From contig LSSK01000017.1 in NCBI GenBank assembly GCA_001969505.1, forward strand, positions 1-64,000: a DNA stretch of 64,000 nucleotides, given 5' to 3'. The translations under genes were made by a program, and so were the position numbers. Below are positions 1 through 64,000 of the stretch, in pieces. Each line of letters begins with the position of its first letter. The stretch's first letter is position 1. Source of the stretch: Zancudomyces culisetae (taxonomy: Eukaryota; Kickxellomycota; Harpellomycetes; Harpellales; Legeriomycetaceae). The notes beneath the pieces were generated by a model. It saw only the letters and a program-made list of their open reading frames with translations, ran no database searches and had not been told where the DNA came from.

Positions 1-636
1 GTCTTTATTTAGACACTCGCCGACTTGCTAGCACTTACATAAAAGTACAAGCATCGGTTAATTTTAGACATTTTTTTTTGTTATAATCTTGGATAATCTC
101 AATTGCTGCTTTAGAACACCCATTTACAAAAATAGATTTTTTGCGATTACAAATATATTAGTAGCTGGTGCATCTATATTTAGTACAGCATAAATCAGTA
201 CAGCTCGGCTGCACAACTAAATGAACTCCATTAGCATACCAAGTTTGTTCTCTTGTAATCATTACTGTAGTCTTACAAAACTAGACGTTTTCTTTCTAAC
301 CATAAAGCGTAAACTGTAAAAGTGTCTAAATATAAACTTTGCTATAATGGTTTCATAACCTCATGTTATAACAATAGTTTAAAAATATTTTAAAGTACTA
401 TACCCGGGTAATATGACGATTTTAGATATAAATATGGAACAAAGTTCGCACATTCTCAAAAATATCATCAACTCATTCACATAGCAATTTGCATAGCAAA
501 CACAAAGCAAAAAAGCAACAAAGTCTTAGGGACAAGAACAACCACAAGTACAATCTAAAAGTACAGGCATAAACTAAATCATAGTTTAAAGTAAACAACA
601 ACACCAAAGAAAAACACCACACAAAAACCTAGAAAA
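1..636. other. upstream intergenic region of the secreted Cys-rich gene
   Basis: No coding exon is seen. The stretch is A/T-rich. A TATAAATA box lies at 427-434, about 200 nt before the ATG at 637. From about 480 on, the + strand is rich in A and C and poor in G, as in the 5' leaders of strongly expressed yeast genes. Confidence 0.5.
427..434 (+). promoter_or_regulatory. TATA box of the 637-1095 gene
   Basis: The match is TATAAATA, with an A/C-rich leader between it and the start codon. It is assigned from sequence and position only. Confidence 0.4.
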
Positions 637-1095
637 ATGAAGCTGTTTGTATTTACCACAATCTTGCAAGTTCTTTCCGTCGCCGGTGCACGTACCAGCT
701 CGAAGAAAAAGACCTGCAACTTCGATGGCAATGATTTTGAAATCTACATTGGTGCTGATTCAAACGATATGGGAAGCGTCTACTTCCGCTACTCTTTCGA
801 TGGAACATGGAAAAACAGCAAGTGGGCCTTCAAGTCAGGCAATGGCTGCTGGAAAAGGGACTGTAAAATCAGTGCTTATAGTTGTGGTGAGGTTGGTAAC
901 TGCGCTAGTTCTGATACCACAGACCTTCCTATCATTACATTTAATGAGGATGAGTTCTATCTCACGATAAATGGATGCAAAACCGAAACCTACACCTTCG
1001 AAAGCTTTGAAACTGAGGACTGTGATGACGACCGTCGCTCAATCTACAGCTGCGGCTTCTCTGGATCATACAAAGGAAAAATTTCATACAAATAG
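637..1095 (+). CDS. small secreted cysteine-rich protein, unrecognised
   Basis: This is an uninterrupted 152-residue reading frame. Residues 1-18 form a clear signal peptide, with a hydrophobic core and a likely cleavage after Ala-Gly-Ala. The mature part is about 134 residues and starts with a basic patch (SSKKK). It has eight cysteines at residues 27, 71, 76, 83, 89, 114, 129 and 139, an even number that fits four disulfides. A YSCG motif occurs twice (81-84 and 137-140) and the middle is rich in aromatic and acidic residues. No transmembrane segment or GPI-anchor tail is seen, so secretion is inferred. I do not recognise the family and assign no activity. The ATG at 637 follows an A-rich context and is the first in frame. 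Confidence 0.75.
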   Translation: MKLFVFTTILQVLSVAGARTSSKKKTCNFDGNDFEIYIGADSNDMGSVYFRYSFDGTWKNSKWAFKSGNGCWKRDCKISAYSCGEVGNCASSDTTDLPIITFNEDEFYLTINGCKTETYTFESFETEDCDDDRRSIYSCGFSGSYKGKISYK

Positions 1096-2763
1096 GTTTT
1101 TAGAACCCTTAATTATGATCTTTTCTGAAGATTTTGGTATTTCTGCACTCCTAGTCTTTGCTTACTTACTTAGCTCTGTGGGAGCCTTGAATAAACTTAT
1201 CATCCCCTTTTGATGTTCGCGACTTTTCTTTTTTTTTCTCTCCTGTTCTTTTTAAAAAAATTACAGGATATACAATTTGGATGTAGAGTTTTGACTTATA
1301 GTTAAATTGAACAGGCATTTTTTTTGCATGTAAAGGGTTTCGTTTACTTTGAATGTATCTTATCACGCTGAAGGCTTAGTGATATGATCTGATTGTAATA
1401 TTAGCTGTTTTGATGAACTCAAACCATTTTTGTGGTATACAAGTGTTCCTATTTCACTTTTTTCGTTAAAATACAATAACGCTTTTCAATAGCACTTCCA
1501 TTAACATGGAGTAAATCATTAGAAACAAATGCACTTTACTACTGTGCTTCTACCCCGATAGCTACTCAAGTGCTTGTGTTTATTATGGAAATTTGTAGTT
1601 ACTTAAGAGGGGAGGACGATTGTCAGCATAGGTATTTCCTCTGATTATTTACTTTTATTGGTAGCGTAAACAAAAATTGTATACTCGAAAAGAAAAGATA
1701 ATGATACAACTTGTTCGGTTCTAGTTTATTGTAATATTGTACAATAATTGTGCTATTCATGTTTACCCCTACTAATGGGTTTACGATTTCCCTTTTGTTC
1801 CATTTATTTAATTGCTCAACTGGATAGAAATACATATAGACAATATTTTTTTAGGAGGGTAGGGGGGGGGGGTGATGATTAAAGAGATGATATCTGGCCG
1901 ACTTTTTCAATTCCAAGTTTATTGTTTTTCTAAAATTTGTTAAACAATTAAATTTTAAAATGCAAATTTAAAGAAAAAGATTACACAGATTTAATGGGTA
2001 AAATAGAACAAAAAAAAGTTTTAATTGTTTAGCTGTACTTTAACAATATAATTTTGCGATTTGAATGAACAAGGAGGATACTAAAAAAAGAAAAAGAAAA
2101 CAATACAACAAATCCAGATTGTAGAATGAATAGGAGTGACGGATAAAATTAAAGATTTCAAGATTCTATTATTTTAAAACTTAGAATTCAAAACAATAGT
2201 GATATTGTTCAAAATGAATAATGAATGAAATGTAGGAGTTAGCCAGAAAAACAGTATACATTTCTATTGCTTTAACTCGTATTGATATCGGCTTTTAAAT
2301 ATACTTAATAACACCTTCAAGTGTTGGCGCGGTTTCATGGAAACGTATATAAGTCACGGAAAGTTTATTATGCAAAAAAACTAAATTCCATTCTGATAAT
2401 AACTCTCAAGGCAATCTGAAGCATAATTTCAACATTTTTTTAATAGATCTCTACCTTTTACTCATAGTAGCATAGAAATAGCTATTAGGAAGTCGTCGTA
2501 TTTAAAACATTCACTAATCAAAACGGAAAATTAAATCATAAACCGACTCGAGAAATTAAATATATAGCTAGAAAAAAAAAGAACTATCTCTAGTAACCAG
2601 CAGTATATTTAACTACCCCTCCAAAAGAAGCAACTAAAAGCACCTCGAGACTTAAGTTGTAAATCAGAACCTAAAGAAATCTACCCTTATCCCCCAAACT
2701 TCACTAACTGTATTTAACATTTTCATATTATCAGTTTTAGTGTATAAACCTTAGATATCTAAT
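1096..2763. other. intergenic region, about 1.7 kb
   Basis: It holds the 3' end of the secreted-protein gene and the promoter of the zinc-finger gene at 2764. A run of 11 G occurs at 1862-1872. Short frames on both strands look like chance. A TATA-like TATATAA occurs near 2347. No RNA gene is recognised. Confidence 0.5.
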
Positions 2764-4566
2764 ATGGATCAGTTTCATATTAAGGGGAACCAAGAGCGTT
2801 TAAACCGGTTGCATTTAGAAGGTAGAAATACCAAGGGTTATTTTGAAAACGATCATAACAACGTGGGAACTTCAGCAAACGCTCCTTTCATTAATTATCA
2901 AAACGTATTTGATAAAAATCCCTATCGTATAAACGAAATTGATGCTATCAATGCAATAGAAAACATAAATACAATATCCGCGATAAATAATGATATACTT
3001 GCACTGCAAGTAGGGAGTGTAAACGCAGATAGTCAACAAGATTCACAAATTTACAATTTTAAGACGAGTGATTTGCCCTTATTTAGTGATGAGTCGGTGT
3101 GTAGCAGTACTAACTTTGATAATACCACGATATTCACAGAGAATGTAAATAAACTCGCTGGATTAACGCTGGATACAAACAAAAAACTTTCGGATAAAAC
3201 AAATTACAATCTTGTCAACTATAATGAAGAGCTTTTCAGCAAAATTTTTGATAAAAATCCAAATCCATTTCTGAATGTTGGTTTTTATGGAGATGCTAAT
3301 CAAGTTTTAGAAAAAAATCAAAAGCCAAGCTACGGATTTGGTGATAAAGTGGAAGGAGACATGATTTTTACACCACAGCCTGACATGCAGATTAATCATG
3401 ATACAATATTTACTACAAAGAATAAGGATGTTGGGATATTATCAGCCACTCTTGGAAGTGACATAAATGATGCGATGCATAACAATGAGGTTGATACCTT
3501 TATCAAAAACTATGAAATGCTCGATGCCCAGACACTCACACTTGGGTCCTCTGGTATTACTGGTATTAGTTCTGAGCGTGTAGATCAAACACATACATTA
3601 CAAACAGTTATTCCAGCTGGTTTCAATTTTAATCATGAAGGGATAAATAGACAGAACCACTTCAAAAATGATGCTGAGCATGTACTGTGGAAGTATGAGC
3701 CACAGTATTCAAGGAGTTTAAACTCAACACCCAATTCTCTTCTTTTTTCAAAAAAACCTCCCAGAGGAAGAAGAGTGGGATCAAAGAGCACAAAGAGTAA
3801 GGATATGATCAACGCGATACTGCAAAACAAATTTAACCCACAACTAATAAATGCAGCAATGCGTAAAACTAACTTTTGTAATGCCAAAACTACAGCAAGC
3901 GATAGTGGTCTTCAGTACAAAAATAACATCTACATACCTAGATACCCTCCAACAAGCACTGAACCTAATGCTTCTGATAATCCAATACCGAAGTTTAACG
4001 GTTTAGTACAGGTTGGGATGGATCATTTAAACGTATGTGACGTTGCAGTAACCAAGAAGCAGGTAGATAATTATACTGAAATAAAGTCACTTGTATCAAG
4101 CAAAAAAAATCTGGGATATGAAATAAAAATCCTTGACGATAAAGCAGCACCTTTTGCTGGACAACTTCTAAGAGAGAATCTTTTATCTGGAAACGATCTA
4201 CTGTCATATATAAACCTGATGAACCCACCAAATTTCAAGCTAAAAAAAATAAAGGGTCGGAATCCCAATTCTGATTTTGAATGTCCTGTTGAAAATTGTA
4301 CCTCAAAGTTCAAGAAGTTGTACAGTTTGAAGTCTCATATATTATCCCATTCAAGCCTGAGACCGTTTGAGTGCAAATATTGCGGTGTTGCCTTTACTCG
4401 AAACCACGACTTGAAACGGCATATAAAAATCCACACAGGCGACAAGCCGTATACATGTGAGTTTTGCTTTCGAGGGTTTGCTAGAACTGATGCACTCAAT
4501 AGGCATTACTCAAGCGGCTCCTGTTGTGCCAGAAAAGTTACTAAGGTTTCAGAAACACATCTTTAG
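2764..4566 (+). CDS. Crz1-like C2H2 zinc-finger transcription factor
   Basis: The single-exon protein has 600 residues. Residues 1-500 are Asn/Ser-rich and carry no recognised domain. A basic stretch near 335-350 (RGRRVGSK) could be a nuclear signal. The C-terminus has three zinc fingers. Finger 1 is C507/C512/H525/H529. Finger 2 is C537/C540/H553/H557, with TRNHDLKRH. Finger 3 is C565/C568/H581 followed by Cys at 587-588, so it is a C2HC finger, with FARTDALNRH. The TRxHDxKRH helix and a last finger ending in Cys resemble Crz1, the calcineurin-dependent factor of yeasts. A calcineurin docking motif (PxIxIT) was not obvious. The family call rests on the fingers, so Crz1 orthology is an inference. 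Confidence 0.8.
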   Translation: MDQFHIKGNQERLNRLHLEGRNTKGYFENDHNNVGTSANAPFINYQNVFDKNPYRINEIDAINAIENINTISAINNDILALQVGSVNADSQQDSQIYNFKTSDLPLFSDESVCSSTNFDNTTIFTENVNKLAGLTLDTNKKLSDKTNYNLVNYNEELFSKIFDKNPNPFLNVGFYGDANQVLEKNQKPSYGFGDKVEGDMIFTPQPDMQINHDTIFTTKNKDVGILSATLGSDINDAMHNNEVDTFIKNYEMLDAQTLTLGSSGITGISSERVDQTHTLQTVIPAGFNFNHEGINRQNHFKNDAEHVLWKYEPQYSRSLNSTPNSLLFSKKPPRGRRVGSKSTKSKDMINAILQNKFNPQLINAAMRKTNFCNAKTTASDSGLQYKNNIYIPRYPPTSTEPNASDNPIPKFNGLVQVGMDHLNVCDVAVTKKQVDNYTEIKSLVSSKKNLGYEIKILDDKAAPFAGQLLRENLLSGNDLLSYINLMNPPNFKLKKIKGRNPNSDFECPVENCTSKFKKLYSLKSHILSHSSLRPFECKYCGVAFTRNHDLKRHIKIHTGDKPYTCEFCFRGFARTDALNRHYSSGSCCARKVTKVSETHL

Positions 4567-5214
4567 TCAATATAGCACTTTTTTATTTTTTTTATTTATA
4601 AACTCTTTTTGCGTTTGAGGTAATTATGTACTTTCAATATTACAAGATTAAGTTAAACTCAGCACTGTAAAATAAAGAAACAAAACAGAGTATACGCCAT
4701 TAACGCAATTCATTTCTTCATTGTTACTATCGACTAAGAATGGTATACGTATTTTGTAGTACGAAGTATAAAATAATAAACTTAATACAGTAAAGCTAAT
4801 TTCCTTGTATTGACGCATGCATTCGTAAAAGTGTAACCGTGAATATTTTCAAGCAATGTGATTGCTTGAGAAAAATGAATCAGTTTGCTATCTGTATGCT
4901 GAGGTAAGATACGTTTATATCTACTATGCTCCAACTACTGTTAAAGTGGTTGCGACTGAACAGGAAAAAATCTCGATGTGAAATCGTTAAGTGTTGTTTT
5001 TATCATCCATTAGATCATTAGGTAATAGCTCAGTTTGGTTGGTTAGCTGTTTCGGCGTTGTAGTCAAAATTAATTCAAAACGCTTGGTGGTTTGGATCGT
5101 TTTGATTTTGATTTTGATTTTGATTTTGGAAAATTTTTTTTTTTGGTGAAATAGGAAATAGCTCTAAAAACAAAGTACAGAAATTACACAATTAAGAAAA
5201 ACAATATATTAGTA
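4567..5214. other. intergenic region with GATTTT repeat
   Basis: This lies between the zinc-finger gene and the WKF gene, which run in the same direction. It holds a perfect (GATTTT)4 tract at 5104-5127 and a T9 run just after it. No exon was found. Confidence 0.5.
5104..5127 (+). repeat. (GATTTT)4 microsatellite
   Basis: Four exact hexamer units lie about 90 nt upstream of the WKF-protein start codon. Confidence 0.9.
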
Positions 5215-6216
5215 ATGAAGGAAAAGGTAAATAAAATCGAGGTTGCCTCATCCTCTAAAAGCATTGAAAAAGCAAAAAAGCGCAAGAGAGTAGAGGAAAT
5301 ACAAGAGAATGCCGATACTCCTAAAGCCAGCGCCAAGAAAGAGAAGGAAGAGAAGGAAGATCACGCTAAATCAAAAAAGGTAAAAACGGGATCCGGAAAG
5401 GAAAGAAAGAAATCACACAAAGATGATGAAAAGAAGAATGAAAAGATAGTAAAGACGGACAATGAGGAGAATGCGAAGGCGGAATCTGAAATCTCTATAA
5501 CAGAAGATCCAAGCAAGAAATCCAAAGATTCAAAGCGTTCTCAGGAGGAAGATACTAAAAGCCTATCAAAAGGAGATAAAAAGAAAAAGAGAAGCAAAGA
5601 TGAAACTCATGAGCAGTCGGGAAATGCTAGGAAGGTAACAGAGGAGGATCTATCCTTGGATGATGCATCCGGATCACACAAGGCATCACTTAGATATCTA
5701 TTACAGTGGAAAAATTCCAAAGAGCAATGGAAATTTCAAAAGGCTAGGCAAAACTGGCTGCTTCGACATTTATATGATTCAGAAAAGGTAATTGTGCTGC
5801 TTTTTATTATAGTTTACAGCTTGCTGACCTTGCGCACCTATATTTACAAATCAACATATCAAAAGATTGCTGGTGCCAAGATATAACATTATTATGGTAG
5901 AAGTGATGCATTAGTTTAACATAATTTAATACAACAACTATAGGTTCCAGTTGTGGTTTTCGACATTTTAGTCGAATATCTTGGCTCCATCAAAGGAAAT
6001 CAGCGGGTAGTGATACTGGAGCAGGCTAATAAACTTTGTACTGTCGAGGAAAGTCCTAAAAATGATGGGGAGGACAAAGGTGGCGATGAACCAGAGGCAT
6101 CAGAACAGGGAGGTGATTTGGATGACAAGAAAACCCCAGAGCAGTCAAGTGGAGGTGGGTCTGATGGCACCACGGCGAAGAGAGCAAAAGCCATTGTTGA
6201 CGCACTACAAGCGTAA
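5215..6216 (+). CDS. WKF-domain (C7orf50-like) nucleolar protein
   Basis: Two exons, 5215-5787 and 5944-6216, join in phase 0 across a GTAATT...CTATAG intron of 156 nt, giving 281 residues. Residues 1-155 are very rich in Lys and Glu with nuclear/nucleolar-type signals (KKRKR). The WKF domain follows, from about 160 to 220: SLRYLLQW, EQWKFQKARQNWLLRH and YDSEKVPVVVFDILVEYL, with the intron falling exactly between SEK and VPV. This matches the domain of human C7orf50, a nucleolar protein linked to ribosome biogenesis. The C-terminal 60 residues are acidic and Gly-rich. Read without splicing, exon 1 would run into a hydrophobic tail, which is the translated intron and not part of the protein. 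Confidence 0.85.
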
Positions 6217-7231
6217 AAATCGTGAACAGCCAACATCATTCTACAATTTCACTAGACTTAGTTTTAGATAGTCTTTTTTGTTTAAACATGTAAATATTCC
6301 TAAAGAAGAATTTTTCTAGAGCAGATGACAAAGATCAGTTGGTGTACATATTATAAAGCTACTTATTAAGCTACTACAGGCAGATGTCGTTCTACTTGTT
6401 TTGTCTGTTCTAGGATGTTGATTTCTAGATCAGCCCAACACAACGGGATGTATCCCCTTAAAATAAAACATAGCAAAACAAAGCTGGGCAGAGCAGGTCA
6501 GGACAAAGAAAAAAAAGGCAAGTATTAAACAAGAATGTTTACAAAACGCTAGGTTTTTGGGTGCGGGGCATCATGTGACTAGGCGAGTACTGATAGTTAC
6601 CGTTACTGCAGTTATATTTAAGCAGGATAATAAACATGATAACCCTTTTCAAAAAAAAATATATAAGCCTAGAGGGTTTTACATATATGATAACTCCGGA
6701 AAAAACATCACCTTTGAACAGACGAGTAGAAAATATAAGAGACTAGTCGTTTTTATTGGAATATTTAATCTTACGGGTATGCAATGTTATTAAGCATCAA
6801 ATTTCAGCAAATGACAGAACAAGGGGATGCTCAGCCAAGGGTTTGGGTAAAAAAATAATAGCCCATATTACAAAATAAAGGCTACAAACCATTATGTCAT
6901 GTTTTACCCTTTTTTATGGTTACTATATTTTTTTGTCTCCTTTTTATTTCAAAAACTACATCAAAGTTACAAGCGAGTAAGAGAAGGATATTTTTGCACC
7001 AATTATGTTGTGCAAACTGAGCGAGTTTACATTATTCTAAAACTAAAAAAGCTTGTGTAACTCAAAACTGTTTTTATTACTAGGAATTTTAGAAAGGTTG
7101 AAAAAGAAGAGGGTGTAAAAAATTGGAATATAGCTTGTATGCCATATTTACCTTTATATAAAAGATAAACTGATAAACACATATCCTCTTGTCTAAAACA
7201 CAGCAAGAGGGTGTTCTACATTCCAATAAAA
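6217..7231. other. intergenic region, about 1 kb
   Basis: It is A/T-rich, with no exon chain or RNA gene recognised. The frame at 6557-6793 shows no domain or splice context and is treated as chance. Confidence 0.5.
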
Positions 7232-9860
7232 ATGACCAAGGAAATTTCAAATCAAATCGAAAAGCGAGTGGATGCTTTGGGGACAGATGAGGTATCTAAA
7301 AAACTATCAGAATTGAAACTATCGAAAAGAAATGATTCCAGTTTAAAAGCCTTTTCTGGTAAGGATGGGCCAATTTCTTCATCCACGGGGCATACTTTAA
7401 GGTACTATCAGCAGGAATGCATCGATAAGTCACTGGAGGCTATTAAAGAGGGCTACAGAGATATCGCAGTATCTCTTCCAGTCGGTAATTCTATTTTCTT
7501 TTTTTTTAATTAAGGTGTGAAATATACCTAAAAAATATTACATTGTAAGGCCAAACTAACAACTTCTTGAATGGCTTGATTGTACTTAATAGGGAGCGGT
7601 AAAACGGTATTGCTTTTTATACATTATATATCCTCATGGGCTACTCTTGCACCTTTAAGCAATTTATAAACGGTCTGGTTTTTTTTTGTACTATTGTTTC
7701 CTTCGCTTAGAATCCATACTGAATACCTATTTGGGTTTAGTGAAGGGAGAGGGGGCAAGTCAATACTAACAAATGATACTGAAAACGTAAATATAGATAA
7801 TATTTTCCAACATGATAAAACAACTCAAGGGTGATACTCCACAGGCAACAAAGACTTTAGTATTGGCACACAGAAAGGAGTTACTTCATCAAGCTTGTGA
7901 TCATATTCGTAAGGCAGCACCTGACTTGCGAGTGGAATTAGAACAAGGATCGAACAGGGCGAGTGCTGCAGCAGACGTGGTAGTTGCTAGTGTACAGACG
8001 CTGGCAAGGTGCGATGGAGAGAGACTAAGGCTTTACAATCCGGCATTTTACAAGTGTATTATAATAGATGAAGCCCACCACGCAACTGCGAACTCATACC
8101 TCAAGATTATTGAGTACTTCATGCCAAAACGGCAGGAAAGTGAGAGTAGTAAAAGTACTGGAAATGATGAATCTGGAGCTATTACAACAGGAAGAAAAAG
8201 AAAAACGGGTCCAGTAGTCTGGGGTTGTTCGGCAACTCTGAAACGTAGTGACGATATTTCTCTGGGTATGGTTTTTAGCAAAATCGTTTACCACAAGGCC
8301 TTTACCGATTTGATTATAGAAGGTTGGCTTTCCTCCATAACAGTAACTGTAGTTAAAACAGTTGTGGATTTGTCAGCAGTAAAAAAGTTTGGGGGAGATT
8401 TTAATCTCAAGTCACTCGAAGAAGCTGTGGATACTGATGAGAGAAATAATTTGGTAGTAGATAAATATCTTCAATTTGCACAAGCCTCTAAAGGTAAAAA
8501 GCGAGATTCCACACTGGTATTTGCCGTAAACGTTGAACACGCAAGAAGTTTGACAAATACGTTTCGGGAGAGAGGGGTTGATGCGAGAGACGTATTTGGA
8601 AAAACATCACAAAAGGATAGAGCTGTTCTACTTGGAGAATTTAGGGGGAAAAAGTTTCCGGTTCTGGTAAATTGTGAAATTTTAACTGAGGGAACAGATA
8701 TACCCAATATAGATTGCATTATAATGGCAAGACCCACGCGCAGCTCAGTCCTGTTCCAACAAATGATAGGCCGTGGCATGCGTTTACATGAGGGTAAAAA
8801 AGACTGTATGATAATAGACTTTGTGGATGTCTTTAATTCAAAAGCGAGTATGATCAACTTTCCTACGCTCCTGGGTCTTGACCCTAAAAGTAAAATTGAA
8901 AATTTTAATATTACTAACCAACTTAAAAAAAAGAAAGACAATGCTATGCCAGAGCTCCATACTGTTCCTGTTTCCGACAAACAAACACACCCGGCACTCT
9001 CAAACATCAAGCATATATGTACTCGTTTGCTTGACCCATACTTTATCTTTGATTTAAATGAAGATGATTTACGTGAATTCAGCTCGCATTTCGGAAATCG
9101 GTTTTCGCCACATGACATTGATATTTTGACTACTGGAGATCCCCGTATAGCAATGTGGTCACAGCTGTCCTGGGTTGCTTTACCCGATGGAAAATATACA
9201 TTTTCACACCCAAGTCTCCAAATCACTCTTGAAGACAACTATGTTTCCAGTAATCTGCAGAAAATTTCTGAGAAGAGCGGAGCCCAGTCCACCAAGGAGG
9301 CTGGCGAAAATTCGCAGAACACCAAAGGGTCGAGATACACCGCTGTGTGTTCGCACGATCCTGCAAACACTATTCGAAAAAAGCGTTTTTCTAGTCAGTC
9401 CAATACTCGTCTTGAGAAAATAAATTTCGAAGCGAATAATTTGTCCGATGCCTTTGCCGCCTGCGACGCCTTCCTTCGTTCGAAGATCTCTTCAAATGAC
9501 TATGAATATTACAAACGAAGCAACCCATGGAGGGCCTTGCCTCCCACCAAGGGACAGACGATGTTTTTGGAAGAGTTGGGTGCGCCTCTATCTAGCTATG
9601 GCGGTCCCAAACATGTTAGGATAAAACCAGCGAGAAAGTCTGATGCAAACATTGGGCCTATCGATTCAAATGTGAGCAATCATTTCGGCGGAGCAATTGG
9701 AAAATATAGTTCTATAAATTTAACTCGTGGTGCGGTTTCCAATCTGATTGCTCGACTAATATCTGGCGCTGCAGATTCAAACAAGAATCAAGTCAAGTCA
9801 AGAATCGCTTACGACCTTGAGCTCGCTAAAGCCCGCAAAAATGACATTTTCATAGGCTAG
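7232..9860 (+). CDS. IRC3: Irc3-like superfamily 2 DNA/RNA helicase
   Basis: Three exons, 7232-7484, 7593-7606 and 7797-9860, give 776 residues. The middle exon is only 14 nt and supplies residues G85-S-G-K-T89, the Walker A core, so SLPV-GSGKT-IIFSNMI reads through as in Irc3. Intron 2 has a perfect TACTAAC at 7764-7770. Other helicase motifs are HRKELLHQ (Ia), DEAH at about 180-183, CSATL (III) and QQMIGRGMR (VI). Yeast Irc3 is a mitochondrial DNA-branch helicase of about 690 residues. Here the N-terminus is acidic and shows no clear presequence, and the C-terminus is longer and Ser/Asn-rich. The first in-frame ATG is 7232, since the frame before it has only a GTG. Confidence 0.87.
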
Positions 9861-10616
9861 TATCACTCTAGTAGTAGTAATAGTAGGAGGAGGAGGAGGA
9901 GAGGGTTCGTATATTCACATAGTTGGACATATTTTACAACCACATGGTGGGTCAGATTATATGCTTTAATTATTTACTAAAATTATATATGCAGCGTTTT
10001 ATTCGCATTTATTCATCTGTTTTTATAATCCAATATTTAAGTGAATGCAGTGATCTTTACACCATTGTGGTTTAACTGTTGCTTCAGCTTATTTAATAAA
10101 TAAAAAGTTCAAACCGAGGGTAAGCTTGTCTTAAAATATAAATATTTAAAGATGGAAGTGGCTCTAATATTGCAACATACAACCCCATCAAACGCCTGGA
10201 CTGCAGGCACATGTTGGTATGGGAATCATTTTCTATTCTTTCAATTGTTACACAACCACAGCTAGTTATGTTGCAATTCCTGAGTAGCTACAGTACAACC
10301 AGCTAATATCTTTTATATGTTGAATAGCACCTCCTTTAAAGTAAACAGAAGTAGCCAATAGGTTGTATTGTTTTAGACTTGATGCAAATTGGTGCAACCA
10401 TATTGATCAATTTTTGGAAAACCCGTTGTAATATTATTTTTGGATGCTGTTGCTGGTAACAACCGATTTTCTTATAATCTTAAAGCCTAAATATACCTCA
10501 AAGTAGCCAATACATCATACACTTGTTCGAAACAAAAGAATAATCATTCACGAAGGCTATCCGATTCAAAACATTTGTTGAGTTTTATATTTTAAGAAAA
10601 ATCAGATCAAACTGAG
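9861..10616. other. intergenic region with trinucleotide repeats
   Basis: GTA and GGA trinucleotide runs occupy 9871-9903 just past the helicase stop. The rest is A/T-rich promoter DNA of APC4. No exon was recognised. Confidence 0.5.
9871..9903 (+). repeat. (GTA)n/(GGA)n microsatellite
   Basis: Short imperfect GTA units are followed by about six GGA units in the 3' region of the helicase gene. Confidence 0.8.
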
Positions 10617-13600
10617 ATGGTACTAAAAGTAAATGGAAAATCAATTCCAGGATTTAGAATTAAGCATGGTAGTGCAGGGAGCGATTTAGAAAGTGTAGTT
10701 TTCAATGGGAGACTTTGGTCATTAACAGAAAGATTGAAAGGCGAAGATTTTCCTGGAAAGGACAGTGGATTCAAAATCGTACTGAATCCTGTGTACGAAT
10801 TAATAGCAGTGTTAATAAACCACAGACACGTCAAGGTTATTAGATCAAAAGATAACAGAGTAATGTGGACGCACACTTGTTTTTCCCAAAAGCGTGGTCT
10901 CAGTAAGATAGATGATAGGTCGCACGAAAACAAAATAATTGGAATCTGCTGGAGACCAAACGGGCGAGAGCTGGCAATAATCAATAACCAATTATACTGC
11001 GAAATACTTGAATTCCAGCAAGGAAATGTAAAAGGACAGCTTGATCTATGTGTAGAAAAGAACGAGGAGCAATCCGGTCGTACTAAGGCACCTTGCGTGG
11101 AGTTAGTCGCAGATTTTAGTATGAAATGGGTAAACCTGTGTGGTAAACCAAAGGAGTTAATGAAGGGTGGTATGGTGACAAAGGATATCGAAAAGGGTAA
11201 TGAAACTGATGCGTTAATATTTCTAACTACAAAGGGAAATATACACGTATATATTGATGGGTGTTACAAGTTGAAAGTTGCAAAAATAAAACTGGGGAGT
11301 GAAATGGTAGGCAGAGCTGAAAGTGTCAGAATTTTGGATGTTAAGCCAGGGTCTTGCCTCAGAACGTTGTATATCAAAGCATTAGTACAGAATCATGCAC
11401 AAGATCAAGATCTGCTTGAATTTGAAAAAAAGCTGCAAGTTGGATCAATGACTTATAGGGAAGAACATAAAAAGGTTGGTTCAAAAAATAGCATGGTGTG
11501 TCTTTATAAATGTGAGACAGAGATAGCTAAAGCGGTTGAGAAGCTCCATTTAAAAACAGCTAAAAGTTCAAGGATTCTTGAGCGCTTTTATCGATTGAAG
11601 CTTGGAATACAAAAATGTCATGAACTGTATAAACAGTTTGAAGACGAAACTCTAAAACTGAGGAGGGTTAATGAGTTGTTTTTGCATGTTATGATTGATA
11701 ATGGATTAGAAAACACGCTTAGCATGTATTCCGAGTTGATTAGGATGGTGGTGACTGGGAAATCAAGTGAGGCTACCATTTCGTTTTTTTTGTCAAAGTT
11801 TCAGGAAAACGTAAGCACCAAATGTTACTCACTTTTAGGTTTATGAACTCTACACAATTTTTTTTCTTGCACAAGAAGAAATGCAAGATAAGTTGATGGG
11901 GTATTATGTACTTGAGCGTATTAACACGTATCGATGTTTTTGATATCAAATATAGGAAATTAAAACAAGTATGGGGGAAATGAGCTTTATTAGTGAGACA
12001 CTTGTAAAGACAGTAATTACTGATATCCAACGTACATTGGAAGAGTTGCTTGTGGATGTAACCGGATCTTTAAATGATCGTACCGAGTGAGTGTTATAAA
12101 GTTGTTTAATAGAAACTAGAGTGTTTTAAACGTGCTATGGATAGGAGGCGATGTTTATATAGGAAATATGTAAGCGTACATATTGGCTGTGCTACACAAG
12201 AACTTATAGCTGCAAGTACTGATGTCATTTACCATTTTGTTGTAGAAATCACCAAGAAGACTGTAAAACAATTCAAAGCACACTGATTTGGCTGTACGAA
12301 CGGTACGAGTGGTTAATAGAAAATTTGAACACCAGGTACAGAGAGTATAAAACTATGTATGAGTACTTGATATATGTCAAAAAGGAGCTTGAGTGGCAAA
12401 ATTCGTACGAACCAGGCAACGATGGTACGTTTCTAAGGGATAGACCCGAACTTCCGACAATAAATCGATCCGTATTAGGAAAAATCATTAAAAAATCACT
12501 GTACACACCAAAATACACGGATGTAGACAAAACTAAAAGCAAAAAAAGGCAATCTGACCGAAATATGAGCGTTTTTGATGAGCTTATAGCAGGATTTTAT
12601 GATGCGGCTAATGAATCTGACACAAACCTTCTCATCAAACACTTTTTTACAATTGCGGACGAAACTGAGCAAAATTTTGACATGCAAATGAGCTCAACGG
12701 ATGATCGACAGCGGTTTCGAGTAGAATTTGTAAAGTTGTACTTTCAACAGCTAGCTCAACAGGGTGATATGCATGAGTCTATTCAAGCTGCCAGAAACGC
12801 AGGCTTACATACTCGTATCGGAAATAGTGCACTTATTCTAGAGGAAGTACTCCCAAAAGCTCAATTTCATAGTAAGGCTGTTCTAGTATCGGCATTAAAT
12901 TCACTGGTGAGATCAAATCCAGGTATAACCGAGGATAGCGAACCTGATGACATTAAAAAACTATTGATGGTACCATCACAGGACGAATCACTGGACTATC
13001 TAGGTAACAGGCTCAATGAATTTTTATTTACGTCTGTCCCAGAGCTCAAAGAGATTGTACTTTGTGGAAACCTTTTACAAAGCCATCATCCCTGTACAAA
13101 TCTCGATTCCAAAACAAACCTATCTGCTTTTCATATTGGAGCGGTATCTGATGATCTAGGTTGTGATTTCGTTATTTCGCGAAAAATACAGGATAAAAAT
13201 GAAGTTGCAGCTTCGTTAGAGTCTTTAGCTGACTCAGTTTACATGGTATGCTGCGAGACGTACAAAAATATCGACCAATGTAATGATACTTTAGCAAGTA
13301 CAAACAATGCATCTCGCAACTTCAACTTGTTATCAATAACACCGCTACAGAGTAATAACACCGGGGTAAAAGGCGGGCCGTATAACCCAGTGGTATTGTT
13401 GTTGAATGGTGAAAACTGTGGAAGAAAAAAAAGGGCTGACACTTTGCCGGCTATCAGTTCGCAACTGTTTTTGCCTCTTGAAAACTTAGGGCTGAAGGCA
13501 TTTACCCTAATTGAGAGGGCAGGCGCAGTTTACCTATTGGGGTTGTTGAAGATACAAGGTAAACATTTAAAGAGTCTACAAAGATGGAAATGGAAAAATA

Positions 13601-14122
13601 AATAGGCTTAGTGTACAATGCAAATAGCCCAAATCATATAAAACCCTGAACACTCGTTTTACTTGCTAGAATGAGTGTCATATTTATTTATTCTTTTATT
13701 TCTTTGTACTGTGCTTTATAGGTGATGATTGCTGCTGGTTGGTTTCGATTGATATCTTGGATCTTGCTAAAACATCGGAACATTGTATCTCGAATGGTGG
13801 TACTGTCGATTCTGATGTGCATAATCTATCATCAACATTATCAAAACTAAAGGTATGTTGTGGTGGGTTACTATATCATTTTTTAACGGGCGATGTATAA
13901 TAATCAACAAATTTATTTTATTAGGACTTTGAGGCCCTCAATGTTAGGTTGGCAAGTAGACTGGATCTATTCAAGACCGACTCAGATATTAGAATATGTA
14001 CAAGCAGCGATATCCATGGCGGTACCTCCTGTTGTAGCGTACACGAAAAGACCATTAGAGTTTGTGTTGTGGATTTTTCAAGCGGAAATTATGTTTTGTT
14101 TGCTTTGTTAGATGAAGTATAA
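10617..14122 (+). CDS. APC4: anaphase-promoting complex subunit 4
   Basis: Five exons, 10617-11810, 11956-12086, 12246-13558, 13722-13852 and 13925-14122, keep phase throughout and give 988 residues. The N-terminal third has Apc4 WD40-like features: LNPVYELIAVLI, then IIGICWRPNGRELAII, the WRPNG motif typical of the family's first repeats. The middle (about 300-520) is the helical long domain, with FFLSKFQEN spliced to EIKTSMGEMSF. The C-terminal part ends in a short beta-rich tail (IRVCVVDFSSGNYVLFALL). Apc4 is a scaffold of the APC/C ubiquitin ligase that links Apc1, Apc5 and the TPR lobe. All introns are GT-AG. The last two exons are too short or too shifted to be noticed as frames alone. 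APC4 orthology is judged from motif order and length. Confidence 0.85.
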
Positions 14123-14488
14123 GTTGTTGGTGCTTGGGTGTATTAAACCTATCAATAACTGAGAATGTGTATTTTTGTCAATAACTGTATAGCTAACAAC
14201 AATACCACAATAGGTGGTCATGGTTTTGAAAATATATTTCAACTGCTTTTTTCCTTTAATTTCAGTCATTTGAAATTGGCATTGCACCAATAACCAGCAT
14301 AATTGCTGCTCTTTTTGGGTTGCGATTCGTTTTTCTAAATTTCCAGTTTGGGAAAGTCCAATAAATTTTGGCGTAGCGTATTTATTCTGACTTGACATTT
14401 GAATATAAAGCCATGTTTATTTTATTACGCAAACACCTATTTCAATTCCAAAGAATACAAAGAGAACGCAAAATAAATAGTTAAAAGG
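14123..14488. other. intergenic region APC4-UBP6
   Basis: This 366-nt A/T-rich gap carries the UBP6 promoter. No exon or RNA gene was found. Confidence 0.5.
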
Positions 14489-16259
14489 ATGGAGGAAATT
14501 AAAGGTAATAAAGGATTGAATCCACAACATTTTCTATACTGATAACAGCAATAGCATGTACTAAACAATGTAAATATAAACAACTTGTAAATAGTTATAG
14601 TAAAATGGCAAGGAAAAAAGTACGAGGTAGATGTAGATACAACACAAAAGGGAGAAGTTCTCAAAGCAATGTTGTACTCACTTACAGGGGTCGAGCCGGA
14701 ACGCCAGAAAATCTTAGTCAAGGGTAAACAGATAAAAGACGAGGACCCTTTGGCCATTTTTAAGCTAACGCCAAATCAGATCTTGATGGTAAATCCAACA
14801 GCACAATATTTTTTACTCTCTTTTTATAAATTATTGCTGTTTTTTCTCCGAAAGCAGTAGATATTTGGTTCAAAGCACTAATATTTGAATATACCTATAG
14901 ATGATGGGCTCAACCACTAAAATCCCATCGCCGCCGCCAGTTCCTACGAAATTCTATGAAGACATGTCAACTGAAGAAATCAACAAGGCGCTAAATATTC
15001 CTGTAGGTTTGGTAAATCTGGGAAATACATGCTACTTTAACGCTACGCTTCAGTGTATGAAAGCATCAAAGGAACTGAAAGAGGCGATAAGCAAGCCACA
15101 AACAGCACAAATTTCAACAGCAACAACAAATCCCTCAGACAAATTGCAAAAGAACCTTTTGGAGTCAGTAAAACAAGTCTTTAGTAGCATGGATACGACG
15201 GACCAGGAAGCTATAAGTCCAGTGAAGTTACTGTCGAGTTTGCAAGCATTGTATCCACAGTTCGCAGAGAGGGAACAGTCTGGGATGGCTTATAAACAAC
15301 AGGACGCGGAGGAATGTTGGAACGTAATAATGAATACGTTAGCAGCACAGCTTAAAGTTGAAGGAGGTAGTAAGAATTTGATTGACAGTTATTTTGGCGG
15401 AGAGATGGTCACAACCTACAAGTGTAAAGAAGCACCGGACGAAATGGAAACAACAAAGGTCGATGCTTTTAGAAAGTTGGACTGTAGGATAGACAAATCC
15501 GTCCTGTATTTACAACAAGGACTGAAGCTTAGCTTAAACCAAACAATCGAAAAGCATTCAGAGACCTTAAACAAGGATGTAGAGTATATTGCAAGTTCAC
15601 AGATCTCCAGATTACCCAAGTATTTAACAGTAAATTATCTCAGATTTTTCTGGAAGACCAAGGAGTCAGTAGAAGCAAAAGTTGTCAAGCGAGTTGTATT
15701 CCCAACTGAGCTCGATCTTGGTGAATTTGTAACATCCGATCTGATGGAGAAAATGGCTCCATTGCGTTCCTATTTTAAAAACGCTGCTGTAGAAGAGGAG
15801 ACCCAGAAAAAACGTGCAAGACTCGAGATTCAAAAGGAGAACGATCGACAGCTTAACATCCAACGAGAGCGTGTAGACACTCCGCCATCTCGATCAGGAT
15901 CTCCTGGCCTCACATCTGCATCCACAACTGACTGTAATGCATTAATCCACCCATCACTGAAATCCGACATCGGCTGCAATCCCTCTGGATTCTATGAGCT
16001 TGTTGCTGTATTGACCCACATAGGAAGAAACGCAAACTCCGGACACTACATTGCATGGGTCCGACATGAGAACGATCCCGTAACTGGATCGAACCAAATT
16101 CAAGGCGCCAGCCCTCCTAGTGGCACTTCTCACTGGTGGTACAAATTTGATGACAACAATGTATCCATTGTTTCTGAGAATGATATTAAGAAGCTAGAAG
16201 GTGGCGGAGACTGGCATACTGCATACATTACTTTGTATAAAGCCAAAGACCTTGCCTGA
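14489..16259 (+). CDS. UBP6: ubiquitin carboxyl-terminal hydrolase Ubp6/USP14
   Basis: Three exons, 14489-14504, 14601-14788 and 14901-16259, give 520 residues (yeast Ubp6 is 499). Exon 1 is only 16 nt (MEEIK plus one base). Exons 1 and 2 encode the ubiquitin-like domain, residues 1-68, that docks on the proteasome subunit Rpn1 (KWQGKKYEVDVD, RQKILVKGK). The USP catalytic domain follows, with a Cys box GNTCYFNATLQCM (Cys112), a His box SGHYIAWVRH (His about 450) and FDDNNV with the catalytic Asp. It trims ubiquitin from proteasome-bound substrates. Intron 1 has a TACTAAA branch motif about 40 nt before its 3' end. Gene length and domain order are as in the family. Confidence 0.93.
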
Positions 16260-17070
16260 TTGCTTTTTTTTCTATATAATATTTTTTTTGGTATCTTGAC
16301 ATTCGCATCACCCCCTTTTTTTTCTGTTGGTTCCTGATAATTCTGCAATAATAATTGACAACAAAAAAACTTAGACAAACGCAAGGATTGGTTTTCTTTT
16401 TTTCTTTCTTTTCCTTTCTTTTTCTTTCGTTTCGTTTGGATTTCACTTTTTTTACTTTTATTCTTTGTAGAATCATAGTTTGAGAAAATGAATCATAGTA
16501 GCAGGTGCATATCAGGGCTAATGTATAACTCTTGTACCTAATAAATATAGAATTCAACCTACATATGAATACTTTCGAGAATAACAAGTTTTACTCAGTG
16601 CATATCAATATAAAAATACTCAACATTCATCATAGAATTGCTCAAGCCCCTAGTATTCAAAAATCATATGTATGTCTACATCAACATAATGACTAGAAAC
16701 TTGTATAGATGGTACAATATTTTCATGTACATTGAAAATTCTCCACAACAGACTGAAGGAGAGAAATCTAAGGGTCGTATTTTTATTTCCACCAATTCCT
16801 CATAATAATTTGCGCTTGTTATTTATGTAATTTCACGCTAAATCGTAGAGCTGGAATCTGTATAAAAAATTTCATTGTTTAAAGGGCATTTCGTAAATGC
16901 TCGTGTTTTGTTTGCGAGATATTGTAGGTATATAGGCAAAGAAAATTATTTATATCTCTTTCTTCATTACACTTCCGATTAGGGTCAGGGATGCAAAATA
17001 ATGTTGATTCTTATAAATCATTTATAACAAAAGTATAAAAATAATCACGACGGGAATAACACTCACCAAA
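16260..17070. other. intergenic region UBP6-SIZ
   Basis: About 800 nt, A/T-rich, with T-rich runs just after the UBP6 stop. No exon, repeat or RNA gene was recognised. Confidence 0.5.
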
Positions 17071-19649
17071 ATGAGCGAAAAAAGGGTGGCCTTCATCGAT
17101 CGGGTAGGTAGTCCAAAAACTGATATCTCGAACGCATATTGACTTGTTATATAACCTCGAATTCTACTAAAAATTTGAAATTTTTAAACAGATTCGAGTG
17201 ATTGAGTCTTACATTTGTTTTGCAACATAAAATAAAACATGATAAAATAAACTAGATCGAATTAGAACATTTCAAAATTGGCGAGTTAAAATCGATTATG
17301 AAATTTCTCGTTAAGGAAAAGATTATCCAACATGGGTGCACGGGGCAAGACAGGAGGGAAAACATAATTGTGGACTTGTACAATATAATCAAATACATTT
17401 ATAACCTTCGAACTTTCGAAGATTACTCTCGTTTGCTTTCATTTATGTTTTCGCTGCGTGCTTTGGTAATTACCAAAAACAATCCTTATACCCACTTTAT
17501 GTGGCGGGATAACAATGAATATCTCGTAAATTACATTCCTTTGCAGCAAGGAACTGGTAATTTCTATTTTTGTGCGAGCGATATACAAAGAGGCAACGAT
17601 GGTTACAATAGTATTACCAATACCAGCCGCAACTATCCCCAGCCCAACTCCTACAGAAACACGCCCAATAGTAATAATGTAAATAATCAAAGTATTAGCT
17701 CCACGAATGAAATTTACAAGCAGCAGCAACTAATGTATCAGAATTTTGGCGGCGGTGCTGGTGATACCAGCATGCGAAATCCAAGTAGTAGTACTGGTAT
17801 TGTGGGAGGTAGAGAAACGGGAGTGTTTGAAAGGTTTAAAAATATAAAGTTTGCTGAAATCCCATTTTTTACGATCGAGAAACACATCGGAATCTACCAA
17901 GCATTATACAGTAAATCTCTGAATTTTTTTTTTTGTATTCTTTTTTATTTGGATTTAACATTTACAAATGGGCGAAATGCTTGTAATATTATATATGTAT
18001 ATAACTTTTAAATGCCAATTATACCGATTCATCTTGTTTAAAAATATATAGTGACGAGAGACCAGCCAAAAACTGTTTCCTGGTTTGTTAATATTGCCGA
18101 GATTGCAGAAAAACTGAGGGATACACAGCACGAATACAAAATCAAGATATTTACATCAAACCTTAGTTGTGTGAACAGGTCATATTTGCCTGGTGACGAG
18201 GGGGCCAAAATATCATACCCCGAGGAGTTTGAAATAAGAATAAACGGAGAAGTTTTAAAGCTATCAGTTAAAAAATATAAGCATGCACAGTTGCTACCCA
18301 TAGACATTACACAATTTATAGATGCAAATAGGAGCATTATCAAACTAGATATGTTTTACAGGGATAAGGTTAAGGATACAGTAGCAGGAGTGAATTTGGT
18401 ACGAACGGTTCCCATTACAGATTTACTGGAGAAACTGAAGCAGACACGGGTGATGACAAAGGAATTTGTTCTTGCGCGCCTGAAAGATAAAGCAAATGAA
18501 GATGAGCTTATCCCGCTGAACGTAAAACTGTCGTTAAGATGTCCTATTGGAATGATTAGAATTAAGGATCCAGTCAGGTTTAAACAATGTAGCCATTTGC
18601 AGTGTTTTGATGCTCTTTCATTTTTAGATTCGAATCAAGCATACATGACATGGCAATGTCCTGTTTGTAATGTATACTACAAAGACTGGAGCGACTTGTA
18701 CATTGACTCTTACTTTGAGGATTTACTGAATCAGTCGCCAACTGATGTTGATTTTGTATATACTTGTCCAAATGGCAACATAATTAACAAACCTGGTACA
18801 GACCTTCACAGTCCCACTATGGATAAAATAGAAAGTGGCGGTATAAACAGTACCAGTAGTGGCACAAATCTCAAGGCTGAAGCTTCGTGTATGTCTGATA
18901 CTGTATCTTGTACAGTTTCAGGGGATTCACTGACTTCACCTTCATCCCGTCCTCCTGTTTCCAATGTCTACTCGCCAAATCCTACTAGTACCACTACAGC
19001 CACTACTAGCAACGGTGGTGCAGTGCCACAAATATCACCTCATGAAACCACTGCCAATAGCATTACTAAAACGCCCTCCAAAAAAAGCATCGATGTTGTA
19101 GACTTGACGCTATCAGATGACGATGATGGTGTTGATGCCGGTGTTGATGCCGGTGTTGATGCCGGTGTTGATGCTGGTGTTGATGCTGGTGCTGGTGCTG
19201 ATACTGGTACTGGTATTTTTATTGATGCTGGTGCTGGCAGCACTACATCATTATTAGAGGACACCCAGGCAGAGACCCTAAAAAATGCTGCCAGTGCCTT
19301 AAATACAAATGATATTAATGAAACAAGTAATGTTTCTATTGACACCATAAATGAAAGTACTAATCAGAGCAATAGCTATATCGCGCCCACCAACACAGAA
19401 GACAGTATGAACCTTAGAATTAATATTAACGAAGATGCCATTACTGAGGCTAATACCGGCGGATCCCATACGACTAAGAACACCAGTAATAGTACCATCA
19501 ACATCAGTAGTACTCTCTCTACTATCAATAATACAATATCTTCAAAAACACAGCCTGCTTCATTTAACGAATTTTTCGACGTCTTAGAGAGTGATTTTGC
19601 TGCTATTCTTTCAAAATCACAGATGGATATTCGTAACTTTACACTCTAG
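17071..19649 (+). CDS. SIZ1: PIAS/Siz-type SUMO E3 ligase
   Basis: Three exons, 17071-17103, 17256-17910 and 18052-19649, give 761 residues. A SAP-like helix pair lies at about 10-50 (HFKIGELKSIMKFL). The PINIT region covers about 170-350, and the intron 2 junction restores IGIYQALYMTRDQ inside it. The SP-RING is complete: C393, C409, H411, C414, C432 and C435. A SUMO-interacting motif, VVDLTLSDDDD, lies at 578-588, followed at once by a (GVDA)n tract. The tail is Ser/Thr/Asn-rich. Siz proteins bind Ubc9~SUMO and direct SUMO to targets such as PCNA and septins. It could equally be the Nfi1/Siz2 paralogue; SIZ1 is used as the family name. Confidence 0.88.
19127..19200 (+). repeat. in-frame 12-nt coding minisatellite (GVDA)n
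   Basis: Near-identical GGTGTTGATGCC/T units repeat in frame, coding five Gly-Val-Asp-Ala units and then drifting to GAGA and DTGTG. It lies directly after the SUMO-interacting motif of the Siz protein. Differences are confined to third positions (GCC or GCT), consistent with recent slippage. Confidence 0.9.
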
Positions 19650-19844
19650 ATTAATAGTGTTTTTTGATTTTTTTTTAATTCTTATTTTTGGCTATTAGTT
19701 AGGTATTTAAACATAATAGTCATCGAATCCCCACAAAAAAAGTTGTAACGATACAAATAGCTACTGCCATCCACAACCTATATTAATGGCAATAATTTTT
19801 TAACAAGAGTTTCTCCTTTAGAGTGCGAATATCTTCACATTTTT

Positions 19845-20128
19845 ATGTATGAAAGAATTGTATTTGGAACCACAAGGTAGCACCACTCTCTTAGTCGTAA
19901 TAAGAGTGCTTATGAATCATACAATCACCATCAAATAGAGTTTCTGCTGTGTATGACACAAAGGTTAGGAGGTATTGAAAAGTTCAAACTGAGCGTATGG
20001 ATCGAGATCATAGCCATGATCAGGTGTTGGGATGAGACTGTAATATGAATACATGATGGAAATCAGGGCTAAAGCGAGCACCCGGAATGTGATAGATGTG
20101 TATTTGTGTATTTGTGTATTTGTAATTT
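19845..20128 (+). repeat. left copy of 280-bp dispersed inverted repeat
   Basis: This stretch reappears, reverse-complemented and nearly base for base, at 35006-35281. By eye the copies differ at three substitutions plus one extra TATTTGTG unit. On the + strand both copies start a 29-codon frame (MKELYLEPQG..., ending TIK). On the opposite strand both hold a longer frame ending LIPTPDHGYDLDPYAQFEL and then FNTS. Neither frame is recognised. The copy ends sharply at both sides, with no terminal repeats or target-site duplication seen. Confidence 0.9.
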
Positions 20129-20362
20129 CAACTTTGCTTTTTATTGGTTGCTAACCAGATCGCAATCATTTTGAATTTCCTGTGAAAAGAATTTTTCTGT
20201 TTTGAGCTGATGTGGTAAAGCAATAAAACCAACTGCGTTCACAAGCAAAAAAAAAATAATCTCAGTGCTAGCTGGCTTATCTGTGTGCTTTCTAATTATT
20301 TGAAGGATACATCCAAATATTATATGAACAAAGATACCTCAACAGGATCAACATGGTACATA

Positions 20363-20363
<1 letters not shown>

Positions 20364-20396
<33 letters not shown>
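20364..20396 (+). repeat. (TA)n microsatellite
   Basis: A pure TA tract of 33 nt in the intergenic region upstream of the elongase gene. Confidence 0.95.
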
Positions 20397-20401
<5 letters not shown>

Positions 20402-21030
20402 TTGGCCTTATTTTGCGTTAAGGCAGTTGCTAGGGTTATAGGAGGGTTGTTCATTCTACTTATCAAATGTTGTTATGAGTTATCGATTGACATTGAAACG
20501 TTTTTATTATTTGGCCTTTGATGCGTGGATTTACGCAAATTAGCTTCCGATACAGCTACTTGAAGAATTTTACTTTCATGCTATTTGCTATAAAAAAAAA
20601 ATGATTGTGATATTTGGCGCGGAATAATTAATTTCGTTTTTCGGAATATCCAAGCCCATGTCGTAAATGGGGTACCAATGTGAATTTTTCAAAGGCTAGG
20701 CAAAACAATGAAAGCTCTGAAATTGTGTTCGTATATTTCCAAATGTGTTTGTAATCTAATTAAAAAATTTTCTCGTTTTTTTTCCGAAACCTAAATATCA
20801 AGCCCCAATCAACAGTTTAAATTAATTACAGATTGTAAAAGCCAAATTAACATTTAAGGCGCAAAAAGTAAGCATTGTAGCTTTTTATAAAACTTCTAGC
20901 AACTAGAGTACAAAACACCAGTTGGGATATTATAACTACTAAAGTTGGCCTTGAAAAACAACCTAATAACAAGGTCATTTCAAAAAGTCCGTAACAATAA
21001 CGAGAAAAAAAATAAACGAGAAAAGGAATA

Positions 21031-21846
21031 ATGGTGGTGTGGCCTCCAGCAGGAATAACAGTAGTACCTGAGGATATGATCCTTGGGTCTCTATCCAAGT
21101 ACGTAATGCAACCTCAGTACGTACTGACCATCATCTTTACTTATGTCATTCTTGTTCATGTGTTGCAACCACCAAAGGAAAAATCAACAGTGTCAAGAAT
21201 CGAAGCCAAGAAAAGCACCAAGGATATTGGAAAAGTCGCTAAGCAGAATAGTGCTCTTACTGCCTTTATCTTCTTGCACAACACATTCTTGTGCTTGTAC
21301 TCTGCTTGGACATTTGTGAAGTCCGCACCATTGGTATATAAAGTATTTACAACAGAGGGTGTGTGTGATCCAAACAACGTATCGTGGAACAGTGGGATGC
21401 TTGAGATAACATACTTGTTCTACTTGTCAAAATACTACGAATTTGTAGATACTGCAATTATCTTGATGAAGGGACGTCGCGTGATAACCCTCCAAACATA
21501 CCACCACGCGGGGGCAGTACTGGGCATGTATTTGGGATGCCTGTTCATTCCCACACAGATATTTGTTTTTGTCGTATTCAACTCATTTGTGCACACAATC
21601 ATGTATGCATATTATGCGCTCACAAGTATTGGGTTTTCTCCGTCCGGAAAAGAATACATTACAAGACTGCAACTTGTTCAATTTTTTACAGGAGTCCCTG
21701 CTGGTATTATCATGAACTGTATGGAGCATTGCAACGACTTTTATAAGGTCATGGCCACGTCTGTGAATCTAGCATATGTGGTTTATCTAGCAGTTATGTT
21801 TTTAGATTTTTCCAAAAAAACGTATCGTAAGAAAAAAGCGGTGTAG
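21031..21846 (+). CDS. ELO-family fatty-acid elongase, copy A
   Basis: Single exon, 271 residues, with about seven hydrophobic segments. It is a 3-ketoacyl-CoA synthase of the ER elongation cycle. Family motifs are FLHNTFLCLYSAW, KYYEFVDTAIILMKGR, the histidine box LQTYHHAG (Q-x-x-HH rather than H-x-x-HH) and NSFVHTIMYAYYAL. The Q variant is seen in some elongases outside the Elo1/2/3 group, so substrate class is uncertain. The C-terminus KKKAV has Lys at -3 and -4 and could act as an ER-retrieval signal. The first two thirds are almost identical to the inverted copy at 36198-37010, while the last third is clearly diverged. Confidence 0.9.
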   Translation: MVVWPPAGITVVPEDMILGSLSKYVMQPQYVLTIIFTYVILVHVLQPPKEKSTVSRIEAKKSTKDIGKVAKQNSALTAFIFLHNTFLCLYSAWTFVKSAPLVYKVFTTEGVCDPNNVSWNSGMLEITYLFYLSKYYEFVDTAIILMKGRRVITLQTYHHAGAVLGMYLGCLFIPTQIFVFVVFNSFVHTIMYAYYALTSIGFSPSGKEYITRLQLVQFFTGVPAGIIMNCMEHCNDFYKVMATSVNLAYVVYLAVMFLDFSKKTYRKKKAV

Positions 21847-22298
21847 TTTTTTTTTTTTAGCTTTTTTTTTGGAGTTTGCAGATAATAAAAATCTAAGCGG
21901 TTCATGCCAAAAATAAACTATACTTCAGGCTTTAGTTCTTTTCATATAGCGTTACTATCCCTCACAACTTGAAGCAGATATATTCTCATGTCCACCTTTT
22001 TATTAAGCAAATACGACAGCTGTATCATAATAAGGGGAAGGTTTATAAAGCTTGGCCATGAAACACATGATCGTCAATACCAAATACCATTTCCCTTTGG
22101 ATACCGGATTTTCTTCAAATGAAATTTTTTTATTATGTTTATTCAGATAATTTTTGCGGAATTGAAATTTTTCAGACTTTAAAAGTGTTCAAAGTTTGGG
22201 GGGTTTAAGAAATTTTGAAAATATCAAGCTATATTTACCTTGCCCTTTTCAAAATTCTTATTTCAAATACAGGTTGAGACAACGTCATAAACTGAAAA
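21847..22298. other. intergenic region ELO-LSM8
   Basis: About 450 nt, A/T-rich, holding the elongase terminator and the LSM8 promoter. No exon was seen. Confidence 0.5.
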
Positions 22299-22920
22299 AT
22301 GGTGGATCTAAGCAGCTTTCTAAACGGTACTAAATGATTATATTTTTCGAATAATGCTAAAGAGATTCTAAAATTTTGATTTTATGATTTAGACAAAGTT
22401 GGTGTCGTCACAAACGATGGAAGAGTTATAGTAGTAAGTTCAAGATGATATTCTAGCTTTAAAATGAAAGCAATCATTCCTATTTGTTTCGATTGTAATG
22501 TTTTATGGGATATTTACAGCTCGACTGACACAAGCTACGTACTTTTGCAAAATAATATAGGGGACTTTGGTGGGGTTTGATAGCTCAACCAATTTAATAC
22601 TTAACAATACACATGAACGGGTATTCAGTGAAGATACAGGCTGTGAGTTTATCGAATTAGGAGCATACATTATCAGAGGCGATGAAGTGTAAAGCATTTA
22701 TACTTGAAGTATTTTTCGGGCTCAATTTGCCATGTTTATATCGATAGTTGTTGAAAACCATTTTAAAGCTAACGGTATTCGATAAATCAAACACATTCGC
22801 AATTTATTAAATGATAATGAAATATATAGCGCAATAGTAGGAAAAGTAGAAAAGGAGCTAGATGAAAAAATAGACTGGACACAGATCAAAGCAGAGGCTT
22901 TAGCGCCTGTACAGCACTAA
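22299..22920 (+). CDS. LSM8: U6 snRNA-associated Sm-like protein Lsm8
   Basis: Four short exons, 22299-22326, 22393-22433, 22561-22688 and 22830-22920, give 95 residues, almost the length of human LSM8 (96). Sm motif 1 reads VGVVTNDGRVIVGTLVGFDSSTNL across three exons. Sm motif 2 is LGAYIIRGDEVAIVG. The C-terminus DWTQIKAEALAPVQH matches the human IRAEPLNSVAH tail in layout. Lsm8 defines the nuclear Lsm2-8 ring that binds the 3' end of U6 snRNA. Intron 1 starts GTACTA. The gene converges on the Etr1-like gene with only 81 nt between the stop codons. Confidence 0.93.
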
Positions 22921-23001
22921 ACTTTGCATATATGGAATACTGTTGATATTTGGAGACGGACTTCATTAAGGCTGGCGTATAGTGCAGAGGGAAACCCCGG
23001 C

Positions 23002-24114
23002 TTAGAGCTTGCTGGTAAAAACAAGTGCTGCCTTCTTTGGGGAGTATATGGCGTCAAGCAGGCGGGACTGGAATGAGGACTTGCTTTCAAGGTCAAACAT
23101 GTTGAATGGCTCTGCGAGCTGCGCGACGATGCGATCTTCTCTCAACAAATCAAACAGATGGTTCCATACCTTTAGCCAGTCTTCTAGGGAGTTTTCTCTG
23201 TACCAATGTGTCAACCAGAAACCACAAACCTTAATATCTTTGAATATAAGCAGTGGGACATCAACTGCAATAGAGTTTACGCCGGACATCATCCCATAAT
23301 TTACAAAAACGCATCTATTTGGGAGGATTCTTGCAAGCGAAGCAGCAGCAGGCCCGCTTACACAATCAAATGCCAGGCGTAGGGGCCCAGGCAAATTTTT
23401 GATTATCTTTTTAGTTTCTGCAGATTCCAACTCATGCTCCTTTATGATGATGTCAGCACCAAGTTTCTTTAAATAAACTTCAGTTTCATTGTTACCGTTT
23501 TTATGTTCTCTAATGATATTTATGGTTCGGAATCCCCATAGTTTGGCCAGCTGGATCACAAGCTGACCAACACCACTGTTTGCACCATTTTGGATGATGT
23601 AGTCTCCTGGGTTGAGCTTTACTATTGAATCAAGCATGAGGTATGCCGTCGCCCCGTTCACCACAACTGAACCTACTTTTGCTGGTGTCAGACCCTTCTT
23701 GTTTTTTATTACAATAACGTCTGAAGGCGAGAGCTCGATGTGAGTTGCCCATGTACCTACTGTGCCCATACTTCTGGGCAAAATCCAGTCGCCAACCTCA
23801 ATTTTTTCCCCGAGTTTGTCTTTTGCATTTGCCTCGCTTCCTATCTCCACTATTCTACCAACACCTTCATGCCCTGCCACGTGTCCTTCAACGCTTTTGG
23901 CAGAAGTTGTAGTCAGTTGGGCCCGTTTTTTAAAATTTGGGTACTCTCCTTTGATTTGGAGCAGGTCTGAAGGATTTATAGGCGCATACATTATTTCTAC
24001 CATTACTTTTTTCGGAGACACGGGTTTTATCTCTACGTCATGCGTTTCAAGAACTTGTTTTGGTTCTCCTCTTTTTGAAAAAACAATGTACTTTCCTACT
24101 CTTTTGCTTTCCAT
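23002..24114 (-). CDS. ETR1: Etr1/MECR-type 2-enoyl thioester reductase with C-terminal SKL
   Basis: Single exon, 370 residues. It is a medium-chain dehydrogenase/reductase that reduces trans-2-enoyl thioesters with NADPH. Family features are YAPINPSDL, the catalytic Tyr58 in GEYP, GHEGVG, VNGATAYLML, the nucleotide-binding loop QNGANSGVGQLVIQLAK (175-191), and GFWLTHWY near the C-terminus. Etr1/MECR normally works in mitochondrial fatty-acid synthesis. Here the N-terminus (MESKRVGKYIVFSKRG) is not a convincing presequence, an in-frame stop lies just upstream, and the last three residues are Ser-Lys-Leu, a canonical peroxisomal PTS1. Peroxisomal or dual location is inferred. Confidence 0.9.
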   Translation of the reverse strand: MESKRVGKYIVFSKRGEPKQVLETHDVEIKPVSPKKVMVEIMYAPINPSDLLQIKGEYPNFKKRAQLTTTSAKSVEGHVAGHEGVGRIVEIGSEANAKDKLGEKIEVGDWILPRSMGTVGTWATHIELSPSDVIVIKNKKGLTPAKVGSVVVNGATAYLMLDSIVKLNPGDYIIQNGANSGVGQLVIQLAKLWGFRTINIIREHKNGNNETEVYLKKLGADIIIKEHELESAETKKIIKNLPGPLRLAFDCVSGPAAASLARILPNRCVFVNYGMMSGVNSIAVDVPLLIFKDIKVCGFWLTHWYRENSLEDWLKVWNHLFDLLREDRIVAQLAEPFNMFDLESKSSFQSRLLDAIYSPKKAALVFTSKL

Positions 24115-24744
24115 TTTGTCCTTACTCTGGGTTGTTTAGAATTATTGATTTTTTATTGAGTGAGTTTACTCTTAGTGTATATAGCTTCTGTTCAAAAACG
24201 AATAGATAGAAAAAAGTTTATAGCGACCTTCGTCTATTTAACTGAAAAGTTGATTCTCTGCAAAGTTGAAAAATACTGAGCTAAATTAGATTTTCGATAG
24301 CATAAAATAAGCACACAGAACCTTGTGTGTAAAGAGCTATCAGTATTTTCTGCCCAGAAACACATGCAAAACTATTAGTAATCAGTTACAGAATTTCAGA
24401 ATCACATTAAGTCATAGCGTAAATCCAGCAATTACCAAACAGCGTCCCTAAACAAATTGTCAACCACAAACCATCAAGGAGAATGTAACTGAAACCAAAC
24501 CTACATTTCCAACTATCCTCAAGCTTTTCTCGCCTTCCAAATCTTTTTCTCCCTCTCTCACTGATAATTATTAGCTCAAATTATTTGAGACGAAATTGAA
24601 TTTAACCAATTAGCCAATAAGCCAATTGGTCCAATAGACATTTGTTTGAGGTATGATTTCATTTATTTGCAGTTTGAATACCAGAGTTATTTAAAAACAA
24701 ATATTAGATATAAATAATAGAACTGGAAACAAAAATATACAGAT
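24115..24744. other. intergenic region between ETR1-like and EMC3
   Basis: About 630 nt. It is the promoter of the leftward Etr1-like gene and the 3' region of leftward EMC3. No exon was recognised. Confidence 0.5.
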
Positions 24745-25868
24745 CTACGCACGCTTCTTTGAATTTAGCTGGGAGGCAGAATCACCAAGATCGTGGTTTT
24801 TCTTTCCATACATCTTTAAAACCCTATTCTCAACGTCTTCAAGATCCCATTGGTAGTGTACCAATTCCAAATTCTCTTTGATCCCCAAAAATAGTTTATG
24901 ATAATCTTGCGGACCAGGCTGTTGTTGTTGTTGTTGCTGTGGCATTCCCATACTGCTCATCGCCTGCATATCCTGTAATCCACTACCTGTACTATTTGCA
25001 CCAAGAATCAAAGTAAAAATACCTCCCAACCCAAAGAGATTAAGAAAATACCATGATAGAGAGCTAACCCAAGTTGCATCCATATATGGTGTGTTAATTC
25101 CCGATTGAAGCATCGATTTAAAGCTCATTCCTAGCGGAAATGGAATCTTGATTAGTATGAATCCAGAAAAAAAATATTGGATCCATCCCATAATTATTGT
25201 CTGTGGAACAATCGTCATCATTTGACCCTTGACTCCATCAAGCATCGATTCCATAGCTTTGGGATCTGACATGGGATTTGGTGCCCCTTTGTCTTTATTT
25301 TCTTTGTTCTCTAAATATTCACCATCTTCGAAGGCCTTACAAAATGCAACTCTACGTTCCTCGAATGAATTTTGAGGAACATGGCCGGCATGTTCTATCA
25401 AGGTTCCCGCTCTAAGCATCATGTTCCTATAAAACATCAATATATACATTTGAATCCCTTTGTTCTAAAAAAGCGTTATACAAAGATATACTCTCTTACC
25501 CTTGTCGCATGGCTTTTGTTGGGCTTTGCTTGGGTTTTTTAGTGAATAACACGGTCAGTTGATGTCGTAATACGCCGACCAAGATCATCACCACCATAAT
25601 CGGGAATAATACCCATTCTCTAATCTCTATTTTTTTATATACAGTCATTATAGCAAGTAGAATAAATATATCTAGAGGCGTAAGTACTCGTGGTTCACTG
25701 GATCCCAACTTTTAATTCAGAATACCCATACCTGGATCTAGATTCAAGGTTTGGCTTAACCTATTTTTTTTCGATTTATAAAATTTAAGAAAATGAAATA
25801 TGAGGGGAGTGATTGTAGTCAAAAGAGTATGAATTGTCAGACACTTACTTTACTGATGGCCCCACCAT
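24745..25868 (-). CDS. EMC3: ER membrane protein complex subunit 3
   Basis: Four exons in transcript order: 25849-25868, 25732-25760, 25500-25626 and 24745-25426, giving 285 residues. The two tiny first exons (20 and 29 nt) join so that LNLDP-EIREWVLFPI is restored, matching the conserved start of Emc3. Without them the frame has only a TTG start. Three membrane segments are visible: about 20-40 (WVLFPIMVVMILVGVL), about 115-140 (TIIMGWIQYFFSGFIL) and about 170-195 (WVSSLSWYFLNLFGLGGIF). A Q7 tract lies in the cytosolic tail. Emc3 is the Oxa1-superfamily subunit of the insertase for tail-anchored and multipass proteins. The gene is divergent from PLP2, with 410 nt between the start codons. 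Confidence 0.9.
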
Positions 25869-26278
25869 TTTAACGATACGTTGTTGATAGAGAATTTGTT
25901 TGCTTTGTTTTATTAATGTTGTTTAATTTTTGGGGGTAGTATAATAAATATTTAATTATTTAGCACTGAATTTTATCTGCCATTGAAAGGTTTCTGAGCT
26001 ACTAGATATTGGAAAAATGAATTAAACAGACGCAAAATAATTAGAAAAATATAATTTTTGTGTTTGAAGAACCCTTATTGGCTACAGTTTTTAATTGCGT
26101 TTACGACTTTGGTTTGTGTAAACCTTAGAAGAAAATCAGCAAATGTCATTAAACATTTACAACTAGAATAATATATTAAAATCTATAAAACCACTCTATA
26201 TTGAATGAAAAAGACTGTATAAAAATAAAAGAACAGCCACTCTTATAAGGAAAATAAAGGAGATACCTGAAATTCAAG
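25869..26278. promoter_or_regulatory. divergent promoter EMC3/PLP2
   Basis: This 410-nt A/T-rich region lies between two divergent start codons. No specific factor site was recognised with confidence. Confidence 0.5.
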
Positions 26279-27203
26279 ATGCAAGACATAAATGAAGATA
26301 CAGAATGGAACGATGCTCTGCGTAAAATGGGGATTATTCCAGAAAAGCCCAAAGTTGATCCAAACGAGCTACTCGATTTGGCAGTTGAAGCGCGTGATGC
26401 ATATGAAGCGGAAAAACTATCAAAATTGGATTTGGATGAACTCGATGAACTTGAAGATCTTGAAGACGATGATGTGTTGGAGTCATATAGACGCCAACGA
26501 CTAAGTGAGCTCGCTGCCAAAGAAAAGACTGAAAAATATGGAGAGGGAGTGGTTGCAATATCTAAGCCTGACTATAAACGGCAAGTCACTGACGCTAGTG
26601 AAACATGCTGGGTGGTTGTTCATTTATATAGAGACAGGTAAATATGTGCACATTGTCGAGTTGTATTTATAAATATTATGTATCCAGCGATTGAAAGTAC
26701 TCTGGAAATAAATGCGTATACATTATAATGAATAGTATTCTTGAGTGCAAGCTAGTAAACAAGTTGCTAAATGAAGTATCTGCCGAAAATAAGTCCACAA
26801 AGTTTGTAAAGATTGTAGGATCAGAGTGCATTCCCAACTATCCAGACTCTAATCTTCCCACCTTGCTAATTTACAAAGACGGTGATGTTAGGGCTCAACT
26901 GGTGGGTCTAAGCTCTTTGGGTGGATTGAACACAAAAAAAAAAGGTTTGTAAATACAAATATATGTTTTAATTATGTTGATACCTTATACGTAGCGATTT
27001 AAGTTTGTATTCAAGTTTGAACCTCAGTAATCAAAACTGTTCTTCATTTAATGTTAGGTCTGGAGGGATATCTAAGAAGCATTGGTGCTATTGAATCTAA
27101 GCCATCAAAAACCAATGAAAGCGATGACACTGGGGATGATGATGATGATGATGATGAAGAGGACTCCAGTTACAGGAAACCAACGTATATATCTCTAGCA
27201 TAA
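26279..27203 (+). CDS. PLP2: phosducin-like protein Plp2 (PhLP2)
   Basis: Three exons, 26279-26637, 26736-26944 and 27058-27203, give 237 residues. The N-terminus has the PhLP2 signature TEWNDALRKMGIIP. The thioredoxin-like domain follows, with WVVVHLYRDS joined to ILECKLVNKLL across intron 1, then KFVKIVGSECIPNYPDSNLP and LLIYKDGD. The C-terminus carries an acidic D7EED run. Plp2 is a cytosolic co-chaperone of the CCT chaperonin needed for actin and tubulin folding. It is a little shorter than yeast Plp2 (286). All junctions keep phase. Confidence 0.92.
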
Positions 27204-27964
27204 TGACATCGATCCAGATGTACACCTTTTTTTGTTGTTTTTACCTTTTTGTTTGTGTTTCCGTGACTACGAAAGCGTTTAGTACCGGATTCTTGTAAAG
27301 ACCAACTTTGATAAATACTTGTGTTTATATTTTGACTTGCGTTTATGGGTATCACTTTGAAGAGCGTAATTACAACTGTACACAAAACTTTATGTTTATT
27401 TTGGCTGATTGATAGCACATAATTGATATTACTTATACTATAGAAATATCATGAGGTTGTAAATTGATAAGCATTGTGTTTACAACTCTAGCCTCCGAAT
27501 CTCAGACATATTAAAGAAGTATGATGTTTTTTATGGTATCATTTCACATTGATACTCGATACACCCTTTGATTAGGAATATATAGTCCCTTGCATCTAAA
27601 TAAAGGGCTAAGTGAACACCACTCTTCAGCAGACATTAAACAGTTTCTAAAGTATTTCTGATTTAATAACAAACTTTTCGTTTGGCGTTTTTGTTTTTTG
27701 AAATTCTTGACAGTCATATAACAGATTTCAAATCTTTATTTTTACTTTGATTTTTGACGCAAAAAAAATTACGGTAAAATATAAATTAATAATAATAATC
27801 CAAAAACAAAAACAAAAACAAAACAACGATTTGCGAACCGCAAAAATAGAACAATCTTGGTTCAGGCCAATGGTATGTAAGTATCAGTTTTTTATCACTT
27901 GACGCCAATAGGATCGGCTTTAATGATTTTCGATCTCCACTGATTATTCATTGTTTAGGTATCC

Positions 27965-27971
27965 TGAGTCA
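27965..27971 (+). promoter_or_regulatory. Gcn4/CPC1-type site upstream of ARG4
   Basis: The match is TGAGTCA, the exact 7-bp AP-1/Gcn4 core, 184 nt before the ARG4 start. Arginine genes are classic general amino-acid control targets in fungi, so the position makes functional sense. A single 7-mer can also occur by chance. Confidence 0.55.
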
Positions 27972-28039
27972 CTAAGAAACAACAAAGAAGTGGAGAAACC
28001 CCCAACAGGAAATTTTTTTTTTGATACCGAGTAGAATTG

Positions 28040-28046
28040 TATAAAA
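28040..28046 (+). promoter_or_regulatory. TATA box of ARG4
   Basis: TATAAAA lies about 110 nt upstream of the ATG and downstream of the Gcn4-type site, a normal yeast arrangement. Confidence 0.45.
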
Positions 28047-28154
28047 AAGCCCATAAAAACATTCTTTTAGCTTTAAAGTATTGATGTTGTAGCTAGTTTA
28101 TTAAATACCAAAAAGGGTAGTCAAACGAAAAAAAAAGAGAAAATACAAGGCAGA

Positions 28155-29540
28155 ATGAGCTCAAATCTCAAAAAACTATGGGGTGGTCGTTTCTCGGAAA
28201 CCACAGATCCATTGATGGAAGCCTTTAATGAATCGCTGAGCTTTGATAAGGCCTTCTACAAGGCCGATATAATTGGTTCAAAGGCATATGTTAAAGGTAT
28301 AGAGAAAGTTGGAATATTGACCAGCGATGAAGCTAAAGTGTTGTCAGATGGTTTGGATAAGGTGTTGGAGGAATGGGAGACAGGTAAATTTGAAATCAAA
28401 ATGGGTGATGAGGATATTCATACAGCAAATGAGAGAAGGTTAGGCGAACTTGTAGGAAAAGTTGCAGGGAAATTGCACACAGGAAGAAGCAGAAATGACC
28501 AGACCGTGACTGATTTTAGAATATGGATGAGAGAAAAACTTAAAGAGCTCTCAACAATTCTCAAGGAACTCATCGAGGTGATATTGGTCCGTGCTGAAAC
28601 TGAAATAGATGTGTTATTGCCAGGATATACACATTTGCAACGAGCACAACCAATCCGGTTTTCTCATCTGCTGCTGAGCTATGGGTTTTTGTTTCAAGCA
28701 GACTACGATAGGTTACAAGAACTTTACAAAAGAGTAAACTTGTGTCCTTTAGGGTCCGGTGCCCTTGCGGGGAATCCATTCAAGGTTGACAGAGAATATC
28801 TAGCTTCGCTACTCGAATTTGATGGTGTCGTTCAGAACTCCATCACAGGGGTATCCGATCGTGATTTTGTTGCAGAGTTCTTGTTTTGGTGCTCGCTGGT
28901 GATGACCCATATCAGTCGTCTTTCTGAAGATTTTATAATATACTCTAGTGCAGAATTTGGTTTTGTTACTCTTTCAGATGCCTATTCTACCGGTTCAAGC
29001 ATTATGCCTCAGAAAAAGAACCCAGACAGTCTTGAGCTGTTACGTGGAAAAGCTGGTAGAGTGTTTGGAAACATGAGTGGTTTTATGATGACCTACAAGG
29101 GCACGCCTTCTTCGTATAACAAAGACTTGCAGGAAGACAAGGAACCAGTATTTGATTCACATACCACTATTTATTCATCCCTAAAGATCGTTGCAGCTGT
29201 AATTGCAACAATGAAAATTAACTCCAAGAATACCCATGCCGCCTTAACAGATGACCTTTTGGCAACAGACCTTGCTGACTACCTTGTGAGAAAGGGTCTT
29301 CCATTCAGAGATGCACACCATGTATCTGGTTCCGCCGTCAACCTTTGTGAAGCCAAGAACGTCCAGCTTTCTCAGCTTTCCCTTTCTGATTTGCAGTCGC
29401 TACACCCTCTGTTCACTGACGATGTATCAAACATTTGGAACTTTACTCAATGTGTTGAAAATAGATCGTCTACTGGTGGAACTAGCAAATCTAGTGTGCT
29501 AGCTCAAATTGACACGTTGAGAGCATGGCTAAAAAAATAA
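28155..29540 (+). CDS. ARG4: argininosuccinate lyase
   Basis: Single exon, 461 residues, the usual length. It catalyses the last step of arginine synthesis, splitting argininosuccinate to arginine and fumarate. Visible family elements are LWGGRFSE at the start, EDIHTANERRL, LHTGRSRNDQ with the substrate-binding residues, TGYTHLQ-like PGYTHLQRAQP, and the fumarase-superfamily signature GSSIMPQKKNPD with its catalytic Ser. It ends in WLKK. CTG codons occur at several conserved Leu positions (e.g. SHLLLSYG, CSLVMTH), which supports standard decoding. The enzyme is a cytosolic homotetramer. Confidence 0.97.
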   Translation: MSSNLKKLWGGRFSETTDPLMEAFNESLSFDKAFYKADIIGSKAYVKGIEKVGILTSDEAKVLSDGLDKVLEEWETGKFEIKMGDEDIHTANERRLGELVGKVAGKLHTGRSRNDQTVTDFRIWMREKLKELSTILKELIEVILVRAETEIDVLLPGYTHLQRAQPIRFSHLLLSYGFLFQADYDRLQELYKRVNLCPLGSGALAGNPFKVDREYLASLLEFDGVVQNSITGVSDRDFVAEFLFWCSLVMTHISRLSEDFIIYSSAEFGFVTLSDAYSTGSSIMPQKKNPDSLELLRGKAGRVFGNMSGFMMTYKGTPSSYNKDLQEDKEPVFDSHTTIYSSLKIVAAVIATMKINSKNTHAALTDDLLATDLADYLVRKGLPFRDAHHVSGSAVNLCEAKNVQLSQLSLSDLQSLHPLFTDDVSNIWNFTQCVENRSSTGGTSKSSVLAQIDTLRAWLKK

Positions 29541-30144
29541 TTCTTTTCAGCATACATTAAACATACCACTTGGTCATCTATACGATGATTTTTTCTGTTT
29601 TTTCTTGCGTTTTTCTTTTCATCTCTTTGTAAATTTTTTCATAACTAAATCATGGAACAGCGATTTAAACCAAGAATTGGCAAACCTTGATATAACAATA
29701 AACCAGTATACTTAATTTTTATATCCGAATGACATTAAAATGTGGTATATTTAGTTGAGGAATTATCACAGACATTAGAATGGTAAAGTTTGAGAAGCGA
29801 GAATTAGTATAACTGGATAAACCACTAACAGAAAAATATATCACCTTCCCTCCCCCCAATCTACCTAGTCAAGTCTAATTTTTAGTTTAAGATCGAGCCA
29901 TTTAAGAATATTTATTGGAAGTTGATAGTTCCCTAACAGTAACAATGTGAAACAAATGTGCACTTGTCAAGCGGGTGAATAAATGGCAGTAAACCCTCTA
30001 TCTATCCTAAACCTATCTATATTTTTAACAACGACGCTTGCATTCTTCACTATTAAAACAAGCATATATATACCTTAACCCAACTAAACATTTTGCGAAC
30101 TTGTACAAGCTGGCAAGCATGATGCAATCTAATAAAACATCAAG
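29541..30144. other. convergent intergenic region
   Basis: About 600 nt between the 3' ends of ARG4 (+) and the Nur1-like gene (-). T-rich runs follow the ARG4 stop. No exon was recognised. Confidence 0.5.
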
Positions 30145-32327
30145 TTACCGCATGACTGCTTCCCACCAATAACAGTCATCCTCTCCTGATTCTTTATCAA
30201 AATCCAAACTTAGTTTTTCGCATAGCGTTTCGCCGTAAAACCCGACTTTAGAGATCTCGGAGGCAGCACCACTAATACTGGAAACCGATCTGGTATCTGG
30301 TTGAGTGTTGCGTCTTTTGATTTTTCTAGAACTGTTATCTACAACACTATCTTTTCTTATCTCAGCCTTTTTAGACGACTTGCTGATAATTGACTCAATT
30401 TTGTAATAATTTGTTAGTGCTTGGTTCAAAGTGGAGGCCTTTTCCTTCTTATGTTCGAAGTACATTGAAACATTTACTGCTCCATTTCTAGGATACGTAT
30501 TTAAATCGGCTCCTATGGATCGGTATCCCAGATTCTTTTTCGAGTAATTCTTGTGGAAGACCTGACTCTCGCCCGATAATGGCTTTTTAAGAGTTTTTTT
30601 GCTTAGATTACGAGGTAAGCTCGACAGAGCAAGTTTTGAAGACGTGGTATGACTTGTGCTATACTCTCGTGCAAAATTATCAGATGAAGGTGATTTTTTC
30701 ATATTTGAATCTTCTTTGTGAACGTTATCGGTCCGTACATGTATATCTTTGTTTACAAAAGATCCTGCAATCGGTGCCACTGTAACTTTTGAAGTACTCT
30801 GGCTGTTTTGTGATCCAAAAGCACTGAACTTCTTTAAATATATATACATCTCACAGTACTTATAGTTCTAAACATATATAACATAATAAACTTAATGTGA
30901 TACTAAAATACTTTGTGTTCGAGCTAGTACAATTAGTAGGATAATAAAGATCTAGTTACTTGTACAATCTGAATAAGTAGGACTGGCATTAAATACAAAA
31001 GACTTTTTCCACTGAACATCATGATCATTGCTAACTGGACAGGAGAACACCATCTATAGTTGGAGTTTTTGCTTTTTTTAAAAGGAAATTCTTACAATGA
31101 AGTATATGATTGAACTTTAAAGTGTTCTTTTCTTGTATTTTAATTAAGAGTTAAATAGGTTGTCGAACAGGAATAGCTTATAAGGTACGCCGTTTTTTGG
31201 AGTGCTTTTATTTACCATATAAAAGGTAAACAAGCTCGCTTAAATTGTAGTACCAAACAGCTAATTTGGATCGGCAAACACTTACATGAAAAACGTTAAT
31301 TCCTTCTTGCTAATATCTCCATATTCTCTCAAAGGCGCTTTATAATCTGATATTGATGTATTTACTATTGTATCCCTGGTATCAAACACTCTGTATAGCC
31401 TATCGCTATTCACAATTTTAAACAACAATTATTTTATCATAAAAATAAAGTGTAATTGTATGAGAAAACTCGACTTACAGTACCGCAGATAGTGGTGCCT
31501 TTTGTCTTTCAAACGTATTTTTTCTTTTGTAGAACTTTACCAATTCCATTTCAAAGCTTAAATCCAAGTTCAAATCTAAGCCTGAGGCTGAGTTTGAGTC
31601 TAGGTTCTATTTATGAACAGAGTAAACACAAGCGCTTTTGTTACTAAACCCATAGCGCATCTTTTCGTTTTTTATAAGTTATGGTACGCTAGATAAAGTA
31701 TGTACGTGGCCGCTTTCTATACCTCTTTTTTCAAAACATTGTTTACTCTGTTTATCACTTTTAGGTAGTTTTTTATCGAAAAGTATAAAAAAAGACATTG
31801 AAGAATCATGAGCTATTTGGTAGCACATAGCTGTGGTATAAATACTTTTACATCATTTTTTTTTCAACATAAAATCCTGATGTATCCTTTTTGTATATGC
31901 ATTGAGAATAAAGGTTACACATTTAAAATAAATAAATACAACAATGCAATAAAGTATACCTAGGATGTAACCGCAAGGGCGCTTTATTAAAGTATGTCTA
32001 ACTTATCTATAAAACTTACGACTTTGACCTTTCCACCGATTACTACCAGATTCGATAGGATAAAAATAGAAGTTATGGCTATTCCCAATACTGGATCAAG
32101 CTCATTCAGTTTGTCTCTAGCACGAATACAAAGGCGCGTTGGTTAGTACAGAAAAGTAAAATTATGCTATGTAGTCAGAGGATAGTAGGGTAATTGCTAA
32201 AATAATATAATTGGTACCTCAAATAATATACAACAAGCTCCTTTCTATCGATATCTGTTGCCTTTATCGGCAGTGTACGTAAACCAAGTACCTCCTCGTT
32301 AATAACATTCTTATTCAGTGATACCAT
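30145..32327 (-). CDS. putative Nur1/DUF2418-like nuclear-envelope membrane protein
   Basis: Six exons in transcript order, 32218-32327, 32020-32116, 31479-31606, 31286-31405, 30966-31053 and 30145-30867, keep phase at every junction and give 421 residues. The start (AAAATGG context) leads to MVSLNKNVINEEVLGLRTLP. A first membrane segment is AITSIFILSNLVVIGG. After a charged stretch (VKFYKRKNTFERQKAPLS), a second hydrophobic region FFIWCSPVQLAMIMMFSG continues into LLYLMPVLLIQI. The C-terminal half is basic, Ser-rich and without domains. Two-part membrane anchoring, the CSPVQLAMI segment and the disordered tail resemble fungal Nur1, which tethers rDNA and telomeres at the inner nuclear membrane. 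The match is from memory and weak. The gene structure is more secure than the name. Confidence 0.6.
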
Positions 32328-32765
32328 TTTAGCCCAGAGGCTGATTTATTCTGTATACTATATAACCGCTTATCTTTCTATTTTATCAATGACTAAAAAT
32401 TATTTTTTGGCTGCTGTTGCTTATACCTCTGTTGTTATAATTTGTTATTCATGGGTGTACCTATTAATAAATATTAGGTACCTAGTCTTAACCTGTATGA
32501 CTTTATATGTAATGTTTACGCAGATATCGATTTTTTTAATCGTTATAAACGGTGGGTATTATATATTATTATCTAACTAGCCATTTATTTGTCTAACAGT
32601 TGAAAAGTTCTCTTGAATACTAAAATCCGGAGCCCTCATAATCCTTCATGTCGATTTTATACCATTACTTTGTGTTTTATTTGGAATTGTTTTGGTAAAA
32701 TGTCAAAAAATCAATAACGGAGCTTCTAATTTTTATTTGTCTAACCAACTCTAGAATGTTGATAC

Positions 32766-33107
32766 TTATTTCTCTTTCGGCTTCCCAGATTTAATATTCA
32801 TTGTTACAAAACGGTTACAAATTGGGTTCAAATAAAAGGTAACATTGCAACGCTGTAGCGCTCTGTCAAGCAATCTCAAGTGATCAGTATGCTGTAGGTA
32901 TTTAGTAGAAAACCAATATAATTTAGCTCAAATCGCGTTCAGGAAATATACCCCACAATTTCGCGTATTAACTATATAAGCTCAACTTACTATTGTTGGT
33001 TTAATCCAAAAAATGTACATAAAAGCATGACCAACAATACCAAGCACTTTTAACGCTTTTTTGGGGCAGGATGAAGCATTTCTATTAACAGCATATCTAG
33101 GCACCAT
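32766..33107 (-). CDS. small two-exon gene, single-span membrane protein, unrecognised
   Basis: Exon 1 is 32991-33107 and exon 2 is 32766-32891, phase 0, giving 80 residues. The 5' splice site is GTAAGT, and the intron (99 nt) has TCTACTAAAT as branch region and ends CTACAG. The ATG context AATAAATGG is good. The protein starts MVPRYAVNRNASSCPKK, then has one hydrophobic segment (ALKVLGIVGHAFMYIFWI). A soluble tail with two Cys ends in GKPKEK; the Lys at -3 and -5 is not an exact KxKxx retrieval signal. No family was recognised. Two open exons of about 40 codons joined by consensus splice sites make chance less likely, but transcript data are lacking. Confidence 0.5.
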
Positions 33108-33297
33108 TTATTTTGAAAAATAGGCTTCTTTTATAACCACAGGTAAAAGACTCGGTCTCAAATTACAGTCAGGAAAAAAAGGAAAAGAAAAAAAAACTTT
33201 AAATCCTCATCTTTTAGTTTAAACTAAAGAGCGATTAGCATGCACATAATGAAGAAGGACCTTATGGCTACAAGGCGAACATACCTCTAATTTGTCT

Positions 33298-34081
33298 TTA
33301 AATCTGACCAACCTTCAACCTTGTCGACATGACAAGAAAGGAAAATTCATAAATATTAGAAACTCCTATTTTGTCCATAATAATTGATACATACCTCCAA
33401 TAAAACTATAGCAAATATAATACTATACAAAATGAAAAAAAATAATAATAAACTGTTTGCTCAGATGTATCTACGACTATCCAAATTCCCACTTTACAAC
33501 AGCGAAGCTTTGGTCTAGGGTTGTAAGGGAATAAATACATCAGAGTTATAAACATCCTTTACATTTCAAAGTAACCTGACTTGAGACAAACCGCCAATCG
33601 TTTCTACTAAAAAGTTTGTTGCCACTTTGTCTGAAAAGCACAAACTTTTATATTATGCAAGTCACTTTTTGTATTCCATAAAAACACACCCCCATCATAA
33701 AACAATAGATGTAAAGGAATTTTTTCGTTTGAAATTACAAATTGTGATTGGAGAATTTACGTTCGGTGTCCCACAACCAATGTAGGACGTGAAGCAAAAC
33801 TCAATTATGAATTTGCAACAAAGATAATATGTACCTTTTTGTATAAAAAATCGAGCCATTAGCAACTTCGATGCGCAACAAACCAAGCTTGTATGTTTAT
33901 TATTCAATGTGCTAAAATGGGGATCAAATAATATATTTCAAACGATTTGTGTATCAATGTAACCATCTTTATCGATAAAATAAAACCCCTGTCATTATAC
34001 TCTTACCGCAATAAGAACACGATGTACGATTAATGCGAGATAATTATTACCAAGTTCTAGCACACGGTGAACATATGCTGA
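33298..34081 (-). CDS. candidate multi-exon gene, 5' end unresolved, unrecognised
   Basis: A phase-consistent chain runs 34007-34081, 33835-33865, 33576-33630, 33454-33514 and 33298-33405 (stop). It encodes about 109 residues, including YVHRVLELGNNYLALIVHR, DKVATNFLVETIGGLSQVR and FYWRYVSIIMDKIGVSNIY. The first exon is bounded by TTTCAG and GTAAGA. Some other sites are weak (GTTACT, GTTTAT) and two introns are under 65 nt. A further exon at 34231-34282 fits in phase, and a possible first exon starts at 34471. No family was recognised. Free choice among weak sites makes chance assembly possible. Confidence 0.25.
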
Positions 34082-34471
34082 CTGAAAGTTTTAGACAATG
34101 TAGATATAAAATGCTAGAGTAGATGTCTATCTGACATAGACAACATGAAACTGTATAACCCTGTGTTTGATAGTATTCCCAGTTTTGACGTATTTTAGAC
34201 AAGTTTGGGGAAAAAGAAAATGTTTCAAACCTGCATTGTTGATGTACATGTGGCTGTGCTGGAAGAGCTGATTTCGTTAATTCTAGTGATTTACAGCTTT
34301 GTCTATTTTATTAAATTTAATAGATTTAGTTGTAGAAAAAAATGCGCATCAAAAAGTTCTATTGGGAGACCACAAACTATCACAATAAATGTTAAAAGTC
34401 CCTAATAAAATGGCGCTACGAGTGGCACTTACCAAGTACGTGTGTAGAAAGCATACTTTGATTTCCTTCAT

Positions 34472-35005
34472 ATTATAAATATTTATGAAAACTTGTTTGC
34501 ACCTCATTCCAATATGTACTTATAAGAAGTCTTTGTAAATTCACAAAGCACTCGACTCAAAAACCGGTTGGATTTTGCCGAAATTCCTAAAGTGTTGAGG
34601 AGAAAGGTGAAATAAGAATGCTTTTTTTCTAAGAAAAAAAACAGGTTAGACAAATGGAGTAACTGGTGAAACATTACAACACACAGAAATACATGACAAC
34701 CTTCTCGGGTACGGGATCATATCAGAATAAAAACAGGGTTTTACGCAATATGATACTCACTACAAATTAATCCACACTAATTTGCTTTGTCTAGAAAGAT
34801 ACGAATTAGGTAAATGAAAATAACGTAATATATGTATTTTGGATATTAGTTGTGATGGCAATATTGATGGTTAGGACAGTAATGAGTTCAAAAAAAACAG
34901 TATCATAAAAACTGACCGCAACTGTTACATGAGAATAGTCAAAAAAAAAACCCCTTACACTTATATTAGTAAGGTTATTACGCACTATTTAGTGGAAAAG
35001 TTTCA
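34472..35005. other. intergenic region left of the right repeat arm
   Basis: About 530 nt of A/T-rich DNA. A frame enters the repeat from about 34976 on the + strand after an AG. Otherwise nothing was recognised. Confidence 0.4.
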
Positions 35006-35281
35006 AAATTACAAATACACAAATACACATCTATCACATTCCGGGTGCTCGCTTTAGCCCTGATTTCCATCATGTATTCATATTACAGTCTCATCCCAAC
35101 ACCTGATCATGGCTATGATCTCGATCCATACGCTCAGTTTGAACTTTTCAATACCTCCTAACCTTTGTGTCATACACAGCAGAAACTCTATTTGATAGTG
35201 ATTGTATGATTCATAAGCACTTTTATTACGACTAAGAGAGTGGTGCTACCTTGTGGTTCCAAATACAATTCCTTCATGTAT
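35006..35281 (-). repeat. right copy of 280-bp dispersed inverted repeat
   Basis: Reverse complement of 19845-20128, with about 98% identity by eye. Homology stops at the ATGAAGGAATTG end on one side and in the ATTTGTGT repeat on the other. On the + strand here the longer frame reads through FRVLALALISIMYSYYSLI to a stop after FNTS and is open upstream to about 34976. The left copy has an in-frame stop earlier. Confidence 0.9.
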
Positions 35282-36197
35282 AAAAAGATTTGATGGTGCC
35301 GATTTTTTAAAAAAGAGATAAGAATAGAAAAACCTATGCAATAATAATTTTTACTAGATTTTCTTCTCTTCAAATGTTTATCGTACGAAGCCCAAAAAGG
35401 ATGTGATAAAAGTAGTACAAAAGATAAACTAGTGACCAACACCTTAGGTAGAGATTTAAAGATTATATCCTTAGGCACCACTGTTATTCCTGTTGATAAC
35501 CATACTGAAATTGTTGAAATTTGAGTTTTTCTCCTGAAGGAATCTTTAAAAAGCTTTCTCTACTGTCATTAAAAAATATTTCGCAGTGGAAATGGAGGGG
35601 GTTGGGGGGTAAGAGCATGTAGCATCAGTTCCTAGTTTAATATTTCTGGTAGATGGGTCTTTATAAATAAAAGAGTTTAGTTTCATCCCTTTGAGCACTG
35701 CAAAAATAGTCTGCCTACGTATCTTAAACTGCGAAAAGCGTATTCCGGAGAGCGAGAGTGTGGTTGTTTGTTATTATCCTAGGCAGATAAGATTAGGTTC
35801 TAAACTTTGATTTACATTTTTGTTATTAGCCAATGAAAATATACTTGCTCAATGCGCTGCTGTAGTTTACGCGTAAGTTATGTAATTTTGCGAAAATAGT
35901 GGTAGGATTTAGAGAAAAACGTATTTAGAAATTAAAGTGTTCGAGAGTGTGTGCATTCAATACACCCTTCGTCGATCAGTTAATTGCGCTAATATGATGA
36001 AACACGTGACATTATTTGTATCTTCATCTCAAAAGAAATATTAGCCTCTACAAACCAATTAATCGTTAGAATACGTCGCACTTTATTGAAACTAAAAAAA
36101 AACACTAAATCTCAACAACTATGTTAAAAGGATCAAACGTTTCAACTTTATTTCTAGACAACAAAATCTGCAAAAGGCGTCAGTATTCAAAGCATAT
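35282..36197. other. region between right repeat arm and ELO copy B
   Basis: It holds the elongase relic at 35441-35503 and the 3' flank of ELO copy B. The frame at 35188-35481 on the minus strand starts in relic sequence and ends in the repeat, so it is not taken as a gene. Confidence 0.5.
35441..35503 (-). pseudogene. 5' relic of a third ELO elongase gene
   Basis: Reading leftward from the ATG at 35503, about 63 nt align with the start of the two intact elongases (AGGAATAACAGTGGTGCCTA against AGGAATAACAGTAGTACCTG; GATATAATC against GATATGATC; TCTCTACCTAAGG against TCTCTATCCAAGT). A deletion of several bases after the ATG shifts the frame and leads to TAA. Beyond this stretch the match fades. 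It sits 160 nt from the right repeat arm and about 700 nt past the end of copy B, in the same direction. Confidence 0.8.
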
Positions 36198-37010
36198 TTA
36201 CTCTGCCTTTTTCTTGTATGTTTTCTTGGAAAAGTCCAAGAACAAGGAAACAAGAGGGATAACATAAAGCAAGTTCACAGACGTGGCCAAAACTTTGGTG
36301 AATTGGTTGCAGTGTTCGAAGAATGACATTACTGTAGCAACTCCAAAACCGAGGAAGAATTGTGTAAGTTGCATCTTGGTGATGTATTTCTTACCTGGTG
36401 GTGTGAATCCAATACTTGTGAGCGCATAGTATGCATACATGATTGTGTGCACAAATGAGTTGAATACGACAAAAGAGTAGATTTGTGTGGGAATGAACAG
36501 GCATCCCAAATACATGCCCAGTATAGCACCTGCATGATGGTATGTTTGGAGGGTTATCACGCGACGTCCCTTCATCAAGATAATTGCAGTATCTACAAAT
36601 TCGTAGTATTTTGACAAGTAGAACAAGTATGTTATCTCAAGCATCCCACTGTTCCACGATACGTTGTTTGGATCACACACACCCTCTGTTGTAAATACTT
36701 TATATACCAATGGTGCGGACTTCACAAATGTCCAAGCAGAGTACAAGCACAAGAATGTGTTGTGCAAGAAGATAAAGGCAGTAAGAGCACTATTCTGCTT
36801 AGCGACTTTTCCAATATCCTTGGTGCTTTTCTTGGCTTCGATTCTTGACACTGTTGATTTTTCCTTTGGTGGTTGCAACACATGAACAAGAATGACATAA
36901 GTAAAGATGATGGTCAGTACGTACTGAGGTTGCATTACGTACTTGGATAGAGACCCAAGGATCATATCCTCAGGTACTACTGTTATTCCTGCTGGAGGCC
37001 ACGCTACCAT
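36198..37010 (-). CDS. ELO-family fatty-acid elongase, copy B
   Basis: Single exon, 270 residues, inverted relative to copy A at 21031. Residues 1 to about 184 differ from copy A at only about four positions (Val3 to Ala, Val to Ile after HHAGA, and FV to YS in PTQIYSF), and long stretches are identical at the nucleotide level including third positions. From TSIGF onward the proteins diverge (TPPGKKYITKMQLTQFF, then VMSFFEHCNQFTKVLATS). It shares the Q-x-x-HH histidine box. The C-terminus KKTYKKKAE has Lys at -3 and -4, a possible ER-retrieval signal. Upstream and downstream flanks of the copies do not match, so homogenisation is limited to the coding 5' two thirds. Confidence 0.9.
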   Translation of the reverse strand: MVAWPPAGITVVPEDMILGSLSKYVMQPQYVLTIIFTYVILVHVLQPPKEKSTVSRIEAKKSTKDIGKVAKQNSALTAFIFLHNTFLCLYSAWTFVKSAPLVYKVFTTEGVCDPNNVSWNSGMLEITYLFYLSKYYEFVDTAIILMKGRRVITLQTYHHAGAILGMYLGCLFIPTQIYSFVVFNSFVHTIMYAYYALTSIGFTPPGKKYITKMQLTQFFLGFGVATVMSFFEHCNQFTKVLATSVNLLYVIPLVSLFLDFSKKTYKKKAE

Positions 37011-37582
37011 TGTCGTATCCTAATTTTTGCTATATTTCTTTTGGATCTTGAGCCCGGATAATTCTAAAGAACTCGAAAATATATTTTAATTTTGTAGTTT
37101 TCCTATTTTTGAAGTGCAGCTTTGTTCCTTTTTTTTATAATGAAAATTTTCTGTTCAGTTGAGCAAAGTTGATATTGTTTTTAGATTCACTGTAGTTGTA
37201 GGTTTTATTTTACCAATTAAAGTAAAGTGATTAAAGAAAAAATATCGAGTATAATAGAGCAAAAGTGAGATGGAAGCAAAAATCAAAAAACTTTTCTATT
37301 CGCAATATTATGGCATTTTTGATAAGAAACTAGTAATAAATAAGCCTTTTTACAAATCGAATTCGCTTGATTTACGTTTTTTGGCTTGCCTTTTCAATTA
37401 TTGTTTTCGATTATTCAAACCCCTGCCAACTTTGGATTTTATTTACAAACCGAAATCAATTTCATCAATTTAGTTCTGGCCTTTTGTTTTGTTTTAGTCT
37501 TATTTTATTACCCATTCTCCTTTTATACTCTTGTCTCACTGTTATCGCTTAATTGTGTAACCAAATTTAAATAATTGGACAG
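37011..37582. other. upstream region of ELO copy B
   Basis: A 67-codon frame from an ATG at 37270 (MEAKIKKLFYSQYYG) could be a first exon of the candidate at 37583-37989, but no good 5' splice site in the right phase was found. Otherwise it is A/T-rich promoter DNA. Confidence 0.35.
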
Positions 37583-37989
37583 GGATACCAAACCAAATAG
37601 GCAAGTATACTTGCTCAAAAATTTTTTTATTATTAAAATATTGTTTTGGTTCTAACTAATTGAATTGTGGTTCAACAATATAACTCGTGGGTATTGTATA
37701 CAATTAGAAGAATATGGGCTATTTTTTTGGTTAGCTGACCTAATCGATGTAAATAGTCAGAAACTCAAAAAGCGGAAAACAGTCCAAGAATCGGAAAGAA
37801 GACAAGTGGTATATGTAAAACTTTACATTATTCAACAGATGGTTCGACAGTAAGCACCATATTACTGGATTGTTTTTACCAAGATATGTTTTTGTTTTTG
37901 TATACTGCAAAAATAGTAACCATAGATCTTTGTTCAAATACAGAGATCCCAGTTTAAGAAAAAAAGTCAACACCGTTTATGGTTTGTAA
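37583..37989 (+). CDS. 3' exons of a small spliced gene, unrecognised
   Basis: Exons 37708-37849 and 37944-37989 join in phase across GTAAGC...ATACAG. They encode about 62 residues: EEYGLFFWLADLIDVNSQ, a Lys/Arg-rich helix, QVVYVKLYIIQQMVRQ, then DPSLRKKVNTVYGL and a stop. The 3' splice site at 37707 has TCTAACTAA about 45 nt upstream. An 18-nt exon at 37583-37600 (IPNQI) fits before it if the intron is of the GC-AG type, since ATAG/GCAAGT is the exact GC-AG consensus. The N-terminal exon is unresolved. No family was recognised. Confidence 0.4.
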
Positions 37990-38391
37990 ACTGATTTTTT
38001 TTATCCATTGATCTGAATGCTTGGTTCAAAATTTGGCTCTGACTTGCGTTTTTTTTTATTAGCTTGAAACATTTTTTTTGTTCACAACTTAAAGGGTACG
38101 AACCATATTGAAAAGCTAAAGTTTCAATACGATAGCATTGACCAGAGTAAAAATATCTCATTAATAGTAAATTACACTCATATTTGTATCTATTCATGAA
38201 ATGAGAACGGAGAAGCTATATTTATTCAGATAAATGGTTATTGATGTATTTACTCTAGTGTAATGTGAAAAAGTAATATAAATTGGGCTTATAGATACAA
38301 AAATTACTTACCAAAAAAGAAGAAAAAAGAAAATGTATTACTTACAAAAAATTGGAATGTCAACAAAAAAAAAAGAAAAAGATATACGTAA
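37990..38391. other. convergent intergenic region before the GATA gene
   Basis: About 400 nt, A/T-rich, between the candidate small gene (+) and the GATA factor stop (-). Nothing else was recognised. Confidence 0.45.
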
Positions 38392-41300
38392 TTAAGGTTT
38401 TGACTCAGCTGTCTTTTCCAAACCACCATCCTTATTGTTCAACAGCGAAGATAAGGACAAGGTGTTCGGGGTGGGTTTTTCTTTGTGAATCAGTTTTACA
38501 GAATTGACTTTGAAATTCGATTCAGTGACTATCCTGTTTTTTTTTCCAAGGCCATTACTCGAGTATGCATCGGAGCTGGACTTTAAGATTGATTTCAAAA
38601 TATGTGCGGCTATCGATGACTTGTTATCCTTCACTCTAACCAGTGTGCTGGCATTACCCAAAGAGCCTTGAGCCCCGTTTTCCCGGATTGTGGTAATTTT
38701 GGTAGATGTTGAAGAGGTTGAGCTAATCACCGAATTGGAAGTAAATTTTGATGGCATTTTAGGTTTTGCAGACGAAGATTTCCCCTTAGACCCGTTTGAA
38801 AGCGAGGTCTTTTCTGGGTGAAATTCTTCCGATGGCAATGTTAGACCATCAGAAGTGGAAATAGAGCTTTTTTGGTTGGATATTGACCCACTCAAGGACT
38901 GGGAGATCAACTTGCCTATAGGAGTATTATCTGTTTTTACGCGTTTGGTGGGAATGGTGGAGTCATCAAACTCATCAGAAGAGTAATGCTTTAAGATCTG
39001 AGAGTTTCCGGGAGACGAATCGGCAGTATTTTCCGATCGCTGGCTAGGGTTTTCGGATACCAAACTATGGGATGAGTGGGAAAGAGAAAACGATGGTCGG
39101 AACTCGGTGGTTTCAGAGGGCTTTGGAAGAATTGTGGGAATTTTGCTTTTCAGCGCAGTAACAAAGTTCATTTCAAGGTTGTTAGAACCTACAAGAGTCG
39201 AGGTTGCGGCAGGTGCTAGGTTATGGTTATTGATATCGGATAGGTGCGGCCGAGCTGAAGAAAAAATATTCTCGAGCTTTATTTTTTTGCTGTTTCGGTT
39301 TCGGCGCTTGATGACGTTTGTCTTGAGGGTGAGAGGACGCATCACACCATGAAGCTTGAAGAATAGTCCGCAGGCATTACAAAGCGGATTTCCCTTTGGA
39401 TCTCGGCGCCATAGTGGCGTTTTCCATGCTTTACAGTTAGTGCATGTTATTTTTACTTCACTGCTTGTATTTTCGTCACGTTTCTCATCAGTATTGTTAA
39501 AACCAATACTACTATTGCTGCTGGTATTAGTATTGCTGGTATTGCTATTTTTGATATTGACATGATTGGTATTAATACTGTTGGTATTGTTGACGATGTC
39601 GTTGTTGTTATTGGCATTGTTATGAGTTTCAAAGACCCCTTCCTTGGATTCTACCATACCATAAATAAAATCGACATTATTTTTATCAGTGCCAAAATCA
39701 AGCTGTCTACTGCTTGTATGTTCATGTGATTCTTTGGTGGAAATGTTTGAAGATTGGAATGTGCTACTACCTCCACCTAAAGAATGGTTGGCCGAGTCTC
39801 TAGTCGGAAGTGCTGTTGCAACTCCACTGATATTTTTGTTTATTGAATATTTGTCCGAACCAAACGCTATATCCGATAGTTGTTCGCTCATTTTATGCGT
39901 TTTCATGATTTCCAGGCATTTGATGAATGAATTTTGCTGTGAATTCGAAACCTGGCCAACACTGGACGAATGTCTCAAATTATCTTTGATGAACGAAAAT
40001 GAAACATCAGTAGCAGCGAAGTTGGTAGGTGTGCCAGAGATTGTAGTACGGTTGGTAAACAAGGGGTCCGAAGCCTTATTCTCTTTGAAAGCATTCGTGG
40101 ATTCTCCCTCTATTTCTGAATTCAGTTGTCTATTTCTAGTTGCAGAAGCGGTGGATGATGAAGAATCTAAATAATCTTTGGCTGTTGTAACGCCCAATGC
40201 AGAATAGAAGCTGCTTAATATAGGATCTGCGATTAAGAAAGGATCATTTGACCCTTTGGGCGAGATAAATGAATTTACGCTATTCCTGTTTTTGCTCTTT
40301 CCACCTTTAGAACTACTTCTAAAGGAGGGCATCTGAATGCTTTCGGTTGCACCGGCTGTCTTTTCCTGCAGGTTTGTAGTTGTTGTAGTGGCAAAGGATG
40401 CTATGGTATTTTTAAGAGTGGCCTTGGGAGAGTCAATGGACCCTGTTTCACTTGTTGTATTTTTTCTTGTGCTTTGATTTTCATTTACATGCATATTTAA
40501 ATTATCTGGTTGCGGGTGATTCTGGATAGATTTATTTAATGGTGTTTGTGACTTTGAAGACTCAATTTCTGTATTATTCCCCTGTAGTATCTCGAAGATT
40601 TCATTCCTCAAGCTGTCTCCTGGTCTATAATATGTTGCATTTGCAGATAAAAGTGAGGATTCACCTTCTTTTCCATGGTCTACGTGAAATTTGACTTGTG
40701 GTTTTTCTTTTACGCTTTCTTTTCCTTGAAAAACCGAGTTTGCATCCAAAAATGCGTTCTGCGACCATTTTATACCACCACTGTGAAGACTAAGCTCACC
40801 GTTGTTATCATTTACTACTAATGTTTCCTGGCTAGTATTTCTACCATTTTGTATGTTGGCCATTGCATTCAGCTGGTCAGAACTACCAGAAAACTCCTTT
40901 TCATGCATTTCACGTAGACTTCCTCGCTCTGCCTGAAGCTGTGTGTCCAGAAATCGTGTGAAGGCTTCATCACTAAAATAGGTTTTGCCCAAAGCTGCTG
41001 CATTCGATGGATCTAGGTAGAATATTCTACCAATTTCCTCATTAATAGGAAAATTGGTGTCGTGTGGCCCTGCGTCCGTGGAAGGATAGCCTTTTGTATC
41101 ACCTTCAGATTCCAATATACCATTGTTTTCTCTGTCTTTCCTCTTTAAAGCACATTTTTTGTGTTCGTTGGGAGTAAAAACGTTTTGCCCTTTTTGTGGA
41201 TCTAAAATCATTTTAATATGTCTGACATTTCCCGGCTCGGACAACATAAATGCGTTTTCTGGTGCATATATAGATCCATCTGAATATCCAAAGTCATCAA

Positions 41301-42693
41301 AATAAAACTCTGAATTGGCGGTTTTTCCTTTAACAGCATCACTTTCTGATTTCAGCTTGCGAATGACATCTAACAAACTGGATATATCCAATAAACTATT
41401 ATTTAGAGGATCTCCTATCCCCACGCCCACCCCCATCTCTTTACTTGCTCCCCCACTACTTGCACTCATATTCTGGTTTGAGGCAAATGTACTCGCATCT
41501 GAAGAATCATAGTCGATAGTTGACCTCCCATCTTGGTTTTTTCGGCTGCCATCATCTGTGTTACTGATTCTGCTACCAATGTTTATGACGGGTCCGTGAC
41601 TATTCAGTCTATTGAAAACTTGTAGACTTATATCTGTATCTCTGGTCAGGTTTGAAATATTAGTGTGATCTAGTGTATTCATTGAATATCCAATGCCGTT
41701 AGCGTTCTCGGCACCAGAATTTTTCATCCTTCTATGGACATTCGCCAAGTCAATATAGTTGGCAGGATTAGTTATGATATTATCCATACCACTATCTACA
41801 ATTCTATTCATCTTTGTCTCATTTAGATGTGCTTTTTGCTCAGTGTGATCAACTCTATCAATTTTATTTCTAGTATTACTGTTCCCATTTTCTTTATCGT
41901 CACTGTTTGTAAATCGAGATATTGAGTCGCTATATACGCTGTGAATCTCGCTATTATCATTATTAAAAAGGCTCATATTACTTGATATTGCATCCACTTC
42001 TTTTTCAAATACATTGCTATACATTTCATGTGAATAACCACCAAATACTGGCGTAAATTTTGCTGGATTCTGCTTCATTCCGTAACCATCATATGTAACA
42101 TCGGATAAGCCTCCATTTGTTTCTGAAGATCCGTCGTTTGAGTGCCGGGGCAATGCAGAAATGTTTGCAGTCTCCATCTCGACGGTCCTTGTACTCATTT
42201 CATATAACGACCCAAGCTCTTTAATGCTTTTCTTTTTTGAGATATACAGTTTATCCTTATACCCATTATTTGTTTCTAATGTATCTTTTACACACGGTAA
42301 GTTTGCACTTCTGCTATTTTCCCGAGCTTTTCTTTCTCCTTGAGTTGACTTGTTTCGGTTGGCTCGCCAAAGTAAATTTTTTATTCTTGTACCATTGGGC
42401 AGTAGGCACGAAGATGCAGTATATAGTTTGTACAGTTTTTCAAGATTTGAGTACTCGTTATACCTGTCGTTACTTCCACACCCTCCAAACCCCAGCTCAT
42501 TGCTGTGTAGCCACATTCTCATTAATACCGAAGGCCAGTCCTCGGTTTTGCTCCTACTACATTTTATACTTTGCAATTGTGAATACAAAGTATTTGACGT
42601 TTGCTCAAAACGTGTTTTCACCAAATTGTACTTGTTGGTGGTTCTAGTTTCACCGCCGTGGCTATTGCCATTCATTGTGCTTACTTGAAACAT
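38392..42693 (-). CDS. AreA/Gat1-type GATA transcription factor
   Basis: Single exon, 1433 residues, or 1427 if the second Met is used. Residues 27-110 carry the fungal GATA N-terminal motif: [25 protein letters not shown] and [13 protein letters not shown]. The zinc finger is C1084-x2-C1087-x17-C1105-x2-C1108, with [21 protein letters not shown] basic tail [19 protein letters not shown] follows, as in nitrogen-catabolite regulators (AreA, Gat1, Gln3). A DNA-binding role at HGATAR sites is established for the family. The long linkers are Asn/Ser-rich with no other domain. It is larger than most relatives. Target genes cannot be read from the sequence. Confidence 0.92.
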
Positions 42694-45600
42694 TATATTG
42701 CTACTGTGTTTAGTTCTGGTGTTTGATACTGCAATATTTAAACCTTTATGCCTTGCGCCTTTCTTTGGTGTTTTATGTCTATTATGTCTCCAGTATTATT
42801 TTGTTTATGTGCCAAAATCTAATAACCTCTTTAATTAATTTCAGTTGCTTTTTCGCATTGCTTTATTAACTTGTTGATTTCTAGAATCTAAATTCTGTAT
42901 TCCTTTTGGCCTTGATATTATTTTTAGCGTAAAACAAGTAGATACAGCCAATTTCCCCGTTTTTTTAGTATATGCTTATGATTTATGCACTTTGCAAGTT
43001 GCTAATTTGTACCTATTTTTCTTTCAAGCTTTAATTTATCACTTATGTTGAACGTACTGGATTAAATATCGTTCTTTATTATTGATATGATCGTTTTTAG
43101 AGTCTTGGTATGATTATCTATACTCCAAAACTCTTATATATAACATTTACAATTGCTCAAAGCAAAATTATTAAATATTAGCAAGCGAGAAATTAAAGAA
43201 AAGTAAATCGATGTTTTATAGCGAAAAGCTATTAACACAATAATTATTATTCTACCACTTTTCAAGGGTGGTTTGACCAGCTAACAGAAATTTGTTGTTG
43301 CGTAATAAAACAATAGCACTATAAATTAATTTCCCTTGTAATTTATAATCAAAAGATTGGGAAAAACACGGACGACATTGCCAATTAACGGCATTTTCAC
43401 CATTTAGAAAAAAGAAAAGAATTTTGTGCACATCAAAAGAGTTGAGCTTTATCAAGTATCTTTGTTCTTTTAGATAGTCATCGCATTTTACAAGTAAAAG
43501 ATAATGGTTATCTTTTTCTGTTTTTTTCGTCCTTCAAGGCTGTAATTTCCTCATATGGAACTTGAACAAAGAAAAATATAAACACAGTTACCAATTGTGG
43601 TGGCTTTAATTTGATGACTATTTTAGAATCGCAATTATACTTCATAAAATGGGCTAATGATGAACTGGAGGAACTTGGTATTTCATAGTTCCAGCCCTTT
43701 TAGCCCAACATCCACGCATACATGTTGCGCTCTTAAAAGACAAAGTAAGGATCGCGATATCACGCACCATGAGATTATAATTGGAAGAAAAAGAAATATA
43801 TACCATATTTGCAGTACCAGCTAACCCAATCATTTTATGATTTGCTTGTACTCAAACATGAATACAAGCAAGATTGTACTCTTGTTTACTTTACTTTTAC
43901 CTTTACCTTTCACTAATGATATAGAAAAGGGGAGGAGCAGTGATGATGGACAGTGGAGGCGGAGAGCATTAAAGTTGGTTGTAAATCATGTGTCCATTTC
44001 AAATAACCTTGGCCGGTTACTCAATTATAAAAATAAAACAAAAAAGCCATAGAACAAATTGTCCACGATATCGATTGTGGATAAGCAACTTTTGCACACA
44101 CTTGCCTCGCCCATTTACCCTATCTCCCTCCCTTTTGATAATTCTCTTTTCTGGGCTCTTTCAAAAAGTGTCCCAAGAATTAGACCGAAATCTAAATTTC
44201 CTTTTCAAATGGGTCCGGTTCCTTGACTAAAATTTTTTAAACACAAAGAGATGATGGTACTGGTTTTTAGCACAATCGCTGGGATTAAGTTTTTTGTGTT
44301 TGCTATTCCTACAAGAAAAAATAAATATAAACTTTAGTTTGGAAATTATTTTTCATTCGTTCATCATTTCACATCATGATTTCCTTTTTTGGTAATAAAA
44401 ATTAACGAGGTTTTTCATGATTTTGGTATTTACCGCAAACATTTTGTTATTCACTCTGAAACGCCCATTGGCTAAAATTATCTTCCTCACTTTTCTTATG
44501 ACTGATAAATTTGTAAAATAAAATAAGAGTCGTACATACACATGACTTGGAGGGTGATAATATGGTAGTATTTCGCTCAAAAAAATAATAAACTAAAAAA
44601 CACACACGCATTTTTTCGTATTTCACTTGATTTATAAATAATTTGATGTCTCATAATATAAAATGTCCTTCGCATGAGCTGGTAAGTGAATATCAGTTAT
44701 TGCTTATATATGAATGGATGCAAGAAAGGGATGCACATTCAAATGATGTGTAACAGTCTGCAATACAATTGACTAATCTACACAATTTGCTTAAGTTGCA
44801 AATTGCTTTTTGGAATATATGTATAAGGACGGTTCATCCAACCACAATTTTTTTGATTTTCCTCTATATATCTCGTTCATTTGCTATACAACAATTCTAA
44901 ACTGTGTACCAATTTTAAATTGATTAGTGCCGCACCAATTCTATAAATCGTCATTCTCATCCTTTCCCCAAACTAATGTACGTATATAAAATGGTACACC
45001 GAAAGAATGGCAATGCAATCAATCTCTATAAACACATTTATGCGTATATTGTATAATACTCTGGGTTGTCTAAAAAAATTTTTACCTTGTTTAGGGCGCA
45101 GCAAAGAATACAGCTATTTGATCCAAATAAAATATAAACATATTATATATTTAGTGGATCAATGTGTATATGCTGTTGTTTCTTGTTTTCTCTAACAAAA
45201 AATACCCTCAAGATATTTAGATTTATAGCAGCTAAATTATGTATATTGGTAGTACAAAACATTTTATACTTACTATGCATTGCATATTACTATTAGTATA
45301 CTACGTATTCTTTATTTTAGCTTTTTGTTTCCAGTAGATATAAATCAATTCTTTTAAACCCAGTTTTCATTTATTTATTTAATCATCTTTTCCTCCTTTC
45401 CTTCTTCACACCCCCCTTGATTTCTAGTTGTTTCATTTCTGACATGTGAATTTTGTGTTCACGACAACATAAACAGCCAATTATTTTACAAAGTCAAGAG
45501 AAAGGTGAAATTTAGGTTTAGATGAATAGTGACAAAAAAAAGCTTGATATTTTTGGATATTTAACGTAGTGACCAGGAAAAAGTATAGATCCAAAGAAAA

Positions 45601-45948
45601 GCACAGCGCCGATTACGTTTACTGGTCAAGTATACATTTTATTATTTTGGCACTGATATATTTGCAAACACCAACTATTATCAACTAGCAATATCAGTAC
45701 CAAGTGAAAAAGAATTATAATAAAAATAAGGGGAGGGTGTGAGAAGAGCATTAGAGCTGGAATTGAAAAAGTTGATCATACCACTTTTTTTAATATTGGT
45801 TTTTGTTTGCCAATTTTAGACAAAAAGGGAAACGAAATGCACGATTTATTATATAAAATGTAAGCATTAAAATATAGCGAGGAGAATGAGAAGGATACTG
45901 AGCTAACAGAAAAGAGAGAAGAAGGTATGGGGAATGGGAGGGAGCGAA
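42694..45948. other. long intergenic region, GATA gene to sequence gap
   Basis: About 3.3 kb of A/T-rich DNA upstream of the GATA factor. Several 55-80 codon frames occur on both strands. The best, 43252-43645 on the minus strand, is listed separately. A frame at 43858-44052 (+) begins with a signal-peptide-like MNTSKIVLLFTLLLPLPF but has no other support. No tRNA or structured RNA was recognised. Confidence 0.4.
43252..43645 (-). pseudogene. possible small gene with a +1 frameshift
   Basis: Reading leftward from the ATG at 43645 gives MKYNCDSKIVIKLKPPQL and continues to VPYEEITALKDEK. The frame then ends at TAA just after an A7 run. Dropping one A of that run would continue into a second open frame of about 85 codons (KDNHYLLLVKCDDYLKEQ, KILFFFLNGENAVNWQCR, LLRNNKFLLAGQTTLEKW, stop). 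The total length is 394 nt, one more than a multiple of three. It may be a broken gene, a sequencing indel, or chance. No family was recognised. Confidence 0.25.
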
Positions 45949-46342
45949 GGGGGGGGGGGGGGGGGGGGGGGGGGGGGGNNNNNNNNNNNNNNNNNNNNNN
46001 NNNNNNNNNNNNNNNNNNNNNNNNNNNNNNNNNNNNNNNNNNNNNNNNNNNNNNNNNNNNNNNNNNNNNNNNNNNNNNNNNNNNNNNNNNNNNNNNNNNN
46101 NNNNNNNNNNNNNNNNNNNNNNNNNNNNNNNNNNNNNNNNNNNNNNNNNNNNNNNNNNNNNNNNNNNNNNNNNNNNNNNNNNNNNNNNNNNNNNNNNNNN
46201 NNNNNNNNNNNNNNNNNNNNNNNNNNNNNNNNNNNNNNNNNNNNNNNNNNNNNNNNNNNNNNNNNNNNNNNNNNNNNNNNNNNNNNNNNNNNNNNNNNNN
46301 NNNNNNNNNNNNNNNNNNNNNNNNNNNNNNNNNNNNNNNNNN

Positions 46343-46372
<30 letters not shown>
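45949..46372. other. assembly gap flanked by G30 homopolymers
   Basis: Positions 45979-46342 (364 bases) are N. They are bordered by 30 G on each side (45949-45978 and 46343-46372). Reading frames running through the N tract are meaningless. The equal flanks suggest the assembler or read length stopped inside a long G tract. Confidence 0.95.
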
Positions 46373-46373
<1 letters not shown>

Positions 46374-47116
46374 GTGAGGAGTGGGGAGGGAATGAAGATA
46401 TCAAAAAATAGCCGAGCACGATGAAAAAAAAATAGCGTTGAATGTTTTACAAGGAAATGGGTAATTTTTATGACCTATTGTTAGTGTGGGGTTTGGTAAC
46501 TTGATCCACTACTCAGATCAAATTTGAGGAATTCCAAATTACTTGAAAGCTAACTAGAGAGATAAGTCATATCAAGAGCTATAAAAAAGGGTGTGTGGTG
46601 AGAGAAAGAGAGAGTGTGTGTGTGATATAGGAAAGGAAAGGCATATAGAACTTTTAGACATATATAGGGGGCATTTGGGAGGAATTTACAAGTTTAAAAA
46701 GTTTTCCTTGGTTTGATTTTTATTGGTAATTTATAGGATTTTTGAAAATATTGCCTCATTTTTTTTATGTCATCAAACCATGAAAATTATAAATTATAAA
46801 ACAATATCCGAATACTTGTAAAAATTTTGTAGTATTTTTTGGAATGGAATGGAATGGATTGGTAAGTGCTTGTTAACATTAAGAATACTATAATCACAGA
46901 ATGAAAAAAAGGGGGTAGAAATAAGATAGGAAATAAAAGGAACAAAGATATAAATCTGCAAGAATATAATTTGTAACATATTTAAAAGGCAAAGAAAAAA
47001 AAAAGAAAAAAAAGAAAAAAAAGAAAAAAAAGTATAAAATATATGAAAATTACTAGGATACAATAAATTATTTTGAAATAGTAAAAAAAAACACATAGGA
47101 AAAAAAAGAGAAAACA
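46373..47116. other. promoter region of the PhyH-like gene
   Basis: This purine-rich stretch contains GA/GT runs near 46600-46625, three TGGAA units near 46841-46860 and AAAAAAAG repeats at 46991-47032. No exon was seen. Confidence 0.5.
46991..47032 (+). repeat. poly(A) tract interrupted by G every 8-10 nt
   Basis: Four A-runs separated by single G lie about 90 nt upstream of the PhyH-like start. Such A-rich tracts are common nucleosome-poor promoter elements in yeasts. Confidence 0.7.
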
Positions 47117-48118
47117 ATGGTATTGAGTAAAGAAAAGGTCCAAGAAATAGTTGAAACTTTCAACAAGCAGGGATGTGCAATAATTCCAGACTTTCTTGAT
47201 CAACAAAAGGTGAGCGAGCTATTGGGAGAGGCTAGTAACCTCCTTAGTCAACTAGATGTCACAACACATCCTATGACGGTATTCAGTACTGGTACAGGAG
47301 AAGAGAAGAAACATATTGGAGATGATTACTTTTTGACATCAGGGGACAAAATAAGGTATTTTCTTGAAGAAGGAGCAGTAAAAATTCCACAATCCAACAA
47401 CAGCAATGATGGCAGTGGTAATGGTGAGGATATTAAGCCACAACTTTTAGTTCCAAAAGAAAGAGCTGTCAATAAAATTGGACACGGAATACATATGCAT
47501 TCCAAGCCATTTGAGGGAATAACACTGAACGAAGATGTTCGACAGCTGGCAAGAGAAGTTGGAATGGTTGATCCACTAGTACTACAATCAATGTTGATTT
47601 TCAAACAACCCGAGATTGGAGGAGAGGTCCCCCCACACCAAGACTCGACGTTCTTGTATACATCACCAAAACAATCTGCAGTTGGATTTTGGTTTGCACT
47701 GGAGGATTGTACCCTGGAAAATGGATGTTTGGAGTATCTTCCTAAATCACATGTCGTGCCAGTTACCAAAAGAATGGTTCGAAATCCTGCAGGTAGCGGA
47801 ACTGTGTTTATTGATGTTGCATCCGATACAGTAACCGACCGAGACCACCCAACATCCTCGCCCTCAAATGATGCTGAAAGTAACGATGAAAGCGAAGATT
47901 TGGCGCTCCAACGTAGGTTTGGTGCATATGTACCAATTCCCGTCAAACGCGGTTCGTTGGTATTGATTCATGGTAATGTGTTGCATAGATCCAAACCCAA
48001 TCTATCACCAGACTCTCGGTGGATTTACACATTCCACTGTATTGACGGGCAATACGACTATGACGAACGAAACTGGCTACAGCCAACTAAAGAAAGTCCA
48101 CTTACTAAACTCTTTTAA
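47117..48118 (+). CDS. phytanoyl-CoA dioxygenase family protein (PHYHD1-like)
   Basis: Single exon, 333 residues. It is an Fe(II)/2-oxoglutarate oxygenase of the PhyH family. The iron ligands are H174 and D176 (VPPHQDSTF) and H290 (LIHGNVLHRS), with R301 as the expected 2-oxoglutarate contact (SPDSRWIYTFH). Other family marks are QGCAIIPDFL at the start, GFWFALEDCTLENGCLEYLP in the core, and the C-ter YDERNWLQP. Spacing and length fit PHYHD1 better than peroxisomal PHYH. There is no PTS1 (ends TKLF) and no clear PTS2. The natural substrate of PHYHD1 relatives is not settled. An acidic insert lies at about 240-265. Confidence 0.92.
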   Translation: MVLSKEKVQEIVETFNKQGCAIIPDFLDQQKVSELLGEASNLLSQLDVTTHPMTVFSTGTGEEKKHIGDDYFLTSGDKIRYFLEEGAVKIPQSNNSNDGSGNGEDIKPQLLVPKERAVNKIGHGIHMHSKPFEGITLNEDVRQLAREVGMVDPLVLQSMLIFKQPEIGGEVPPHQDSTFLYTSPKQSAVGFWFALEDCTLENGCLEYLPKSHVVPVTKRMVRNPAGSGTVFIDVASDTVTDRDHPTSSPSNDAESNDESEDLALQRRFGAYVPIPVKRGSLVLIHGNVLHRSKPNLSPDSRWIYTFHCIDGQYDYDERNWLQPTKESPLTKLF

Positions 48119-48309
48119 TTTCTAGGAAACTGAATTTTTTTTCTTGTTTTTGATGATATATATATTTATATGAAGTGTAATTTGGTTTGTGGTACAAGAA
48201 AATAAAATGTGAGGTTTATTATTTATTATTTACTTGTATGCCAGTTTTTAAAGACAAAAAATATTAAATAATGATACAATAATAAAAAAAACAAAACAAA
48301 GTAGAAAAA

Positions 48310-51300
48310 CTAAAAGTTGAATAAGTTGTCAAGTTCAGAAGGAGAAAAGACAGAAAAAGTAGTGGCATTGGCGTTAGTATTACCAATACTATTAGCGTTA
48401 ATATTAGCGTTAGCGTTAGCGTTAGAATTAGTAGTAGTAGTAGTAGTAGTAGTAGTGGGTGATGAAATGGACTTTACATTAGAATCGACATTGGAAGAAG
48501 TGGGAGACGAAGAGTTGGTATTTTGAAGAGTAAGAGTTTGATCAGACATTTCAATATGACCAAAAGAATCGGGATCGAAGTTTAGACCGAAATCCATATT
48601 GGGAACAATAGGATGAAGATGTGATTGAGTTTTTGAGTTGGAGTTGGAGTTGGAGTTGGAGCTGGAGCTGGAATTTTGGCTGAGGTTAGGGGTATTATCA
48701 GAACCAAGACTTAAACCAAGATCAAAATTATTTTTGCTGGATGAGGTGTTGGCCGTCATGTTAGTAATAGTAGTGAGGTTACTGGTACGTTTATTATGGT
48801 AATTGAGGGAAGAAGTTAAATCGATATTTGGAGTAGTAGTGTGAGAACTACTGTTGTTACTTATGCATGCAAAAGTAAAAGATTGATCGTTTGTAGGATT
48901 GGGGGATTGTTTTTCAGGATTTGAGCTGTAAAACAGGTCGGATAAAGAGACATAAGGGTTGTTGGAAAACCTATGAGTAAAAGCGCCATTAGAACCAAGA
49001 TTAAAATGGGTATCGTTGTTGGCACTAGTAACAGTACCACTATCAGTACTATTAGCAGCAGTGGTGGTAGAAATAGCAGCCAGTGCATCTAGAGAATAGT
49101 CAATGAAGGACATGTGACTACGGTTACCATATTGATCGTAAACACTCATGGTGGCAAGAGTGTTACGGTTGTTTGGATGAGAATTGCTAGGAGTAACCAT
49201 AGAAAAAGTGGAAGAAGCAGCATCGAAATTGCCGGATAAAAGGTCGCTGTTAGTTGGCAAAGCAGGGGAATTCCCAAGAGAAGAAATACTTGATTTTGGA
49301 TTCAGGAGGCCGTTGAAGCGTTGCATTAATCTTGGTTTTTTAAACATAAAAGCAGGTTGGGAATGAGGTTGAGAAGAATTTGTAGAAAGATTACCAAAAG
49401 GATGACTGGGTTCATTTGGAGAAGTAGAGGTAGAAGGAGGAGGAGGGGAGGAGCCATGTACAAGATAACCAGATAGATTGTTGTATAGACAGGAAATATC
49501 ACCTAGATACAAAATGCATTGATGAGCAGAGGGAATAGAATCCAATACAAAATCGTTGATTTTTACATTGGTAGATTCAGATAGGGGAGAGATAAAGGGA
49601 TCGGGTTGTAGAGGTTGTAATAGGGATGAAGGTGAATGTGGTAAAATAGGAGTAGGGGAAATGGAAGGAACGGAGGGAGATGATTCAATAACAACAAGCT
49701 GTTCTTTTGAAGGAGCAGAATAGTCATCAAAGAAAGAACCAACAATAGAACGGTAAGCAGACCGAGCAGAATCAGCCTCCTCTGCAGGAATTTCAGTGGA
49801 AAAATTCAAAGCGACACAGAGCAGCTGTGAAGAACAGTGGCGCAGAAAGTCGCGGTTTATCAGAACCAGCCGTCTGAATACAATGTCGGTAGCAGACTGT
49901 AATAACTCTACTAGCTGTAAAAGCTCATTTTCACCCGGCTTGTTAGAATTATTGTTGTTGTTTTGTTCAGTTTCTGCATCCGAAGTCGAGTTTTGACCCA
50001 TTATGGCCATCATCATTGTTTGCTGATTTAACTGTAGTTGCAACTGTGGTTGTTGTGATTGTTGTGATTGTGATTGATCATCTAGTGCTGTCTTTTTTGC
50101 CACCTGACAATACTTTATCAAGTTTAAAATTGGAATATATACTTGCTTTTGTAACTTTTGATGTAGAATCTTTGGATACGAATTATTGGTTAGTTGAGCC
50201 GTTTTAGAACTATAGTTTTTGAGTACTTGAAGTGAAGATTTGATAAACTGGTCACGTGCTAGACTATAACTATTGTTATTACTGTCAGTAGTATTTGTAG
50301 TATTGGTGGTGTTTGTGGTAGCAAAAGTGCTAGTTGAAGAGCGTTTTGAATTGTTTTTATCAGAGACAAGACCAATAGAAGTAAATATGCTAGCTATTGA
50401 ATTGTTAGGAGGTGGTGGGGAAATAGGGGTAGCAGGTGTAGTAGCAGAGGGGTTGTTGGGATTGGTGCTTGTTAAAAAGTTGGTTAGACATATATTTTGA
50501 TGATGTATAAATGCCAAATAATGACGATACTTTTCTTCCCAAGCATGAACATAATTCAGCAACAAAGAAAGATAGTTGGAAAGACCCAAAAATTGATTTA
50601 CAATAGCAGTATGCGAGTTTCTGGGGATTGATGTTGTAGAGATGGATTTTTTAGAGATTGGATTGTTGTTTGGGTCAGTTGAGATTAAAGAAGAATTGGG
50701 CGCTGGCATAAAACTTTTTCGGTGTTTTTTGGATATTGATATTCCTCCAAGAATACTAATATTAGAATTGCTATGGCTATGGCTATGACTAGATTGGGAA
50801 TGAGAATGAGAGTTGTAATCTGAAATACCATCTTGTGATAATTTCAAGTCATTTACATTTTCTGCAACTAATTGGTACCGTTTTGCAGCTAAAGAATAGT
50901 ACACTTTACTTTCATCATTTGTATTCTCTGCCAATCGGGTCAACAACAAGTGATATTTCAATACTCGTTGAACTGGTTTAATCAATAACGAACGTAAATC
51001 CCAACTTGATGTTCGTCCTGCTAATAATGCTTGCTGAGTATGCAAAAAATCCACTACCGACCGACAATAAGCTACATTAAATACTTTCGATTCTCTATTG
51101 CTGTTATTATTATTACAATTTTCACCTTCACCATTATTACTATGATTGTTGTTGTTACCAATAAAGGTTGTGCTTGGTCGCATTAATTGTAAAACACTTA
51201 GTGCTCTTGTAACTGTCTTGCCTCCCCCACCACTTCCATTATGATTGTTATTATCATCGCTATTTGTTGATGTGCCATTACCTGCTATATTAGTAATTCG

Positions 51301-54300
51301 TGAAAGCGTATCTAACGCTGTTTTGAATCCACTACAGTACTTGGAATACACACTTTCTGCTCGTTCAGCAATTGTAAGAAACAGTAGTGACATGGTTTGA
51401 GGTTCAGGTTTATTACCTTCATTTTCTTTACTATTGTTTGCTTTTGCTTTTGTTTTTGTTGGTTTGTTCTTGATCAATTCGCTACGTATACAAAGTTGCA
51501 TTTCTAAAATCATCCAGTGTGATAGTTTGATTACTTCCTCTAGGTTGTTAAAAACAAGTTTTGTATCTTCAGCATCAAACCCACTACCAATGTTAAATCC
51601 CTTAAATCCTTTAAACCCTTCAAATCCATTTCCGTTTCCATTCCCACTCCCTTCTCCTCTGTCCATATTATTCTCCACACTTGGCTGGTAATATACTTCA
51701 TGTAATAACAATAAATCCGATAAATAGCTAATTTCTGTCTCGGCTATTTCGCGAATAATTTCTCCCCGCTTACTTGCCTTCATCATTTCATAATTCTTTT
51801 CGATTTCTCGTTGTAATTCGACTATTGCTTCTCGACACTCACTATCCTTTTGTGAAAGTGATCGTCCTCGTTGTATCATTGCATTTATTTTTGCCTCTAC
51901 TTCATCCTCCTCCTTTTCTTTTTCCTTTTCCTTTTGAATCTCCCTTTCTTTTTCTTTTTCTCTTTCTCTTTGCAATTCTTTTTCTACTTTGACAGTAATG
52001 TCATCATCCATCGTCATTATTTCCTTCTTTATTTGTTGTTTAAGCTCTTGGTCATTAAATGATTTCTTTTTACTTTTGCATTCTTGTCTTAATTTTTCTG
52101 AGCTTAACAATCTTCCAATATCTTGACTAAGAACTCGACTGCTTGATGTTCTAACTATTGTACCCAATCCTCCTTCTCCTCTTTTTACTCTATCCTTTTC
52201 CTTTTCTTTTTCCTGTTCCTTTTCTTTTACTCCTTGACTCTTGAATTCAGTACTACTCTTTTGCTTACTCTCATGCATCTCCTGTCCTTGTCCTTGTCCT
52301 TGTCCTTGTTTTTGTTCTTGATCCTTTTCCTGCTCTCGATCCTTTTCCTGTTCTTGTTCCTGTGCTTGTTTCTCTTCTTCTTTTTTACTCGTTTCAGTTT
52401 CAGTTACAGTTACATTTACATTTACAGCATTTGTCGCTTTTTCAAATGCATCAATCACTGCAAAATGTTCTCCTATTCCTTGAACTTGTTTTTCTTTTTC
52501 TTCTACTTGTTTCTCAACTACTACTCTCTGTTCCTCTCGAATTCTACCCTTTCCGCTTTCTTTTTCAATATCATTCCATCTTGTTTTTCCTTGTGCCTTT
52601 GATTTTACTATTGCTTTGTATCCTTCTTTTTCTAAATTTGCCCACATCCCTCTCGCCCCTGCTACTCCTCCTATCCCTGCTACACCCACTTTCTTTGTAT
52701 CATTTCGTAATTTTATATCTCCCGCTTCCTTCTTTTCTGTATTACTCTCCATCCTTGCTATTCCTACTTTTACACTCTCCTTATTACTATTGTTAGAACC
52801 AATCCTTTCTTCTATCCCCTCTTTCTTCATTACCGCCATTGCTACTGGTGATTTGTCTTTTATTCCTGTATTAAATGTTGATAATGTTAATTCTGGTAAT
52901 GCCTTTTCATTCTCCTTGTTATTATTATTCTTGCCGTCAATTTTACCAATTGCTCTTTGAATAGTTGATCCTTTCTTTCTAGCATAATTTTTCGGTTCTG
53001 TTGTAGCTCCTCCAACTAAAAACTTATTACCATTACTATTGCTATTGCTATTACCATTGTTGTTCACTGTATTATTACTATTACTATTACTATTACTATT
53101 GCTATTACTGTTGCTATATATACTTTGTTTTTTATCCGTTTGTTTCGCCAATTCCATCCTCACTTTTATAGACTCGGCTACTTTTCTCGGTCTTGATTGC
53201 GACAATTCCATCAATCGATCACTAACTACTACTGGTTGTTTCGTTACAACTATTTCTTGCTTTTTGGTCGATGGTGTCTTTGATTCAAACATTTCTATCC
53301 TCCGCCTTATATCATTCCTTTCCTTTTCCTTCTTTTCCCTTTCTCTTTCCTTTTCCCTTTCTCTTTCCTTTTCCCGTTCTCTCTCTTTTTCTCGTTCTCG
53401 CTCTCTTTCCTTTTCTTTGATTTTATCCTTGTTTTTAATATCATTGTCATAAGCTACTCCCCCTGTAACAAACTTGTTTTTCGTATCCAAAAACCCATTT
53501 GTTTTTGTCTTTAGTTTCTCTGCTGTTCCTGTCGACCCTGCTGTTGATAAGGTTGGTGGATTTGTTATCCCCGTTGTTATTGTAGACATGGCTGCTTTCG
53601 ATCGCAAAGTTCTTATTGATGTAGCTGATGTTTTCACCGATATTACTTTTACTGGTGCATTGTTCTGATCGTTGGCACTATTGCCTCGTGAATAGTTGTT
53701 TACTCTTTTACCTTGTATACCATCTGTTCTATTTCCATTTTGGTCTAGTAGCCCCGATCCCATTCTCCTAAATATTCGTCGCTCTGAAGATTGTGCAACC
53801 CCATTATTACCTTTCATCTCACCACCGCTATAGTTACTTCTTCCCCCTCCTCCTAGACCACCGTTAATACTATCACTACTTCTGCTATTACTTCTCCTAT
53901 TACTATTTCGGCTGCTTCCACGTCCAATCCTTTCATCATCCCCTCCACCTCTATTCACCAAACTACTTATTGTAGTTGTAGGTCTTGTGATTTCTGGTAA
54001 CATTGTACTTCTTTCTATAAAACAACTTTTCCTTCTATTTTCACGTTCCAATTGGTCTATTTTTCCTTGACTACTTTTCGTCTTTAATAATACTGTTGCA
54101 CTTGTTAATGTTGTTAATCCAATTGTTGTTACTCTTCTTGATCGTACAAGCGCTTTTTTCTTGCAAACCGTCGTTGGCTTCTCTTTTACTCTTTCTCTTG
54201 TATTTTCCTTTGTTTCTTTTATCTCTCCAGTAGTCGTACTTGTAAGAGCCTTCTCAGTACCACTTATCCCTATATCTAATGTTCGTGTACTTGCAGCCCT

Positions 54301-54654
54301 TTTCCTACCTGCGACCTTGGGTATCAAACTTGCCCGGCTATTTCGATTGTTTTGTAACAACACCCGTGCTATGTTTTCTGAACTGCTAGTCTTTACCCTC
54401 TTTGTATTTTCACTCTCTGTCACTCTTTCGCGCCCTTTTACTTTTCCCTGTACCTGTTGCTTTTGTATAGACTCTTTTATTTTGTTGGCGTTACCCCTTC
54501 CGATATTACCTTGCCCATTTACTATAGCAATATTTCTCGTCGATTCCCTTGTTATCACTGTTGATTTTCTATTGCTAGCACTACCTCCAGTTGATAATAT
54601 TTTTTCGACTCGTTGATCCCTTTTATCTTTTGTTTTATCTTGGCACCCTCTATT
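48310..54654 (-). CDS. large RhoGEF with DH and BAR-like domains, 5' end unresolved
   Basis: The open frame runs from just after a TGA at 54657 to the stop at 48310, about 2114 residues, but has no ATG before about residue 220. A short upstream exon with the ATG is therefore likely and was not found. The DH domain starts near 960 (GEIIREIAETEISYLSDLLL) and ends with SLLIKPVQRVLKYHLLLTRL, the conserved last helices, with Asn-rich inserts between. A helical BAR-like region follows (LLLNYVHAWEEKYRHYLAF and VYIPILNLIKYCQVAKK). DH-BAR layout resembles fungal Cdc42/Rho GEFs of the Tuba/Gef1 type. The N-terminal 950 residues are low-complexity, with Lys/Glu/Arg repeats near 410-450. The C-terminal 450 are Ser/Asn/Thr-rich. 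No PH domain was seen. Confidence 0.75.
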   Translation of the reverse strand, partial: NRGCQDKTKDKRDQRVEKILSTGGSASNRKSTVITRESTRNIAIVNGQGNIGRGNANKIKESIQKQQVQGKVKGRERVTESENTKRVKTSSSENIARVLLQNNRNSRASLIPKVAGRKRAASTRTLDIGISGTEKALTSTTTGEIKETKENTRERVKEKPTTVCKKKALVRSRRVTTIGLTTLTSATVLLKTKSSQGKIDQLERENRRKSCFIERSTMLPEITRPTTTISSLVNRGGGDDERIGRGSSRNSNRRSNSRSSDSINGGLGGGGRSNYSGGEMKGNNGVAQSSERRIFRRMGSGLLDQNGNRTDGIQGKRVNNYSRGNSANDQNNAPVKVISVKTSATSIRTLRSKAAMSTITTGITNPPTLSTAGSTGTAEKLKTKTNGFLDTKNKFVTGGVAYDNDIKNKDKIKEKEREREREKEREREKEREREKEREREKKEKERNDIRRRIEMFESKTPSTKKQEIVVTKQPVVVSDRLMELSQSRPRKVAESIKVRMELAKQTDKKQSIYSNSNSNSNSNSNSNNTVNNNGNSNSNSNGNKFLVGGATTEPKNYARKKGSTIQRAIGKIDGKNNNNKENEKALPELTLSTFNTGIKDKSPVAMAVMKKEGIEERIGSNNSNKESVKVGIARMESNTEKKEAGDIKLRNDTKKVGVAGIGGVAGARGMWANLEKEGYKAIVKSKAQGKTRWNDIEKESGKGRIREEQRVVVEKQVEEKEKQVQGIGEHFAVIDAFEKATNAVNVNVTVTETETSKKEEEKQAQEQEQEKDREQEKDQEQKQGQGQGQGQEMHESKQKSSTEFKSQGVKEKEQEKEKEKDRVKRGEGGLGTIVRTSSSRVLSQDIGRLLSSEKLRQECKSKKKSFNDQELKQQIKKEIMTMDDDITVKVEKELQREREKEKEREIQKEKEKEKEEDEVEAKINAMIQRGRSLSQKDSECREAIVELQREIEKNYEMMKASKRGEIIREIAETEISYLSDLLLLHEVYYQPSVENNMDRGEGSGNGNGNGFEGFKGFKGFNIGSGFDAEDTKLVFNNLEEVIKLSHWMILEMQLCIRSELIKNKPTKTKAKANNSKENEGNKPEPQTMSLLFLTIAERAESVYSKYCSGFKTALDTLSRITNIAGNGTSTNSDDNNNHNGSGGGGKTVTRALSVLQLMRPSTTFIGNNNNHSNNGEGENCNNNNSNRESKVFNVAYCRSVVDFLHTQQALLAGRTSSWDLRSLLIKPVQRVLKYHLLLTRLAENTNDESKVYYSLAAKRYQLVAENVNDLKLSQDGISDYNSHSHSQSSHSHSHSNSNISILGGISISKKHRKSFMPAPNSSLISTDPNNNPISKKSISTTSIPRNSHTAIVNQFLGLSNYLSLLLNYVHAWEEKYRHYLAFIHHQNICLTNFLTSTNPNNPSATTPATPISPPPPNNSIASIFTSIGLVSDKNNSKRSSTSTFATTNTTNTTNTTDSNNNSYSLARDQFIKSSLQVLKNYSSKTAQLTNNSYPKILHQKLQKQVYIPILNLIKYCQVAKKTALDDQSQSQQSQQPQLQLQLNQQTMMMAIMGQNSTSDAETEQNNNNNSNKPGENELLQLVELLQSATDIVFRRLVLINRDFLRHCSSQLLCVALNFSTEIPAEEADSARSAYRSIVGSFFDDYSAPSKEQLVVIESSPSVPSISPTPILPHSPSSLLQPLQPDPFISPLSESTNVKINDFVLDSIPSAHQCILYLGDISCLYNNLSGYLVHGSSPPPPSTSTSPNEPSHPFGNLSTNSSQPHSQPAFMFKKPRLMQRFNGLLNPKSSISSLGNSPALPTNSDLLSGNFDAASSTFSMVTPSNSHPNNRNTLATMSVYDQYGNRSHMSFIDYSLDALAAISTTTAANSTDSGTVTSANNDTHFNLGSNGAFTHRFSNNPYVSLSDLFYSSNPEKQSPNPTNDQSFTFACISNNSSSHTTTPNIDLTSSLNYHNKRTSNLTTITNMTANTSSSKNNFDLGLSLGSDNTPNLSQNSSSSSNSNSNSNSKTQSHLHPIVPNMDFGLNFDPDSFGHIEMSDQTLTLQNTNSSSPTSSNVDSNVKSISSPTTTTTTTTTNSNANANANINANSIGNTNANATTFSVFSPSELDNLFNF

Positions 54655-57600
54655 TCATATATCAGTTTTTTTGCTTGTTGTATATTACTATATTCGTGCT
54701 TTCTATTACAATTTCTTGACTTTACTATAATATACTATATTACAAAATCCGGGTAGTATGTTTCTTTATATTTCTTTTTTGCCTTATTCCTTTAATATAT
54801 TACTATACATCCGTTATAGAAAAGTGCAAAAATTTAAATCGTAAATAGAAGTGATGGCTGCTAATTCATCTGTTTTCACTTTGATTACAATACCACAAAA
54901 AAAAACCCATTGGAATTATAAACTCGTTAATTCACCTATTACTTCCCTTTATTCTCATTAGCATTTTTCGTTTTTTTCATATTCCTTTAATTTTACTTTG
55001 ATTCGACTAACCTCCCTTTTTTTTTCTCTCCCAAAACCATTGGTATTATTACAAATGCTTTTGTTTTTTTTAAATTTTTTTCACCATGAAGAAATTTATT
55101 CTCGCACCAAATTTATATAATCCAAGTAATTCCTTTGAAATTGTTCAATATACCCACAAAAAGATCTTGATTAATTTCTTTAGACGAGTATTACAAAAAT
55201 ACCTTGAAAAAAATAAACTTGGTTTGAAATGTTCTATAGCCGAAATTTATCAGTTTTCTTTTTTTCAACAGGAACAAAGTGAAAAGGAAAAAAAAAAGCT
55301 GCTTAATTTCATTCTCGATTATACCACCTTTTCTCATCGTGTTTAATTTATCCACCCCATTCCAGATTGAAACTACTTCAAACTTATTTTATAGTAAATT
55401 CAATTGACAAATCACAAGTGTAAATCAAAACAAAGTCAATCATAATCCACACTCTACAACCCGTAAAATAAAATAAAAAATTTTCCTTGCTATATCTCAA
55501 AAAAAATAAAAATAAAACCATTCAGTCCATTGAATTAATCTAATAGTTTTACGTTTACATTTACGTTTACACTTTTATCTATGAGTCTATTGGACTTTTT
55601 TTTCCAGGTTTTATTTGGTAATTTAAGATAAAACATCCATAAAACTCATTTATAAATTCTCACCAGTTTTTTTTTGTTTATTTATTCATATACGCATTAA
55701 TAGTTCTTACATTTTTAATCTCAACTAAATCACATCATAGCCCGATTTTGTAGTTTTACCATAAATTTTGATAACAACCATCTTTGGAAAAAACAGGACA
55801 AGGAGCCCCCACCAACACAACACAACACAGATATTACACCACGTCACTATACACAATATATCTTGTCCACAACCACATCACATTACATTACATCACGCTG
55901 CCCCTCTCACTTGTAAACATGTGTCAAACTATAAATTCACCTTCCTCCTCCCTCTCACTTTCCTCTCTTCTTCTCTCTTTCTCCTCTACCCCTTGACAAA
56001 AGTTTGCCTTGTTATATTTTCCCATCTTAAATAAACTTGTTTGTATTATACCTCCCTCCCCCCTCCCCTTTCTTTTATCTCCTTGCTTTTCTCCACACCT
56101 TCTGTCATCCACTACAATACAAACACTTCTCCCTTTCCAATAAACCAATTCACTCTTTTCTATTTACAGTCAACGTCATCCCCTTAAAATTCTCAAAGAT
56201 CAAAACCCGATTGTATTTTTAAACGTACAAAAACTCTCCACTCTTCCCTCACACTCACGCTCACACTCCCCTAATTACTTTTCCACTTTTTAAATTTTCT
56301 TTTGGATGTTCAATATAAATTAAATATACCCGATTTGCATTGTTTTTTAATTGGTATTGGAATTTTGGATTTACCTTTTTCCATTTTGGAATTTTTCTGT
56401 TTCAGCCTCGATATTCTCCTTATTAACCGATATTGTTACATTCTCCACTGCTCCCTCGCCCTCGCCCTCGCCATCACCCTTTCTCATCCCCCTCTCCTCT
56501 CCCTGTCTATTCACATCACCAGCCTCTTCGACAATTAGTATTCCCTCGGATTTTGTTTCGATCATAATCGCAGCCATACCTCTTTTCTTTTTTATTTTCA
56601 CACTCCTTCCCTACTTCCTTGTTTTCTTTGTTATATCGGTTTACTGTACAGACTTTATTGCTTCCTCTTCACTCAACTTTTATCCGTTCTATATTGTGGA
56701 AATATCTACCATATGTTAGGCTCTATTCAAACTTACTAAACAGCAATATATAGCTCGCATACAACCACAATCACAATCACAATCACACAAATGCTATTAT
56801 AATAGCCACATTTCTTTCTCTGTAGATGGTACAAGTATTACACCAACCGAAACTTTTTCTTGTGAGTTTGGCATTCCTAAAACTTGTCATTAAATGTGTT
56901 GAATACAAATAAAAAAATGTTTGACTTTTAAAGTTGATATGATGCTTATCTCAACTCCTCTCTTCCGACATACATCACACCTCCCCTTTCTCTCTCACTC
57001 GCCCGTTAACCTTTTTTTGTTTGTTTGTTTGTTTTGATTTTCTTTTTTCTTTATAAAAATCAAGTGTGCTTTCCCTCCATACCTTTTAAGGGTAGAAATA
57101 TTATACAGTATTTATCTAATCCTCAGCGAAATTACTTGTAATCCAAATGGAAAAAAAAAACATTTATAAACTCTTATTTTGCTCTTCCCATACTTTTACT
57201 AATATCAATATCACCTTCACCTATTATAATAACCATATCACTCTCCTATTCTTCTTCTCGCCATCAGCTTCTCTTTCCCTCCTGCTCCTCCCAAAAAAAA
57301 ACCCATAACATCTCCTTACCTTCTACCAGTTTATTCCGAACTACAAAGTTTAATTTATCGAATGTTTTATCTTGTCACCCCAACTCCCTGATTTATTTTC
57401 CCTTACTATCTTTTTTTTTCGTTGCACTATTTAAAAGCAGGGAAAATCTTGTTACATATTATTAAAAAAACTCATCGTTTCATGTTTTAGACTTTTCCCC
57501 GCCCCACACCTATTTTCTTTTTTCTCTTTTCTTTCTTCTCGATTTGGGTAACAAATGGTTTGAACCTCAAAAACAAACAAAAGAAAAACATCACTGATTT

Positions 57601-60600
57601 ACAAACTCACAAAAATACAAGTCGCCTCATACATCTACTCTCTACGTTTTCATACAAAAAAAAATACCTTTTATTTTATTTTCCCAGTTGTGCCTCCTAT
57701 CGTCACTGTTTTCGCTTCACTTTTTTTCTGTGTATATTGATGCTGTTTATCTGTTTGATATACTTTCTGTTGATTATTATCACCTATGCTTGAGATTTCT
57801 CTATATGGCGTTATAGCTTTTAACCTGCACTTTACAACACTTTTTATCGTTATTTTCTAGTCCTTTAACCTTTTTTTTTTGTGTTTGTTGTTATACCGCG
57901 TTCAAGTTGTAGTTGCAAAATTATCCCTATATAAATATGTCGGTGTTTATTATCGTTTTGGTTGTGTTTTTCATAAGGTCTTCCCCTGTAACCCTAATTC
58001 GTATCTTGTTTTGCTTTACACTGCTAATATTCTGTTTCTGGATATTTATGGTCTAAAGTGCCTTTTTTTCTCCCTTTGTTTCTGTGTTGAAGTATTGTTC
58101 TCTACCTTGTATTATTTAGTATGCTGTCCGTGTCGTATACATATTTATATTTCAACAACACTATTAAAAATAAACTTTTTTGAAAAAGCGTGATATTAAA
58201 AAAGTTCAACCTTTTGGGTTGATCTTTATACGAATATCAATCTATTACTTATAGTTCATCCAAAACCCAAACTCCAGCTACAAAACCCTAATTAATTTCA
58301 CCTATCACTGTTGCTTTTAGCAAAGTTTTTTCACTTGCTTTAATGTTTTTTTTGCTAATATACGTGGTATTTGCTGTAAATTCTGTAAGATGTACTACCC
58401 GAAATTTGGTGTATTCTCAAAAAAAAAAAAAGTTTCGGACCTCTAGACGTATTTATAGAACATTATGAGTCTTACACACTTTTCCACCATTTTTTTATAT
58501 TTATGCTTGCACCAATATATTATATTCGTAGCTTGACGAAGGATAATGTCTGTGAAAATCAATCGTAGCTACAGCTTGGTAAAACATTACACCTTCCCCA
58601 ATCGAGATATCTCCACGATAAATGAATATAGCTTTTGGCAGTAAATACCCTCCTCCCCTTCCAATTCACATATGTAATTGATCCCAATTTCTCAATACCT
58701 GCAACCCAATTGGATTTATTTTTTTTACTTGCGTACTCATCGATTAGTTTATGTACACATATTAGCGAGCTAAAAAAAAATGGATATAACATTTTTGTAA
58801 GCTAATTAGCCCTAAACAAATGATCTCTGTGAAAAGGGTCTCACATTTTTTGATTCTATAATTACACCTATTACAAATATTGCTACGGTAATATTACCTC
58901 AATACTTCTGCTCATCAGACCCTTTAGCTATACGTGTTGGTGTCAATACTCATCATACAACTTCATACTGATTTTGGTATCTAACTGAGAAATAAAAGAG
59001 AATCGGTGTCACCATAAATTGGTATCAGTTTTTGAATGGATAAAAATAACTAGCGGATATTCACATTGACTTCATTACCACAAGAGCAAAAATATTGTAA
59101 TGAGCAAATACAGGTCAAAAGCTTTGATCTAGCTTCTGTATACACTAAACTTCCCTTTGGCATGATAGGTGCAGAGATATAGGATTGTATACTGCGTTTT
59201 ACAGTAATTTGTTAACTTTATGGAACCCAATATTACCGTTGTTTTTCTTTTTCTCGAAAAATGTACTCTTAAATACCCCTAGCCCTCGGCATCAGACCAA
59301 AATTGTTTATTAAAAAACATTTAACATGGCATTTTAATAAAAAGTAAGGTCGGCTGATATGTAGATAAAGGTTTGACTTGGGAACTGATGTGGAGTCGTT
59401 CTTTATCATTTTGGTATAAATCATGAGTCTGGCGTAATCTAGGCTCATTTCTAAACATCTCCATTTATTGTGTCTTTCCCTTCCCCCACCCCAAATGTAC
59501 TCGCCAATTATTATTGCGCTAATTTAGCAAAATATGCGTGGTGAGTAGCCAACTACTAAATACATTGATGTTTGCGGATTTACCAAGTGAAAAGAACCTA
59601 GCATGAATCAGATCAATATGAACAAGAGAATTCAGATATCCATAAAATAAAATAGATTGAAGCTCGCTTCTCATTTTTTTTGAGGTATATTGTAACCCCG
59701 CTCCTTTGATTTGATGATTATTTTGTATTGAGCACTTTAAGATGTTGGTAGTTTTACTCACATATATAAAGATAAAAAATGAAAATTTGCAAATTACAGC
59801 AGTAACTACTCTCATGAAACCAATACCAACCTCAATTAAAATCTAACCCAATTCTTATCCTATTCCCCATACATACATACATACATACATCATACATGAA
59901 TCTGTGAGCAGTAAATCATTTAAATACCATTTATTCAAGGACTGGAATCCTCAGTTGGTACATCAAAAGATTTTTTCACATCTTCAATCTAAAAACGTCT
60001 CTGACTCTAATTTTGAACTGACTGGTTCGTAAGTAGACCACAAATGCGTTTTCGTATTATCAAAACCGATGTTTTTTGTTTGTTTGAGAGAATAGATGTT
60101 TAAACTATTCTGGCTTTAGATTCATTTTTCTTAATAAAAAATGAAGATGGGTGTGTTTCAACTACATTTTTGTCTTTATTATGAAACAACATACCAAAAT
60201 TACCGTAAACCGAGTGGAAATGATATCTATGACGCTGAGGCTTTTCGATGTAGTAAAGTCAAAAAATAAAAAAAGAACAGGATGACTAGTTCTAGTCAAC
60301 ACCCACGAATGAAATGGGTAAAAAAAGAACACGAATACCTGTAATATGTTTACACAGATTGGTTTACAAGTATCTGTTGCTTAACTTTGAGGATGATTGA
60401 TTGTGAATCTACACGTGATTTCCTCTCACCCCACATATCATTTTAATACTCCTTTTTACTGCTGAGATAAACTCAAGATATAGCTATAATTACTGTGATG
60501 CCAGCATCTATACTCTTTTCAGTGTCTAGAAAATTTGTTCACGTTTTTGATTAAAATTTTGCCGAATAAAGAGCATCAAAATTCCGATTTATTACTCTTT

Positions 60601-61416
60601 GTAGCCATCAATTACTTTATAACCTCACTATTAATAAGATAAGATCCAATAATAAGTACAACTTGTGGCTTGCGATCCCACGTTGATGATTTTTCTTTTT
60701 GTAGATGTAAAACTTAGTGATGTGAAAATACCGGTAGTTTGTACTATGTGGTTCTTTGTAATACAAATCTGATTCACAAAAGGATAATTCCCATGAATTA
60801 TATTTAAAGAAACAAAAATATATACTGAAACGTGGCCATTATTAGCACATATAACAGATTGAGCTTAACAGAGAGATACTCGTACCTGTATTTATTTTAT
60901 TGTTTCTATTGTCTAGAGTAAAACCAAGATGCAGTTACCAGCACCGAGATACACATTTTCTCCATATACCAATAACATCGATATGAGAGTTTCTTGTGCT
61001 GATTTATTTGTTCAGGATACACGTATTTAAAATTTAGATACATTGGCTTTCTTGCACAGATATTGCTAGAAAGGGGTGGTAAATGGGTCGTTACAAAACA
61101 CATATACCCGGTTGATCCCTCCCTTCCTCCTCCTCTTCTATTCGCTTCTTACAAGCATGACAACTGAGTGAATTTTGAGTATATTAATTATGCATTTCAG
61201 CCAATGAATGATGTATGTTTTTAGTTCGGATTAGGCTCTCGCAGATATGCCCTCATTGGAGTATTTCAAATTCCCATACTTCTTTTTGAAACTTTATTTT
61301 TGCTTCCCAAAAAAATAGAACAAAACAAACCACGCCGTTTTTGTAGTATTTGGTAACAAGCCAACATAAAGCAAAAATAGTATCACTTTTAGTTGAACTC
61401 TAAATGTGTCGCTCTA
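54655..61416. other. 6.8-kb gene-poor, pyrimidine-rich region
   Basis: No convincing gene was found. From about 54.9 to 57.5 kb the + strand is strongly C/T-rich (CCTCCCTCTCAC-type runs), continuing the bias of the RhoGEF N-terminal region. Candidate pieces of low confidence are a minus-strand frame 56371-56601 (ends NGKR before GTAAAT), a minus-strand frame 58559-58792, and a plus-strand 86-codon frame 55086-55346. A (CATA)n tract lies at 59869-59891. It probably includes the 5' end of the RhoGEF gene and the ARL3 promoter. No tRNA, snRNA or snoRNA was recognised. Confidence 0.45.
59869..59891 (+). repeat. (CATA)n microsatellite
   Basis: About five CATA/ACAT units in the gene-poor region. 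Confidence 0.85.
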
Positions 61417-62496
61417 ATGTTGTCACTTATTTCGGGAATCTATGACTACTTTACTCAAAAAAGAGAATTTAGGATTCTAGTGTTGGGTCTCAGTGGTGCC
61501 GGAAAAACTGTAAGATTATAATCATTAGGATATTTATTGCAAGTTGCTCATTTTTTCCAGATAATAAAGTATGTGATATTTTCAAACATTCTTATAGACT
61601 CTTGTGGAAAAGACAAAAGAGATTTACACCGGAAAACAGGGCATGAACCCTCGCTCAATTCAACCAACTGTCGGAATTAACAGTAAGTGTTCTTGTTTGG
61701 GGTTGTATACCCCAACCATGTTTAAAGTTTCTGAATTTTAACATCTTAAATTTATACGCTATACTATTTCATCGAGTTTTTATAAGTAAAAATAAAATTT
61801 CTTTATCAAACTATCTAATAGTACGGAAAATTGGAATTGGTGGCGATGTCGTTGCATTTTGGGATCTAGCTGGCGAAAAGGATTTCCACAAGATCTGGAA
61901 TTCATACTATAGTAATTGCCATGGTGTGCTCTTTGTTGTAGATTCATGTGCACCCCAAATCTTGCTAGAAAGCAAGGATACATTTGGTACGTTATTTTGC
62001 TTTCTTCTACTAATTGAATCATCATATACAGGTTCCTTTTTTCAAACTGCAAGACACAGATATATGTTTTTAATTTTTTGTGGTTTGCATTGGGAGATTA
62101 TTGTGATTCCTTTACTTGAATACTAAAAACATAATATTATAGAAAAGCTCATGCGAGATGAGGAACTTCAAAGTGTCCCGGTAGTGATACTTGCGAATAA
62201 AATGGACTGTACACATGCAATCCCCCTCGAGGAAATAAAAGAGCACATAAACAAGATGGTCGATCTGATAGATAACAGAGATATGAGAGTGCTTCCATCG
62301 TCTGCGTTCACAGGGTATGTTCTTTTTTGTATATTTTCTGCTGAATGTTAGATATCGCTTTACGAGCGCTGATTAGTTTACCAAGGTGTACATTGAACAA
62401 TCAAATAGTGATGGAATAAAATTCGCTATTGACTGGCTGTATAAACGCATGGATGAGAGAGGCGACACCCGACCACCTATTTTTGTCCAGCACTAG
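61417..62496 (+). CDS. ARL3: Arf-like GTPase of the ARFRP1/Arl3 type
   Basis: Five exons, 61417-61509, 61598-61682, 61822-61986, 62143-62314 and 62409-62496, give 200 residues (yeast Arl3 is 198). The P-loop is GLSGAGKT (24-31), the switch I Thr55 sits in QPTVGIN, switch II is FWDLAGEKD, the guanine motif is NKMD, and the end is RPPIFVQH. The N-terminus is MLSLISG, without a Gly2 for myristoylation. Arl3/ARFRP1 is instead N-acetylated by NatC and binds Sys1 at the trans-Golgi, and a Met-Leu start fits NatC. The usual catalytic Gln after DxxG is Glu78 here. The last exon restores TGDGIKFAIDWLYKRM. Confidence 0.9.
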
Positions 62497-63522
62497 GTTT
62501 TCTATGTGGGTTTCAATATGGGGCCATCAAGAAAAATATTGACAACTTTAATACATATTACATTATGATTGTATACTCCCTCAAATACCTCTTCGTAGTT
62601 ACAAGCAGATTAAAAACAGCAAATTCACATTTCCAATATTATAGATACTTGTTACAATAGCAATGGTATTTTTAGAGTATGTACAGTACATTATTTTTAC
62701 TGCGTACAAGTTTTAATGTTGTTTTTGAATCGAAAACATAGAATAAAAACATACAACAAATGACTACAAAGTAAACTCAAATATGTGTGTGGATATGTGA
62801 GCTGGAACTAGATTCGACATTCCTCTGACATGAGCGTATAAACGTGTATATTGGGAAGTCATGTTTTGTTCACACGACCTCCAGAGCTGCTAATTGAGCA
62901 AAAAATCCAGAGCGTTTACAATTGCAAGTAGTTAATATCATTGTTGTGTGCCAATAAAACAAATAATGGATTGATAACACAAGCAGAATCTAACCAAGTA
63001 TAAGCTGCATTGCAGCTAAACTTCATATAGCAGGAAAGTTGCTCTTTCTATGATTTTTTTCCAAAAAAAACAGACATTCACTAAAGCAATGGTGTGTTGC
63101 GCATAATGGTTTTTTGTAGCACCTAAAATCAATGCTTTATTTTGGAATATTTAATTCTAGTACAACAGACTAAACAGGTTTTCGGCTGATGTTTTGATAT
63201 GTTGTAAATTGCTTATTCAATGCTGTTGTTAAAAAAAAAATGTTCATTTGATGTTTAAGGGTTGTGATTTGTTGTGTGCAATTTGTGCATGATTTATTAA
63301 ACTGTTACCAATGAATTAGGATAATGAAATGATTTGAGATGATGGGGATGTAAATTACAGGGTTTTATCTAATACATTATATCAAAGGACTTTTTTTTTG
63401 TTGACCTCCTAAAGCTGAAAATTTTGCTATATAAGCAAAGCTCTGAGATAACACATTTTAGTATTAGTCATTATTTTTTTAACAAGTTAAATAGAATACA
63501 AATCAATTGACAAAATATCAAA
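62497..63522. other. intergenic region ARL3-ACB1
   Basis: About 1 kb, A/T-rich. It ends in a TATA box at 63428-63435. No exon or RNA gene was recognised. Confidence 0.55.
63428..63435 (+). promoter_or_regulatory. TATA box of ACB1
   Basis: TATATAAG lies 88 nt upstream of the ATG, preceding an A/C-rich leader. Confidence 0.55.
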
Positions 63523-63957
63523 ATGGACGCTCAATCAACAGGAAATGTAAGTTTTGTTTCTTGGTCTCGTTTTTTTTTTGAGATTGCTTTTATGAAGACA
63601 CTGGATGGAATAAAAATATAGGCAGCTTTTGTTAAGGCATCAGAGGATGTGAACACATTGACTACCAAGCCATCAAACGAAGTCCTCTTGGAACTTTATG
63701 CGTTGTTTAAGCAGGGTATCTTTGGAGATAACACCAACCCAGCACCTGGTCTTTTTGCACTCAAAGACAAGGCAAAGTATAATGCATGGATGGATAAAAA
63801 AGGTCAGTAGTTACATGAGTAAAATCGAAATTTGAATTATTTCCAAGCATCACCTTAAATCATCTTTAAACGCCTTGTGTATATTTATTTAGGTATGAGC
63901 AAAGAAGATGCTCAGGCAAAATATATTGCGCTTGTAAACTCACTTATCGCTGCATAA
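63523..63957 (+). CDS. ACB1: acyl-CoA-binding protein
   Basis: Three exons, 63523-63546, 63622-63802 and 63893-63957, give 89 residues (yeast Acb1 is 87). Exon 1 codes only MDAQSTGN. The four-helix ACBP fold is visible: AAFVKASEDVNTL, LLELYALFKQGIFGDNTNP, ALKDKAKYNAWMDKKGMSKEDA and KYIALVNSL. The ligand-binding Tyr-Lys of the usual YKQ is Phe-Lys here. The second Tyr and Lys (KAKYNAW) are kept. It binds long-chain acyl-CoA in the cytosol and supplies elongation and sphingolipid synthesis, a functional link to the two elongases in the window. Confidence 0.95.
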
Positions 63958-64000
63958 TGGTAGTCGGCAGCTCCAGTCAATATATATATAGATATATTTT

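Follow-up and report, generated by a model that had tools for sequence, protein, structure and literature searches.

Background

Duplicated genes that have undergone partial ectopic gene conversion include the CCR2/CCR5 pair and the red and green opsins. Such conversion has also been described for the duplicated Hsp68 genes of Drosophila (PMC3355041, in part). The same part of that source describes staggered-break inversions in Drosophila mojavensis, in which otherwise single-copy DNA is left duplicated, in inverted orientation, at either end; some of them separate duplicated genes. Among the fungal elongases, McELO of Mucor circinelloides elongates C16 to C18 in yeast, and the glutamine of its box 3 is nonessential (PMC10890106, in part). 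Chain length in yeast elongases has been attributed to the acyl pocket together with a lumenal lysine (PMC12014800 and PMC13267774, both in part). No title on gene-converted elongases was present among the literature matches listed.

Here we analyse a window of 64,000 nucleotides from Zancudomyces culisetae, which is a part of contig C241 in a 23.1-Mb draft assembly of 859 contigs. It contains two elongase genes in inverted orientation, identical in the 5' part and strongly diverged at the 3' end. The most probable history, to which we assign a probability of about 0.8, is that two old paralogues specific to this lineage recently underwent ectopic gene conversion and that the last two transmembrane helices, TM6-TM7, were spared.

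Two elongase genes

Copy A (21031..21846, plus strand) encodes 271 amino acids, and copy B (36198..37010, minus strand) encodes 270; both reading frames are open over the intervals given in the first-pass annotation of this DNA, and no introns are visible. The Pfam ELO profile PF01151 scores 156.8 bits with A and 162.3 bits with B (cut-off 27). The motifs K(X)5DT, L(X)3HH, N(X)3H(X)2MYXYY and T(X)2Q(X)2Q can all be read in both proteins. The list of ELO motifs in the available part of PMC10890106 also includes an LF(X)2F box near the end. B has a fitting LFLDF at this place and A has MFLDF, which does not fit, due to the substitution L256M at a residue that is leucine in 55/55 homologues. The membership of A in the ELO family is therefore assigned by the profile score, the fold and the other four motifs, the LF(X)2F box being absent. 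The catalytic box is LQTYHH in both copies, that is, of the QxxHH type. The C-terminal ends, KKKAV in A and KKKAE in B, fit the pattern KXKXX, an ER retrieval signal (PMC8042400, in part).

Searches of the same genome found three ELO genes, namely A, B and a distant gene on contig C110 (34% identical) with a box of the HVYHH type. The named relatives closest to B are fungal and belong to the Harpellales: Furculomyces boomerangus (55% and 48%), followed by Smittium megazygosporum (48%). The best 120 of 177 matches of the reductase gene adjoining A include no Furculomyces sequence, and they led to no gene neighbourhood suitable for comparing gene order within Harpellales.

Divergence along the genes

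A and B differ in codons 2 and 3. They are then identical from codon 4 to codon 157 (21040..21501 on the plus strand in A, 36540..37001 on the minus strand in B), with 462 of 462 nucleotides the same and not one of the 147 codons other than those for methionine and tryptophan differing. At the protein level, 156 of the first 157 residues are common to both. By the Nei-Gojobori method, both Ka and Ks equal 0 in this tract, the latter over 102.7 synonymous sites (95% upper bound 0.029).

The next 43 codons, 158-200, form a mosaic zone covering most of TM4, and TM5 (21502..21630, plus strand, in A; 36411..36539, minus strand, in B). Here 11/43 codons differ, and the differences are clustered at codons 158-163 (six of six, five of them silent), 176-179 and 194, the stretches 164-175, 180-193 and 195-200 being the same in both copies. 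Equally few runs occurred in 1 of 100,000 shuffles. Ks in this zone is 0.40 and Ka is 0.04.

The rest is diverged: codons 201-271 of A (21631..21843, plus strand) and 201-270 of B (36201..36410, minus strand), with TM6-TM7 and the KKKAV or KKKAE end. Between codons 201 and 268 synonymous sites are saturated, Ka reaches 0.28, and 27 of the 41 codons for the same amino acid differ, in addition to many replacements; codons 242-245 form a short identical patch. With 66/268 codons differing, an identical run of 154 codons was not reached in any of 20,000 permutations. The permutation and run tests thus reject an even spread of differences. The 5' identity and the sharp divergence beyond the homogenised part, both noticed in the first pass, are real; however, strict identity does not extend to about codon 184, as believed there, but ends at codon 157, and the mosaic continues to about codon 200.

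The edge of identity falls at codon 158, the first histidine of the QTYHH pair (158-159). The TM5 histidine (188) belongs to the mosaic zone and the TxxQxxQ motif to the diverged part. The earlier description of the converted region as the catalytic part is thus only partly correct.

One possibility is that the near-identical 5' parts were collapsed to one consensus, so that the perfect identity is exaggerated, since assembly from short reads may remove a few differences where two copies are nearly the same. The fragmentation of the draft into 859 contigs and a 364-base run of N, flanked by identical 30-mers, elsewhere in the window agree with this. However, this run is the only one in the window and lies at neither A nor B, and the assembly retained the short diverged patches (codons 158-163 and 176-179). 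Moreover, a collapse presupposes near identity, which would still stand out against the tail. We consider such an artefact very unlikely.

The flanks of the two genes are unmatched. Five flank comparisons score no better than shuffles, and each of four flank stretches matches only itself in the genome (a 40-bp AT-repeat also matches itself), in agreement with the first-pass annotation. Uniform divergence and matching flanks, both considered as arguments against conversion, were looked for and neither was found. Recent gene conversion, proposed there, is the best reading of the Ks profile (0, 0.40, saturation) and the unmatched flanks. The window contains the signature expected of it, a stretch free of silent differences that adjoins homologous sequence which has diverged. 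The conversion is read from a single genome.

Relationship of the tails

Trees were built from 44 sequences for residues 1-157, 201-271 and 158-271. All three join A and B as sisters with support of 99-100% (100/99 in the tail tree, which is based on 72 columns and is flagged for long branches, as the long branch of A meets that of P0068). The 5' and 3' trees have the same topology in this respect and differ in branch lengths alone: the end branches of the pair are 0.0054 and 0 for residues 1-157, and 1.59 and 0 for residues 201-271. The tails share 42/70 residues (60%), and are closer to each other than either is to the seven tabulated homologues, with which A shares 22 to 29 of 71 residues and B shares 29 to 36 of 70. 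Since silent sites are saturated in codons 201-268 and the flanks do not match, the duplication is older than the identity of the tract implies. It is thus old and, within the set of fungi sampled, specific to this lineage, and the reset concerns the 5' part alone.

A young duplication of a whole elongase gene, followed by replacement of its 3' end by the tail of a different elongase, could also account for identical 5' parts, a foreign 3' part and a boundary within the reading frame. However, a young duplicate of a whole gene should share flanks with its source, and those of A and B do not match. Further, the two tails are nearest to each other (42/70, as against at most 29/71 for A with the seven tabulated homologues) and are sisters at 100/99, which makes it improbable that A received its tail from a different lineage of elongases. 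The only further ELO gene found in the genome is the 34% identical one of the HVYHH type. A search with residues 196-271 of A gave three candidates, none with E <= 10, although its reach is doubtful, as A itself was missed. Import of the tail from another elongase is largely refuted by the sister tails and the small set of three ELO genes, and we regard this scenario as very unlikely.

The two tails have evolved differently. Among 56 homologues, proline occurs at position 205 in 56/56, proline at 252 in 54/55 and leucine at 256 in 55/55; B has the consensus residue at each of these positions and A at none of them. In relative-rate counts A has the excess with all nine outgroups, significantly so with five of the nine and not with the other four. 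The fraction of C-ending codons is 23/43 in the tract, 6/22 in the tail of A and 16/19 in the tail of B (p = 0.0004 for the gap between the tails); among other named genes it is 0.23-0.46 in eight, and 0.32 in the helicase. B thus has the profile of a conserved and probably well-expressed enzyme, whereas A changes fast and would be expressed less. On the other hand, A is not visibly broken: the reading frame is open, most ELO motifs are present, the protein still ends in KKKAV, and confidence in its fold model equals that for B. Relaxed or altered selection fits the fast tail of A as well as maintained specialisation does. It had been suggested that the tails were kept different, a wording that implies selection on both. 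The pattern is one-sided, as only A changed fast and B retains the consensus.

The preferred conversion scenario would proceed as follows. A QxxHH-type elongase gene would have been duplicated long ago within the lineage of this fungus, producing A and B. Recently one copy would have served as the template and overwritten the other over codons 4-157 and, in patches, up to about codon 200. This conversion would be ectopic, between inverted copies about 15 kb apart, its tract being limited upstream by the lack of homology outside the reading frame and downstream by insufficient identity. TM6-TM7, the last quarter, would have escaped, after which B kept the consensus and A changed fast while keeping most ELO motifs. 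Ectopic conversion explains the confinement of identity to the reading frame, its clean start by the ATG, its patchy end and the unconverted tail. Codon usage of the tract is intermediate between those of the two tails and does not indicate the direction of transfer. Selection against conversion of the tail and mere low identity would leave the same pattern.

Inverted repeats and gene order

Comparison of the window with itself reveals two long pairs, both inverted: A/B and R1/R2. R1 (19840..20133, plus strand) is a 294-bp repeat of no known family situated 0.9 kb upstream of A; its inverted partner R2 (34991..35286, minus strand) lies beside a relic, C, of a third elongase copy (35443..35502, minus strand). 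The relic, located between R2 and B just downstream of the latter, aligns to ELO nucleotides 10-69 with 79% identity over 53 bp, so its support is at the DNA level. The rest of this gene was not found, by eye no ATG is present at the start position, and a protein profile search gave no separate row for it among the matches listed. The first-pass annotation included neither the R1/R2 pair, nor relic C, nor the position of the identity edge exactly before the catalytic histidines.

R1 and R2 differ at 10/294 aligned sites: five of these lie within the first 90 bp, and the other five adjoin a repeat-unit length change at the far end (p = 0.02 for the clean stretch between them). Such uneven divergence suggests that R has a history of its own, and R itself may have been converted. 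Use of R as a clock for the inversion was abandoned because of this unevenness. The order of R and the tract in age is not separated by Fisher's test (p = 0.12 for all sites, 1.0 for silent sites).

Several identities were considered for R. It is not a dispersed repeat, as the genome search gives two matches only, R1 and R2. A structured RNA was rejected: Rfam gives no hits at the gathering threshold in the whole window and none at E <= 1 around R1, the plus strand folds worse than shuffles (200/200 fold at least as well), and the fold of the other strand is ordinary (141/200). As a gene it was rejected too, since its open frame of 56 codons lacks an upstream ATG in the stretch examined and matches nothing in Pfam at E <= 10, although a gene that is small or spliced is possible.

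The R pair is not collinear with the elongase pair, R1 being upstream of A and R2 downstream of B. We flipped the segment between them (20134..34990) in silico; this moves A to 33278-34093 on the minus strand and yields a head-to-tail series of B, C and A, spaced by about 0.7 and 0.9 kb around R. There is roughly an even chance that an inversion of this proposed segment, with ends at R1 and R2, split a head-to-tail B-C-A array. It would be the simplest account of the inverted layout of A and B. Otherwise single-copy DNA stands inverted at both ends of the segment, as in staggered-break inversions. The upstream regions of A, B and C show no mutual resemblance, and a tandem origin has no support from the flanks.

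Alternatively, a reciprocal crossover between the inverted 5' parts could have flipped the segment and swapped the tails between the promoters. The 462 bp of perfect inverted identity form a usable substrate, and both upstream regions lie outside the segment and both tails inside it. However, the one assembly shows no sign of the other orientation, and the R pair, not collinear with A/B, would be unexplained; this makes the crossover highly improbable. Even less credible is a switch in which the identical 5' parts are live inverted repeats, repeated flips of 14-15 kb swap the C-terminal modules between two fixed promoters, choosing a tail for each, and the same recombination keeps the 5' parts identical. 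The geometry is its sole positive evidence.

In sum, the pattern in A and B is real and well marked and most probably records partial gene conversion, a rearrangement of the region is about as likely as not, and the genomic event is ordinary in kind.

Structure and possible function

The chain-length determinants of yeast elongases are situated in the last helices. Fold models were obtained for A and B with pLDDT of 92.7 and 91.6, respectively. In these models the helices are TM4 153-172, TM5 176/177-199, TM6 207-228/229 and TM7 237-265. According to these predictions, the homogenised tract spans TM1-TM3 and the first turn of TM4, and the diverged end corresponds to TM6-TM7. Human ELOVL7 (6y7f) is the best structural match of both, and an ELOVL7-like fold is present in each.

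TM2-TM7 form a barrel in the models of PMC10890106 (in part), and the space in the acyl pocket sets the product length in yeast elongases (PMC12014800, in part). The region that differs between A and B would thus be a part of the barrel enclosing the acyl chain. The sequences predict two enzymes that are alike in front and different in the tail, and their product spectra may differ. If the conversion scenario is true, this is a natural domain swap, the elongases differing almost only in TM6-TM7 and in short patches of TM4-TM5. The pair would then allow one to ask directly about the role of the tail in product length, and conversion would be seen halting at the catalytic box within a membrane enzyme.

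Comparison with known systems

A and B resemble McELO in length (276 amino acids there), in the ELO motifs and in the LQ of box 3, LQTYHH in A and B (PMC10890106, in part). However, the activity of McELO was shown in yeast, and that of A and B is predicted. With human ELOVL7 they share the seven-helix fold of both models, although identity is only 23% over the aligned residues and the box is HVFHH there and QTYHH here.

The proposed rearrangement is similar to the inversions of D. mojavensis, as single-copy DNA is duplicated in inverted orientation at the ends of the segment and duplicated genes are parted. Unlike those, it covers only 15 kb and is itself inferred.

Finally, as in CCR2/CCR5, the opsins and Hsp68, a block of silent identity is embedded in diverged paralogues, with some domains homogenised and others not. 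Unlike these cases, the genes considered here are fungal elongases standing inverted about 15 kb apart, and the edge of the identical block lies immediately before the catalytic histidines.

The two elongase genes are copy A (21031-21846, plus strand) and its paralogue, copy B (36198-37010, minus strand). Among the best 120 matches in the protein database search B was present and A, which is 88% identical, was absent. The database entry for B is located on a contig of 114,186 bases, and the gene set behind the database may lack copy A. In the diverged 3' end of B (codons 201-270), a C-ending codon is used in 16 of 19 cases. Because this share is far above the level in the neighbouring genes, codon usage suggests that B is strongly expressed.

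Beside A lies a gene for a zinc-binding-dehydrogenase-type protein (23002-24114, minus strand), with mitochondrial trans-2-enoyl-CoA/thioester reductases from Smittium and Zancudomyces as its closest relatives (39-43%). Elongase A has a second lipid-synthesis gene as its neighbour. The gene at 18351-19649 (plus strand) encodes an SP-RING (zf-MIZ) protein whose tail carries a tandem GVDA repeat.

The inverted repeat R (R1, 19840-20133; R2, 34991-35286) contains an open frame, at 34991-35158 (plus strand) in R2 and on the corresponding strand of R1. This frame ends in ...MYSYYSLIPTPDHGYDLDPYAQFELFNTS and is the same in both copies; a Pfam search with it gave no match. The region abutting R2 (30850-34990, 4.1 kb) has no ORFs of at least 70 codons in the window's ORF list, and is unusually empty compared with the otherwise gene-dense window. 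It has only one match in the genome.

The sole N run of the window (45979-46342, 364 bases) lies between two copies of one 30-base sequence, at 45949-45978 and at 46343-46372. It is an assembly gap or a masked stretch within a tandem repeat.
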